A DNA stretch of 46,071 bases from Candidatus Cloacimonadota bacterium. GTDB taxonomy: Bacteria > Cloacimonadota > Cloacimonadia > Cloacimonadales > WRIO01. Below are positions 1-46,071 of this stretch, piece after piece (position 1 is the first letter of the stretch; the number at the start of each line of letters is the position of its first letter). The DNA lies in NCBI GenBank assembly GCA_009777575.1, contig WRLO01000020.1, positions 1 to 46,071 of the forward strand, read 5' to 3'. Below the pieces are notes generated by a model. That model saw only the letters and a program-made list of their open reading frames with translations. It was not told the DNA's origin and made no database searches. Made by a program: the position numbers and the translations under genes.

Positions 1-110
1 TCCTTCAGATTCCATCTCACGATGGACACCCTTGTCTTAAGCTAACAGTTCCTACTACCAAGCCTGTAATGGACTTACACCATCAAGCTGATGTTCATGT
101 CGGGCACACA
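1..110. other. unrecognised edge segment
   Basis: This stretch precedes the first terminator. The plus strand reads for a few codons (SFRFHLTMDTLVLS, then a stop), and another frame stays open with the residues TKPVMDLHHQADVHVGHTKK. It could be the 3' end of a plus-strand gene or of a structured RNA lying outside the window. I do not recognise it with certainty. Confidence 0.25.
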
Positions 111-114
111 AAAA

Positions 115-140
115 AAATAGGGAGTTGAAACTCCCTATTT
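115..140. terminator. bidirectional hairpin terminator
   Basis: A perfect 12-bp inverted repeat, AAATAGGGAGTT / AACTCCCTATTT, has a two-base centre. A-rich sequence lies on one side and a T-rich tract on the other, so it can act as a Rho-independent terminator in both directions. It sits 29 bases past the stop codon of the minus-strand secreted-protein gene and would end that transcript, as well as anything entering from the left. Confidence 0.8.
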
Positions 141-168
141 ATTAAAAAGATTTGAATCTTTTGATTAT

Positions 169-2379
169 TTATTTCATCAAAACCATTCTGCGAGTTTCTG
201 TTAATCCATTCGCTTCGAGTCTATAGAAATAAATTCCACTTGCTACACTTCTATTGTTGCTATCCATTCCATTCCATTCAACACTATGTTGTCCAGAAGT
301 CATATTTGTGTCAACTAGAGTTTTCACAAATTGTCCTCTGACATTGTAAACATTTAGTTTAACATTTCCAGCAACTGGATTGTTAAAGCTGATTGTAGTT
401 GAAGGATTGAAAGGATTCGGGAAGTTTTGTGAGAGCATTGATTGAGCGATAGGGGCTGTTGAGTCATCATCTCTGTGTAATCCACTTATATCAAAGTCCA
501 TTGCTGTGTATCTCATTGCTGTTCCATTTCTTAGCCCATGATTGTGAGGGTCCCCACTACCATAACTCAAATCGTCATTATACATGAAGTATAGACGAAC
601 TGTGGTTCTGTCTACTACTATCAATCGGTCTGCAGGATACACAAAAGATGAATATCTATTGGAAGGGGAAACTGAAAGTTGGCTACCTATAGGTTCATTA
701 TAATGCATCCTAAATGGGTCAGACCAGGTTTTACCATGATCTCCTGTGAAAGATATCATTATTTCAGGTGTATCACGATATTCTGGATACCAATCTGAAT
801 CGATATCATGGAAATGAGCTTTTGTAGAATCAAGCCACATTATCGCCATACGACCTCTGTTACTTTCAGTCATTCGCATTTGATTGTAGATAAACCATAC
901 ATTACCTTCGGCACGAGTGTCCTGATAAAATTGTGGTATGAAGAAAGGAAAACGCATTGGTGTCGTTCCATCAGGATAATAATTCCAATCTATATAACCA
1001 TCATCATCTAAGTCAAATGACCAAGGGATTGAATGTGGCATATCTATTGGTAATTGAGGATCCAAATGGGTCACCGTTACTACCTTTGTATGAACATTAA
1101 AGGCAAAAATTTGGGCTGTTATACTCTCAGGCCACCAGCCTCCATCAGAGGATACTACCATTCTATATAGGGATGGGAAATGGACAGACCCATGTTCATC
1201 AAAAATAACTGTCTTATTGTTCATCGTTATTGGTTCAAATGTCCACTGGTCAGTATCAGCAACCCAGCTATTGTAGCCATTTAGAAGAAATGTTCTTTCA
1301 TCTGCTGGTAAAATAGCTAACCACTCTGGATCTAACTGCGGCACCCAACCCGGTTCCTCTCTTTGTTCGATTAGAAAGCCGTGTGGTACAAAAGTCTCAC
1401 CAAAGTCATCGCTTAATAACACAATGTGATTATGTGGTCCGATATCAGTCCAGTCGCTCCATGTCCAATATTCGCCCTCTACCTGTCCTGCTAGAGCTAC
1501 ATAACCTGCATATGGGCCTGCTGGGGCTACTCCGTACGCTAAAAATGCACGAGCAGAGGTGCCTTCTTCGTGTCCATGATCTATCGGATTCCACCAATGC
1601 ATAGCTTCAAGGTAATCAATATACCGCTCAGTCCATACTATTTCTTTATCCCAATCATCCCAACCTAAATCTGCTATCGCTATCAAAGTTGATGATGACT
1701 CTGTAAACCCTCCAGTAAATCTTGGATTTACTTGATGTGACCCAGCAGAACTCTTCATGAAAATATAAACTCTGCTTTTATTTGCAATAGGTGATGGCCC
1801 TATATAAACATTCGGCCATATAAATTCATGCTTTAAGCTAGGATCCCTACTTATGTTGTCAGATACAAATTCGCTTACATTTTGTAAAATATGACCTCCA
1901 CCTATGCCAACTCTGAAGTCATCCCAATCAAAATAAGTGTTCAATACATCTTGTTGGTTGGGCTCATGTGTGATTGGTACTGAATGCCAAGCGAAAATTG
2001 CATTTCCTGTTATTGGATCTATCCCAACTGATCCGAACCCTTCGCGATGTTGGCCTTGACGATCATTTAACCGTTGTGCCTCAATCATACTTTCTTGGGT
2101 GTTAAGTCCTACCCATGCGAAATACTGTTTTCTTTCTAAGCCTTGTGGCTGCATCATAAAGGTGAAATAAATTCCTCCATCTTGAATGTTGTCTCCATGG
2201 ATCCTTATTGGAAATCCATTATATCCAGCATTCATGTAGTCGTAGATTGATACCTGTGAGGATAGTGTGGTAGGGTTGATATGATACCGTAAAAACTCCA
2301 CTTTATTTGTAAACTCCTGCGCTATCGCGAATGAAGCTACAAAAACTAAAAGAACGAATAAGATAATAAATCTTTTCAT
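169..2379 (-). CDS. secreted protein with C-terminal type IX-like sorting domain
   Basis: A 736-residue exported protein. It begins with a clear signal peptide (MKRFIILFVLLVFVASFAIAQ), and the start has a good ribosome site (AGGAGGAAC) directly upstream. The middle (about 30-640) is rich in Trp, Tyr, Asp and Gly and contains sialidase-like Asp-box motifs such as 'SSDGGWW', 'SDDFGETFVP' and 'FTGDHGKTWSDP', suggesting a six-bladed beta-propeller of the exo-sialidase/BNR kind, although no catalytic residues could be assigned. The last ~80 residues are a classical sorting/FlgD-like domain (NFPNPFNPSTTISF, VYNVRGQFVKTL, SGIYFYRLEANG, RRMVLMK). This predicts export across the inner membrane by Sec and across the outer membrane by a type IX-like route, ending at the cell surface. 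It lies 53 bases downstream of the hydrogenase gene, probably by chance. The substrate is unknown. Confidence 0.85.
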   Translation of the reverse strand: MKRFIILFVLLVFVASFAIAQEFTNKVEFLRYHINPTTLSSQVSIYDYMNAGYNGFPIRIHGDNIQDGGIYFTFMMQPQGLERKQYFAWVGLNTQESMIEAQRLNDRQGQHREGFGSVGIDPITGNAIFAWHSVPITHEPNQQDVLNTYFDWDDFRVGIGGGHILQNVSEFVSDNISRDPSLKHEFIWPNVYIGPSPIANKSRVYIFMKSSAGSHQVNPRFTGGFTESSSTLIAIADLGWDDWDKEIVWTERYIDYLEAMHWWNPIDHGHEEGTSARAFLAYGVAPAGPYAGYVALAGQVEGEYWTWSDWTDIGPHNHIVLLSDDFGETFVPHGFLIEQREEPGWVPQLDPEWLAILPADERTFLLNGYNSWVADTDQWTFEPITMNNKTVIFDEHGSVHFPSLYRMVVSSDGGWWPESITAQIFAFNVHTKVVTVTHLDPQLPIDMPHSIPWSFDLDDDGYIDWNYYPDGTTPMRFPFFIPQFYQDTRAEGNVWFIYNQMRMTESNRGRMAIMWLDSTKAHFHDIDSDWYPEYRDTPEIMISFTGDHGKTWSDPFRMHYNEPIGSQLSVSPSNRYSSFVYPADRLIVVDRTTVRLYFMYNDDLSYGSGDPHNHGLRNGTAMRYTAMDFDISGLHRDDDSTAPIAQSMLSQNFPNPFNPSTTISFNNPVAGNVKLNVYNVRGQFVKTLVDTNMTSGQHSVEWNGMDSNNRSVASGIYFYRLEANGLTETRRMVLMK

Positions 2380-2432
2380 TTGTTCCTCCTATATTTTTTT
2401 TATCTCAAAGTATTTTTAATACTTAAAGTTTT

Positions 2433-4211
2433 TTATTTATTGGTTACCTTTTCAATAACCTTTCCATCAATCTGTGACCGTTTAAAATAAACGGTGTGTA
2501 AGAGTTTATGGGCTAGGTCATGATTAGGTTTTCCTAAAAAGTCTTTGTAAACCTTTATTACTTCAGGGTTCTCGTGAGACTTTCTATATTTACATTTTTT
2601 GTCGTCAGCATAAAGTCCAGCTGCTCGCTTTGCCCTTTTTGCTAGATCATTGCCATATGGCTGTCCACCGCCGCCTACGCAGCCCCCCGGACATGCCATA
2701 ACTTCTATGAAATTGTACTCTGACTGACCAGTCTCTTTGATTTGTTTACGGACTTTGTCCATCAGTTTGCGTGCGTTGCCCAATCCATGAACAACTGCAA
2801 CTTTCAATTTCCCAAAGCCTGGCATTTCGATCTCAGCTTCTTTGATTCCTTCAAAGCCTCGAACTTCTTTGATATCGACATTTTCTAGTTCTGTTCCTGT
2901 CACAAGTTTATAGGCAGTTCTGAGGGCGGCTTCCATTACTCCGCCAGTCGTGCCAAATATTGTTCCAGCACCAGTATAAAAACTCATACCAGAATCTGGT
3001 TGCGCAGGTTCTAAATTTTTAAAATCTATCCCGACTTCCTTTATCATTCGAAGCAACTCGCGAGTTGTGAGGACATAATCTGTGTCTTGAAAACCAGAAT
3101 CAGACATTTCTGGTCTTCTTGCTTCAAATTTTTTGGCTGTACAAGGCATTATAGCTACAGAAACTATTTTCGCAGGGTCTATATTTTTTTCTTTCGCATA
3201 ATATGTCTTTGATAATACTCCAAATATAGACATGGGGGATTTCGAAGTTGATAAACATCCTAATAAATCAGGATAATATGTCTCAATGAATTTTACCCAA
3301 CCAGGAGAACATGATGTTATTACGGGTTGCTTATTTCCCGATTTCAGTTTTTCAACGAGCTCTGTTCCCTCTTCCATTATTGTTACATCAGCTGTAAAAT
3401 TCGTGTCCATGATTGCATCAAAACCTATTGTTTTCAAAGCAGCATACATCTTTTCAGTCGTCAATTCACCTAGTTCTAATCCGAACTCATCAGATAAAGA
3501 TACTCTGATTGATGGAGCTTCTTGTACAATCACATGTTTGTCAGGGTCGAGTATTGCCTTCCATACATCATCAATATCAGTTTTTTCGCTCAATGCGCCG
3601 GTTGGGCAGTATATTATACACTGACCACAATTTACGCAAGGTGAATGGTCTAAACCTTTCATAAAAGCGGTTTCCACTGATCCTCCAAAACCTCTGTTGA
3701 CAAAAGCAAGTGCATATACCGACTGATTTTCGTTACATACAATGATGCATCTTCCACAGGATATACATTTGTTTGGATCTCGATGAATTACATAGCTTGA
3801 ATCATCAAGGGGAGCCATTTTTAAGACAGATTGAAGGTGACTAGTGCGGATGTCCATGTTGTTGACTATTTTTTGAAGTTCACATTTTTCATTGGCACTA
3901 CAAGTTGGACAGGTAACATCATGATTGCTTAATAACAGTTTTAAAATAGTCTTACGGTATTCACGAAGCTCCCTTGTATTAGTGCTGATAACCATACCAG
4001 GTGATACCGGCGCGGAACAAGCTCGTTTAGGCTGAGCTTGACCTTTGATATCTACCACACAAACTCCACAGCTTGATGTTGGGGGTAAATCAGGATGATA
4101 GCACAACGCTGGAATATAAATATTGACTTTTTTAGCTGCTTCTAAAATTGTCATAGAACTATCTACGGTAACTACCTTTCCGTCAATAGTAATCTCAAAT
4201 GTCTGCGACAT
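2433..4211 (-). CDS. hydA: [FeFe]-hydrogenase catalytic subunit (HydA-type, group A)
   Basis: A 592-residue iron-sulfur hydrogenase that makes or consumes H2. Domains in order: an N-terminal [2Fe-2S] ferredoxin domain (Cys37, 48, 51, 65); a His/Cys-ligated [4Fe-4S] site (His97, Cys101, 104, 110); a two-cluster ferredoxin domain (CISCGRCIIVC at 149-159, CVNCGQCIIYC at 192-202); the H-cluster domain with motifs TSCSPGW (299-305), MPCTAKKFE (355-363) and EVMACPGGCVGGGGQP (503-518); and a short C-terminal SSU-like tail. The start is fixed by GGAGG upstream of ATG. The architecture and length match NADH-linked, often electron-bifurcating HydA subunits, but no hydB or hydC partner is adjacent, so the electron partner must be encoded elsewhere. 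The first H-cluster motif has Ser where the second of two adjacent cysteines is usual. A cytoplasmic location is inferred from the lack of a signal peptide. Confidence 0.93.
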   Translation of the reverse strand: MSQTFEITIDGKVVTVDSSMTILEAAKKVNIYIPALCYHPDLPPTSSCGVCVVDIKGQAQPKRACSAPVSPGMVISTNTRELREYRKTILKLLLSNHDVTCPTCSANEKCELQKIVNNMDIRTSHLQSVLKMAPLDDSSYVIHRDPNKCISCGRCIIVCNENQSVYALAFVNRGFGGSVETAFMKGLDHSPCVNCGQCIIYCPTGALSEKTDIDDVWKAILDPDKHVIVQEAPSIRVSLSDEFGLELGELTTEKMYAALKTIGFDAIMDTNFTADVTIMEEGTELVEKLKSGNKQPVITSCSPGWVKFIETYYPDLLGCLSTSKSPMSIFGVLSKTYYAKEKNIDPAKIVSVAIMPCTAKKFEARRPEMSDSGFQDTDYVLTTRELLRMIKEVGIDFKNLEPAQPDSGMSFYTGAGTIFGTTGGVMEAALRTAYKLVTGTELENVDIKEVRGFEGIKEAEIEMPGFGKLKVAVVHGLGNARKLMDKVRKQIKETGQSEYNFIEVMACPGGCVGGGGQPYGNDLAKRAKRAAGLYADDKKCKYRKSHENPEVIKVYKDFLGKPNHDLAHKLLHTVYFKRSQIDGKVIEKVTNK

Positions 4212-4515
4212 ATACTCTACCTCCGTTCCATTAGTCGTATAAAGATTGTAGGAAATTCTCTTTCACCATTTTAAATGGCTCTACTAAAGAAAAAAAACCA
4301 CAAAAAACAACTAAATTCTCTAATATACTATACAAATTTTTTCAGTTTTTTTCTACTACGAAACAAAAAAATTCAACATAGTATTTTTGTCAATCAAAAA
4401 AGTAAAATCCATATATTTTTTTTATTTTTTTTTTTTATTGTTCGTAAACATAAATAAAATCTATCTTTTTTACAATAAAAAAATAACGAAAAAAATACAT
4501 TTCTAAATTCATAAA
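4212..4515. other. AT-rich intergenic region
   Basis: This gap separates the hydrogenase gene from the TPR-protein gene. It is extremely AT-rich, with long T and A runs. It should hold the promoter of hydA and the 3' end of the upstream transcript, but no clean hairpin or sigma-70 element stood out. A 60-codon plus-strand reading frame here is Lys/Phe low-complexity and not credible as a gene. Confidence 0.6.
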
Positions 4516-6174
4516 TCAATCATTGAAGAAATCAGGTCTCGTCATATTGACATACTGCTGGTTTGCCTGTATTCTTTGATTTATGTCATTTCTGATTCGT
4601 TCATTGTCTGTTTTTGCGATTGCTTCTCTGAAATGTCTTTCAGATTGATTAAAAAGGGCATGTGCTTCTGCTCTTGTTCTATCTCTTCGAGCTATCGTTT
4701 CATTGAGTTCTTGCCCCCAAAGATTTCCACTGTCAGTCAGAGTTTGCAATTCAACAAAACTATTATATCTTTCTATTCCACGCCGCTGAGTTATTGTGCC
4801 GAGAATCACGCTAGCTTCATGTAATCCATCTTGTCTACGCATTGCTGCATTGGCAAACCTTTCAGAATTGTTAAAATCATTTAACGCCAAGTAAACATCC
4901 GCAATGCTTATCTCGATTCTGGCATTTTCCTGATTTAATCTCAATGCTTCTTCAAAAGCTTGAAGTGCTTGTCTATTCAGTCGTTGAGCGTCATTGGGCA
5001 ACTCGAGAGCCATTGCTCTATAAGCATTGGCTAGGTTTAAATATGCCCTAGAATTTGAACTATCTGACGCTATGATAGCTAAATATCTTTCGATTGCTCT
5101 GTCCAACTGACCTGTTCTTTGATAGCTAAGTGCGAGCCTTCTTGATGATTCTTCATCTTCAGGATCCATTTCGGTGACTATCAGTAAATGTTCTATTGCT
5201 TTTTCAAACATTCTATTGTCATATGCTATTTCAGCATAAAGTTTGTGTGCTTCCTCATATTCTGGGTTTATAGATAAAGCTCTATCCAATACTTCCATTG
5301 CGTTTTCGATTGATCCAGTTTCATTGTAAAGTATTGCGATATTGTAATATAACAAGACATCGCTTCTATTTTCAGCTACTTTTTCTAAGGCTTCGATTGC
5401 TTGATTACGCATACCTTGCCTTCGGTATGCATTAGCCAATGATAACAACAATGTTTCGCTTTCAGGATCTAGTTCCAAACCTTGATTGTAGTATTCAGCT
5501 GCTTGTGAAAAGCGATTCTGTTCAAATTGCATAAATCCAAGATAATAATAAGCATCGACATTTTCTCTATCTAAACTTACTAATCTCAAAAACATTGATT
5601 CTGCACTTTCGTAATTTCTGTTGTGAAAATGTTGAAGTGCCATTTCATAGATCCTACCTATTTCACTTCGTGAAAATTCGCTTGCTCTATCATACAAGCC
5701 AGCCCTGATATGCTCAATATTGTTGCCTCTGTCTAATACTATACTAAAGGACTGGACATTTCCTGTCCTCATACTCTGCATAGTTCCAGTCATGCGAAAT
5801 TGAGTATTACTCATGCTTACTATAGTACCCCATACTACCATAGAAGCATCGAGCCTTTCACCTATTTGAGATGCTTCTTCGCTGGATAAATTATCCATGT
5901 TTGAGCTAATTCGCAAGTCTCTCATTGCGTTTTGGACTTCCCGCCCCATGATAAGATTGAAATGATTGCTTTGTGAAAATATTGTTCCTAAATCTCTTCT
6001 TTCAATCAAATTTAGTGGAGTTCTACTACCGCTATCCAATGCTTGAAACCCTATAATTACAAGATTTTCCTTAGCATATAGATTTTGAGATGATACTGCC
6101 GGAGGCTTTTTACTTCCACCAAACAAAATACCAACTATCAAAAAAACAATGATGACTATGAAAATTTTTTTCAT
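4516..6174 (-). CDS. membrane-anchored CsgG/TolB-N-like plus TPR protein
   Basis: A 552-residue exported protein. The first ~20 residues form a hydrophobic signal or anchor (KIFIVIIVFLIVGILFGG). Residues ~38-150 resemble the alpha/beta fold of CsgG or the TolB N-terminal domain, as in LpoB-like lipoproteins: a strand (NLVIIGFQAL), a helix with 'RRDLGTIFSQSNHFNLIMGREVQNAM', 'GERLDASMVVWGTIV', then a 'TGNVQSF' turn. From ~180 to ~480 it carries at least seven tetratricopeptide repeats ('AYYYLGFMQFEQNRFSQAAEYYNQGLELDPES' type), so it is probably a periplasmic scaffold for an envelope complex. Ribosome site AAGGAGG. It is divergent from the pilus-like operon across a 364-base gap. The same N-terminal fold recurs in two proteins near 40-43 kb. 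No enzymatic function is implied. Confidence 0.8.
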   Translation of the reverse strand: MKKIFIVIIVFLIVGILFGGSKKPPAVSSQNLYAKENLVIIGFQALDSGSRTPLNLIERRDLGTIFSQSNHFNLIMGREVQNAMRDLRISSNMDNLSSEEASQIGERLDASMVVWGTIVSMSNTQFRMTGTMQSMRTGNVQSFSIVLDRGNNIEHIRAGLYDRASEFSRSEIGRIYEMALQHFHNRNYESAESMFLRLVSLDRENVDAYYYLGFMQFEQNRFSQAAEYYNQGLELDPESETLLLSLANAYRRQGMRNQAIEALEKVAENRSDVLLYYNIAILYNETGSIENAMEVLDRALSINPEYEEAHKLYAEIAYDNRMFEKAIEHLLIVTEMDPEDEESSRRLALSYQRTGQLDRAIERYLAIIASDSSNSRAYLNLANAYRAMALELPNDAQRLNRQALQAFEEALRLNQENARIEISIADVYLALNDFNNSERFANAAMRRQDGLHEASVILGTITQRRGIERYNSFVELQTLTDSGNLWGQELNETIARRDRTRAEAHALFNQSERHFREAIAKTDNERIRNDINQRIQANQQYVNMTRPDFFND

Positions 6175-6538
6175 CGTGTCCTCCTTAAGGATTTTTTATT
6201 TGAGAACCATTTTTTTTTTATTGCCAATTTTGACAAGATTTTTTTTAATATCCCGAAATGAAAAAATTATTGACAAAAATTTGAAAATTAAAAAATTGGA
6301 TTAAATAAGGATTTTTTTTCTTGTTTGCGTAACATTATTTCACTGAAATCCTTTTTTTATAAGGTGTTGTATGGTTATTCTTTCTTTTTGAAATTTTTCA
6401 TTAAAATCATACCTTACACATCCAAAAGGTGATGTGATTTTTTATAGAATTATTAATATTTTACCTTACACATCCCGAAGATGATGTGACTTTTTATAGA
6501 ATAACAATGAAATCCACAAAAATAAAAGGGAGTTTATT
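6175..6538. promoter_or_regulatory. divergent intergenic region with duplicated palindromic repeat
   Basis: This spacer separates the minus-strand TPR gene from the plus-strand pilus-like operon, so promoters for both must lie here. It is AT-rich. Two near-identical modules of the form 'CTTACACATCC...GATGTGA' followed by TTTTTATAGAAT occur at about 6412-6450 and 6461-6505, each able to form a hairpin. They belong to the same modular family as the palindrome-plus-TAGAAAA repeats elsewhere in the window. No clear -35/-10 pair could be chosen. Confidence 0.5.
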
Positions 6539-8698
6539 TTGAAATCTTATTTTTATGGAGTGAGCCTTGATGGCTTACTTTTAAAGGTTGCTGAGTTTGA
6601 TTTACAAGGCAACCGTCTATCTCTGCTTCGTCTTGAATCAATGAAACTGAATAGATCGTTAACATCCGGTTTTTCCGAAGATGACGCAGGTTCGGGGATG
6701 TTGAGAACAGAATCCGTTGACATTGAGATGTCTGTAGGGGGTGGTGAAATTGACATCGATAAACTCGATGTTGATGCTGATAGTCCTCCGAAACAAGTTA
6801 TTGAAAGCGCTGGCGAATCAAAGGCGAAACCTATGACTGATTTTCGTCACGATGCTGCTTTCCAATTTTTAAGTAAATTCAATCTTAATACAGGTAAAGT
6901 TTCTATCTCTTGTAGCGAATTGAAATGTCAATGGAAGCTCATTAGAAGCGATAAAAAGCTTGATTTAAAAGCCATTAGAAAGCTCGCTTTGCCTAGTGAT
7001 CAACTTAAAGATCCAGGGATTAATTGCGACTTTATTCCGGCTCCTGACGGTGCCTATAATGCTATCGTTCACACGGGTGGTTTTGAACTTATGGGACTAC
7101 TAAATGACTCATGTCAAGTAGTTTACGGAAACAAAAGACCACCATTTTATCATTTCATAGAGCCGAATGAAGTTAGTATGCTCAATATTTTCAATCTCTT
7201 TTATTCTAAAGAAGAAAGTAAATATACAACTTTTCTCTATCTCGGTGATGATCTTAGACTCGGACTTGTCATAAAAGATAGAAAGATTGTTAAATCTTTC
7301 ACTATAATGATTTATGACCAAGACCCTCAAAAAGTCAGGGAAACTGTTTATGCAAAACTTATGCTCGAACACGAGATTTCCAGCTTCCCTATAATCGAAA
7401 ATATCGTTCTCGCTGGAAGTTATGCCACTGAAGATGACATAACTTATTATAATGCTAGAACACGCTTCAGACACCAACTTTTCAAGATGAACGCCTCAGA
7501 ATTGAATAAATATAAAGTCAATTTCAGAATGTCTTCCTCCGTCAAACCAGAAGCGATCCCTGCTTTTATCATTCCCATTGCTATGGGATTAAAGAGTGCC
7601 CTTGCAGGGAAAAAAGGGATTTGTAAATTTAATCTCATTCCAAAAAACATTCTTGAATCAAGAAAACTCATCAAAATCAGTTGGCATTCTGTTTTCTTTA
7701 TGCTCTTAATTGTTGGTGCAATTTATTACGGACGCGATATGATGCATGAAAAAAATCAAGAACTTAGCAGATTGAAAAGTCGACATGAAAGACTCAGAGA
7801 TGAATTGACTTTCTTGCAAAATTTTGAGAGCATGATGCAAGGTTTTCAAGACCAAATTGCTCAAAAACAGGAACTGTATCTACGCGGTGCAACTATTTCT
7901 GCCGAAAAAAATACTTGGAACGAAATTATTCAAACTTTATCTGACTTTGTCAATAGGAACCCTTTGATTTGGATAGAACAAGTTACTTCCCAAGGTGATA
8001 GATTTAGCACTCGCGGTAGATCTTATCATAGGGATAGGATTACGAATTTTTCCCGAATTTTTACTGATGGTCACATTACCCGTATCGCAGAAACTGAGAT
8101 TGCTGGTCATTTGCTTTGGGAATTTGAAGTAACTTTCCTCCGTCCTCCCGGTGCTGAAACCTCTGCAATGGTTTTTCCCCCTCATCTACAGAGTTATGAA
8201 AATTTTTATCATAACCATCAGTTGCTGGTGCAGAGACAACTCGAATTAGCTCAATTCAATCAAGGAGTCACTAGCACAGGATTTATTGACACTTCTACCC
8301 CAACCCCGACGACTGAAGCTGAAGAATCTCTTTTGGTTTATGAAATGGCGAGAACTCATTATTTGAGCAACAATTTCAACGACGCTATCACTCTTTTAGA
8401 ACAATATATCGCCAGGTATAGAAACGGTGCGGAAATTGCCAATGCAAATTATACTCTCGGTGAGATTTATTTTGTTATAAATAGTTTCGAAAGAGCTATT
8501 CCGTATTTTCTTGAAGTTATCAGACTACAAAGAGAATTGCTACCGGATGCTATGTTCTTTGCGGCTAGATCTTATGAAATTTTAGGGAATTATGAAAATG
8601 CTGTCAGATACTATACTATGCTCACTCAAAGATTTCCCAATCACCCATTTTCGACTACTGCTAGAGAAAATTTACAATTATTGAGGGAGGGCTTCTAA
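6539..8698 (+). CDS. PilM-PilN-TPR fusion protein of a type IV pilus/T2SS-like machine
   Basis: A 719-residue protein starting at TTG. The start is supported by AAGGGAG six bases upstream and by the lack of any nearby ATG. Residues 1-~370 read as a PilM-like actin-fold cytoplasmic domain ('GVSLDGLLLKVAEFD' near the N-terminus, 'YTTFLYLGDDLRLGLVIKD', 'IENIVLAGS', 'IPIAMGLKSAL'). The sequence 'FNLIPKNILESRKLIK' is the typical PilN entry motif. A single membrane span follows (HSVFFMLLIVGAIYYG, ~385-400), then a coiled coil and a PilN-like periplasmic alpha/beta domain to ~555. The last ~130 residues are three TPR-like repeats of BamD/YbgF style. In most bacteria PilM and PilN are separate and bind through the PilN N-terminus; here they are one chain. 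It is the first gene of a three-gene operon whose next start is one base past its stop. The PilM and PilN assignment is by motif and order. Confidence 0.72.
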   Translation: MKSYFYGVSLDGLLLKVAEFDLQGNRLSLLRLESMKLNRSLTSGFSEDDAGSGMLRTESVDIEMSVGGGEIDIDKLDVDADSPPKQVIESAGESKAKPMTDFRHDAAFQFLSKFNLNTGKVSISCSELKCQWKLIRSDKKLDLKAIRKLALPSDQLKDPGINCDFIPAPDGAYNAIVHTGGFELMGLLNDSCQVVYGNKRPPFYHFIEPNEVSMLNIFNLFYSKEESKYTTFLYLGDDLRLGLVIKDRKIVKSFTIMIYDQDPQKVRETVYAKLMLEHEISSFPIIENIVLAGSYATEDDITYYNARTRFRHQLFKMNASELNKYKVNFRMSSSVKPEAIPAFIIPIAMGLKSALAGKKGICKFNLIPKNILESRKLIKISWHSVFFMLLIVGAIYYGRDMMHEKNQELSRLKSRHERLRDELTFLQNFESMMQGFQDQIAQKQELYLRGATISAEKNTWNEIIQTLSDFVNRNPLIWIEQVTSQGDRFSTRGRSYHRDRITNFSRIFTDGHITRIAETEIAGHLLWEFEVTFLRPPGAETSAMVFPPHLQSYENFYHNHQLLVQRQLELAQFNQGVTSTGFIDTSTPTPTTEAEESLLVYEMARTHYLSNNFNDAITLLEQYIARYRNGAEIANANYTLGEIYFVINSFERAIPYFLEVIRLQRELLPDAMFFAARSYEILGNYENAVRYYTMLTQRFPNHPFSTTARENLQLLREGF

Positions 8699-8699
8699 T

Positions 8700-9566
8700 A
8701 TGAATCCACGCGGTTTAGCTTCTATACTTTTATTTCTTATCCTTTTAGGATTGGTCGGGTATTTTTACAACGAAATAAATAAACTGCAAGAAGAAATCTA
8801 CGGAGTTGAGGTTGCTATCAGACAAGTCGAGCAAGAACTTCGCGGTTTTGAAGGGCTTGTGCCTGACACACTGATGATTACATACCTAAAAGAAAAAATT
8901 GTTTTTATTGACGAATGGGTCTTTCATAACGGAAAGTTTTTTCTTAATTACGATAGCTCAGCCATCACCTGGGGATACATGCAAAACATCCTGAGCCGTT
9001 TCAATCAAAATTTCCAATTTGACTTTACTGTCATAAATAGAAGTGGAGCTTTTGATTACACTGTCAGTGGTTCTGGAAGTATCGCTGATTTATATGCTTT
9101 TCTCAGCCATGTTGAAAAGCTCGGAGCTTTGTATACTGTCGAAAATGTCGTCCTAAATTCGTCTTTACAGGAATCTGAGACTGGTCCGCCTAATAATGTC
9201 GTCAGCTACAATGTCCTCATAAGACCTTGGGTTGACCCTGCTATTGGGATGAGACTCAATGAACAACCTTTCCGGAGAATACAATATGCCCCACTTCTCA
9301 GAGATCCTATGAGAGCGGCTATTCATTCTCCTATTAGAAATCCGCTTCAAGAAAGACTTATCAGTTATGAAGATTTGAGACTCATTTCTTTTGGAACTAG
9401 AGAAGCATTTTTTACTCAAGAAATTAATAGCACTGTTATTAGGCTTAGACCTATGGAAAGAGTCGCTTATGGTTATTTTAGCCATGTAGATGAAGCAAAT
9501 AGTCGTGCTGTTTTCAGAATTAATAGAACTGGACTGTATGAAACAGTATTCCAACCTCTTAGATAA
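8700..9566 (+). CDS. PilO-like inner-membrane alignment protein
   Basis: A 288-residue protein with one N-terminal membrane span (LASILLFLILLGLVGYFY), a short coiled coil (NEINKLQEEIYGVEVAIRQVEQEL), then a periplasmic alpha/beta domain (~60-160) with 'ISRF'-type helix and 'FDFTVINRSGAFDYTVSGSGSIADLYAFLSHVEK'. That pattern is typical of PilO/GspM-fold proteins that pair with PilN. The C-terminal ~120 residues have no clear match and may include a PilP-like extension reaching toward the secretin. The ribosome site (GGGAGGG) lies inside the last codons of the preceding gene, so the two are translationally coupled. Position between the PilM-PilN fusion and the secretin supports the role. Confidence 0.65.
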   Translation: MNPRGLASILLFLILLGLVGYFYNEINKLQEEIYGVEVAIRQVEQELRGFEGLVPDTLMITYLKEKIVFIDEWVFHNGKFFLNYDSSAITWGYMQNILSRFNQNFQFDFTVINRSGAFDYTVSGSGSIADLYAFLSHVEKLGALYTVENVVLNSSLQESETGPPNNVVSYNVLIRPWVDPAIGMRLNEQPFRRIQYAPLLRDPMRAAIHSPIRNPLQERLISYEDLRLISFGTREAFFTQEINSTVIRLRPMERVAYGYFSHVDEANSRAVFRINRTGLYETVFQPLR

Positions 9567-9609
9567 TTTAAAGCAAAAATAAATATGAATTGAAATAAAC
9601 AGGAGTAGT

Positions 9610-10764
9610 ATGAAAAAACATTTATTTATCGTTTTTTGTCTCTTTTTAATTGTTGTAGGTTTGACTGCACAAGCTGGAAGCCCAAATCTCACAATTCAGA
9701 GAAACACAAATTTCCAACAAGCTATAAGGATATTGGAAAATTTCTCGCTACAGTTTGACAATAGAAATATTGTAAACCTTAGTAGCTTCACTGGTGGAGT
9801 TCCTATACAGATTAACAATATGCACTGGAACGAAGCCTTACACTTGATTGTAAATACCCTTGATTTACAAATCGAAGCGAGACCTGGAGCATTTATCATA
9901 ACAGATATCGTTTATGATGTGCAAGGACCTGTTGTTGAAGTTAGTGAAATTAATGACAAAATGGTCAGAATTCACGCAACTTTTTTCTATGCTGATAGAA
10001 CTTTTATGAATAATATTGGGATAGATTGGTCGACACTCGTTGACGGGCATGTTATGGGGACTATGGGGTTAAATACATCTGGAGGCGTAGCTGATCAGTT
10101 TTCAATGTCAGCTGCTTATTCATTTGACCAAGGCGGATATATCATTGATTTGGAAGGGCTTTTTAGATTTTTTGAATCAAACCAATTAGGTACTATTCTC
10201 GCGCGTCCTGCTGTCACCGTTTTAAGCGGAAGAGAAGGCTTTGTCCAGGTTGGTCAAGACTTTTCCGTCAAAACCCAAGATGATGCTGGTAACACTATCG
10301 ATGTTTTCTTCCAAACAGGTATAATCTTACAAGTTAGACCGGTTATTCTTGAAGATGAAGACGGCTTTGAAGCTATCTTTTTAGAAGCATCCATTGAAAA
10401 CAGTACTGCGGTTCCAGGAAATGTTTCTACTATCATCAACAAAAACCAAGTTAGAACTGATGCTATCTTGTTTGATGGTGAAGAAACTGTTCTCGCTGGT
10501 CTTATTGATATGGATATGACTAGAGAAAGAGGGGGAATCCCTTTCCTGAAAGACCTCCCCTGGTGGGTTTTTGGGCTTAGATACCTCTTTGGATACAATA
10601 GTTATAGAAATGTATCCAGAGAAATGGTTATTATTCTCAAAACTGAACTCGTCAATCCTGCCGTTGAAAGAATTCGTGAAAGAGAAAACTTCAGAGATCA
10701 AATCAGACAAAGAAGAATTGATTTTGAAGGTTTGCAAGACCTTTTAATTCCTGACGATTTTTAA
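9610..10764 (+). CDS. short secretin (PilQ/GspD family)
   Basis: A 384-residue outer-membrane channel protein with a signal peptide (KKHLFIVFCLFLIVVGLTAQA). An N-terminal STN/N0-like domain (~25-100, 'FQQAIRILENFSLQFDNRNIV ... MHWNEALHLIVNTLDL') precedes a compact secretin core. The core includes 'LARPAVTVLSGREGFVQVG', 'FFQTGIILQVRPVI' and the family signature near 300-325, 'RGGIPFLKDLPWWVFGLRYLFGY' (compare the usual VPxLxDIPxxGxLF). At 384 residues it is shorter than typical PilQ or GspD because the stacked N1-N3 ring domains are reduced. It ends the operon, 43 bases after the PilO-like gene, with AGGAG before the ATG and a strong terminator after the stop. No assembly ATPase or pilin gene is present in the window. 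Confidence 0.85.
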   Translation: MKKHLFIVFCLFLIVVGLTAQAGSPNLTIQRNTNFQQAIRILENFSLQFDNRNIVNLSSFTGGVPIQINNMHWNEALHLIVNTLDLQIEARPGAFIITDIVYDVQGPVVEVSEINDKMVRIHATFFYADRTFMNNIGIDWSTLVDGHVMGTMGLNTSGGVADQFSMSAAYSFDQGGYIIDLEGLFRFFESNQLGTILARPAVTVLSGREGFVQVGQDFSVKTQDDAGNTIDVFFQTGIILQVRPVILEDEDGFEAIFLEASIENSTAVPGNVSTIINKNQVRTDAILFDGEETVLAGLIDMDMTRERGGIPFLKDLPWWVFGLRYLFGYNSYRNVSREMVIILKTELVNPAVERIRERENFRDQIRQRRIDFEGLQDLLIPDDF

Positions 10765-10770
10765 ATAATT

Positions 10771-10801
10771 AAGGGGCAACCTCAATGGTTGCCCCTTTTT
10801 T
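10771..10801 (+). terminator. Rho-independent terminator of the pilus-like operon
   Basis: The stem AAGGGGCAACC / GGTTGCCCCTT (11 bp, GC-rich core, five-base loop) is followed by a T run, starting six bases after the secretin stop codon. It cleanly ends the plus-strand operon before the converging minus-strand gene. Confidence 0.93.
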
Positions 10802-10869
10802 ATTTTCCATTCTCCATTTAGAAATAATGGTTTGATAGAATACAATGCCACCAAAACAAATACTTATTC

Positions 10870-10905
10870 CGATAAGAATCATGATTGGTAGAAAATGATT
10901 ATCTT
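10870..10905 (+). repeat. palindrome + GGTAGAAAATGA linker module
   Basis: A short palindrome-like ATTCCGATAAGAAT is followed by CATGATTGGTAGAAAATGATTAT. It matches the modular dispersed repeats near 17.9, 18.9, 28.9, 38.3 and 39.3 kb. Confidence 0.5.
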
Positions 10906-10927
10906 ATGATAGTCCTATTTTTATCCC

Positions 10928-10997
10928 CCATTCTCAATTCTTAATTCTCAATTCTTAATTCTTAATTCTCAATTCTTAATTCTCAATTTTTAATTCA
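10928..10997. repeat. heptamer tandem array A (10 units, AATTC type)
   Basis: Ten consecutive 7-base units with no length change: CCATTCT, CAATTCT, TAATTCT, CAATTCT, TAATTCT (twice), CAATTCT, TAATTCT, CAATTTT, TAATTCA. The last unit contains the stop codon (TGA on the minus strand, 10995-10997) of the PNGase-like gene. The first unit belongs to the CCATT subfamily seen at 12.7, 19.0, 21.9 and 24.4 kb, which links the two subfamilies. Confidence 0.95.
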
Positions 10998-12668
10998 CTT
11001 CAAAAATATTACTTGTGCCTCTATTTTATGAAATGGCTCCCATGTTTCCCCTCGATGATGATTTATATAATCATCAGGATGGTAAGATATCCTCAATTCC
11101 CCGTCCTTTATATATTCATCCAAATTAATTTCCCATGCATGAACCACATCACCTGGCGCCCAGCCAGCCCTATCAAATTTCCATGTTCCATCTTGAGGTC
11201 GACATGGATTTAAATAATTATCTGTTCGCCACAATAGATTGTGATATTCATTTCCATTTATATATACCCATCTGTCTGAAGGTCTAAATTCTGCTGCATT
11301 CTCGTAGTTCGGATGCATTCCATGCCCACTTGTAACTATTCTGAATATTGCTGATTTTGTCTCTGAAGGGATTGGTATATGAAAATCTTCAAATAAATCT
11401 TTCATTGGTTCTTCAGGGTGACCATACTCAAAATTGCCAGACCATAACTGTTCAACTGCGAACGCTCTATTTTCCACTGGACCTTGGTAAAAATCCAGCA
11501 AGGTTGTCACTTGCCAACCTTTTTGCTCGGAAGGGTCTTCAGTAACTGGTTCCCATGTACTTATATGCGCAAAAATGTCTTTATAGCCTTGAAATAATGG
11601 TAAAAAATGGCTTACATCTACTTTCCATAAATATGGTCTTCGATATGGAGTGATATAACGCAATATCTCATATCGTGTTCCTTCTTCATCGATGAGATAA
11701 ATACTCGCACCCACATCCCAGTCTGAAACACCACCTTCCGGACCGCTCAAATCTAAAGTCATTATTACCTTATCAGCTGTCAATGTGATCTCTGGAAAAT
11801 ATACATTGATTGTCATGTTTTGCTGTTGAGAGTGAAAGACGCCTCCCTCAAGCAATAATACACTTTCCAATAACTCAAACTCTGGAGCATTACCTTTGCA
11901 AAGATAGGAAAAACTCTCAAGGATAACTGTTGTTGTTAATTCTCCTGTTGAAGCACCAAACACGGCTTGTTTCTTATATTGTGTCATTTCAGGGATAAAA
12001 TAGTTCTCGATGATTAATGTATCTTGGATCGCTAAACTTATCATAGCTCCTGCTGTGACATATCTGATTGTCAAATCAAATGTATTGATTTCTGAACCCA
12101 TCGGACTCGCTCTAAATTCAACTGGAGACATCATTTTATAAATTTCTTTACTATCCCAATGAAGTGAAATCTCGCGTTCTTCACGACCATAAAAATTTCC
12201 CCATTCATCAAACCAATGGGATGTTTGTGGATTGTATACATCGATTCCTAAACCAAATGAACCTTTGAAATTGGGACTTTCCCATGAAAATGTTTCTAAT
12301 TCTACTATGTCGTAAAAATTAGTTTCTTCTTCTTCGCTAAATAAATCTGTATTGACCAAAGAAAAACCTACACCTTCTGCGCCACGAGATATATACAAAT
12401 TGAAAGTATAATGCTCGATTTCTGATTTCTCTTCTATGATTTCTGGAAAAACTACTGCATTATTATGGTTTCTGGCGCGACCACCCTGCATGAGCTGAAG
12501 ATAATTGTTTGTAACTTCAGGTCCCAAACGACCTTTAATGTTTTTCAGTATCAAACTATTGTTATCTTCTTCATTTGAAAAATCATATTGTTTAAAATGA
12601 TATGATATTGCAGTGATATTAACTGCCAATATCAAAAACAATAAAATTAAAACATGTTTTTTTTTCAT
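10995..12668 (-). CDS. PNGase F-like peptide:N-glycosidase with N-terminal lectin-like domain
   Basis: A 557-residue secreted protein with signal peptide (KKKHVLILLFLILAVNITA). Residues ~25-255 look like an L-type lectin/concanavalin-like jelly roll ('ISRGAEGVGFSLVN', 'GSFGLGIDVYNPQ', 'INTFDLTIRYVTAGAMISLAI'). Residues ~265-557 match the two-domain PNGase F fold: 'DWDVGASIYLIDEEGTRYEILRYITPYRRP' (316-344), 'GWQVTTLLDFYQG' (384-396), 'TSGHG' (446-450), 'NAAEF' (457-461) and 'GTWKFDRAGWAPGD'. By alignment from memory, Asp318 and Glu460 correspond to the catalytic Asp60 and Glu206 of PNGase F, which cleaves N-glycans from glycoprotein asparagines. The usual Cys in 'AGWCPG' is Ala here. There is no sorting tail, so the protein may be periplasmic or exported otherwise. 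The stop codon lies inside a heptamer array. Confidence 0.8.
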   Translation of the reverse strand: MKKKHVLILLFLILAVNITAISYHFKQYDFSNEEDNNSLILKNIKGRLGPEVTNNYLQLMQGGRARNHNNAVVFPEIIEEKSEIEHYTFNLYISRGAEGVGFSLVNTDLFSEEEETNFYDIVELETFSWESPNFKGSFGLGIDVYNPQTSHWFDEWGNFYGREEREISLHWDSKEIYKMMSPVEFRASPMGSEINTFDLTIRYVTAGAMISLAIQDTLIIENYFIPEMTQYKKQAVFGASTGELTTTVILESFSYLCKGNAPEFELLESVLLLEGGVFHSQQQNMTINVYFPEITLTADKVIMTLDLSGPEGGVSDWDVGASIYLIDEEGTRYEILRYITPYRRPYLWKVDVSHFLPLFQGYKDIFAHISTWEPVTEDPSEQKGWQVTTLLDFYQGPVENRAFAVEQLWSGNFEYGHPEEPMKDLFEDFHIPIPSETKSAIFRIVTSGHGMHPNYENAAEFRPSDRWVYINGNEYHNLLWRTDNYLNPCRPQDGTWKFDRAGWAPGDVVHAWEINLDEYIKDGELRISYHPDDYINHHRGETWEPFHKIEAQVIFLK

Positions 12669-12731
12669 TAAAATCTCCTTTTTTTATTCTCTGCCACCTT
12701 CCCTGCCACCTTGAAAATATCTTAAAATTCT

Positions 12732-13102
12732 CCATTTTCCATTCTCCATTATCCATTCCCCATTATCCATTATCCATTTTCCATTATCCATTATCCATTA
12801 TCCATTATCCATTTTCCATTTTCCATTTTCCATTATCCATTATCCATTTTCCATTATCCATTATCCATTTTCCATTATCCATTATCCATTTTTCATTTTC
12901 CATTTTCCATTATCCATTATCCATTTCCCATTATCCATTATCCATTATCCATTTTCCATTTTCCATTTCCCATTTTCCATTATCCATTATCCATTATCCA
13001 TTTTCCATTTTCCATTATCCATTATCCATTATCCATTCTCCATTCTCCATTCTCCATTATCCATTATCCATTCTCCATTATCCATTCTCCATTCTCCATT
13101 CC
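12732..13102. repeat. heptamer tandem array B (53 units, CCATT type)
   Basis: A continuous run of 7-base units of the form CCATT followed by AT, TT, CT or CC. The length, 371 bases, is exactly 53 units. It ends at 13102, directly abutting the stop codon (13103-13105) of the protease gene on the minus strand. A few units carry single substitutions, for example TCATTTT. The short stretch 12669-12731 before it contains two CTGCCACCTTCC-like copies and nothing else recognisable. Confidence 0.95.
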
Positions 13103-16100
13103 CTACTTCAACAACACCATTCTCCTTGTTATATTCTCTCCTCCAGCTTTTAGGCGATAAAGATAGACACCGCTTGCTACTTTTTGTCCATTATCATTCA
13201 TACCATTCCAGACTATTTCATGGTGACCGGCTTCCAAGGTTTCATTGACTATTGTTTTGACTTTTTGTCCTCTGATATTGAATATTTCCAAAATTACCGC
13301 TCCTGCACGAGGAACTGTATACAATATCGTAGTTTCGGGGTTGAAAGGATTAGGGAAATTTTGCAATGATATTTCATAAATAGGGGGGATAGTTTCATTT
13401 TCCTCTTCATCATCTTCAAAATTATATAAGATAGCGTAAATTTCATTTAATATTTCGTAGTATTCTAGATAGGTAGTAGGTTTATAAACTGAATCCATCG
13501 GCATATTCCTTTCTCCTGTCTCAGAGGCTCTTAAATAGGCATAAGCTTGGTTTCCCGCAGCTATCAAGCGATGATGTTCATCGAGTGCGTCGATAGCTAT
13601 TAAATTGCCATATTGGTTCACTGAATTGGCATAATCAGCTGCAAATAAATGCGTCACTGCCATAGCTTCTTGAACACTTATGTATAGATCATCTTCGTCT
13701 ATCTTTGCTAAATAATTTAACAATGTATCATAATCATCGTCTATAGAACGAACAAGATACGGTAGTTTTGATATTGACATATTGGCATAGATTGAGTTTG
13801 GATAGGTTTCTATCAAATCTAAAAGATTATCTCTTCCATCTTCATAATTTCCACCAGATATCAGGTTGATGGAGACTAAATACATTTCTGCTTCTATAGA
13901 AATAGATTGACCAGTGAAATCAAAACTATGATAACTTGGATGAAAACGCGTAGGGTCGCTACGATCTATGTTCAGGTTGACACAATTTAGTTGTCCTTCA
14001 AATTCCCCCATTGCCATCAGTAAATATCTGTTTTTATAGTTTGGATATGGCAAAGAATCTGAGATAGTAGGAAAATTTTCTAAGATATTATCTCGTGTAA
14101 AGGTCAACCATCTCTGACCAATACCCTCTAACTCGGCTCGATGATTGTTTCTGATAATAGTATTATTCGCTAATGTTGAATGACCAGAATCAGCAAATCC
14201 TACTCCAGTATTGTTCTCTATGATAGTGTTTTTAAGGTATACTGATGAGGAAAAAGTCCGCAACCCATTGCCATCATTACCAGCTATTGTTACACGATTA
14301 AAATGATTTACAGCTGAGGACGCTCGAAAAATTATTCCAAACTGACCATTGTCCAAGATAGTAGAATCTGTAATATTTATATTCGATTCCAATACATAGA
14401 TACCTTGTAAATTGTTACTATAATTCATGTTGTTTATATTGGCAAAAGAGTCATAATAAATACCTATACTCCTTACATTGTTAATGTCTATGTCTTGCAT
14501 AACAAGATTTGAATTATCTAATGAAATAAGAACAATTCCGCTGATATTACCTCTTAATATACCCCCATCTTCACAATTTACAAAATAAATTCCCTCCCAC
14601 CTATAACCTTCGGGATTTGTGATGATGGTCTGCTCGCTAAAATCGATAGAGCTTTCATGGATTAATATATGATCGCCACCTATAGTGTTTCCACCACGAA
14701 AACTCGGTGTTAATATTATAGGTGTATAATATTCTGTTATCAACTTATCATACATTAGTGATCTGTTATGCCCCAATATTTCTACTTCGTTGAGAGTCAC
14801 AAATTTACTGTCCTCAAAAAATTGAATAGAACTTCCACCCTCAAGGATTATTTGACCACCATCCTTAGTAAATTCAGAATTGTAAAATATCACACTCCCT
14901 TTATCTTTGATTTCCAAGATAGTATTATTCAGGATGAGCTCGCTGTCGTCTTCAAAGACGATAGTGCTGCCCTCATTTATTACATGGATAACCGAGTTGT
15001 TCGCAGTCACTCCTGAATCAGATATATATATTGAAGCACCTGATAAAACTTCAATCAAACCGCCATTATTAAAACTTAGTGAACTTCCATTGAGAATTTC
15101 CATATTAGCACCGTTTGAGATGGTAATAGAACCATTGTTTTCAAAGTTATCATAATCATCATATATTAAACCACGGATTTGATCATTAAAATTTATATGA
15201 CTTCCTTGCATCATCTTAAATGAGCTACCCTCATCATTAATAAATATTAACCCAGATTCTACATGGATAACACTGTTGATTAATTCAAGACTTCCACCAG
15301 AAAATATTTCTATTGAATAAGATTCAAAATTGACAACACTATTAATTATAGACAAGGTAGCATTGTTATGAATTATCATGTTTTTATCTACATTTATTGT
15401 TTCATCTAAAATAGTTGTATCATCATCTATGACTATATGATTGCTTTCAAACATATTTTTTATGGCTGAAAAGATGTTTAATCTTCCTCCTGTTATCGTA
15501 ATATCTTGCAGATCATCTAAAGGATCTACTGATTCTAACAGATAATTTTTCATTGACAATGCTAATTCACCCGGGTTTGTTCTGAACTGCCTTAACCTAT
15601 TTTCACTTGTAGCTCTATACATTAGAGCTATAGCGCCTGATACTTGAGGTGCTGATAATGAAGTTCCTATTTGATTAATATATGGAGTGGGAGGAAAAAC
15701 TGTAGATCTGACATCAGTCCCAGGTGCTCCTAAAGCAACATTTTGAGCACCCCAGCCTGAAATTGGATATTTTTCATCTTTGTTAGTTGTGTTTGTCACT
15801 ACTATCTTGTATTGTGAATTTAATGAAGGAGGGAAAAAATGGTTATCTCCGATATCTATATCAATTCCTGCATTGGGTGCTGTCATTATCGTCAATACTC
15901 CAATACTACCTAAATTGTCTATTAATATCTTGAATTTGTTGTTGTTGGGAATATTAGGATGTGGAGATGCCATAGAAATATTTATTGCAACTATATGTGC
16001 CCCTCTTTGTCCACCTGATTCATTATATTCCTGTCTGAAAGCATGAACATATTTGAATGCAGCTTCAAAATTATCAGTACTTTGGACTCTGATAGGCAAA

Positions 16101-17020
16101 ATTTTTATATTTCTATCTTTTCCTGAAATCCCGCTTATGCCAATAGCATCATTTCCATTTGCTGCAATGATCCCGCTTACCATAGTACCATGAAAATCAT
16201 CTTGTTGCCCTGTTTGGACATATCTGTTATTATCGACGAAATTCCATCCTTGTATATCATCGATATATCCGTTACCATCATCATCGATACCGTTTCCAAG
16301 ACCAGTATCCTCACCAGGATTTACCCACCAATTTATCTCATCGTTTGTTAATCTAAATCCTCCATGTTGCCCTCCGTCAAAAACAGCTATCACTATTTCT
16401 CGATTGTTCTTGTTGGGTATAGAGTCCATATAATGCCAACCCAATGTAGCTTTTATATCTGCACCTGCATCGCCCGGATAAAGAATACCAGTAATTGAGC
16501 TTTCTACATATTGCCCTGTGTTTTTTAAAGCCCATTGATTTACAAACTCAGGATCATTGGGAATGAATTCACCTTGCTCTATGTGATAGCCTAAAGTATC
16601 TGGTGGAGGACTATATGGAACATAATTTGGATCTGTAAAAACCCTAGGTATTCCCGGCTCTATAATATTGTCATACAAAAACGCGGGAGGGCTTGGAATA
16701 GTCATATTAGCACTCTGTATAGCATCCATAACACGACTGTCTTGCCTAAGAAACTCCAAAAATGCCGCATCGTCTTCGTTGGGGACTAATTTGGGGTTAT
16801 ATGTTATAGTAAGACTAGTACCGTCCCAGTTTCTATAATATGAGTAACGAGTTACTTTCAAATCGAAATCTGAATATGTGTCCATGAAAGCTTCAATCCC
16901 ACTTTCTTGAACTTCTCCGAATAGCGTAATGCTTGCACTACCTGGAATTGGCTGTGCCATCCAACTTGAGATACACACAATGATTAGCAAAACTGCTAAT
17001 AAATAATTCTTATTTTTCAT
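13103..17020 (-). CDS. subtilisin-like S8 protease with beta-helix and type IX-like sorting tail
   Basis: A 1305-residue secreted protease. Signal peptide 1-22; propeptide-like region 28-~150 ('ITLFGEVQESGIEAFMDTYSDFDLKVTR ...'); S8 catalytic domain ~160-520 with Asp215 (AVFDGGQHG), His277 (DDFHGTMVSG) and Ser454 (IGTSLSAPQVSG), and Asn383 as the likely oxyanion residue. A parallel beta-helix follows (~525-985) with many 'NNTIIENNTGVGF'-style rungs of Asn and Ile, then a helical TPR-like region (~1060-1200), and finally a sorting domain (NFPNPFNPETTILY ... FNIRGQKVKTIVNE ... SGVYLYRLKAGG ... RRMVLLK). The D-G-G context of the catalytic Asp differs from the usual D-T/S-G. It likely degrades or processes protein at the cell surface. 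Two N-terminal paralogues with matching promoter and leader lie just upstream. The stop codon abuts heptamer array B. Confidence 0.9.
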   Translation of the reverse strand: MKNKNYLLAVLLIIVCISSWMAQPIPGSASITLFGEVQESGIEAFMDTYSDFDLKVTRYSYYRNWDGTSLTITYNPKLVPNEDDAAFLEFLRQDSRVMDAIQSANMTIPSPPAFLYDNIIEPGIPRVFTDPNYVPYSPPPDTLGYHIEQGEFIPNDPEFVNQWALKNTGQYVESSITGILYPGDAGADIKATLGWHYMDSIPNKNNREIVIAVFDGGQHGGFRLTNDEINWWVNPGEDTGLGNGIDDDGNGYIDDIQGWNFVDNNRYVQTGQQDDFHGTMVSGIIAANGNDAIGISGISGKDRNIKILPIRVQSTDNFEAAFKYVHAFRQEYNESGGQRGAHIVAINISMASPHPNIPNNNKFKILIDNLGSIGVLTIMTAPNAGIDIDIGDNHFFPPSLNSQYKIVVTNTTNKDEKYPISGWGAQNVALGAPGTDVRSTVFPPTPYINQIGTSLSAPQVSGAIALMYRATSENRLRQFRTNPGELALSMKNYLLESVDPLDDLQDITITGGRLNIFSAIKNMFESNHIVIDDDTTILDETINVDKNMIIHNNATLSIINSVVNFESYSIEIFSGGSLELINSVIHVESGLIFINDEGSSFKMMQGSHINFNDQIRGLIYDDYDNFENNGSITISNGANMEILNGSSLSFNNGGLIEVLSGASIYISDSGVTANNSVIHVINEGSTIVFEDDSELILNNTILEIKDKGSVIFYNSEFTKDGGQIILEGGSSIQFFEDSKFVTLNEVEILGHNRSLMYDKLITEYYTPIILTPSFRGGNTIGGDHILIHESSIDFSEQTIITNPEGYRWEGIYFVNCEDGGILRGNISGIVLISLDNSNLVMQDIDINNVRSIGIYYDSFANINNMNYSNNLQGIYVLESNINITDSTILDNGQFGIIFRASSAVNHFNRVTIAGNDGNGLRTFSSSVYLKNTIIENNTGVGFADSGHSTLANNTIIRNNHRAELEGIGQRWLTFTRDNILENFPTISDSLPYPNYKNRYLLMAMGEFEGQLNCVNLNIDRSDPTRFHPSYHSFDFTGQSISIEAEMYLVSINLISGGNYEDGRDNLLDLIETYPNSIYANMSISKLPYLVRSIDDDYDTLLNYLAKIDEDDLYISVQEAMAVTHLFAADYANSVNQYGNLIAIDALDEHHRLIAAGNQAYAYLRASETGERNMPMDSVYKPTTYLEYYEILNEIYAILYNFEDDEEENETIPPIYEISLQNFPNPFNPETTILYTVPRAGAVILEIFNIRGQKVKTIVNETLEAGHHEIVWNGMNDNGQKVASGVYLYRLKAGGENITRRMVLLK

Positions 17021-17067
17021 AATTTACTCCTTTGCTCTTTTTAGGCGAGCTACCCTGATTTTTTTTG

Positions 17068-17127
17068 CTCAAAAATATGATAAACATATTTTTTGAGACA
17101 TTATTTTATTTATACAGTTCTTGTCAA
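17068..17127 (-). promoter_or_regulatory. promoter and 5' hairpin of the S8 protease gene
   Basis: On the minus strand TTGACA (17127-17122) is followed after 17 bases by ATAATG (17104-17099), a fair sigma-70-type promoter. Immediately downstream an inverted repeat, CTCAAAAAATATG / CATATTTTTGAG (17097-17068), would sit at the very 5' end of the mRNA. The leader then reads GGGTAGCTCGCCTAAAAAGAGCAAAGGAG before the ATG. The same block occurs upstream of both truncated paralogues. Confidence 0.6.
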
Positions 17128-17736
17128 CACATTTTCAAAATTCCATATTTTTTCATTTATCCAACAGTTTATATCATCGTTTATTACAGTACCGAACCCA
17201 TAATCTAATACCGCTATAGAAATTTCTCTATCATTCTTGTTAGGTATAATATCTAGCATAGACCATGATTTTTCTAAACCTAAAGTACTAAAATACCATG
17301 GGTTGTTGGAGGCATTCATACCTTGTATGTTCAATAATTGCTCTTCATTTTCATCATTTTTGAGTTCCGGTCTAGGATCTCTGATTCTTAGTTCATTATT
17401 AAGGTTGCGTATGGTACCTCCTCTCTCCGGTATACGAGCATTTCTAACTTTAGGATCTTCTTTTAATCTTTCTACAAATGCAGCATGATCATCTACTAAA
17501 TCGCTTTCATAAGTGAAACCGAACAAATTAAGACTTCGAAAAAGACTACCAAAAAGTTTTAACCCATATTCTTCATAACTAGCGACAAAGATTTCGAGTT
17601 TTTCAGCATCAACATCTTCTGCTAACCATATTGTTAAATATCCCAGACTATGTGTTTCAGCTTCATAAGCTAACAATCCACATATACTTAAAGCTAAGAT
17701 CAGCAAAATCGCTAATAAAAAATTCTTGTTTTTCAT
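17110..17736 (-). pseudogene. truncated S8 protease paralogue (propeptide and start of catalytic domain)
   Basis: A 208-residue reading frame with signal peptide (KNKNFLLAILLILALSICGLLA), a diverged propeptide-like region, and the first catalytic-domain strand with the Asp motif ('NDREISIAVLDYGFGTVINDDINCWINE', comparable to 'NNREIVIAVFDGG' of the full-length protease). It ends before His and Ser. The last residues (ENVLTRTV) are encoded by the promoter block of the downstream full-length gene, so the truncation point is a duplication junction. Unlike the other paralogue, it is well diverged from the intact protease. It cannot be an active protease. A residual role as a secreted propeptide-type inhibitor is possible but unproven. 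Confidence 0.75.
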
Positions 17737-17784
17737 AATTTACTCCTTTGCTCTTTTTAGGCGAGCTACCCTGATTTTTTTTTA

Positions 17785-17844
17785 CTCAAAAACATGATAA
17801 ACATATTTTTTGAGACACTATTTTTTTATGTTGTTCTTGTCAAC
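17785..17844 (-). promoter_or_regulatory. second copy of protease promoter and 5' hairpin
   Basis: This is a near-copy of the block upstream of the full-length protease: TTGACA (17844-17839, minus strand), then the CTCAAAAAATATG / CATGTTTTTGAG hairpin (17814-17785), then the same GGGTAGCTCGCC...AAAGGAG leader to the ATG at 17736. It would drive the diverged truncated paralogue. Confidence 0.55.
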
Positions 17845-17892
17845 ACATTTATTATTGCTGTTATATCAATCAATTTAATGTTTTTTTCTTTT

Positions 17893-17959
17893 TTATTCCT
17901 TAGGAATAATGGCTTGGTAGAAAACGATACCACCTCAACCGATCCTTACTCCGCTAGGA
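17893..17959 (+). repeat. palindrome + GGTAGAAAACGA linker module
   Basis: ATTCCTTAGGAAT (palindromic) is followed by AATGGCTTGGTAGAAAACGAT and a further TACTCCGCTAGGA half-module. It is the same family as at 18.9 and 39.3 kb. Its end is interrupted by the MITE-like element that follows. Confidence 0.6.
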
Positions 17960-18178
17960 GTCCTCTCCGAAAAGTATATTAATAAAATTTTACCTTACAT
18001 AAGCCTCTTAGGTATGTGAAGCTAGGTAGAAAATGATGTAAAACCACAAAACCGCATCCCGTAGGGATGCAACCAATCAATTGGCACATTTTGTAGCATC
18101 CCTAAAAGATGCAACATGGTGCATATATTCCTTTCTACAGAGCTAACATTTCTACGCAAATGACTTTTCGGAGAGCAC
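17960..18178. mobile_element. MITE-like element, copy 1 (219 bp)
   Basis: Terminal inverted repeats GTCCTCTCCGAAAAGT (17960-17975) and ACTTTTCGGAGAGCAC (18163-18178) match at 15 of 16 positions. The inside holds palindromes (GCATCCCGTAGGGATGC) and the linker GGTAGAAAATGATG, with no coding capacity. The 12-base sequence ACTCCGCTAGGA flanks both sides (17948-17959 and 18177-18188, overlapping the end of the right repeat by two bases), as a target-site duplication would. A second copy lies at 28801-29016. Confidence 0.7.
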
Positions 18179-18203
18179 TCCGCTAGGAATAATGCTTCCA
18201 TAG

Positions 18204-18716
18204 CTATCTGTCCAGAATTATGTAAATTCCATTGCTCATCAAAAAAGCATCATTGGGAATGAATTCACCTTGCTCTATGTGATAGCCTAAAGTATCTGGT
18301 GGAGGACTATATGGAACATAATTTGGATCTGTAAAAACCCTAGGTATTCCCGGCTCTATAACATTGTCATACAAAAACGCTGGAGGGCTTGGAATAGTCA
18401 AATTAGCATTCTGTATAACATCCATAACACGACTGTCTTGTCTAAGAAACTCCAAAAATGCCGCTTCGTCTTCGTTGGGGACTAATTTGGGATTATATGT
18501 TATAGTAAGAGTAGTACCATCCCAATTTCTATAATATGAGTTACGAGTTGCTTTCAAATCGAAATCTGAATATGTATCCATGAAAGTTTCAATCTCACTT
18601 TCATGAACTTCTCCGAATAGCGTAACGATTGCGCTACCTGGAATTGGCTGTGCCATCAAACTTGAGATACACACAATGATTAGCAAAAATGCTAATAAAT
18701 AATTCTTATTTTTCAT
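18204..18716 (-). pseudogene. truncated near-identical copy of the S8 protease N-terminus
   Basis: A 170-residue frame whose first ~155 residues are nearly identical to those of the full-length protease (same signal peptide and propeptide, with changes such as EVHESEIETF for EVQESGIEAF). After 'EGEFIPNDAF'-type sequence it leaves homology (LMSNGIYIILDR) before any catalytic residue. The upstream promoter and leader are also copied. This is a recent partial duplication. It still encodes an intact signal peptide plus propeptide, so it could in principle yield a secreted inhibitor or chaperone of the protease. More simply, it is debris. Confidence 0.8.
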
Positions 18717-18763
18717 AATTTACTCCTTTGCTCTTTTTAGGCGAGCTACCATGATTTTTTTTA

Positions 18764-18822
18764 CTCATAAACATGATAAACATATTTTTTGAGACACTAT
18801 TATTCTTATATTGTTTTGTCAA
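18764..18822 (-). promoter_or_regulatory. third copy of protease promoter and 5' hairpin
   Basis: TTGACA (18822-18817, minus strand) and the hairpin CTCAAAAAATATG / CATGTTTATGAG (18793-18764) precede the same leader with AAAGGAG before the ATG at 18716. Spacing to the -10-like TAATAG is shorter than in the other copies, so this promoter may be weaker. Confidence 0.5.
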
Positions 18823-18875
18823 TATATTTATAATTGCTGTTATATCAATCAATTTAATATTTTTTTCTATTTTTT

Positions 18876-18970
18876 ATTCCGCTTAGGAATTCAATCTTTA
18901 TAGAAAACGATGCCACCCCAACCTATCATTATTCCGCTGAGGAATTCAGGTTGGTAGAAAATTATTATCT
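18876..18970 (+). repeat. two tandem palindrome + TAGAAAA linker modules
   Basis: ATTCCGCTTAGGAATTC followed by ATCTTTATAGAAAACGATGCC, and ATTCCGCTGAGGAATTC followed by AGGTTGGTAGAAAATTATTATC. Each unit is a palindromic arm plus an A-rich linker. They form part of the gene-free stretch 18717-18994. Confidence 0.65.
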
Positions 18971-18994
18971 CATGATAGTCCTATTCCCCCTCCC

Positions 18995-19414
<420 letters not shown>

Positions 19415-19417
19415 CAA

Positions 19418-20593
19418 CTACCCCTTCACCACTGCCAGTGGACTCAATTCAATCTTTATTTTCACTAAATCGTTTTGTAAAGCCATCACTTCTATTATAT
19501 CTTTATATGCAGATGATGCCTCTTCTAAATCATTTCTACTTCTTATCGAATGTAATATTCCGAGTTTGTCAAGTTTGTTCTTTTCCGCTTCCAGATTCAG
19601 ATTTTTTATGGCTGCTGTTCGGCTCATAACTCTACCTGCTCCATGCGAACAACTTGTAAAACTTTCAGGATTTCCCAAACCTTCGACTATATATGATTTT
19701 GTGCCTTGTGAACCCGGAACGATACCTATTTCTCCGAGTTTAGCTGATGTAGCTCCCTTTCTATGAACTATCACTTTCTTGCCAAAATGTTCCTCAATTG
19801 CTGCATAATTATGGGCTATATTTATGATCGGTTGATAAGCTATATCTTTTAAAAATGAAGATGTTACTTGTTGTATCCTTTCTATCATCAATTTTCTATT
19901 TGCCAAAGCAAATTCTGTAGAATATTTCATTTCTTCATGGTAGAGTTGTCCTTCTTTTGAGTCAAAGAGTAAATATGCTAAATCGACTTTAGCTTCTACT
20001 TTATACACATTGTTTTGTTGATTTATCTTTTTCGCTAAATTGTTGTAATATTCTGCAACTTTAAAACCAAAATTTCGACTTCCAGAGTGAACCATTATCC
20101 ATAGATAACCTTTATCAGACTTCTGAAACTCTATAAAATGGTTGCCTCCTCCGAGTGTTCCAAGTTGTTTCAAAGCCCTCGAATACTCTTGTTTTACTAT
20201 CACGAGTTTATCTACCTGATACCCTTGGGGCATGAGATTTTCACCTTGATTTTGTTTGTGATGATTAAAACCTAAAGGTATTACCTCACGCACTCCTTTC
20301 ATTATTTTTGTCAATTGCTCCCGAGAAAGACTATCTGCCAAAACATTGGTTTCCACTGCACACATGCCACATCCTATATCGACTCCTACTGCATTCGGGA
20401 CTATTACATCTTCGGATGCCAATACTCCACCGATAGGCATTCCATAACCTTGATGCGTGTCTGGCATCAAGCATATATGTTTAAAGGCAAATGGCAAATT
20501 GGCTAAGTTTCGCGCTTGTTCTAAAGCTCCTTTTTCGGGTTCAGTTAACCACATTTTTATGGGTAGTTTTTCTGTAGTTATAACTTTTTCCAT
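19418..20593 (-). CDS. rtcB: RtcB-family RNA ligase
   Basis: A 391-residue RNA-splicing/repair ligase that joins 2',3'-cyclic phosphate (or 3'-phosphate) and 5'-OH RNA ends using GTP and Mn2+. Visible motifs: MPDTHQGYGMPIGG (43-56), VDIGCGM (71-77, metal-binding Asp and Cys), GTLGGGNHFIEF, MVHSGSRNFG, IAHNYA, HRKGATSA, GSQGTKSYIV and the guanylate-accepting His motif SHGAGRVMSR. The GSMGT motif has Gln in place of Met. The length suits the short bacterial form. It lies 20 bases downstream of the PPi-phosphofructokinase gene and is probably co-transcribed. No rtcA or archease gene is nearby. Its stop codon sits three bases from heptamer array C. Confidence 0.95.
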   Translation of the reverse strand: MEKVITTEKLPIKMWLTEPEKGALEQARNLANLPFAFKHICLMPDTHQGYGMPIGGVLASEDVIVPNAVGVDIGCGMCAVETNVLADSLSREQLTKIMKGVREVIPLGFNHHKQNQGENLMPQGYQVDKLVIVKQEYSRALKQLGTLGGGNHFIEFQKSDKGYLWIMVHSGSRNFGFKVAEYYNNLAKKINQQNNVYKVEAKVDLAYLLFDSKEGQLYHEEMKYSTEFALANRKLMIERIQQVTSSFLKDIAYQPIINIAHNYAAIEEHFGKKVIVHRKGATSAKLGEIGIVPGSQGTKSYIVEGLGNPESFTSCSHGAGRVMSRTAAIKNLNLEAEKNKLDKLGILHSIRSRNDLEEASSAYKDIIEVMALQNDLVKIKIELSPLAVVKG

Positions 20594-20613
20594 TGATTTT
20601 GTCCTATTGCAAA

Positions 20614-21831
20614 TTATTTCCTCAATATTTTTTCAACTTTAGGAGCATTCAATCTATGAGCTTGCATAAATCCAGAACCTATCAAGGGGCGACAATACAT
20701 TAAAAATGAACTCGTTATATTATTACCCTCTTGATTGATAAAATCATCTGGCATTAACCTTGTCTTTGCTGCTATTTGTTCCAATGCCACAGGTTTATAA
20801 TCTACTGAATAATTCCCTATTCTTTGAATTGCTACTGAGCAATCATAATCATTCCATATACCAAAATGTGCTGCCTTTTCACCGGCTTCTCTCGCTTCAT
20901 GCTGATCTACATCACTTATACAAGACGGAAATGACCTTTGTAAATAACCAAATGTATCACTGCGAACTCTTTGTAATCCAAGTTTTGATTTTATCAAATT
21001 GGAAAGCAAATCACCTAACATAGCTGAACCAGAAAGTTGTACATTGCCATGTTGATCTTTTTCAACATTTTCTGACATTTTTACTGCTATTGGTGTTCCA
21101 TTTTCATCACAAATACCCTCTGATACTGCTATTACGCACCTACCATATCTATTATAGGTTTCATGAACATCATCCAAAAACTTTTCTATACGGAATATCC
21201 TTTCGGGTAAATATATCAAGTGCGGTCCATCATCTGGATACTTTTTTGCTAGTGATGCTGCGGCTGTCAAAAAACCAGCATGACGACCCATTACGATTCC
21301 TATATATATACCCGGTAAAGCTCGATTGTCGAGGTTTGCTCCGATAAATGCTTCGGCTACAAAACGAGCTGCAGAACCATAGCCTGGCGTATGGTCGTTG
21401 CATACTAAATCATTGTCTATTGTTTTAGGGATGTGTATGGTTCGTAAATTGTATTCTGAATGCCTCGCAAATTCGTTTACCAGACGAACCGTATCTGAAC
21501 TATCATTACCCCCTATATAAAAAAAGTATCTTATTTCATGGGCTTTTAAAACACTCACGATATCCTTGCAATAATTCATATCAGGCTTGTCACGAGTTGA
21601 TAACAAAGCACTTGATGGTGTGGTTGCAACACTTTCAAGATTGTGTGTTGTCTCCAATGTTAAATCCACAAAATCCTCATTTATGATCCCACGAACTCCC
21701 TTTAATGCTCCATATACTTTTGATATATGCGGAAATTTACGAGATTCAAGGACTACGCCTACTAAAGATTGATTGATGACTGCTGTAGGTCCGCCACCTT
21801 GCGCTATCAATACTTTTCCAGATGTTCTCAT
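20614..21831 (-). CDS. pfp: diphosphate-dependent 6-phosphofructokinase
   Basis: A 405-residue phosphofructokinase-A superfamily enzyme that phosphorylates fructose 6-phosphate in glycolysis. The N-terminal GGGPTAVINQSL phosphate loop, the 'YIGGNDSSDT' motif (ATP enzymes have GGDGS) and 'IPKTIDNDL' (Lys where ATP enzymes have Gly) point to pyrophosphate as the donor. 'GIVMGRHAGFLTAAASLA' and 'PERIF' provide substrate-binding residues. PPi use saves ATP and fits a fermentative anaerobe; the cofactor choice is inferred from motifs. It is first of a likely pair with rtcB. The start at 21831 is preceded by GGAGGAATAAG. Confidence 0.9.
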   Translation of the reverse strand: MRTSGKVLIAQGGGPTAVINQSLVGVVLESRKFPHISKVYGALKGVRGIINEDFVDLTLETTHNLESVATTPSSALLSTRDKPDMNYCKDIVSVLKAHEIRYFFYIGGNDSSDTVRLVNEFARHSEYNLRTIHIPKTIDNDLVCNDHTPGYGSAARFVAEAFIGANLDNRALPGIYIGIVMGRHAGFLTAAASLAKKYPDDGPHLIYLPERIFRIEKFLDDVHETYNRYGRCVIAVSEGICDENGTPIAVKMSENVEKDQHGNVQLSGSAMLGDLLSNLIKSKLGLQRVRSDTFGYLQRSFPSCISDVDQHEAREAGEKAAHFGIWNDYDCSVAIQRIGNYSVDYKPVALEQIAAKTRLMPDDFINQEGNNITSSFLMYCRPLIGSGFMQAHRLNAPKVEKILRK

Positions 21832-21914
21832 CTTATTCCTCCATTGAAATCTTTTTTATTTTTTTTTTCATTATCTGCCCCCCCCTTCATATGGGCAGGT
21901 AGGGGAGGGGATTT

Positions 21915-21963
21915 CCATTCTCCATTTTCCATTATCCATTTTCCATTTTCCATTATCCATTCC
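21915..21963. repeat. heptamer tandem array D (7 units, CCATT type)
   Basis: Seven units (CCATTCT, CCATTTT, CCATTAT, CCATTTT twice, CCATTAT, CCATTCC), then a degenerate CCATCGT. The stop codon of the PfkB-type gene (21953-21955) lies inside a CCATTAT unit, so the last few residues (MGNG) are encoded by the array. Confidence 0.92.
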
Positions 21964-22852
21964 CCATCGTCATTTTCAACTTCTCAACCCTCTCCTCAAT
22001 TTCTCTCAAAGTAGCCTCTTCGAGCTTATCAAAGCTAAAAGACTCTATGTTAAATGAAGCTGTTATTGTGCCATAAAGCATTGCTTGTTTGATAGTGTCC
22101 GGATTAAATTTTCCCATTTTTGAGATATAACCCATAAAACCGCCTGCAAAGGAATCTCCCGCTCCGGTTGGGTCAAACACATTTCTGATCACATAAATTG
22201 GAACAAAAAACAGGAACGATTTGCTATAGGCAAATGCTCCATATTCGCCTCTTTTGACTATTACATAATCTGGTCCCCACTCCAAAACATCGTCTGCTGC
22301 ATCAAATACATTGTTTTTTCCAGTTAAAAGTTTTATTTCGTCTTCGTTGATAAAAAGTATATTGACCTTTTGTATCACTTCTTTCAACAATTCTGGTGTG
22401 CTTTGTATCCAGTAATTCATTGTGTCACAGGATATAATTTCAGCGTTTGGAGCTTCTTTTATTACATCCATTTGGAGTTGAGGGTGGATATTACCTAAAA
22501 ATAGGTATTTTGTGGTTTTATATATTTTAGGTAATTTGGGAACAAAATCTGCAAATACATTAAGTTGAGTATCAAGCGTTTCTGCTCGATTTAAATCGTT
22601 GTATTTTCCTTTCCAACGAAATGTTTTTCCTTTTACTTTTTCAAGTCCTTTTAAATCGATTCCATAATTTTCCAACAAAAAACAAGTTTCTTCTGGATAA
22701 TCTTCCCCTATCACTCCCACTATCCCGACTTGTGTAAATTTTGCTGCAGCTATTGATGCATATATTGCTGATCCACCCATTGAATTTTCTCTTCTTCCAG
22801 ATGGTGTCTCTATATCATCTATCGCTACTGATCCTACGATAACTAATCTCAT
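21953..22852 (-). CDS. PfkB-family carbohydrate/nucleoside kinase
   Basis: A 299-residue ribokinase-fold kinase. It has the N-terminal substrate-binding Gly motif ('GGSAIYASIAAAKF', ~26-39), the 'LFINEDEIKLLTG' segment typical of the family, and the C-terminal signature with catalytic Asp 'DPTGAGDSFAGGFMGY' (~226-241). The sugar or nucleoside substrate cannot be told from sequence. The protein is cytoplasmic. The start is preceded by AAAGGAGAATAATATG. It follows a 52-residue membrane-protein gene by 13 bases, so the two are probably co-transcribed. Its C-terminal residues and stop codon are encoded by heptamer repeat sequence, a sign that the array grew into or arose from the gene's end. Confidence 0.9.
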   Translation of the reverse strand: MRLVIVGSVAIDDIETPSGRRENSMGGSAIYASIAAAKFTQVGIVGVIGEDYPEETCFLLENYGIDLKGLEKVKGKTFRWKGKYNDLNRAETLDTQLNVFADFVPKLPKIYKTTKYLFLGNIHPQLQMDVIKEAPNAEIISCDTMNYWIQSTPELLKEVIQKVNILFINEDEIKLLTGKNNVFDAADDVLEWGPDYVIVKRGEYGAFAYSKSFLFFVPIYVIRNVFDPTGAGDSFAGGFMGYISKMGKFNPDTIKQAMLYGTITASFNIESFSFDKLEEATLREIEERVEKLKMTMGNG

Positions 22853-22865
22853 ATTATTCTCCTTT

Positions 22866-23024
22866 TTATTTAAACAACCATAAAATATTATCGAAGTTTA
22901 TGCTTGTATAACCCATTACTATACTAAATATGAATATACATATTACTAATTTTATCAATATTCCAAATCTTGGATTGCGATTTTTATATCGTCTGTATTC
23001 GGTTCGTTCTTTAAATACTTTCAT
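22866..23024 (-). CDS. small single-span membrane protein
   Basis: A 52-residue protein starting at MKVFKERTEYRRYKNR, chosen because AAGGAAA lies 6-8 bases upstream. A longer in-frame start would run into repeat sequence. It has a strongly basic, Tyr/Arg-rich cytosolic N-terminus followed by one membrane span (FGILIKLVICIFIFSIVMGY) and a short tail. Size and topology recall small septum or secretion accessory proteins, but no family is recognised. It lies directly downstream of the 63-65-nt repeat array and upstream of the PfkB-type gene. Confidence 0.6.
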   Translation of the reverse strand: MKVFKERTEYRRYKNRNPRFGILIKLVICIFIFSIVMGYTSINFDNILWLFK

Positions 23025-23054
23025 AATCTTTTCCTTGTTCTGCACTCCCTTCCC

Positions 23055-23495
23055 CGTCGTTGCGAGGTTTCTTCTTATTATCCTCACGAAGCAATCTCAG
23101 TGCCACTACTCCCATCCCGTCGTTGCGAGGTTTCTTCTTATTATCCTCACGAAGCAATCTCCGTGCCACTACTCCCATCCCGTCGTTGCGAGGTCCCTCC
23201 CTTGAATCACCCACCGAAGCAATCTCCGTGTCACTACTCACATCCCGTCGTTGCGAGGTACCTCCCTTGAATCACCCACCGAAGCAATCTCCGTGCCACT
23301 ACTCACATCCCGTCGTTGCGAGGTTTCTTCTTATTATCCTCACGAAGCAATCTCCGTGCCACTACCCCCATCCCGTCGTTGCGAGGTCCCTCCCTTGAAT
23401 CACCCACCGAAGCAATCTCCGTGCCACTACCCCCATCCCGTCGTTGCGAGGTCCCTCCCTTGAATCACCCACCGAAGCAATCTCCGTGTCACTAC
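23055..23495. repeat. 63-65-nt tandem repeat array G (7 units)
   Basis: Units begin with CGTCGTTGCGAGGT at 23055, 23118, 23181, 23246, 23311, 23374 and 23439 and end with CGAAGCAATCTCCGTGCCACTAC. Two middle variants alternate: a 63-nt form (TTTCTTCTTATTATCCTCA) and a 65-nt form (CCCTCCCTTGAATCACCCAC). The array ends 30 bases upstream of the small membrane-protein start codon. All six frames show open stretches here, but these are periodic artefacts. A degenerate remnant (CATCGTTGCGAAGTCCCTCA) lies at about 24349-24368, and a second array at 37970-38230. Confidence 0.93.
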
Positions 23496-23505
23496 TTGGG
23501 ATATT

Positions 23506-23554
23506 CAATTCTCAATTCTTAATTCTTAATTCTTAATTCTTAATTCTTAATTCT
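23506..23554. repeat. heptamer tandem array E (7 units, AATTC type)
   Basis: Two CAATTCT and five TAATTCT units, exactly 49 bases. The stop codon of the outer-membrane protein gene (23554-23556) begins on the last base of the array, whose next bases continue the unit pattern. Confidence 0.93.
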
Positions 23555-24315
23555 TAAAACTGATATCTCATCCCAATACTCAAGGTCAATCCATTAAAAC
23601 TCGTATTCGGAGCATCTACAAGTTCTTGTGAATGACCTGTATTGATGATAGTCCAATCATTTATTGCTAAACCTATCATATAGCCAAGCTCTGTGTTTAA
23701 ATTGATGTTTTTTGTTAAACCGTAGTTTGCCTCAAACTTGGGCTGGATCAAGGTATATTGCTTTAAAATAGTAGCATTAAAATGTTTAAAATCAAGAAAA
23801 AAATCTAAATCATCCCAACCGCTTAAACCAAAACGAAGATCCATGCTTGTTATTTGAAGCCTATGCTCTCCATAACCGACCATCAAACTTGGTAAAATCT
23901 CTATTTTTTCGTTTAAATAGTATTTTCTACCAAGATTCGCTCCCGTAAAAAATATTGTATAATTCAATTTCCTTTCTTGGGATAATTCATCTAATCGTAT
24001 CACTGTAACTTTTTGTTTTGATTGACCGAAGGCACCTATAAAACCAAGAACATAGTTATTTTCCAGCCGCAGCATAATATCAGCTCCAAGCATTATTCTG
24101 CCTGAATCGTATATTTCATCGAACAAAAAACTTCTGGCTATATGATTTACATCTCTTAAATCTACAGCAAACCATAATGGATAAATACTGAAACTATCTA
24201 AAGAAATTTTCTTTGTCATAGTTTCATTGCTTGTTTCAGTGCAGAATATGTTCTGAACTAAAATAAAGAATAGAACGATTGTTATAAAAACAACCTTGTT
24301 TCTTATACTATACAT
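23554..24315 (-). CDS. predicted outer-membrane beta-barrel protein
   Basis: A 253-residue protein with an N-terminal signal peptide (NKVVFITIVLFFILVQNIFC, the Cys possibly a lipobox-like or cleavage residue), followed by alternating hydrophobic/polar strands ('RIMLGADIMLRLENNYVLGFIGAFG', 'LNYTIFFTGANLGRKYYL', 'INLNTELGYMIGLAIND', 'FNGLTLSIGMRYQF'). The C-terminal residue is Phe after alternating residues, the usual barrel-insertion signal. No named family is recognised. It is probably an 8- to 10-stranded barrel in the outer membrane. The gene stands alone between repeat arrays. Confidence 0.7.
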   Translation of the reverse strand: MYSIRNKVVFITIVLFFILVQNIFCTETSNETMTKKISLDSFSIYPLWFAVDLRDVNHIARSFLFDEIYDSGRIMLGADIMLRLENNYVLGFIGAFGQSKQKVTVIRLDELSQERKLNYTIFFTGANLGRKYYLNEKIEILPSLMVGYGEHRLQITSMDLRFGLSGWDDLDFFLDFKHFNATILKQYTLIQPKFEANYGLTKNINLNTELGYMIGLAINDWTIINTGHSQELVDAPNTSFNGLTLSIGMRYQF

Positions 24316-24372
24316 AGTTGTCTCCTTTCAATTCTCCCTCCTCTCCCCCATCGTTGCGAAGTCCCTCACTGT

Positions 24373-24428
24373 CCATTATCCATTATCCATTATCCATTTT
24401 CCATTATCCATTCTCAATTCTCCATTAA
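24373..24428. repeat. heptamer tandem array F (8 units, mixed CCATT/CAATT)
   Basis: CCATTAT (three), CCATTTT, CCATTAT, CCATTCT, CAATTCT, CCATTAA: 56 bases, in perfect 7-base register. A CAATT unit is embedded between CCATT units. The aminotransferase stop codon (24414-24416) lies within the array, and its last residues (LMEN) are array-encoded. Confidence 0.93.
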
Positions 24429-25619
24429 AATCGACAACCCTTCCTTAAACCTCCTCACTCCCTCTATTAAATTTTCTGTGCTATTTGCATAAGAAAACCT
24501 AACTATATCATCCATTCCAAAAGAATCTCCTCCAACAGCTGCTATATGGCATTTTTCGAGTAAATACAGAGACAGATCATTTGAGTTTTTTATCCCTATC
24601 TTGTTATTTTTTATATACCAGCTTATATTGGGAACTGCATAAAATGCTCCTTTAGGCTCCATACAGGTTACATTTGGTATATCTCGCAGGGCGTTAACTA
24701 AAAAATATTTACGTTTTTCAAATTCCATTCTCATCCTTTCCACAGAACCATCATCTTTTGTATATGCGGCTAAGGCTGCTTTTTGCGTAATTGAATTTAC
24801 ATTCGAGGCTGCATGTTCTTGGATTTTACCAGCTGCTTTGATTATATTGGTAGGACCAACACTAAATCCAAGTCGCCATCCTGTCATTGCAAAAGATTTT
24901 GAAACTCCATTAACGATGATTGTCCTTGCTTTCATTTCCTCAGAAATCTGAGCGATTGAAACAAATTCGGTGCCATCATATACCAATTTTTCATATATTT
25001 CATCAGATAAAACGCAAATATCATGCTTTATACAGACTTCTGCTATCTTTGACAATTCTTCTCTTGTATAAACAGCCCCTGTTGGATTATTCGGAGAATT
25101 CATTATCAACATCCTGATTTTCCCCTTTTCTTTAACACATTCTTCTATCTGCTCGGCTGTTATCTTGAAAGAATCTGCTTCATTTGTTTTCACATAAACT
25201 GGTTCACCACCAGTCAGCATTACTAAAGATGGATAACTCACCCAATAAGGTAATGGTATCAGGATTTTGTCACCAGGTTCGCAAACAGCCATTAATGAAT
25301 AAAAAAGTGAAGCTTTTGCACCCGCTGATACCAATATATCATCCGGCTGATACGATAATTCATTGTCTTTTTTGTATTTTTCACTGATTGCTTTACGAAG
25401 CTCCAGAATACCTGCATTGGCGGTATATCTTGTAAAATTGCTTTTTATCGCTTCTATACCTGCCTCTTTTATATAATCAGGCGTATTGAAATCTGGTTCT
25501 CCTACCCCAAAATTAATCACTTTGATTCCCTGAGATGCCATTTCCTTAGCTTTGTTATTCAAAGTCAAAGTTGGTGATGAGGGAATTATATTGATACGAC
25601 TTGCTACTCTTATTGACAT
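24414..25619 (-). CDS. aspC: class I PLP-dependent aspartate-type aminotransferase
   Basis: A 401-residue aminotransferase of the I-gamma/aspartate type, transferring amino groups between aspartate (or aromatic amino acids) and 2-oxoglutarate. Motifs: 'INFGVGEPDFNTPDYI' near the N-terminus, 'RYTANAGILELRKAI', 'SPNNPTGAVY' (Asn of the cofactor site), 'VLSDEIYEKLVYDG', the Schiff-base Lys in 'VNGVSKSFAMTGWRLG', and the substrate Arg in 'VRFSYANS'. Ribosome site GAGGTGTGTC. It begins ten bases after the pta stop, so the two form an operon with pta first. Exact substrate preference is not determinable. The C-terminus merges into heptamer array F. Confidence 0.9.
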   Translation of the reverse strand: MSIRVASRINIIPSSPTLTLNNKAKEMASQGIKVINFGVGEPDFNTPDYIKEAGIEAIKSNFTRYTANAGILELRKAISEKYKKDNELSYQPDDILVSAGAKASLFYSLMAVCEPGDKILIPLPYWVSYPSLVMLTGGEPVYVKTNEADSFKITAEQIEECVKEKGKIRMLIMNSPNNPTGAVYTREELSKIAEVCIKHDICVLSDEIYEKLVYDGTEFVSIAQISEEMKARTIIVNGVSKSFAMTGWRLGFSVGPTNIIKAAGKIQEHAASNVNSITQKAALAAYTKDDGSVERMRMEFEKRKYFLVNALRDIPNVTCMEPKGAFYAVPNISWYIKNNKIGIKNSNDLSLYLLEKCHIAAVGGDSFGMDDIVRFSYANSTENLIEGVRRFKEGLSILMEN

Positions 25620-25628
25620 GACACACCT

Positions 25629-26630
25629 CTATTTATTTTTTTTTGATAAAAGTAAGACCAATGCTACTGTATTTACTATATCCTCGACTGAACAGCCGCG
25701 AGATAAATCACATACTGGAGCTGCTAATCCCTGTATAACCGGTCCTATTGCCTCTGCGCCTGCAAACCTTTCTACAAGTTTATAGCCTATATTACCTGCT
25801 TGTAAATCCGGAAATATCAAAACATTGGCTTGACCTGCTATCTTGCTGTTAGGAGCTTTGGATTTCCCTATTTTCTCCACTACAGCTGCATCAAGTTGTA
25901 TTTCGCCATCAAAATCAAAATCTACTTTTCGCTCTTCCAAAAGTCGCTTAGTTTCTAGGACTTTATCTACCAATTCATGTTTTGCACTTCCCTTGGTTGA
26001 AAATGATAATAATGCCACTTTAGGCTCATCGCCCAATAATGCTCTGCGAGTTTCGGCGGTGGATACTGCTATGTCAGCAAGCTGTTCGGATGTTGGGTCT
26101 GGAACTACTGCACAATCTCCAAAGAGAAAAACCTTGTCACCTTGACCCAGAAAATTTGGAGCTACTATGATAAATGAACTAGAGACCGTCTTTAGACCTT
26201 CTTTTACTCCTATTACCTGCAAAGCAGCTCGTAATACATCTCCGGTTGTATTGAATGCACCTGCAACCATTCCATTGGCTACTTTGAACTGAACTAATAA
26301 TGCTCCAAAAAACAACGGTTGTCGAACAAGTTTTTGAGATTCTTCTATACTCAATCCCTTTGATTTTCTTTTTTCATAAAAAAAATCCTCAAATTCTTTG
26401 ATTTTTGAGTAGTTTTCAGGATCAATTATTTCTACACCTGCCAAAGATAGTCCGTTTGCCTCTGCATCTTTTTTTATCACTTCTGGCTTTCCCAATAAAA
26501 TGATTTTGGAAAAACCTTCTTTAATAATGATTTCAGCTGCTTTTAAAGTCCTTATATCATTGGACTCTGGCAATACTGTAATCCCCTGCAATAACTTTGC
26601 TTTTTCTTTGAATGACAATGTCAAATTCAT
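25629..26630 (-). CDS. pta: phosphate acetyltransferase
   Basis: A 333-residue enzyme interconverting acetyl-CoA and acetyl phosphate, a main step in fermentative ATP formation through acetate. It is the short single-domain form with no N-terminal regulatory extension. Motifs: 'KIILLGKPEVIKKDAEANGL', 'NGMVAGAFNTTGDVLRAALQVIG', 'FLFGDCAVVPDPTSEQLADIA', 'ALLSFSTKGSAKH', 'GEIQLDAAVV', 'ANVLIFPDLQAGNIGYKLVERF' and 'PVCDLSRGCSVEDIV'. Ribosome site GGAGGT, seven bases from ATG. No acetate kinase gene is adjacent. It leads the pta-aminotransferase pair, suggesting coupled amino-acid fermentation, although this is an inference from position only. Confidence 0.95.
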   Translation of the reverse strand: MNLTLSFKEKAKLLQGITVLPESNDIRTLKAAEIIIKEGFSKIILLGKPEVIKKDAEANGLSLAGVEIIDPENYSKIKEFEDFFYEKRKSKGLSIEESQKLVRQPLFFGALLVQFKVANGMVAGAFNTTGDVLRAALQVIGVKEGLKTVSSSFIIVAPNFLGQGDKVFLFGDCAVVPDPTSEQLADIAVSTAETRRALLGDEPKVALLSFSTKGSAKHELVDKVLETKRLLEERKVDFDFDGEIQLDAAVVEKIGKSKAPNSKIAGQANVLIFPDLQAGNIGYKLVERFAGAEAIGPVIQGLAAPVCDLSRGCSVEDIVNTVALVLLLSKKNK

Positions 26631-27000
26631 CTATTACCTCCGATATACATGCTTTTTTTTCGTCTTTGTTCAATAAAAATTAATTATGCTTTTATGTCAA
26701 TCTATTTTATTTTTTTGATTTTCAATCTTTTTTACTATTCCGAACCTAATACTAATCCGCATTTAAAATGTAGCTCGAACTTTCTAGTTCGAGTATATAT
26801 ATCAATCGTCAGATGGAAATCTGACATTACTTTCTAAATGAAGATTAATATATCTAAAGGGGTGTTTAAAATTTGAGAGAAAGACAAATCCTGTTAATCC
26901 TGTTTTTTCGTAGCGGCAATCTCCGATTGCCATAAATCATTATAAAAAGCCTATCAGAGATTGGTACTACGGACAAAAATTGTGAAAAGTTGACACATAT
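26631..27000. other. intergenic region with dispersed hairpin repeats
   Basis: There is no gene here. A hairpin CTCGAACT / AGTTCGAG lies at about 26773-26795. Further on is a phrase of the type AATCCTGTTAATCCTGT (about 26887-26905), followed by CGTAGCGGCAATCTCCGATTGCC (26910-26932) and an inverted relative, CAGAGATTGGTACTACGG. The last pair is a single-copy relative of the 28-bp array unit at 36.9 kb. Confidence 0.6.
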
Positions 27001-27002
27001 GT

Positions 27003-28682
27003 TCACATCCCCATCACCACTTCACAATCTTTTTTATAAAATGCAATGCTGTATTTATAAATCTTTTCATAACCTTCTTTTTTCAGATTGTGGATATATT
27101 CCTTTTCATTTATCTGTTCAAGACCTTTTTGAGCTTCGTTTTTCAGATTTTCAATAACTTCCTCCTTTATAATGGAACGAAATTTGCAATGTTTAAACTC
27201 TATCACGACTGCGTAATCGTTTTTATTTAGAGGTTTTATCAAGCAATCTGACCTTCCTTTGCCTGATTCCGGATTGGAATATACTACATAATCATTTTCC
27301 ACAGCGAGCAATATACCAAAGATAAACATATGATAACTATTTTCTTCTTTAAAATCGTGGCAACTGGGATTATTTAATAATTCTTCATTGAGAACCGTCT
27401 GGACACCTTGAGGATCGCCATTCAAGAGGTATTCTACAAATTCTTGGATGGTTTTGGAGATTGATTTTTGTTTTCTACGCAACCATTCTTGCGAAGTGCG
27501 AGAAAAAACATTAAATATCTCCTTGTTTACAAGTTCAGCTGAAAACCTACCAGATTTCGCTCCATTACAAGGTTTTATATATCCAGCACTTAAGAGTAAT
27601 GACCAAAATTTATCTGTACTTTCATATTCGATAGGATATGTAAATGCTTCTTCAAAACTCATCTTGATAGTTTTTCCTGTCAAAAGACCAGCTATATCAT
27701 CTTTTAGTTCATCACTGCCTTCAGGAAATAGCTCTTTAAATATTTGCATATCACCTGTGTTTACCCAAAAATTCTCAAACGATTGTTTTTTTAAATATCC
27801 GGTTATACTCCATGGATTATACATATCTTCCTCGCCTATTCTGTAACCATCATACCATCTTTTAATTTCTGGATACATATCTCCAACTCCAAACATCTCA
27901 CAAGCATTTTTTACTTCATCTTCTGTAAACCCAAAACAGGTAGAAAACTCTTTATCCATTATTCCAGAGATCATTGGATTATTAAAACTACTAAACAGGC
28001 TCTCTCTCGCTATTCGTAGCACTCCTGTCAACACTCCAAATTCTAAATAGTCATTTGACTTAAAAACATAACCTAAATAATTCCTCATAAAACCTATCAT
28101 ATCTTGATAAAAACCTTTAAATACTGAATTATCCAAAGGGGCATCATATTCGTCTAACAATATGACTACTCGTTTTTTATGGTATTCATACAAGCATTCT
28201 GTAAGAAAGATTAATGAAGACTCAAGCTCTGTTTCTGAGGCTTCTTCCGCACAATATTTATGAAATTTTCTCTTTTTATAATCATCCAGCACATCACCTG
28301 CACAAAGATATTGCTTCTCACGATATATTCGAGACATCATAATCCCCATATTTTCCATTGAAGTTTCAAAATTTTTATTTTTGATATTCTTCAGCGTTAA
28401 GAAGATAACGGGATATTGGTTCAAATGCTTTTCAATTATGACGTTATGCTCCATTATCTTTAGACCTTCAAAAAATGTTTTACTATCCTTTTTTATATCA
28501 AAAAAGGACTTCAACATGCTCAGATTCATGGTTTTTCCAAACCTACGCGGTCTTGTTATCAGGGTAACATCACCTTTATTTTCCAGCAATTCTTTTATAA
28601 ATAGAGTCTTGTCTATATAAAAATATTCACCTTCAATAATTTTTTCAAAAGATTCTGCGCCGGTTAAAATTTGCTTTTTCAT
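27003..28682 (-). CDS. AAA-ATPase-like / PD-(D/E)XK nuclease-like protein, copy 1
   Basis: A 559-residue protein of the family with an N-terminal AAA-ATPase-like domain and a C-terminal PD-(D/E)XK domain (the Pfam AAA-ATPase_like plus PDDEXK_9 pairing, recalled). The Walker A-like 'ITRPRRFGKTMNLSML' is at ~37-52 and Walker B 'VVILLDEYDAPLDN' at ~170. The nuclease site near 485-512 reads 'GKGRSDCLIKPLNKNDYAVVIEFK' (Asp, then Glu-x-Lys). These genes are abundant in several anaerobic lineages and their role is unknown; mobile-element or defence functions have been supposed. The protein is almost identical to copy 2 at 30134-31825. It lacks four residues near the C-terminus (FRSIIKEEV against FRSPLQVGDKEEV). 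There is no ribosome site stronger than ATAATT-AT-ATG. Confidence 0.9.
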   Translation of the reverse strand: MKKQILTGAESFEKIIEGEYFYIDKTLFIKELLENKGDVTLITRPRRFGKTMNLSMLKSFFDIKKDSKTFFEGLKIMEHNVIIEKHLNQYPVIFLTLKNIKNKNFETSMENMGIMMSRIYREKQYLCAGDVLDDYKKRKFHKYCAEEASETELESSLIFLTECLYEYHKKRVVILLDEYDAPLDNSVFKGFYQDMIGFMRNYLGYVFKSNDYLEFGVLTGVLRIARESLFSSFNNPMISGIMDKEFSTCFGFTEDEVKNACEMFGVGDMYPEIKRWYDGYRIGEEDMYNPWSITGYLKKQSFENFWVNTGDMQIFKELFPEGSDELKDDIAGLLTGKTIKMSFEEAFTYPIEYESTDKFWSLLLSAGYIKPCNGAKSGRFSAELVNKEIFNVFSRTSQEWLRRKQKSISKTIQEFVEYLLNGDPQGVQTVLNEELLNNPSCHDFKEENSYHMFIFGILLAVENDYVVYSNPESGKGRSDCLIKPLNKNDYAVVIEFKHCKFRSIIKEEVIENLKNEAQKGLEQINEKEYIHNLKKEGYEKIYKYSIAFYKKDCEVVMGM

Positions 28683-28800
28683 AATAATTCCAATTTAATA
28701 TATTTATCAAGACCATTATTTTATTTGTAGCTTAATTGTCAAGTAATAAAAAATAAACCAATTAATTATATTTACATTATAAAGGTTATATCCCGCAGGA
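28683..28800. other. shared 5' flank of the duplicated AAA/PD-DEXK gene
   Basis: The first ~70 bases match the region upstream of copy 2 (31826-31893) with a single visible change. The homology ends at about 28751, marking one border of the duplicated segment. The remainder is AT-rich and featureless. Confidence 0.7.
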
Positions 28801-29016
28801 GTCCTTTCCGAAAAGTATATTAATAAAATTTTACCTTACATAAGCCGAAGGTATGTGAAGCTAGGTAGAAAATGATGTAAAACACAAAACCGCATCCCGT
28901 AGGGATGAAACCAAGCTATTGGCACATTTTGTTGCATCCCTACAAGATGCAACATGGTGCATATATTGCTTTCTACAGAGCTAACATCTCTACGCAAACG
29001 ACTTTTCGGAGAGGAC
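28801..29016. mobile_element. MITE-like element, copy 2 (216 bp)
   Basis: Terminal inverted repeats GTCCTTTCCGAAAAGT and ACTTTTCGGAGAGGAC differ at one position. The interior is largely identical to the copy at 17960-18178 (same palindromes, same GGTAGAAAATGATG linker). No clear target duplication flanks this copy. It lies between the duplicated AAA gene and the VWA gene. Confidence 0.7.
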
Positions 29017-29362
29017 TTATTTATCTGTTCAAAAATATAATCACAAAATGGAACAGATAAATCAATTCCTTACAAAATCAAGATATGGACTAAGTGATAT
29101 GTTTCGACAGAATATATTATGTCGAAACTTATGTCAGTTCCCTCTGTGTTCTCTGTCGGTTCAAAAGATTACTAGCAGAATTATTACCTACATGACACTA
29201 AGCTTTCTTCTCTTCGTTGGCAGCTACTTGTAACTCATTCATCTCTGTGTACTCTGTATTTTTAGCATAACAAAATCATCTTAGATAGTCTCATATATGA
29301 CCCCTCTCTGAAACCGCTATTTAATGTAGGTTCACAATTTAGCCTTCCCTTTCTACCTTTTT
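29017..29362. other. gene-free region with one perfect hairpin
   Basis: An inverted repeat, GTTTCGACA / TGTCGAAAC (29101-29109 and 29120-29128), has a 10-base loop and no U tract. Two CTCTGTGTNCTCTGT-like phrases follow. A 61-codon plus-strand frame has no ribosome site and unconvincing composition. The 3' end and any terminator of the VWA gene should lie near 29340. Confidence 0.5.
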
Positions 29363-30031
29363 CTATTTCTTCTTATTTTTCTTACCTCTTTTTTCAAAAT
29401 CCTCTTCAATTTTTTCTTTCCAAGAACTGTCCAAAGAAATTTTAGAACTGCGAGAATAAGCCATTATAGAGTCTCCTAATTTCTCATAAACTCCTGATAT
29501 CCCCATTTTATCTGAAAGATAATTAACTGAGTAGTCTTTTTGAATGCCCATCATTTCACCAGTCTCCACTGCATCTATATTCGCACCGAGAAAAAGGAAA
29601 TCCCATTTATAGACATCTTTTTGATGTTGAATCATTTCTTTTACTTTATTGCTGGAATAATTTCGACTAGCATTTTCCTGCCCATCAGTGATGATGACAA
29701 ACAGCACTTTTTCAGGTCTTAGCTCTTCTGCTGTGTTTTTTAGAACAAGACCTATATCATCAATGGTTTTCCCTACAGCATCGAGTAATGCTGTATAACC
29801 GCCGACAATATAATCCTTTTTTGTAATTTCTCTGATTTCTTGGATAGATACCCGATCATGTAGTAGTTTGTAAAAGTTATCGAACAATACAGTAGATACA
29901 TGGCACTCTACATCAGCTTCTTTTTGTTTTTTTAGCATTGAATTGAAGCCACCTATAGTGTCTTCTTCCAAACCTTGCATTGAACCGCTTTTATCTAAAA
30001 TAAAGACAAGTTCTGTTAATCCTGTTTTCAT
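29363..30031 (-). CDS. von Willebrand factor type A domain protein
   Basis: A 222-residue, signal-less VWA protein. The metal-ion-dependent adhesion site is complete: 'LVFILDKSGSMQG' (DxSxS, ~9-21), the Thr in 'GGYTALLDAVG' (~77-87) and the Asp in 'VIITDGQENASR'. The C-terminus is highly charged (EEDFEKRGKKNKKK). Small cytoplasmic VWA proteins of this type often act as scaffolds for an ATPase or another partner. No MoxR-like ATPase is beside it, but AAA-type genes flank it on both sides. Ribosome site CAGGAGATTAAAATC. Partner and function are unknown. Confidence 0.85.
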   Translation of the reverse strand: MKTGLTELVFILDKSGSMQGLEEDTIGGFNSMLKKQKEADVECHVSTVLFDNFYKLLHDRVSIQEIREITKKDYIVGGYTALLDAVGKTIDDIGLVLKNTAEELRPEKVLFVIITDGQENASRNYSSNKVKEMIQHQKDVYKWDFLFLGANIDAVETGEMMGIQKDYSVNYLSDKMGISGVYEKLGDSIMAYSRSSKISLDSSWKEKIEEDFEKRGKKNKKK

Positions 30032-30133
30032 GATTTTAATCTCCTGAACTTTTTATTCAATTTTAATGAAAATATATTACTTTGGCTATTTTTTATTATT
30101 ATAATGATTTTTTAAGGAATAATATAAAACGGT

Positions 30134-31825
30134 TCACATCCCCATCACCACCTCACAATCTTTTTTATAAAATGCAATGCTATATTTGTAAATCTTTTCA
30201 TATCCTTCTTTTTTCAAATTGTGGATATATTCCTTTTCGTTTATCTGTTCAAGACCTTTTTGAGCTTCATTTTTCAGATTTTCAATAACTTCCTCTTTAT
30301 CTCCCACTTGCAAAGGAGAACGAAATTTGCAATGTTTAAACTCTATCACGACTGCGTAATCGTTTTTATTTAGAGGTTTTATCAAGCAATCTGACCTTCC
30401 TTTGCCTGATTCCGGATTGGAATATATTACATAATCATTCTCCACTGCGAGCAATATACCAAATATAAACATATGGTAGCTATTTTCTTCTTTAAAATCG
30501 TGGCAACTGGGATTATTTAGTAATTCTTCATTGAGAACCGTCTGGACACCTTGAGGATCGCCATTCAAGAGGTATTCTACAAATTCTTGGATGGTTTTGG
30601 AGATTGATTTTTGTTTTCTACGCAACCATTCTTGCGAAGTGCGAGAAAAAACATTAAATATCTCCTTGTTTACAAGTTCAGCTGAAAACCTACCAGATTT
30701 CGCTCCATTACAAGGTTTTATATATCCAGCACTTAAGAGTAATGACCAAAATTTATCTGTACTTTCATATTCGATAGGATATGTAAATGCTTCTTCAAAA
30801 CTCATCTTGATAGTTTTTCCTGTCAAAAGACCAGCTATATCATCTTTTAGTTCATCACTGCCTTCAGGAAATAGCTCTTTAAATATTTGCATATCACCTG
30901 TGTTTACCCAAAAATTCTCAAACGATTGTTTTTTTAAATATCCGGTTATACTCCATGGATTATACATATCTTCCTCGCCTATTCTGTAACCATCATACCA
31001 TCTTTTAATTTCTGGATACATATCTCCAACTCCAAACATCTCACAAGCATTTTTTACTTCATCTTCTGTAAACCCAAAACAGGTAGAAAACTCTTTATCC
31101 ATTATTCCAGAGATCATTGGATTATTAAAACTACTAAACAGGCTCTCTCTCGCTATTCGTAGCACTCCTGTCAACACTCCAAATTCTAAATAGTCATTTG
31201 ACTTAAAAACATAACCTAAATAATTCCTCATAAAACCTATCATATCTTGATAAAAACCTTTAAATACTGAATTATCCAAAGGGGCATCATATTCGTCTAA
31301 CAATATGACTACTCGTTTTTTATGGTATTCATACAAGCATTCTGTAAGAAAGATTAATGAAGACTCAAGCTCTGTTTCTGAGGCTTCTTCCGCACAATAT
31401 TTATGAAATTTTCTCTTTTTATAATCATCCAGCACATCACCTGCACAAAGATATTGCTTCTCACGATATATTCGAGACATCATAATCCCCATATTTTCCA
31501 TTGAAGTTTCAAAATTTTTATTTTTGATATTCTTCAGCGTTAAGAAGATAACGGGATATTGGTTCAAATGCTTTTCAATTATGACGTTATGCTCCATTAT
31601 CTTTAGACCTTCAAAAAATGTTTTACTATCCTTTTTTATATCAAAAAAGGACTTCAACATGCTCAGATTCATGGTTTTTCCAAACCTACGCGGTCTTGTT
31701 ATCAGGGTAACATCACCTTTATTTTCCAGCAATTCTTTTATAAATAGAGTCTTGTCTATATAAAAATATTCACCTTCAATAATTTTTTCAAAAGATTCTG
31801 CGCCGGTTAAAATTTGCTTTTTCAT
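30134..31825 (-). CDS. AAA-ATPase-like / PD-(D/E)XK nuclease-like protein, copy 2
   Basis: A 563-residue paralogue of the gene at 27003-28682, with the same Walker A-like (RPRRFGKT), Walker B (LLDEYDAP) and PD-(D/E)XK (GRSD ... IEFK) motifs. By eye the two genes are identical over roughly 1.3 kb at the 5' end and differ at some 15 positions plus a 12-base indel in the ~380 bases at the 3' end. Nearly all of those changes are silent (one Val/Ile replacement). This copy has the longer 'SPLQVGDKEEV' loop, probably the ancestral form. Homology extends about 70 bases upstream of the start. The pattern indicates duplication followed by gene conversion under purifying selection. Confidence 0.9.
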   Translation of the reverse strand: MKKQILTGAESFEKIIEGEYFYIDKTLFIKELLENKGDVTLITRPRRFGKTMNLSMLKSFFDIKKDSKTFFEGLKIMEHNVIIEKHLNQYPVIFLTLKNIKNKNFETSMENMGIMMSRIYREKQYLCAGDVLDDYKKRKFHKYCAEEASETELESSLIFLTECLYEYHKKRVVILLDEYDAPLDNSVFKGFYQDMIGFMRNYLGYVFKSNDYLEFGVLTGVLRIARESLFSSFNNPMISGIMDKEFSTCFGFTEDEVKNACEMFGVGDMYPEIKRWYDGYRIGEEDMYNPWSITGYLKKQSFENFWVNTGDMQIFKELFPEGSDELKDDIAGLLTGKTIKMSFEEAFTYPIEYESTDKFWSLLLSAGYIKPCNGAKSGRFSAELVNKEIFNVFSRTSQEWLRRKQKSISKTIQEFVEYLLNGDPQGVQTVLNEELLNNPSCHDFKEENSYHMFIFGILLAVENDYVIYSNPESGKGRSDCLIKPLNKNDYAVVIEFKHCKFRSPLQVGDKEEVIENLKNEAQKGLEQINEKEYIHNLKKEGYEKIYKYSIAFYKKDCEVVMGM

Positions 31826-31859
31826 AATAATTCCAATTTAATATATTTATCAAGACCAT

Positions 31860-32190
31860 TATTTTATCTGTAGCTTAATTGTCAAGTAATAAAAATATAC
31901 CAGTTTATTAATACCTATTAATATTTATTTTAAATATAATAGTAAAAACACCCTAGACTTTTTTATGAGGCTACTTCATAATGGGTTTCCTTGTCGTTAC
32001 ATACGAAAACCGCCACCCTCAGTGAGGGGGTATTAAATAGGGAGTTGTTTTCATTTTTGAAGGTGATGGGGTATAATGGACTATCCTGACCGTAGCGAAG
32101 AATCTGTAATTCTGTATTTAGCAGTAGATTTGAGGTTCTCCACTCCCTTCGGAATGACAAAATATCACATTATATGACAGCCTCATATCA
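31860..32190. other. gene-free region with mosaic dispersed repeat
   Basis: After ~33 bases of duplicated flank the sequence is AT-rich, then becomes mosaic: CACCCTCAGTGAGGGGG at about 32016-32031 and, near 32085-32160, ACCGTAGCGAAGAATCTG and CTCCCTTCGGAATGACA. These resemble the 'GTCATTCCGAA...AGATTCTTCGCTACG' repeats seen in many environmental genomes (recalled). A 65-codon minus-strand frame spans it and is not credible as a gene. The ispG transcript ends at its left side. Confidence 0.5.
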
Positions 32191-32192
32191 TG

Positions 32193-33281
32193 CTATTTTA
32201 AATGAGAATTAGCATTTATTGTCAAAATTATTTTTTCCATTAGGCAATCTACAAGATTGTCAACTGACACTTTTTGAACTATTGCTCCTTTTTCAAATAT
32301 CAAACCTTCATTTTTTCCGCCAGCTATTCCAAAATCTGCTTCTTTTGCCTCTCCAGGACCGTTTACTTCACAACCCATAACTGCTACAGTCATATTAACA
32401 TTTTCAAATGGTTTCAACCTTTCTTCAACTTCCTTGGTCAGTTTTAGCATTGGTATTTCTGTTCTTCCACAGGTTGGGCAACTGATTATTTCTAATCCTT
32501 TTCTATAACCAAGTGCTTTTAAAATTGCTTTTCCTACTTTTATTTCTTTGACCGGGTCATCTGTAAGTGAAACTCTAATAGTGTCGCCTATCCCTTCGGC
32601 TAATAATGTCCCGATTCCGATTGATGATTTTATCGTACCTGAAAATTCCGTTCCAGACTCGGTAACTCCGAGATGAAGTGGATATTCGGTTTGCTTTGCA
32701 ATCAACCTATAGGCTTCGATTGTGAGTGGAACTGAGCTTGCTTTCACAGATATTTTTATTTGATCGAAATTGTTATCCTCAAGAATTCGGACATGTTCCA
32801 TAGCACTTTCTACCAATCCTTCTGCTGATACTCCATGTTTTTGAAGTATATGTTTTGCTATTGAACCACTGTTTACACCAATTCTAATAGGAGTTTTGTA
32901 TTCCTTTGCATAATCTATGACTTTTTTTATCTTGTCTCTTGAACCTATATTGCCCGGATTGAGCCTCAAACCACTTACCCCATTTTTTATCGATTCTATT
33001 GCTAATAAATAATCAAAATGTATATCAGCTATTATTGGAATTTTTACTTCTTTTGTTAATATCTTCAAAACTTTCGCTGATTCCATTTCTGGCACTGCAA
33101 GCCGAACTATCTCACATCCTGCTTCTACAAGTTCTTTTATTTGCTTAAAGGTGCTTTCTATGTCTTTTGTCTTAGTATTACACATCCCCTGAATGCTCAC
33201 TGTATGTTCACTACCTATTTGCATATTTCCCAAAGAGATACTTTTAGTTGGACGTCTTTTTATATTATTGCTCTCATTCAT
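32193..33281 (-). CDS. ispG: 4-hydroxy-3-methylbut-2-enyl-diphosphate synthase
   Basis: A 362-residue [4Fe-4S] enzyme of the methylerythritol phosphate pathway, converting 2-C-methylerythritol 2,4-cyclodiphosphate to HMBPP. It is the short bacterial form (TIM barrel plus C-terminal iron-sulfur domain). Motifs: 'SMQGMCNTKTKD'-like start (SIQGMCNTKTKDIEST), 'LRLNPGNIG', 'IRIGVNSGS', 'CPTCGRTEI' and 'VAVMGCEVNGPGEAKEADFGIAGG', with the three cluster cysteines in the last two. It is the last gene of a likely tdh-acpS-ispG operon, 22 bases after acpS. Its ribosome site is AGGAGAATTTCAAATG. Confidence 0.96.
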   Translation of the reverse strand: MNESNNIKRRPTKSISLGNMQIGSEHTVSIQGMCNTKTKDIESTFKQIKELVEAGCEIVRLAVPEMESAKVLKILTKEVKIPIIADIHFDYLLAIESIKNGVSGLRLNPGNIGSRDKIKKVIDYAKEYKTPIRIGVNSGSIAKHILQKHGVSAEGLVESAMEHVRILEDNNFDQIKISVKASSVPLTIEAYRLIAKQTEYPLHLGVTESGTEFSGTIKSSIGIGTLLAEGIGDTIRVSLTDDPVKEIKVGKAILKALGYRKGLEIISCPTCGRTEIPMLKLTKEVEERLKPFENVNMTVAVMGCEVNGPGEAKEADFGIAGGKNEGLIFEKGAIVQKVSVDNLVDCLMEKIILTINANSHLK

Positions 33282-33303
33282 TTGAAATTCTCCTAATTTT
33301 AGA

Positions 33304-33723
33304 TTATTCCAATATCACTGATGCTATAGCAAGTTCCTTTGTATGACTGATAGATACATATATTTCTGAAATAATATTTTCAGCATCTTTATCTGATTTA
33401 CGCAAACTATGTTTTTCATTTTTGATATTATAAAAAATATCTCTCGTTACTCCATACAAAAGAATATAAGGCTTACCATCTGGGTTATTTAATACCTCGA
33501 TGTCTTTCCATGAAGCTCCTTTTGAAAATCCAGTTCCTAGCGCTTTCATAAACGCTTCTTTTACCGCAAAACGAGCAGCATATGATTGATATTTTTCCTT
33601 TTTAGTTTCGCAATATGCTATTTCATTTTCTGTAAAAACTTTTTCTCGAAAACCGACTGTCTTTTTTATTGCTTCTCTGATTCGAGATACTTCTATGATA
33701 TCTATACCATGTCCAAAAATCAT
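33304..33723 (-). CDS. acpS: holo-[acyl-carrier-protein] synthase
   Basis: A 139-residue 4'-phosphopantetheinyl transferase that loads CoA-derived pantetheine onto the acyl carrier protein. Family motifs are intact: 'GHGIDIIEVSRI' (Mg-binding Asp8), 'KVFTENEIAYC', 'YAARFAVKEAFMKALGTGF' (Glu and Lys of the active site) and the C-terminal 'VSISHTKELAIASVI'. It is slightly longer than the usual ~120-125 residues because of a charged loop (NEKHSLRKSDKDAEN). It lies 47 bases after the threonine-dehydrogenase gene and 22 before ispG. Lipid synthesis housekeeping. Confidence 0.95.
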   Translation of the reverse strand: MIFGHGIDIIEVSRIREAIKKTVGFREKVFTENEIAYCETKKEKYQSYAARFAVKEAFMKALGTGFSKGASWKDIEVLNNPDGKPYILLYGVTRDIFYNIKNEKHSLRKSDKDAENIISEIYVSISHTKELAIASVILE

Positions 33724-33770
33724 AATTTATGCTTTAAATAATTCAATACACATTTCTCCCTATATTAAAC

Positions 33771-34718
33771 CTATTTTGACTTCCTTAAAACTTTCAACAT
33801 ATCTTCTGTCATGCTTGATATATTGTATTTAGGGTTCCAACCCCATTCTTCCCTCGCACAACTGTCATCAAGACTTCGAGGCCATGAATCTGCTATTGCT
33901 TGTCTTACAGGATCTATGTTGTAATCAATTGTAAAATTCGGTATATGCTTCTTGATTTCTAAACAAAGTTTTTCAGGGTCAAATTGCATTGAAGTGACAT
34001 TGAACGCATTTCGGTGCTTTAGTTTTGCTGGATCAGCCTCCATCAGTTGAATAGCTGCGTCAATTGCATCAGGCATATACATCATATCCATCTGAGTATC
34101 TGATTTTAAAAAACAGGTATAATGACCTTTTTCTATTGCTTCATAAAATATATGAACTGCATAATCTGTAGTGCCACCACCCGGCGGAGTTAAACTTGAT
34201 ATCAAACCCGGATATCTCAATCCTCGAGTATCAAGACCAAATTTTTTGTGATAATAATCACATAAAAGCTCTCCAGAAACTTTTGTTACTCCATATATAG
34301 TGTTTGGTCTCTGAATTGTATCCTGTGGCGTGTTGTCGCGAGGGGTGCCAGGTCCAAATGCTCCTATAGAACTCGGTGTAAATAATGCTGCTTTGAATTC
34401 CACACAAACATAAAGAAGATTAACTAATCCCCCAACATTGACTTTCCATGAAAGAAATGGTTCATCTTCACCTTTGGCTGATAGTAGAGCTACTAAATTA
34501 AAAACAGTATCAATCTGATATTTCTTCATCACTTCGTAAAGTTTTACCATATCCAAAATATCGATTTCCTCAAAAATGCCTGCTTTTAAGACCTCTGCAT
34601 TTGCGCTGAGGTTGATATCGGCTGCTACCACATTATTGATACCATATTGCTTGCGCAACTCCGTAACTAGCTCTGATCCTATCTGACCAGCAGCTCCTAT
34701 GACTAGTATGTTTTTCAT
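33771..34718 (-). CDS. tdh: SDR-type L-threonine 3-dehydrogenase
   Basis: A 315-residue NAD-dependent short-chain dehydrogenase/epimerase-fold enzyme. The N-terminal Rossmann motif is 'VIGAAGQIGSELV'; the catalytic Ser and YxxxK appear in 'TPSSIGAFG' and 'NTIYGVTKVSGELL'. The segment 'LRYPGLISSLTPPGGGTTDYAVHIFYEAIEKGHYTCFL' is typical of the epimerase-like threonine dehydrogenases that oxidise threonine to 2-amino-3-ketobutyrate. The start is taken at the ATG at 34718 because GGAG lies five bases upstream; a GTG two codons earlier is too close to it. No 2-amino-3-ketobutyrate CoA ligase gene is adjacent. It probably serves amino-acid fermentation. Confidence 0.88.
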   Translation of the reverse strand: MKNILVIGAAGQIGSELVTELRKQYGINNVVAADINLSANAEVLKAGIFEEIDILDMVKLYEVMKKYQIDTVFNLVALLSAKGEDEPFLSWKVNVGGLVNLLYVCVEFKAALFTPSSIGAFGPGTPRDNTPQDTIQRPNTIYGVTKVSGELLCDYYHKKFGLDTRGLRYPGLISSLTPPGGGTTDYAVHIFYEAIEKGHYTCFLKSDTQMDMMYMPDAIDAAIQLMEADPAKLKHRNAFNVTSMQFDPEKLCLEIKKHIPNFTIDYNIDPVRQAIADSWPRSLDDSCAREEWGWNPKYNISSMTEDMLKVLRKSK

Positions 34719-34809
34719 AAACACTCCATATATAAAAAATTATTTAAGTTTTAAATTTTTATTAGGGGATTTTTTGTCAACGATTATTATTTTATGTAAT
34801 TTGTGAATA

Positions 34810-35547
34810 TTAATAAAATTTAAGCATAGTATCCTTATTTTTAAGGAAATAATGATAATTATATATACATTTTCCATATTTTTCTCGCCTGTTTTCAAAT
34901 TTCAGTATTTCTTTTTTCAATATCTCTTTTGAATGTTTTAAATCAAATTTTATTGTGTTAAAATATAGCTCATAAAAATTTATTAGAAAATCTGTGAATA
35001 TATTAGGTAGGTGGGTTTCACAAAAAAATAACAAAACTGAATATACATCACATAGAGGGTGGTCAAAACTAATTTCAGTAAAATCAAACATGAATATCTT
35101 ATCCTCAAGTGGTTCAGAATCATTGCTTTTTATCTGACTAAGAAGAGCAGAATGTGCATGATCACTTTCAGATTTAGTAGAAACAGCCGAATATATATAA
35201 TTGTTGAGATTTGTGTCGTTGTGGACAAGAGTATTTATCCCTGAAATATCTTTGTCATTATTTTCTTCTCTATGTGTAAATTCAATTGATGACAAATTGT
35301 GGAACTCCCCCAAAGTTTTCGCTAATAATAATTGCTTGTCTGGGGTTATCTGATAAAGACTTTTTCCTTCAATATTTTCTAAGTAAAGAGTTTGTTTTTT
35401 TACATTTATGAGCTTAGGAATATAGTCAAATTCTCCATATTCTTTATAAAAATGATATTCTGTGTAAAAATCTTGTTCATTAATAAATATTTTTTTTATT
35501 AAATTATTTTCAAGTATCACTTGGTTTTTCATTGTTATTTTTGTCAT
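34810..35547 (-). CDS. APH/choline-kinase-fold phosphotransferase
   Basis: A 245-residue protein with a kinase-like fold. The catalytic loop 'LVHNDTNLNNYIY' (HxDxxxxN, ~108-120) and the metal-binding 'MFDFTEISFDHPLCDVYSVLLFF' (~153-175) are clear. The N-terminal lobe is short ('NLIKKIFINEQDFYTEYHFYKEYGEF ... YLENIEGKSLYQI'). Family members phosphorylate small molecules (choline, aminoglycosides, sugars, amino acids). The substrate is unknown, and nothing here points to antibiotic resistance. An insertion rich in Ser/Glu (~122-148) lies between the two motifs. It stands alone, 91 bases from tdh. Confidence 0.75.
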   Translation of the reverse strand: MTKITMKNQVILENNLIKKIFINEQDFYTEYHFYKEYGEFDYIPKLINVKKQTLYLENIEGKSLYQITPDKQLLLAKTLGEFHNLSSIEFTHREENNDKDISGINTLVHNDTNLNNYIYSAVSTKSESDHAHSALLSQIKSNDSEPLEDKIFMFDFTEISFDHPLCDVYSVLLFFCETHLPNIFTDFLINFYELYFNTIKFDLKHSKEILKKEILKFENRREKYGKCIYNYHYFLKNKDTMLKFY

Positions 35548-35927
35548 ATATCTCTCTTTAGTTGAAACTATATGTGCACGCTATGGTTACAATTTATTTT
35601 CACTATTTACCAACAAAATCAAAATTTCCCTCATTCAATTCATTTTACTCACTGATAAATATTTTCTAAATAATTAAAATTCACAATGTTCATATACATA
35701 CCTCCACCCAACACTATACATTTCAATCTCTAAAACATTAGGAGGGGGGAGAATTATAAAGACCCCCTAAACAGTTCGAGAAAATTCGAAAAATAGTTTG
35801 ATATTTTTGATTTGATAGCACATATACAAACAAAGTTCTTGACAAAATTAGCTGGTTTATTTATTTGCCAACAGTGGGAATCGTTGATTATGAAATCAGA
35901 TTATGCTTGATATTAAAGGAGAAGCTA
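35548..35927. promoter_or_regulatory. gene-free region with a possible plus-strand promoter
   Basis: This AT-rich spacer lies between the divergent kinase gene and the KilA-N remnant. A TTGACA (35839-35844) with a TATTTG 17 bases later (35862-35867) could have driven the KilA-N gene, which has AAAGGAG before its ATG. Otherwise nothing is recognised apart from a G-run near 35743. Confidence 0.4.
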
Positions 35928-36174
35928 ATGCCTAAAAAAGAAAGAATAAATCTTCAAGGAACTGAGGTAGTTTTACTATCGCATTAAAAATAAGATTATG
36001 TTTCCTTAACTGATATGGCGAGATTTAAATCCTGAAGCTATGGGCTTGGTTATATCTCATTGGTTAAGCTCACTTTATACTGTGGAATTTATGGGGTTGT
36101 GGGAAAAAGTAAACAACCCTATTTTTAATGTTATTGAAATCAGTAACAATAAAATGGAATCATTACAGCATTAG
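35928..36174 (+). pseudogene. KilA-N domain protein, broken remnant
   Basis: The plus strand reads MPKKERINLQGTEVVLLSH, then in-frame stops at 35985-35987 and 35991-35993, then DYVSLTDMARFK, then a frame change near 36027-36030, then 'NPEAMGLVISHWLSS...YTVEFMGLWEKVNNPIFNVIE'. This is the usual N-terminal half of KilA-N proteins ('VSLTDMA', 'VIxxWLxSxxTIEFLGLWExxxNPxF'), a DNA-binding domain common in phages and mobile elements. The C-terminal half is missing: at ~36174 the sequence joins tail-to-tail with a coupling-protein fragment. An intact ribosome site (AAAGGAG) precedes the ATG. Decay is evident and no function is expected. Confidence 0.85.
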
Positions 36175-36814
36175 CTTCAGGGCTATCGCCTAACAAATCC
36201 ATTATCATTTGCATATCCGATAAATCAAGAAACTCTTTTAATTTGTTGTTGTAAAAGAAGTCTTGCTTTACCTTTGTATCCTTTTTACCTTCACGAATGA
36301 AAGCGATAATAATTGCAGCTAATAAATCCCTCGCCGCATTAGGAAAGAAAGCATTTGTAGTATTCTTGGTTCTTTCTTCAAAAAACGATTTACATATTTC
36401 TTGAGTATTGATTATAAAATCATGTTCCTCCCAACCATCAGCAAGTATTTCTTTATAATTATTCCAAAGTTCTGACTGGGAAGAGTATTGCTTTGAGTTT
36501 CCTATCACCAAATCTGTATTTTTAGCGTAAAACTTATTATAAAAATCACCTTTGCTGTCAAAAATAATCATCACATCATCCTTGGACATATTTTTCTTTA
36601 TTTGAGAAACAAAATGATAAAATAGAGTAGTTTTGCCACAACCTGTCCCACCAATCAACATTGTATGTTTACTTAAATCTGTATTATTAAGCGTAAATGC
36701 TGATTGTCTTCCTGTATAAGTTCCTGTTAGTTTGACTTGATAATCATTGTTATTTACTGGTGGTTGATTATGGGTTACACTATTCCCTAATAATAATCTT
36801 GTTGATGGATTCAT
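36140..36814 (-). pseudogene. conjugative coupling protein (VirD4/TraD-TraG type), N-terminal fragment
   Basis: A 224-residue fragment beginning MNPSTRLLLGN with a good ribosome site (GGAGG, eight bases upstream). Walker A 'LIGGTGCGKTTLFYHF' (~72-87) and Walker B-like 'DVMIIFDSKGDFYNKFY' (~99-115) identify the ATPase domain of type IV secretion/conjugation coupling proteins that pump DNA. It stops at about one third to two fifths of the usual length. The last ten residues (from NAVMI) are read antisense through the KilA-N remnant, so the true break is near 36172. The matching C-terminal part lies 1.8 kb away on the upstream side (38584-39160), showing rearrangement. A longer in-frame reading upstream crosses the 28-bp array and is not taken as real. 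Confidence 0.82.
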
Positions 36815-36907
36815 ATTTTTTTTACCTCCATTCGTAGGGAACGCACTAGTCCGTTCCGCTTCCACATACACGTATTTGCGAGCCTGCGAAGCAATCCAGT
36901 CTATTCC
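36815..36907. repeat. short relic of the 63-65-nt repeat
   Basis: Near 36870-36900 the sequence reads GTATTTGCGAGCCTGCGAAG followed by CAATCCAGTC, a compact relative of the CGTCNTTGCGAGG ... CGAAGCAATCTC unit. It borders the 28-bp array. Confidence 0.55.
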
Positions 36908-37637
36908 TCGTAGCAGAAAGCTCCGATTTCCAAATCCGTAGCAGAAATCTCCGATTTCCAAATCCGTAGCAGAAATCTCCGATTTCCTCATCCGTAGCAG
37001 AAATCTCCGATTTCCAAATCCGTAGCAGAAAGCTCCGATTTCCAAATCCGTAGCAGAAATCTCCGATTTCCAAATCCGTAGCAGAAAGCTCCGATTTCCA
37101 AATCCGTAGCAGAAAGCTCCGATTTCCAAATCCGTAGCAGAAATCTCCGATTTCCAAATCCGTAGCAGAAATCTCCGATTTCCAAATCCGTAGCAGAAAT
37201 CTCCGATTTCCAAATCCGTAGCAGAAAGCTCCGATTTCCAAAAACGTAACAAAAATCTCCGATTTCCAAATCCATAGCAGAAATCTCCGATTTCCAAATC
37301 CATAGCAGAAATCTCCGATTTACTCATCCGTAGCAGAAATCTCCGATTTCCAAAAATGTAGCAGAAATCTCCGATTTCCAAATCCGTAGCAAAAATCTCC
37401 GATTTCCAAATCCGTAGCAGAAAGCTCCGATTTCCAAATCCGTAGCAGAAATCTCCGATTTCCAAAAATGTAGCAGAAATCTCCGATTTCCAAAAACGTA
37501 ACAAAAATCTCCGATTTCCAAATCCGTAGCAGAAATCTCCGATTTCCAAATCCGTAGCAGAAATCTCCGATTTCCAAATCCGTAGCAGAAATCTCCGATT
37601 TCCTCATCCGTAGCGGAAATCGGAGATTTCTGCTACG
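36908..37637. repeat. 28-bp hairpin repeat array (25 direct units plus one inverted unit)
   Basis: Exactly 25 units of 28 bases (36908-37607) follow the pattern CCGTAGCAGAAATCTCCGAT plus TTCCAAAT, without any length change. Each can form a small stem, GAAATC / GATTTC, around TCC. Variants include AAAGCTCC (six units) and linkers CCTCAT, ACTCAT, CCAAAAATG and CCAAAAACG. The array closes at 37608-37637 with the reverse-complement form (CGTAGCGGAAATCGGAGATTTC then TGCTACG), making a large terminal inverted structure. There are no spacers, so it is not CRISPR. Open reading frames through it encode a periodic EIGDFCYGFGNRRFLLRIWK peptide and are artefacts of 84-base periodicity. Confidence 0.95.
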
Positions 37638-37656
37638 ATATTTCGGTTTCTTATTT

Positions 37657-37953
37657 CTATACAGTGACCTTCCTATATTTTTGAGATAATTCTCTTGTGG
37701 CTATCTCTGGTTCTGTCAAAAGCCAATCCATGGCGATAAGAGCCGATGGAAATGTGAAGTTTCTTTGGGACATTAATTCATCTATTGAAAAACCTAATAT
37801 CTCAAAATTCTTTATTTCTCTTGTGCCAAGCCATTTTTCAAGTAATGGCTGTAGCTTGTGATTTATGCTCAATAAATCATTCGCTGTCTGCTCAGCTACA
37901 TAGTCAGAGTAGCCAAGTTCTTTGGTTAAAAGTTCTATAATCTTTTTTTTCAT
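37657..37953 (-). CDS. small hypothetical protein near coupling-protein fragments
   Basis: A 98-residue soluble protein starting MKKKIIELLTKELGYSDYVAEQTANDLLSIN. This start was chosen over an upstream one because the upstream codons fall in a repeat array. It is helical throughout and contains 'PLLEKWLGTREIKNFEILGFSIDELMSQRNFTFPSALIAMDWLLTEPEIATREL'. The family is not recognised. Its position between the two halves of a coupling-protein gene suggests it is an accessory gene of the same decayed conjugative element. No strong ribosome site is visible (AAGGAATATAGAT-ATG, modest). Confidence 0.6.
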   Translation of the reverse strand: MKKKIIELLTKELGYSDYVAEQTANDLLSINHKLQPLLEKWLGTREIKNFEILGFSIDELMSQRNFTFPSALIAMDWLLTEPEIATRELSQKYRKVTV

Positions 37954-37969
37954 ATCTATATTCCTTCCC

Positions 37970-38230
37970 GTCCTTGTGAGGTCTCTTCGGTTCGTCATTG
38001 CGAGGTCGCTTCTTGCTGTTCTTACGAAGCAATCTCCGTGTCACTACCAACCCATCCCGTCCTTGCGAGGTTCCTCACTTGAATCTCCCCCCGAAGCAAT
38101 CTCCGTGCCACTACCCCCTTCCGTCCTTGCGAGGTTCCTCACTTGAATCTCCCCCCGAAGCAATCTCCGTGCCACTACCCCCTTCCGTCCTTGCGAGGTC
38201 GCTTATTGCCTTACCAACAAAGCAATCTCT
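37970..38230. repeat. 63-65-nt tandem repeat array H (4 units plus a partial)
   Basis: Unit starts (CGTCCTTGCGAGG or CGTCATTGCGAGG) fall at 37970 (partial), 37993, 38058, 38122 and 38186, and units end in CGAAGCAATCTCCGTGCCAC. This is the same family as 23055-23495, but with CCTTG in place of CGTTG and a TTCCTCACTTGAATCTCCCC middle. The array begins 17 bases upstream of the start codon of the 98-residue protein. Confidence 0.92.
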
Positions 38231-38261
38231 TCAACCTCTTGTTTTTATTCTATTTCATCAA

Positions 38262-38360
38262 AATCATTCCTTACACATGCCGTAGGTATGTGAAGCTCTG
38301 TAGAAAACGAAATAAAACAACAAAATAGCATCCCGTAGGGATGCAACTTGAAAATTGGCT
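38262..38360 (+). repeat. palindrome + GTAGAAAACGA module pair
   Basis: CTTACACATGCCGTAGGTATGTGAAG is followed by CTCTGTAGAAAACGAAATAA and the perfect palindrome GCATCCCGTAGGGATGC. It resembles the interior of the MITE-like elements but lacks their terminal repeats. Confidence 0.65.
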
Positions 38361-38391
38361 TCCTGCTGTTGAAATAAAGTTTTTATCCATT

Positions 38392-38574
38392 TTACCTCCG
38401 TTTCCCCTGACCTTTACTTTTTGGTTTATCTATCTCCATCTGTTTAACTGCTCTCTTTTTTAATATCACACTTAAATTTGATTTATCTAATTCGGCTTCA
38501 TTTTTTATACAACTACAGCAATTGCCTTTGTTTTTTTCATAATGTTCACACCAATGATCTTCGCATTTCGACAT
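38392..38574 (-). CDS. small cysteine-rich protein
   Basis: A 60-residue protein, MSKCEDHWCEHYEKNKGNCCSCIKNEAELDKS and onward, with a cluster of Cys and His (C4, H7, C9, H11, C19, C20, C22) that could bind zinc, and a basic tail (KSKGQGKRR). AAGGAAAAAT precedes the ATG. It starts nine bases after the stop of the coupling-protein C-terminal fragment, so it was probably the next gene in that operon. The family is not recognised. Confidence 0.55.
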   Translation of the reverse strand: MSKCEDHWCEHYEKNKGNCCSCIKNEAELDKSNLSVILKKRAVKQMEIDKPKSKGQGKRR

Positions 38575-38583
38575 ATTTTTCCT

Positions 38584-39160
38584 TTATATTATTATTGTAT
38601 TTATCAAACTACCATTTGTATGGTCATAAACATAAGCCTGATTTGGAGATAAACGATTTATCTCTTCAGGTTTTACTTTAAATTCTCTTTTATAGGTCTC
38701 CGTTTGCCCATCATTTGTATTAAAACCCCATCTATTACTTTGACTCCAACCAGAATTCCGATTTGTAGTAACATCCAATTTCTGATATTCTCCAATATAT
38801 TTCGACCATTTTTCACAACTAATATTTGAACTATGAGCAAACAAAACGGTCTTTTCTGCTTCTGCAACAATAGTCGAAAATACATCCTCTTTGCCTCCAG
38901 TTAGTGCATATAAATCTTTTGAAACAATAATATTATGATGATTTGATTTCTGGCAAACAACATTTCTAAGCAAATCATTGTTTACAAAAGCAATATCATC
39001 TATCATAAGTGTAAAATCAAGCCCTCTATTCATTGCTATGACCAATGAATTCACTATCAATTCTACCAGCATTACATTGGATGAAGACCCCAAATCTATA
39101 CATAAAATCTGATTGTTCTTGATAGCTGATAAAACACTGTATCTTCTATTAAAAGTGCAA
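38584..39160 (-). pseudogene. conjugative coupling protein, C-terminal fragment
   Basis: A minus-strand frame open from about 39160 reads '...NRRYSVLSAIKNNQILCIDLGSSSNVMLVELIVNSLVIAMN...', then 'FTLMIDDIAFVNNDLLRNVVCQ', 'IIVSKDLYALTGGKEDVFSTIV', 'LFAHSSNISCEKWSKYIGEYQKLDVTT', ending 'EINRLSPNQAYVYDHTNGSLINTIII'. The order (beta strand plus Asp-rich Walker-like strand, a helicase motif 'SKDLYAL', then the C-terminal 'PEEI.RL.PNQAYVY' segment) fits the second half of VirD4/TraD-TraG ATPases. No proper start exists: at ~39165 it runs into a dispersed palindrome. The N-terminal part lies downstream at 36140-36814, and ~150 residues between are missing. Confidence 0.75.
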
Positions 39161-39620
39161 CACCTTCGGTGTGAGGTGGTATTTATATATAATCATTCTA
39201 TATAAATGCATCCCAGAGGCTATGATTGGGTAGAAAAAGAATGATAGCGCAATATCTTTTCCGTAGGAAAATTGGTTTGGTAAAAAATAGCGTTCCCCTT
39301 CTGATATTTTCCGTAGGAAAAATGGCTTGGTAGAAAATTATTCCAACCCACCTGATTTTTTTCGTAATGGATCAAGAGCTTGCTCACAGAATTACGATAT
39401 AGCCTTTGCATTATTCCTATGGAGTCCACTCCGAAAATCCCCTACAACCACAAATATGGCAAGCTAAAAATAGACTTATAGGAGTAGACTCATAAGGAAT
39501 AAAGATGGTGGGGGTGGTGACATTTTCTACCAAACCGAACTCCTAAGGAGTATTTTTGGAAACATAAAAAAGAGGCAGGAAATAAATATTCTTAATTCAT
39601 AATTCTGATTTCCTATTTTT
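39161..39620. other. gene-free region of dispersed palindromic modules
   Basis: It contains the hairpin CACCTTCGGTGTG (39161-39173), and three modules ending in GGTAGAAAA or GGTAAAAAA (around 39219, 39271 and 39331) with TTTTCCGTAGGAAAA palindromes. Near 39505-39555 there is a reverse-oriented module (TTTTCTACCAAACC then ACTCCTAAGGAGT). Two AATTC-type heptamers at 39593-39606 lie just past the relic that follows. A 69-codon minus-strand frame across the modules is not credible as a gene. Confidence 0.65.
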
Positions 39621-39624
39621 TAAA

Positions 39625-39770
39625 CTTACTTCATCAACACTATCCACAGAGTTATTCATCAGCGATTTCACTTTCTGTCCTCTGATATTATAGATATCAA
39701 TCCGCACAAATCCCCTATCTTTTACAGAAAACCTGATGGTAGTTTTCTGGATTGAATGGGCTGATATAAT
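39625..39770 (-). pseudogene. relic of a type IX-like sorting domain
   Basis: The minus strand reads GNYISPFNPE, then, after a one-base frame change, 'KTTIRFSVKDRGFVRIDIYNIRGQKVKSLMNNSVDSVDEV'. This is the start of a sorting domain (FNPETTIRFSV ... NIRGQKVKSL) without the WNG and SGVYFY parts. It is the last trace of a lost secreted-protein gene. The segment 39771-39850 next to it has no recognised feature. Confidence 0.75.
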
Positions 39771-39850
39771 TTCCTATCAGAGTAATTTCACAAGGAATGA
39801 ATGTTGGAAATTAACATTCAGAACAGATAAAACAACCCCTTACATGAAAA

Positions 39851-41644
39851 TCATCTTCCAAGATTAAAAAAGTCATGTGCTCCGAAAACACCAAAACCAA
39901 TCCCAATACCGTGTGTTTGAGTATTTTCAAACAAAGTGAATCGATAATTCAAATTAAATCCCATTTCTCCAGCTCCTGCTCTACCTAATACCATTCCAAC
40001 ATTTACGCTTGGAGTCATAAATTCTTCCACAAGTCCCATCCATTGCCCCCCAAAATATCCAATTTCCCATAATCCTGTTACGTAAAAAGACATAGCTTCA
40101 CCAGGTATAGTAAAACCAAAAGCAGGACCAACAGTACCATAAAAACCTCTTGGAAGATGACCACCACTTTTTGTTATTATTGTTTTATTTCCTATATCCC
40201 ATGTTCCAGAATATCCGCCTATACTGTGATGAAACCCATAAGTAATAAAATTTCCTAATGGATAATTAAGAGACATTTCATATACTTTCCAAGCAAAACT
40301 ATTTATGTCTTGATAATCAAACTGAAATGGCGCATAACTAACTTGTCCAAAACCATTTTTTGCTCTTTCTTGTCTTCTCTGGGTAGCCACAGTGATATTG
40401 TCCATTTTGATATTTATCATTCCAGTATCAGTAGCCCTTTGTGCAGAAACACCATTAATTTCAGAAACTCTGACATACATCCCTTCCACACGATCTGCGT
40501 TGATATTACTAAATCTCATTCCTGTGGTAAATGTTTCAGTTTCATTAACATTATAGAAAGTATGAGTAGTAGCTGAGAGGACAGCTCCCATTGCATTAAC
40601 AACCTGTAGAGTAACAGTTATTGAAGTAGGTCCTATCTGATTTAGATTAAAATTCCAATTATCATTTCCTTGAGCGTTTCTAAGACCTCTTCGCCACTCA
40701 TTTATTGTTTTCCAATCATCTGATGGTTCAAGTCTAATACCGATATTAAATGCGGCAGTCCTATTTTGAAAATTTATATACACACTTCTCATTTCAACAT
40801 CTGGCATATAAGTAAAAGTATAAGGGTAATGATTTTGATAAAAAGTTCTGATTTCTTGAACAAGATCACGCCAAGCGTCGTGCTCTCGAAATCTGTTTCT
40901 TACTGAGAATCCTAAGCTACCATCTGAAATAGCACTTGAAATCACAGAAACTCTCTGGACAGCATCTAGTAAAGTAGGATCCGAGTTTGCAGCTTGAAAA
41001 TAGAAAATAGCAGCTTCTACAGTATCACCTCTCATATCCAAAACTCTTCCTCGTGCAAATGCTTCAGCACCCTCTATCAAAGCTATATTATCCTCTGCTC
41101 TACTCAGATCTTGTATACTTCGTTCGGTGAGATTTACACCTAACTGCAGCAAAATATCTCGGCATGCCTCTCGAACTGCGGAGAAATCTCTGAGTGATTG
41201 TAAAGACACTTGCGTAGGGATAAATGATGCAACCCTTTCACCGGTAGTAACATTTGAAACAGCAAGACTTAGGTTAAAATTATTGCCAATTTTTGTTAAA
41301 TTTCCAAAAACGACAAATTGAGCATTTGTCAAGCGACCTATTTCCATAGCACCAGATTCTGAAAAATCTCCTGAAAGCGACAATCTTTGCTGTCGTAGTA
41401 TATTTTCAATATATTGCTGATCAAAGACAGTCATCGCAGAATAGTGTCGAAAAATACCTGTGATAGTAGATTGAATCAATGGTAGCAAAATCTGGTCATC
41501 CTCAGTTAGTCCAACTCCTCCAATTTCATAAACGGTGATAGTAATACCGCTCCTACCATCACCAGTCCAAAATGGTGACACCTCCGCTTGCGTAGATACC
41601 ATGTTAAATAGCATCACAAAAAAGAATAAAAATGATTTTTTCAT
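39851..41644 (-). CDS. exported CsgG/LpoB-like protein with putative barrel C-terminus, paralogue 1
   Basis: A 597-residue protein with signal peptide (KKSFLFFFVMLFNMVSTQA). Residues ~30-160 match the CsgG/TolB-N-like fold ('GITITVYEIGGVGLTEDDQILLPLIQSTITGIFRHYSAMTVFDQQYIENILRQQ', 'EIGRLTNAQFVVFGNLTKIGNNFNLSLAVSNVTTGERV'). A helical TPR-like part ('GDTVEAAIFYFQAANSDPTLLDAVQRVS') and an Ig-like/beta middle follow. The last ~130 residues alternate like an outer-membrane barrel ('TYGFHHSIGGYSG', 'FYGTVGPAFGFTIPG', 'FNLNYRFTLFENTQTHGIGIGFGVFG'). It is roughly 35-40% identical by eye to the next gene, from which it is separated by 13 bases. The likely role is in outer-membrane assembly or secretion; this is not demonstrated. 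Confidence 0.75.
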   Translation of the reverse strand: MKKSFLFFFVMLFNMVSTQAEVSPFWTGDGRSGITITVYEIGGVGLTEDDQILLPLIQSTITGIFRHYSAMTVFDQQYIENILRQQRLSLSGDFSESGAMEIGRLTNAQFVVFGNLTKIGNNFNLSLAVSNVTTGERVASFIPTQVSLQSLRDFSAVREACRDILLQLGVNLTERSIQDLSRAEDNIALIEGAEAFARGRVLDMRGDTVEAAIFYFQAANSDPTLLDAVQRVSVISSAISDGSLGFSVRNRFREHDAWRDLVQEIRTFYQNHYPYTFTYMPDVEMRSVYINFQNRTAAFNIGIRLEPSDDWKTINEWRRGLRNAQGNDNWNFNLNQIGPTSITVTLQVVNAMGAVLSATTHTFYNVNETETFTTGMRFSNINADRVEGMYVRVSEINGVSAQRATDTGMINIKMDNITVATQRRQERAKNGFGQVSYAPFQFDYQDINSFAWKVYEMSLNYPLGNFITYGFHHSIGGYSGTWDIGNKTIITKSGGHLPRGFYGTVGPAFGFTIPGEAMSFYVTGLWEIGYFGGQWMGLVEEFMTPSVNVGMVLGRAGAGEMGFNLNYRFTLFENTQTHGIGIGFGVFGAHDFFNLGR

Positions 41645-41657
41645 GTTAACTCCTCAA

Positions 41658-43448
41658 TTATTTATTTTCTAGAAAATTTCTAGAAAAAAATCCCATATTA
41701 TTCAAAAACCAGAAATCTATACTGAAACCATGTGTATATACATCCTGATACCAGGTTCCTTTATAATTAAACCCTGTTTTACCAAAGGGTGAAAAGTTGT
41801 CGCTAATAAACCCAACATTGAAACTTGGGGTTATTTCATCTGATATTAATCCTTTCCATTCACCACCAAATGAACCTATATCAAGAAATCCTTGAGCATA
41901 AAATTCTGTATTTTTTGTCATAGGAATCAAAAAACCAAGAGTAGGAGAAAAATTGTAATATGTTTCTTGTGATTTAAAATTATCAAAATATAACCCTACT
42001 CCAACTTCAAAGCCAGCAAGAGTTAAAGGTATAAATTGAGCATATAGTCCCAAATCCATTATTTTATACACACCATTATCAGATTTTTCTTCATTAAAGT
42101 GATAATTCGTCAAAAAATTGTACTTAAAATAATAGGATTTTAACAAAGAAACATCGTTTCTACTTCTTTGCACACGCAAATAAACACCTTCAGGTATAAC
42201 TCTCATCATCCCTGCATCTACAGGATTATTATTTATACTTGCTACTCTGATAGAAAGTCCATCCATATTTTCAATATCACTGATAATGAAAGAGACAGTC
42301 GCATCCATTACTCCACTAGGATTATCGAATCTATGCTGTTGTGAAGTTAGTACTCGTCCATTTTGATCCACTACTTCTAAAACTACAATAATTGAGCTAG
42401 GGCTAACTCTATTTAAATTAAAATCCCACTGATCTCTACCTCTTGCTCTATTTAATCCTCTCCTCAAATCATTTATCGTTTGCCAATCATCTGAAGGTTC
42501 AATTCTGATAGGAACAGCGAATTCTGCTGTTCTTCGTTCAAAATTAAGGTTTACATTTTCATATTCTACTATCGGATTGTATCTAAAGATATAAGGGTAG
42601 TGTGTGCCATAAAATCTTTTTGCTTCTTCAACAAGAGATCGCCATGCGTCATGTTCTTGCAATCTATTCATAACAAAAGTTTCGATATTTCCCTGTGAAA
42701 CAGTCGCTGATAAAATAGAAATTCTATTTAAAGCATCTCTAGCAGCAGGATCAAATGAAGCAGCTTGAAAATAATAGCTCATAGCAGCGATTTGATTTCC
42801 ATCTCTTTCGGCCACACGACCTCTCGATCTAGCATCTTCACTATCTATCCTTGATATATTTTCTTCTGCACGGGACAGTTCTTGACGAGCTAGATCTGTC
42901 GGATTGATGTTGATTTGTTCTAATAATTCAAGAGCAGCTTCTCGAATGGCAGAAAAGTTTCTTAAGGCTAGTGAAGTTACTTGATGTGGGATCACAGAGG
43001 CAACTCTTTCTCCCGACTGGACATCAGTAACTGCAAGGTCAAGCATAAAACTATTTCCAATTTTTGTTATAGAGCCAAAAACCACGAGACGAGCATTAAC
43101 CAGTCTGCCAAGTTGTATAGGGACTGTTTCTGAGAAATCACCAGAGAGTGATCTCGTTTGTTGATTTAAAATTTGTTCGTTGTGTATCTGGTCAAAAACT
43201 GTCATTGCAGTATATCTTTGAAATATACCTGTCAGATTGTCTTGTATCAGAGGTAACAAATGCTGTTCATCTCCTAAAAGTCCTATTCCTGTAAGCTCTG
43301 CTACAGTGATAGTCATTCCTCTTCCACCATCACCTGTCCAGTATAAAGATGATGTTGAGGTTGTAGTGTTTTGTTGTGCGAATAATACTAGTGGTGTATT
43401 CAATAATACTACCCACACTAATAATAGTAAAATATTTTCTTTTTTCAT
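41658..43448 (-). CDS. exported CsgG/LpoB-like protein with putative barrel C-terminus, paralogue 2
   Basis: A 596-residue protein. The start at 43448 (MKKENILLLLVWVVLLNTPLVLFAQQ) is preferred over an upstream one because AAGGAG lies directly before it and it gives a proper signal peptide. The domain order is the same as in the following paralogue: CsgG-like segment ('GMTITVAELTGIGLLGDEQHLLPLIQDNLTGIFQRYTAMTVFDQIHNEQIL', 'VVFGSITKIGNSFMLDLAVTDVQSGERV'), TPR-like helices, a middle with 'EHDAWRSLVEEAKRFYGTHYPYIFRY' and 'RIEPSDDWQTINDLRRGL', and a beta-rich C-terminus. It starts ten bases after the lipoprotein gene. The tandem pair suggests hetero-oligomers or functional specialisation. Confidence 0.75.
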   Translation of the reverse strand: MKKENILLLLVWVVLLNTPLVLFAQQNTTTSTSSLYWTGDGGRGMTITVAELTGIGLLGDEQHLLPLIQDNLTGIFQRYTAMTVFDQIHNEQILNQQTRSLSGDFSETVPIQLGRLVNARLVVFGSITKIGNSFMLDLAVTDVQSGERVASVIPHQVTSLALRNFSAIREAALELLEQININPTDLARQELSRAEENISRIDSEDARSRGRVAERDGNQIAAMSYYFQAASFDPAARDALNRISILSATVSQGNIETFVMNRLQEHDAWRSLVEEAKRFYGTHYPYIFRYNPIVEYENVNLNFERRTAEFAVPIRIEPSDDWQTINDLRRGLNRARGRDQWDFNLNRVSPSSIIVVLEVVDQNGRVLTSQQHRFDNPSGVMDATVSFIISDIENMDGLSIRVASINNNPVDAGMMRVIPEGVYLRVQRSRNDVSLLKSYYFKYNFLTNYHFNEEKSDNGVYKIMDLGLYAQFIPLTLAGFEVGVGLYFDNFKSQETYYNFSPTLGFLIPMTKNTEFYAQGFLDIGSFGGEWKGLISDEITPSFNVGFISDNFSPFGKTGFNYKGTWYQDVYTHGFSIDFWFLNNMGFFSRNFLENK

Positions 43449-43458
43449 TATTTTCTCC

Positions 43459-44079
43459 TTATTGTAGCCTGTATTCACCCAGGAAATTAGTGTTAACATT
43501 AATATCTCTTTCAAAAGTAGTGATTGATGGATGCGAGATTGTTAGTCTATAATTTCCTGTGGGTACTTCTATGAAAACAGCAGATCCGAATGTTGTTCTT
43601 TGACTGAACTCACTTTGTGTGCTAAGATTTGTTAACCTTACATCAGCATCATTAATATTCAAATTATTTGATTCAAATAATGTGTATATTATTACACTTC
43701 TGTTAGTGTGACTGCTATTTTGGTGTTGAACTTTGAATGTTTTAGATAATACAAATCCCCATACATCAAATTCTCTTGTTTGAGCATATCCAGCATCACC
43801 TTGGATTGTTTGGTTTGGATGACAAATAAATGTCATCTTGTATTTACCAATAGGAACTGAATCAAATTTGACTTCTCCGTTTGTGTTTGTAAGACCTACA
43901 AATGTTTTATTACCTTCTAAATCTGTAATTCTTACATGGTCGTTTTGAAATGGTCGTTCTGTAGTTTCACCTATAAACTTTAGCGTTACATCTGTTTCTT
44001 TTGCACAACCACTAAAAAGTATAGTAGCTATGATTACACAAAAAATGGTCTGTTTTACCAATTTTTTTTTATTCATCAT
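43459..44079 (-). CDS. lipoprotein with two carboxypeptidase-regulatory-like (Ig-fold) domains
   Basis: A 206-residue lipoprotein. The signal sequence ends in the lipobox LFSGC (Cys25). Two beta-sandwich repeats follow: 'DVTLKFIGETTERPFQNDHVRITDLEGNKTFVGLTNTNGEVKFDSVPIGKYKMTF' (30-84) and 'NINDADVRLTNLSTQSEFSQRTTFGSAVFIEVPTGNYRLTI' (~140-182), the transthyretin-like pattern in which a side chain or linker is 'grown' and delivered by a 'VPxGxYxL' turn. Two adjacent ATG codons follow GGAGGAG; the second may be the better spaced. It is first of a three-gene operon with the CsgG-like paralogues, so it may be their outer-membrane partner. Confidence 0.8.
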   Translation of the reverse strand: MMNKKKLVKQTIFCVIIATILFSGCAKETDVTLKFIGETTERPFQNDHVRITDLEGNKTFVGLTNTNGEVKFDSVPIGKYKMTFICHPNQTIQGDAGYAQTREFDVWGFVLSKTFKVQHQNSSHTNRSVIIYTLFESNNLNINDADVRLTNLSTQSEFSQRTTFGSAVFIEVPTGNYRLTISHPSITTFERDINVNTNFLGEYRLQ

Positions 44080-44149
44080 ATTTCTCCTCCTTCATTCTGT
44101 TGAACTGATTTGATTTTTAGTACTCATTTCTTTCACTTACTAATGTTGC

Positions 44150-44616
44150 TTATTTCAAAAGCAACATTCTTTTCACATCCACATTATCATTTGTAAACAT
44201 CTGATAAAAATACACGCCAGCCCCTGACATTTGTCCATTATCTGAAAGTCCATTCCAGATAATACTGTGCATCCCAGTGTTATAATCTCCATTCACTAGA
44301 TTTTTAACCTTTTGTCCTTTTACATTATAGACATTAATAATAACATTTCCTTCTGTGGCGACAGAAAATCTTATTGTAGTCTCTGGATTAAAAGGGTTTG
44401 GATAATTGCCGATTAGCTTTGATGTATAAATAGGAAAAACCTCATCTTCATCTGAAACAGGTGAACCCACATTGCTGGACGGTTATTTGGATTCCAGCCA
44501 GGGTGCCATCCACTTGGTTGGCTTGGTGCTTGAGCGAAGATAGTTAAACTTGTGCAACCTGCAAATGCACCAGCTTCAATATTTTCTACACTGATTGGAA
44601 TGAATACTCTGGTCAT
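44150..44616 (-). pseudogene. BspA-like LRR surface protein remnant with sorting tail
   Basis: Two overlapping frames make one broken gene end. The first (from ~44616) reads 'RVFIPISVENIEAGAFAGCTSLTIFAQAPSQPSGWHPGWNPNNRPAMWV', the last leucine-rich repeat of the BspA/LRR_5 type. After a frame change near 44460-44470 it continues 'GSPVSDEDEVFPIYTSKLIGNYPNPFNPETTIRFSV ... NVKGQKVKNLVN ... GAGVYFYQMFTNDNVDVKRMLLLK', a complete type IX-like sorting domain. The N-terminal part is missing: at about 44605-44616 the sequence passes into the 3' end of a zinc-ribbon gene. An AATGTTGCTT / AAGCAACATT hairpin spans the stop codon. Confidence 0.82.
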
Positions 44617-44974
44617 GTCTGTATTCTACTTTCTCACCACAATTTTGGCAGAACAAGTCATCTTTTTGAACTCCAGACCCACATTTATTGCAGACTTGCT
44701 GTTTTACTTCAACTCTGGGCATCTGAACTTCATTTATTAAATAAGTTTTGATCTCCCGCATATCTACAGCCATCTCTACTACGGTAGAAATAAGTCCTAA
44801 TATCAATACATTTATGATAAAACCTACTCCACCCCCGAGAACCATTCCCAATATTATGAGATTTTCATTCATCATTGCAAAGATTACAGAACCAATGCAA
44901 CCACCTATTATCACCACTATCCAGGCAAGAATCTCCAGCCAATTCTTGTACATTTTTCTGATTAAATCAAGCAT
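44576..44974 (-). CDS. membrane protein with C-terminal zinc ribbon, 3' end possibly replaced
   Basis: A 132-residue protein with two membrane spans ('ILAWIVVIIGGCIGSVIFAMM' and 'LIILGMVLGGGVGFIINVLILGLISTVV') and a C-terminal zinc ribbon 'CNKCGSGVQKDDLFCQNCG' (94-112). The tail EYRHDQSIHSNQCRKY is encoded by sequence that, in another frame, belongs to the LRR remnant, so the native C-terminus was probably lost at that junction. AAGGAGCAAAA precedes the ATG. It is third of a small operon with the DUF805 gene. Function unknown. Confidence 0.7.
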   Translation of the reverse strand: MLDLIRKMYKNWLEILAWIVVIIGGCIGSVIFAMMNENLIILGMVLGGGVGFIINVLILGLISTVVEMAVDMREIKTYLINEVQMPRVEVKQQVCNKCGSGVQKDDLFCQNCGEKVEYRHDQSIHSNQCRKY

Positions 44975-44995
44975 TTTTGCTCCTTGTTTTTTAGG

Positions 44996-45475
44996 CTATT
45001 TTACCCTGCCAAGAGGGTCTGGACCATATTGATTTGACCCAGGTTCACCTTCTCGGCATTCCCATACTATGAGCATTATCGCACCAATTATAGGTAAAAA
45101 AATCCACAATAAATTCCAACCGCTCTTACCAATATCATGTAGTCTTCGCACATTTACAGCAAGAGCTGGTAAGAATACAATCAAGGCAAATATATAGGAT
45201 AAATACGCTGCCCCAGACATATTTGGTATTGCTGCCAATGAATTTATGACCACATTCACTATCATACAAAATAACCAAAAATACCAGTATTCTGCTCTTC
45301 TGGCTCTACCTGAAAAATTCACATAGTTTTTAAAGCATTTCTGGATATATCCACCAAAACCGAGATCCTCTACTACATGAGGTCTCTCCTCTACTCCATC
45401 AAAGCGATTGCCACAGCTCAAACATGCATCTGTGTTATGAGTGTTCTCTGCACCGCACTTATTACAATATTTCAT
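44996..45475 (-). CDS. zinc ribbon plus DUF805 membrane protein
   Basis: A 159-residue protein. The N-terminal zinc ribbon 'YCNKCGAENTHNTDACLSCG' (3-22) is followed by a DUF805 membrane domain: 'YVNFSGRARRAEYWYFWLF', several spans (IVNVVINSLAAI, YIFALIVFLPALAVNVRRLHDIGKSGW, LLWIFLPIIGAIMLIVWECREGEPGSNQYGPDP). The 'RRLHDIGKSGW' and 'C.EG..G.N.YGPDP' motifs are diagnostic. The biochemical role of DUF805 is unknown. AAAGGAG lies inside the last codons of the gene before it, so translation is probably coupled. Confidence 0.88.
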   Translation of the reverse strand: MKYCNKCGAENTHNTDACLSCGNRFDGVEERPHVVEDLGFGGYIQKCFKNYVNFSGRARRAEYWYFWLFCMIVNVVINSLAAIPNMSGAAYLSYIFALIVFLPALAVNVRRLHDIGKSGWNLLWIFLPIIGAIMLIVWECREGEPGSNQYGPDPLGRVK

Positions 45476-45476
45476 T

Positions 45477-45887
45477 TTATACTCCTTTGATACCTATGTT
45501 TGGGTATCTGTTGTTTTTTATTTTATCAAAGTTTTGCAGATAAGATAAAATGGTATTGGAACTCTGTTCTATAAATCGTCTATCATATTTATAAATAGGA
45601 ACAAAAGAACTTTGTGAACCCATCATACCACTTGAAACCTTAAATTGAGTAACATAAAATATCAGAGGATTGTCAAGCAGCACTCGATTAAAAATCATAA
45701 AAATTTCATTTGTTGATAATCGCGGAATACTTATTTCTCTATCTAATCTTTGCAGTCCAGATAAAATCCTATTATAGATGTCCTTTTGACTCTGTGAAAG
45801 ACAATTGAAATAATAATTGTCGTTTTTTATAAAATGTGTTTGAATATTTGGATTCAAAATTTTCTGAATAAAACCCAAGTCAAGCAT
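45477..45887 (-). CDS. hypothetical protein resembling the N-terminal part of transglutaminase-like proteins
   Basis: A 136-residue soluble protein. 'CLSQSQKDIYNRILSGLQRLDREISIPRLSTNEIFMIFNRVLLDNPLIFYVTQFKV ... FVPIYKYDRRFIEQSSNTILSYLQNFDKI' resembles the helical region that precedes the catalytic domain in bacterial transglutaminase-like proteins ('Y..I...L......I......ei..v...ll.DnP.iFYv ... P.Y'). The catalytic Cys-His-Asp part is absent, so it is either truncated or a stand-alone domain. It ends one base before the DUF805 start. Ribosome site GAGGTGTGTT. Assignment is tentative. Confidence 0.55.
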   Translation of the reverse strand: MLDLGFIQKILNPNIQTHFIKNDNYYFNCLSQSQKDIYNRILSGLQRLDREISIPRLSTNEIFMIFNRVLLDNPLIFYVTQFKVSSGMMGSQSSFVPIYKYDRRFIEQSSNTILSYLQNFDKIKNNRYPNIGIKGV

Positions 45888-45924
45888 AACACACCTCTAC
45901 AACGGAAGGTTTCATCCAAAAAGA

Positions 45925-46071
45925 AAACGGAAACGATAAAGTCTGAAAAGGCTTATATTGGACTAAAAAATCGGGGGGGGGGGGGGGGGGGGGGAACAAA
46001 TCAAAAGAAGGGAAAGACGAAACCCTGGAAAAGAAAAAAACAAAAAAAAAAAAAAAAATACCCTTTTTTTT
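45925..46071. other. probable sequencing adapter read-through and poly-G artefact
   Basis: CGGAA (45928-45932) and GTCTGAA (45941-45947) are separated by exactly eight bases, as in the common Illumina TruSeq read-1 adapter, but the bases between are degraded. A run of 22 G follows at 45973-45994, typical of two-colour chemistry without signal, then A-rich and T-rich low complexity. This is not genomic sequence in my judgement, and the true contig end is near 45925. Confidence 0.75.

Follow-up and report, generated by a model that had tools for sequence, protein, structure and literature searches.

Heptamer arrays at the ends of six genes

We describe here six tandem arrays of seven-base units in the window, the whole stretch of 46,071 nucleotides that was analysed, together with the six minus-strand genes at whose 3' ends they lie. 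The arrays were delimited with Tandem Repeats Finder (TRF) at period 7, and the sequence itself was checked and agrees; distances are signed gaps, measured between the edge of the array and the point where the stop codon ends, and all arrays and genes listed are on the minus strand. Array A (10930..10996), with about 9.6 heptamers of the sense unit GAATTAA/GAATTGA, overlaps by 2 nt (signed gap -2 nt) the stop codon (TGA, 10995-10997) of an open reading frame (10995..12668) with a Peptide-N-glycosidase F C-terminal domain (Pfam PF09113). Array B (12727..13100), with about 53 heptamers of AATGGAT and variants, lies 3' of the TAG stop of an S8 protease with a FlgD/secretion C-terminal region (13103..17020; Pfam PF00082 and PF13860; C-terminus RMVLLK) at a gap of +2 nt, and array C (18995..19415), with about 60 heptamers of GATAATG, lies at the same gap of +2 nt from the TAG stop of RtcB (19418..20593; 391 aa; Pfam PF01139; C-terminus AVVKG). 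Array D (21912..21967; about seven heptamers) has a signed gap of -15 nt and is the source of both the stop (TAA, 21953-21955) and the final codons (MGNG) of a Pfam-supported PfkB-family kinase of 299 aa (21953..22852). Array E (23507..23557), about seven heptamers of GAATTAA, overlaps (gap -4 nt) the TAA stop of an open reading frame (23554..24315) for a 253 aa protein of unassigned family, and array F (24372..24427; eight heptamers; gap -14 nt) is the source of the stop (TGA, 24414-24416) and final codons (MEN) of a Pfam-supported class I/II aminotransferase of 401 aa (24414..25619). Array E is adjoined by, but separate from, about seven copies of a 65-bp intergenic repeat delimited by TRF (23044..23496), further copies of which are dispersed in the genome. 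An Rfam search of the window gave no match, nor did a plasmid search with array C.

Every array touches a stop codon or lies no more than 2 nt from one, as the preliminary description had claimed for six unrelated minus-strand genes, although its details need amending: A overlaps its stop by only 2 nt, B and C stand 2 nt from theirs, and by TRF the stop at E is inside the array. Its gene labels hold for the five genes with Pfam support, but 'outer-membrane protein' for the 253 aa product has only the C-terminus YQF in its favour, a Pfam scan of this protein giving no match. The unit reads on the gene's own strand in six of six, which bears out the single orientation reported earlier. Uniform placement in the window's own spacers would put 0.19 arrays within 2 nt of a stop; with other repeats masked and the 60-150 nt before starts excluded, 3.5-4.3 of the six would be expected within 5 nt (p 0.002-0.03), and the coincidence exceeds chance, as had been claimed, on either reckoning. 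Truncation by the arrays can be rejected for three of the genes. The kinase compares with 298 aa in 94 of 119 homologues among the matches listed and the aminotransferase with 399 or 400 aa in 92 of 119 homologues among the matches listed, and the last residue of RtcB is reached by alignment with most relatives among the matches listed. To judge from these lengths, the arrays at the PfkB and aminotransferase genes sit at the usual gene end.

Placement and strand in the genome and its relatives

Placement at stops extends beyond the window and is no local accident. A count by period gives 30 arrays at period 7, compared with zero to five for each other period from 4 to 13, and 24 of these 30 fall outside called genes. 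In an unbiased sample of 1.2 Mb of the same genome, outside the window, 14 of 23 intergenic arrays have a stop no more than 5 nt away, where 1.3 are expected, and none of the 23 has a start that close, with one of 23 within 25 nt of a start; the preliminary description had proposed comparing stops with starts and random intergenic points, and in this part of the genome the comparison favours stops. These counts leave out eight of 31 arrays (six inside called genes, two with one neighbour only). Two targeted sets similarly leave out six of 22 (two inside genes and four at edges, three of these four near stops) and seven of 30 (one inside a gene and six at edges, none of the six near a stop), plus one duplicate.

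The stop effect is mainly a property of class I arrays, which have the unit TAATGGA or TAAGAAT. Twenty-two of 29 lie within 5 nt of a stop, where 3.2 are expected, a count that includes one probably spurious gene of 55 aa (L239:3227-3394). Within 10 nt of a stop, in this genome and with the window included, 28 are in the sense orientation and none is antisense, although the 28 are not fully independent, since five near-stop genes share an MVLLK ending and two arrays of L237 are about 1 kb apart. Three class I arrays are within 25 nt of a start; each is sense and has a stop nearby as well. Class II arrays (AAATTAY) lie within 10 nt of a stop in 12 of 30 cases (3.4 expected), some of them without any sense stop. 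We also note that arrays near starts are not so rare among the class II members of the targeted set, with six antisense and four sense within 25 nt. Other dispersed intergenic repeats have little or no stop preference: among 265 blocks, contact with a stop is as frequent as contact with a start (31 each), and within 10 nt the counts are 62 for stops and 49 for starts.

Several general causes can be set aside. Gene strand agrees with GC skew in 74% of genes and 24 of the 28 near-stop arrays agree with local GC skew, but replication strand is rejected as the cause, as 74% agreement would not alone yield 28 of 28. Purine loading is likewise rejected; the sense strand is more than half purine in 94% of genes, but the 40 nt after array-free stops are so in only 57% of 509. 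A shared mobile body is rejected as well: for 16 of 23 arrays the sequence on the 3' side is found again elsewhere, but it comes from several repeat families, and for the other seven it is found nowhere else.

Short spacers and the avoidance of starts account for a good part of this closeness to stops. With spacers repeat-masked and the start side (60-150 nt) excluded, 13.4-16.7 of the 22 stop-adjacent class I arrays are expected, so that tolerance explains much of it. However, in repeat-free spacers of at least 109 nt, nine of 12 arrays still hug the stop where 0.6-2.9 are expected (L239 and four divergent spacers left out, window array E included), and this excess and the strand rule go beyond short spacers and start avoidance.

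Related genomes, whose regions were picked by pattern match except for the contigs of G001, retain the polarity, with 24 sense and one antisense within 10 nt of a stop and a further three to none at contig edges. The scan of relatives suggested earlier gives a divided picture. In a genome of the same family with another unit (TAGAAAT), eight of 16 arrays are near a stop, whereas in other families of the order the stop effect is weak, with 32 of 41, 28 of 40 and eight of nine arrays farther than 10 nt from a stop. Arrays touching starts are in excess in G021 (six of 40, 2.5 expected). Arrays at edges account for 24 of 67, two of 15 and 13 of 63 in the relatives, and those inside called genes number 2, 0, 10 and 10.

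Comparison with known repeats

Among the simple repeats of bacteria, heptamers form a common yet unexplained class, and cyanobacteria carry heptanucleotide STRRs as tandem arrays between genes. The preliminary description's likening of the present arrays to these is fair in kind, both being heptanucleotide arrays between genes, although they differ in units and in lineage, the host being probably a member of the Cloacimonadota: homologues with the organism shown, among the matches listed (n=14), comprise ten from Cloacimonetes/Cloacimonadota, three from Marinimicrobia and one 'bacterium'. A literature search naming the phylum returned none on the subject among the matches listed.

The closest precedent is in passages of Rehm et al. 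(2015; PMC4692102), which describe mainly intergenic GGGAATC and GGGGA(T/C)T heptamers in Xanthomonas and Nostoc that lie near or overlap stop codons with the G-bearing strand as the coding strand, occur as convergent pairs, are under-represented between divergent genes, and show a preference for four units. The rule placing heptamers at stops thus has a published precedent, contrary to the earlier statement that none was known; what is new here is that it holds without three-G runs. Our arrays share with those described in these passages the tandem heptamer form, the mainly intergenic location (24 of 30 outside called genes), the closeness to stops with the unit in sense (22 of 29 class I arrays within 5 nt; 28 of 28 sense with the window included), the under-representation between divergent genes, and, in G001, convergent array pairs. 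They differ in that the consensus units (TAATGGA, TAAGAAT and TAGAAAT) are AT-rich with at most GG or a single G, so that the three-G runs of that class are absent from them, although some variants reach GGGG. Moreover, class I gaps to the stop are mostly 0-5 nt, where the bins in those passages are 0-50 bp, and whereas the published repeats are antisense upstream of starts, class I arrays near starts are all sense and class II arrays there are mixed (six antisense, four sense).

Two other systems are instructive. The TAACTGA direct repeats of Beggiatoaceae, as portrayed in part of MacGregor (2015; PMC4679880), are, like ours, found at numerous loci next to genes that have no function in common; those of the main genome are mostly just upstream of start codons, with a few sets beside stops in other bacteria, unlike class I arrays, which are at stops, and the unbiased sample, in which one of 23 arrays is within 25 nt of a start. 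REP/BIME elements of E. coli are also dispersed and intergenic, and in an excerpt of the RepRanger paper (PMC12306157) 446 of 4,072 lie within 15 nt of a stop and ribosome-stalling effects are cited; they are palindromes, unlike the arrays that we folded, which have little or no structure.

A placement known from quadruplex-forming repeats is therefore seen here with units lacking three-G runs. Within one family, the units of two genomes differ (TAATGGA/TAAGAAT versus TAGAAAT) with place and strand the same, which speaks against quadruplex formation as the general reason for the placement and directs attention instead to where translation ends or to the message strand. It is conceivable, if doubtful, that a general, quadruplex-independent process in at least three phyla writes or places heptamers at the ends of reading frames with fixed polarity, the 5' end of the unit against the gene, and with stops as the preferred site of landing or birth.

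Maintenance and origin of the arrays

We favour, at close to but slightly under even confidence, a reading in which these arrays belong to a genome-wide heptamer family kept at stops probably because the sense repeat itself ends translation, making it tolerated and self-terminating. The sense strand of near-stop arrays nearly always has stop codons, and since seven is not a multiple of three, three copies of a stop-bearing unit place a stop in every frame, so that an array may touch or overrun a gene end with only one or two residues altered, as in the kinase and the aminotransferase. Of the 44 arrays that adjoin a stop or overlap it slightly, across all genomes examined, 41 interrupt one or more sense frames with a stop, 30 of them all three frames, and the other strand is stop-free in 15 (51% of random heptamers have a stop). 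Among 34 arrays containing the stop codon, for which a sense stop is partly given by definition, all three sense frames are stopped in 29 and the other strand is stop-free in 17. Polymerase slippage would make and lengthen the arrays, which would then be copied about the genome. In arrays B and C the excess of identical neighbouring units, a test of recent slippage, is weak (p 0.05 and 0.04); a few other arrays show it clearly and most lack it. New copies that arise within coding sequence, close to starts or reversed would mostly be removed by selection, the reversed orientation being often stopless and, in RNA, C-rich; the survivors would be putative 3' tails on messages, unstructured and largely C-free. 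Against this reading, nine of 12 long-spacer arrays are at the stop (0.6-2.9 expected), which tolerance alone does not yield, class I arrays of G001 are sense by 7 to 0 even though the other strand also carries stops in 16 of 16 near-stop arrays, class II arrays, some with a stopless sense strand, are near stops too (12 of 30 within 10 nt, 3.4 expected), and most arrays from the order's other families are more than 10 nt from a stop, with the start excess in G021.

The preliminary description had suggested targeting to stops or terminators, or a part in 3'-end processing, decay or localisation, and these are at present speculative. A selected function at the 3' end is unlikely, whether as a tract of fail-safe stops, as a signal for decay or termination, or as a tail for ribosome release, although it would account for the strand rule of 28 to 0, for the 59 of 78 near-stop arrays in which every one of the three sense frames is stopped, and for the presence of arrays at the 3' ends of genes from different families. 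Few stops have arrays (23 of 933 in the sample and window together), class II arrays without sense stops are also near stops, and according to a 2019 paper (PMC6764699) there is no sign in eubacteria that fail-safe stops are under selection. Predicted folding of four sense stretches (three arrays in full and 149 nt from array B) gives 0, -0.4, -2.6 and 0 kcal/mol, none beating shuffles; with so little structure, the folded stretches are not hairpin terminators, and an intrinsic terminator (GC hairpin and T run) is rejected for them. The flanks after arrays of the own genome have a weak stem excess (mean best stem 2.8 versus 1.9 in shuffles; two of 28 with at least 7).

Somewhat less probable still is birth at the stop, the array growing by slippage from the gene's own stop heptamer (the stop codon and four bases), in which case place and strand follow automatically. 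TGGA follows 11 of 327 TAA stops with a spacer of at least 15 nt and no long array (1.6 expected), and the stop heptamer is repeated at lag 7, at six or seven of its seven bases, in 16 of 621 genes, compared with 2-7 at lags 3-6 and 8-21. Thirteen two-unit arrays outside long arrays are near stops, all sense, with seven whose first base lies 2 nt ahead of the stop's end, alongside 12 at other intergenic positions, two near starts and 30 in coding sequence; these short copies may, however, be remnants of lost arrays. Stop and unit share a register in 11 of 27 arrays, where about 3.9 would be expected, but in only five of the 16 that do not supply the stop, and register is rejected as a full explanation. 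Moreover, a small set of units is found again and again at unrelated genes; this calls for copying and not independent birth.

Directed insertion, by which a mobile or repeat-writing activity sets the array at stops with the 5' end of the unit facing the gene, we consider improbable. It would fit the nine of 12 arrays at the stop in long spacers, the preservation of usual gene ends, the converging of five of seven close array pairs in G001, and the short palindrome found there 3' of 27 of 33 arrays (17% in shuffles). The own genome has Y1 transposases (five matches, four over cut-off) and reverse transcriptases (two matches), but the arrays have no enzyme linked to them, a group II intron maturase domain is present in the one reverse transcriptase whose full sequence was read, G001 (64% complete) has no Y1 match, and no target duplication or empty site was noticed in an unsystematic look. 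Finally, an artefact of the gene caller or the assembly is very improbable: although the calls come from our own caller, which probably made a spurious gene at L239:3227-3394 (55 aa), and draft assemblies can mis-size arrays, Pfam families are matched by five of the six window genes and by 17 of 21 other near-stop class I genes (21 of 22 scanned; for three of the 17 the match falls below the curated cut-off), the matches of RtcB, PfkB and the aminotransferase to homologues extend over their length, and array position and strand are independent of array length.

Placement and strand of the heptamer arrays

The six heptamer arrays reported at stop codons of the window (A to F, in coordinate order) were all recovered by Tandem Repeats Finder and agreed with a reading of the sequence, with the array edge lying -2, +2, +2, -15, -4 and -14 nt respectively from the end of the stop codon. 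The single orientation relative to the gene also stands, with an AATKRRD-type unit on the gene's strand in six of six. The preliminary description called the genes unrelated, and five of them do match mutually different Pfam families, but the sixth, described there as an outer-membrane protein, has no Pfam match. Arrays A and C are each flanked on the far side by a shared sequence of about 90 bp (10840-10925 and 18905-18985), the plus strand of which includes 'atgccacc' and 'atgatagtcctat', and some arrays therefore border a longer dispersed repeat.

The window is one contig of a draft genome of 3.76 Mb in 198 contigs, and placement was assessed in sixty 20-kb stretches, drawn from 40 further contigs regardless of arrays and with neighbours merged; a simple six-mer model called 934 genes with 86% coding (window counted in). 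Outside the window this sample holds 31 arrays, and leaving out six within called genes and two with a single neighbour gives 23 to compare with uniform placement within the same spacer. Stops are touched by 11 of the 23 (0.2 expected), and the count rises to 14 for distances up to 5 nt (1.3 expected) and to 17 for distances up to 25 nt (4.7 expected), whereas none touches or lies within 5 nt of a start and one lies within 25 nt, such that the arrays are closer to stops than to starts or to random intergenic points. Two further sets picked by unit pattern gave 9/16 and 8/23 within 5 nt of a stop. Period 7 alone is abundant: it accounts for 30 arrays, and the remaining periods between 4 and 13 for 0–5 apiece.

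The placement rule is carried by arrays of TAATGGA or TAAGAAT units (class I), 22 of 29 of which are within 5 nt of a stop (3.2 expected); the unbiased sample by itself gives 10 of 11. All 22, and all six window arrays, are sense, with the unit on the message strand, and at any distance in tandem spacers there are 27 sense versus one antisense (window counted in). Arrays of AAATTAY units (class II) are looser, with 12/30 within 10 nt of a stop (3.4 expected), seven sense versus ten antisense in tandem spacers, and 10/30 over all sets within 25 nt of a start (5.1 expected). We note that AAATTAY arrays lie 3–24 nt from start codons in six stretches outside the window (L245, L254, L257, L262, L263 and L264), and the start-near arrays are possibly a separate class.

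Several controls bear on these counts. The other dispersed intergenic repeats of this sample form 265 blocks; stops and starts are each touched by 31 of these, and 62 and 49 respectively lie within 10 nt. Both the stop and the start counts exceed the uniform null, which we attribute in part to the cutting of block ends at gene borders. A tandem 64–65 bp dispersed repeat (CGTTGCGAGG ... GAAGCAATCTCCGTG) is present at window 23044-23496 and 38025-38199, with 77 core matches in 24 clusters over sample and window; in the 20 intergenic clusters, one core is within 10 nt of a stop and one of a start. A harder null, in which other repeats in the spacer are masked and the 60–150 nt before a start are forbidden, expects 13.4–16.7 of the 22 stop-adjacent class I arrays (p 1e-5 or less), and much of the closeness is thus accounted for by short spacers and start avoidance. 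Where the spacer offers 109 or more nt free of repeats, 9 of the 12 arrays still sit no more than 5 nt from the stop (0.6–2.9 expected). The strand rule is unaffected by spacing, and since GC skew matches gene strand in 74% of genes, replication polarity is insufficient to explain 28/28 sense.

Gene ends and stop content

The arrays do not truncate PfkB, the aminotransferase or RtcB. PfkB is 299 residues long, and its listed homologues are 298 residues in 94 of 119 and 299 in 13; its final MGNG and stop come from the array. The aminotransferase has 401 residues, with 399 or 400 in 92 of 119 listed homologues, and takes its MEN and stop from the array. Most of the 33 listed relatives of RtcB can be aligned with it as far as the final RtcB residue. 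The listed PfkB and aminotransferase homologues with an organism in the name (14) comprise ten Cloacimonetes/Cloacimonadota, three Marinimicrobia and one 'bacterium'. In five near-stop genes, the MVLLK motif of secretion tails forms the C-terminal end.

Where an array overlaps its stop by 3 nt or more, the stop is part of the array by definition. Across all genomes examined there are 34 arrays of this type; sense stops occur in all three frames of 29 of them, and the opposite strand of 17 is stopless. A fairer basis is given by the 44 arrays that adjoin a stop or overlap it only slightly. Among these, at least one sense frame contains a stop in 41 arrays and every sense frame does in 30, and the opposite strand of 15 is stopless, with a stop present in 51% of random heptamers; these counts are compatible with a self-terminating repeat. 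As evidence against it, all 16 near-stop arrays of a same-family genome (G001) have stops on the opposite strand too, and the strand rule of that genome therefore cannot be put down to stop content.

Related genomes and described heptamers

The units in G001 are TAGAAAT or TAAATTA. In 232 kb of its contigs picked regardless of arrays, 8/16 arrays lie no more than 5 nt from a stop (0.4 expected) and one is near a start, and in a pattern-picked set 8/13 are within 10 nt of a stop (0.5 expected). The rule is weak in other families of the order, with 9/41, 12/40 and 1/9 within 10 nt (3.6, 6.6 and 0.35 expected), and in one relative (G021) start-touching arrays are also in excess (6/40; 2.5 expected). 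Near-stop class I arrays in relatives are 24 sense versus one antisense, to which contig edges add three to zero. The class I pattern is matched in 26 of 58 relatives searched and in 2 of 12 genomes that belong to other groups and were found via RtcB. We also note that in G001 (L194-L201, L276-L295) a short palindrome directly follows 27 of 33 arrays, versus 17% in shuffles, with a loop mostly of 3 nt and stems that occur in exchanged versions (GTGC-GCAC and GTCC-GGAC, for example). Five of seven close array pairs in this genome converge, a layout resembling a composite intergenic element with arrays at its outer ends.

Rehm et al. (PMC4692102) describe heptamers of Xanthomonas and Nostoc, GGGAATC and GGGGA(T/C)T, that either lie on the coding strand close to a stop or overlapping it, or precede genes on the opposite strand, with convergent pairs in Xanthomonas; they are given there as mostly transcribed and with no role known. 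Place and strand in that work are like those seen here, although the heptamers described contain three-G runs and the present consensus units do not, so we regard the present arrays as a variant, itself new, of an already described kind of repeat. The TAACTGA heptamers described by MacGregor (PMC4679880) are mostly before starts, with a few sets adjoining stops.

Plausible origins and other observations

Place, strand, the usual ends of the three genes and the sense stops are established, as is the little or no structure found on folding four sense stretches. We favor a model of tolerated, self-terminating repeats, in which arrays would be made by slippage and copying, and those harmless to protein, start region or, by strand, message would be retained by selection. 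As to why the reverse strand would be purged, our guesses are that many units are stopless in that orientation, that the TAATGGA kind would yield C-rich RNA, and that messages with opposite arrays could pair. Arrays may instead be born from seeds at stops. TGGA follows 11 of 327 TAA stops without long arrays (1.6 expected), 16 of 621 genes repeat their stop heptamer at lag 7 (2–7 genes at other lags), and near-stop two-unit arrays are sense in 13/13, with 12 further ones elsewhere between genes and two near starts; such short copies are either seeds or remnants. Alternatives to the favored model also include a selected 3' function and directed insertion of the arrays.

Elsewhere in the genome there is a reverse transcriptase with a group II intron maturase domain (L274:1252-2535). 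Y1 transposase has five matches in the genome of the window and none in G001, whose genome is incomplete. Within the window, about 25 copies of a 28-bp repeat (36909-37621) lie over the first part of a minus-strand ORF (36140-37549), the later part of which matches type IV secretion coupling proteins. The contig end (45973-46058) has 22 consecutive G and an A-rich tract of 30 bases, possibly a sequencing or assembly artefact.
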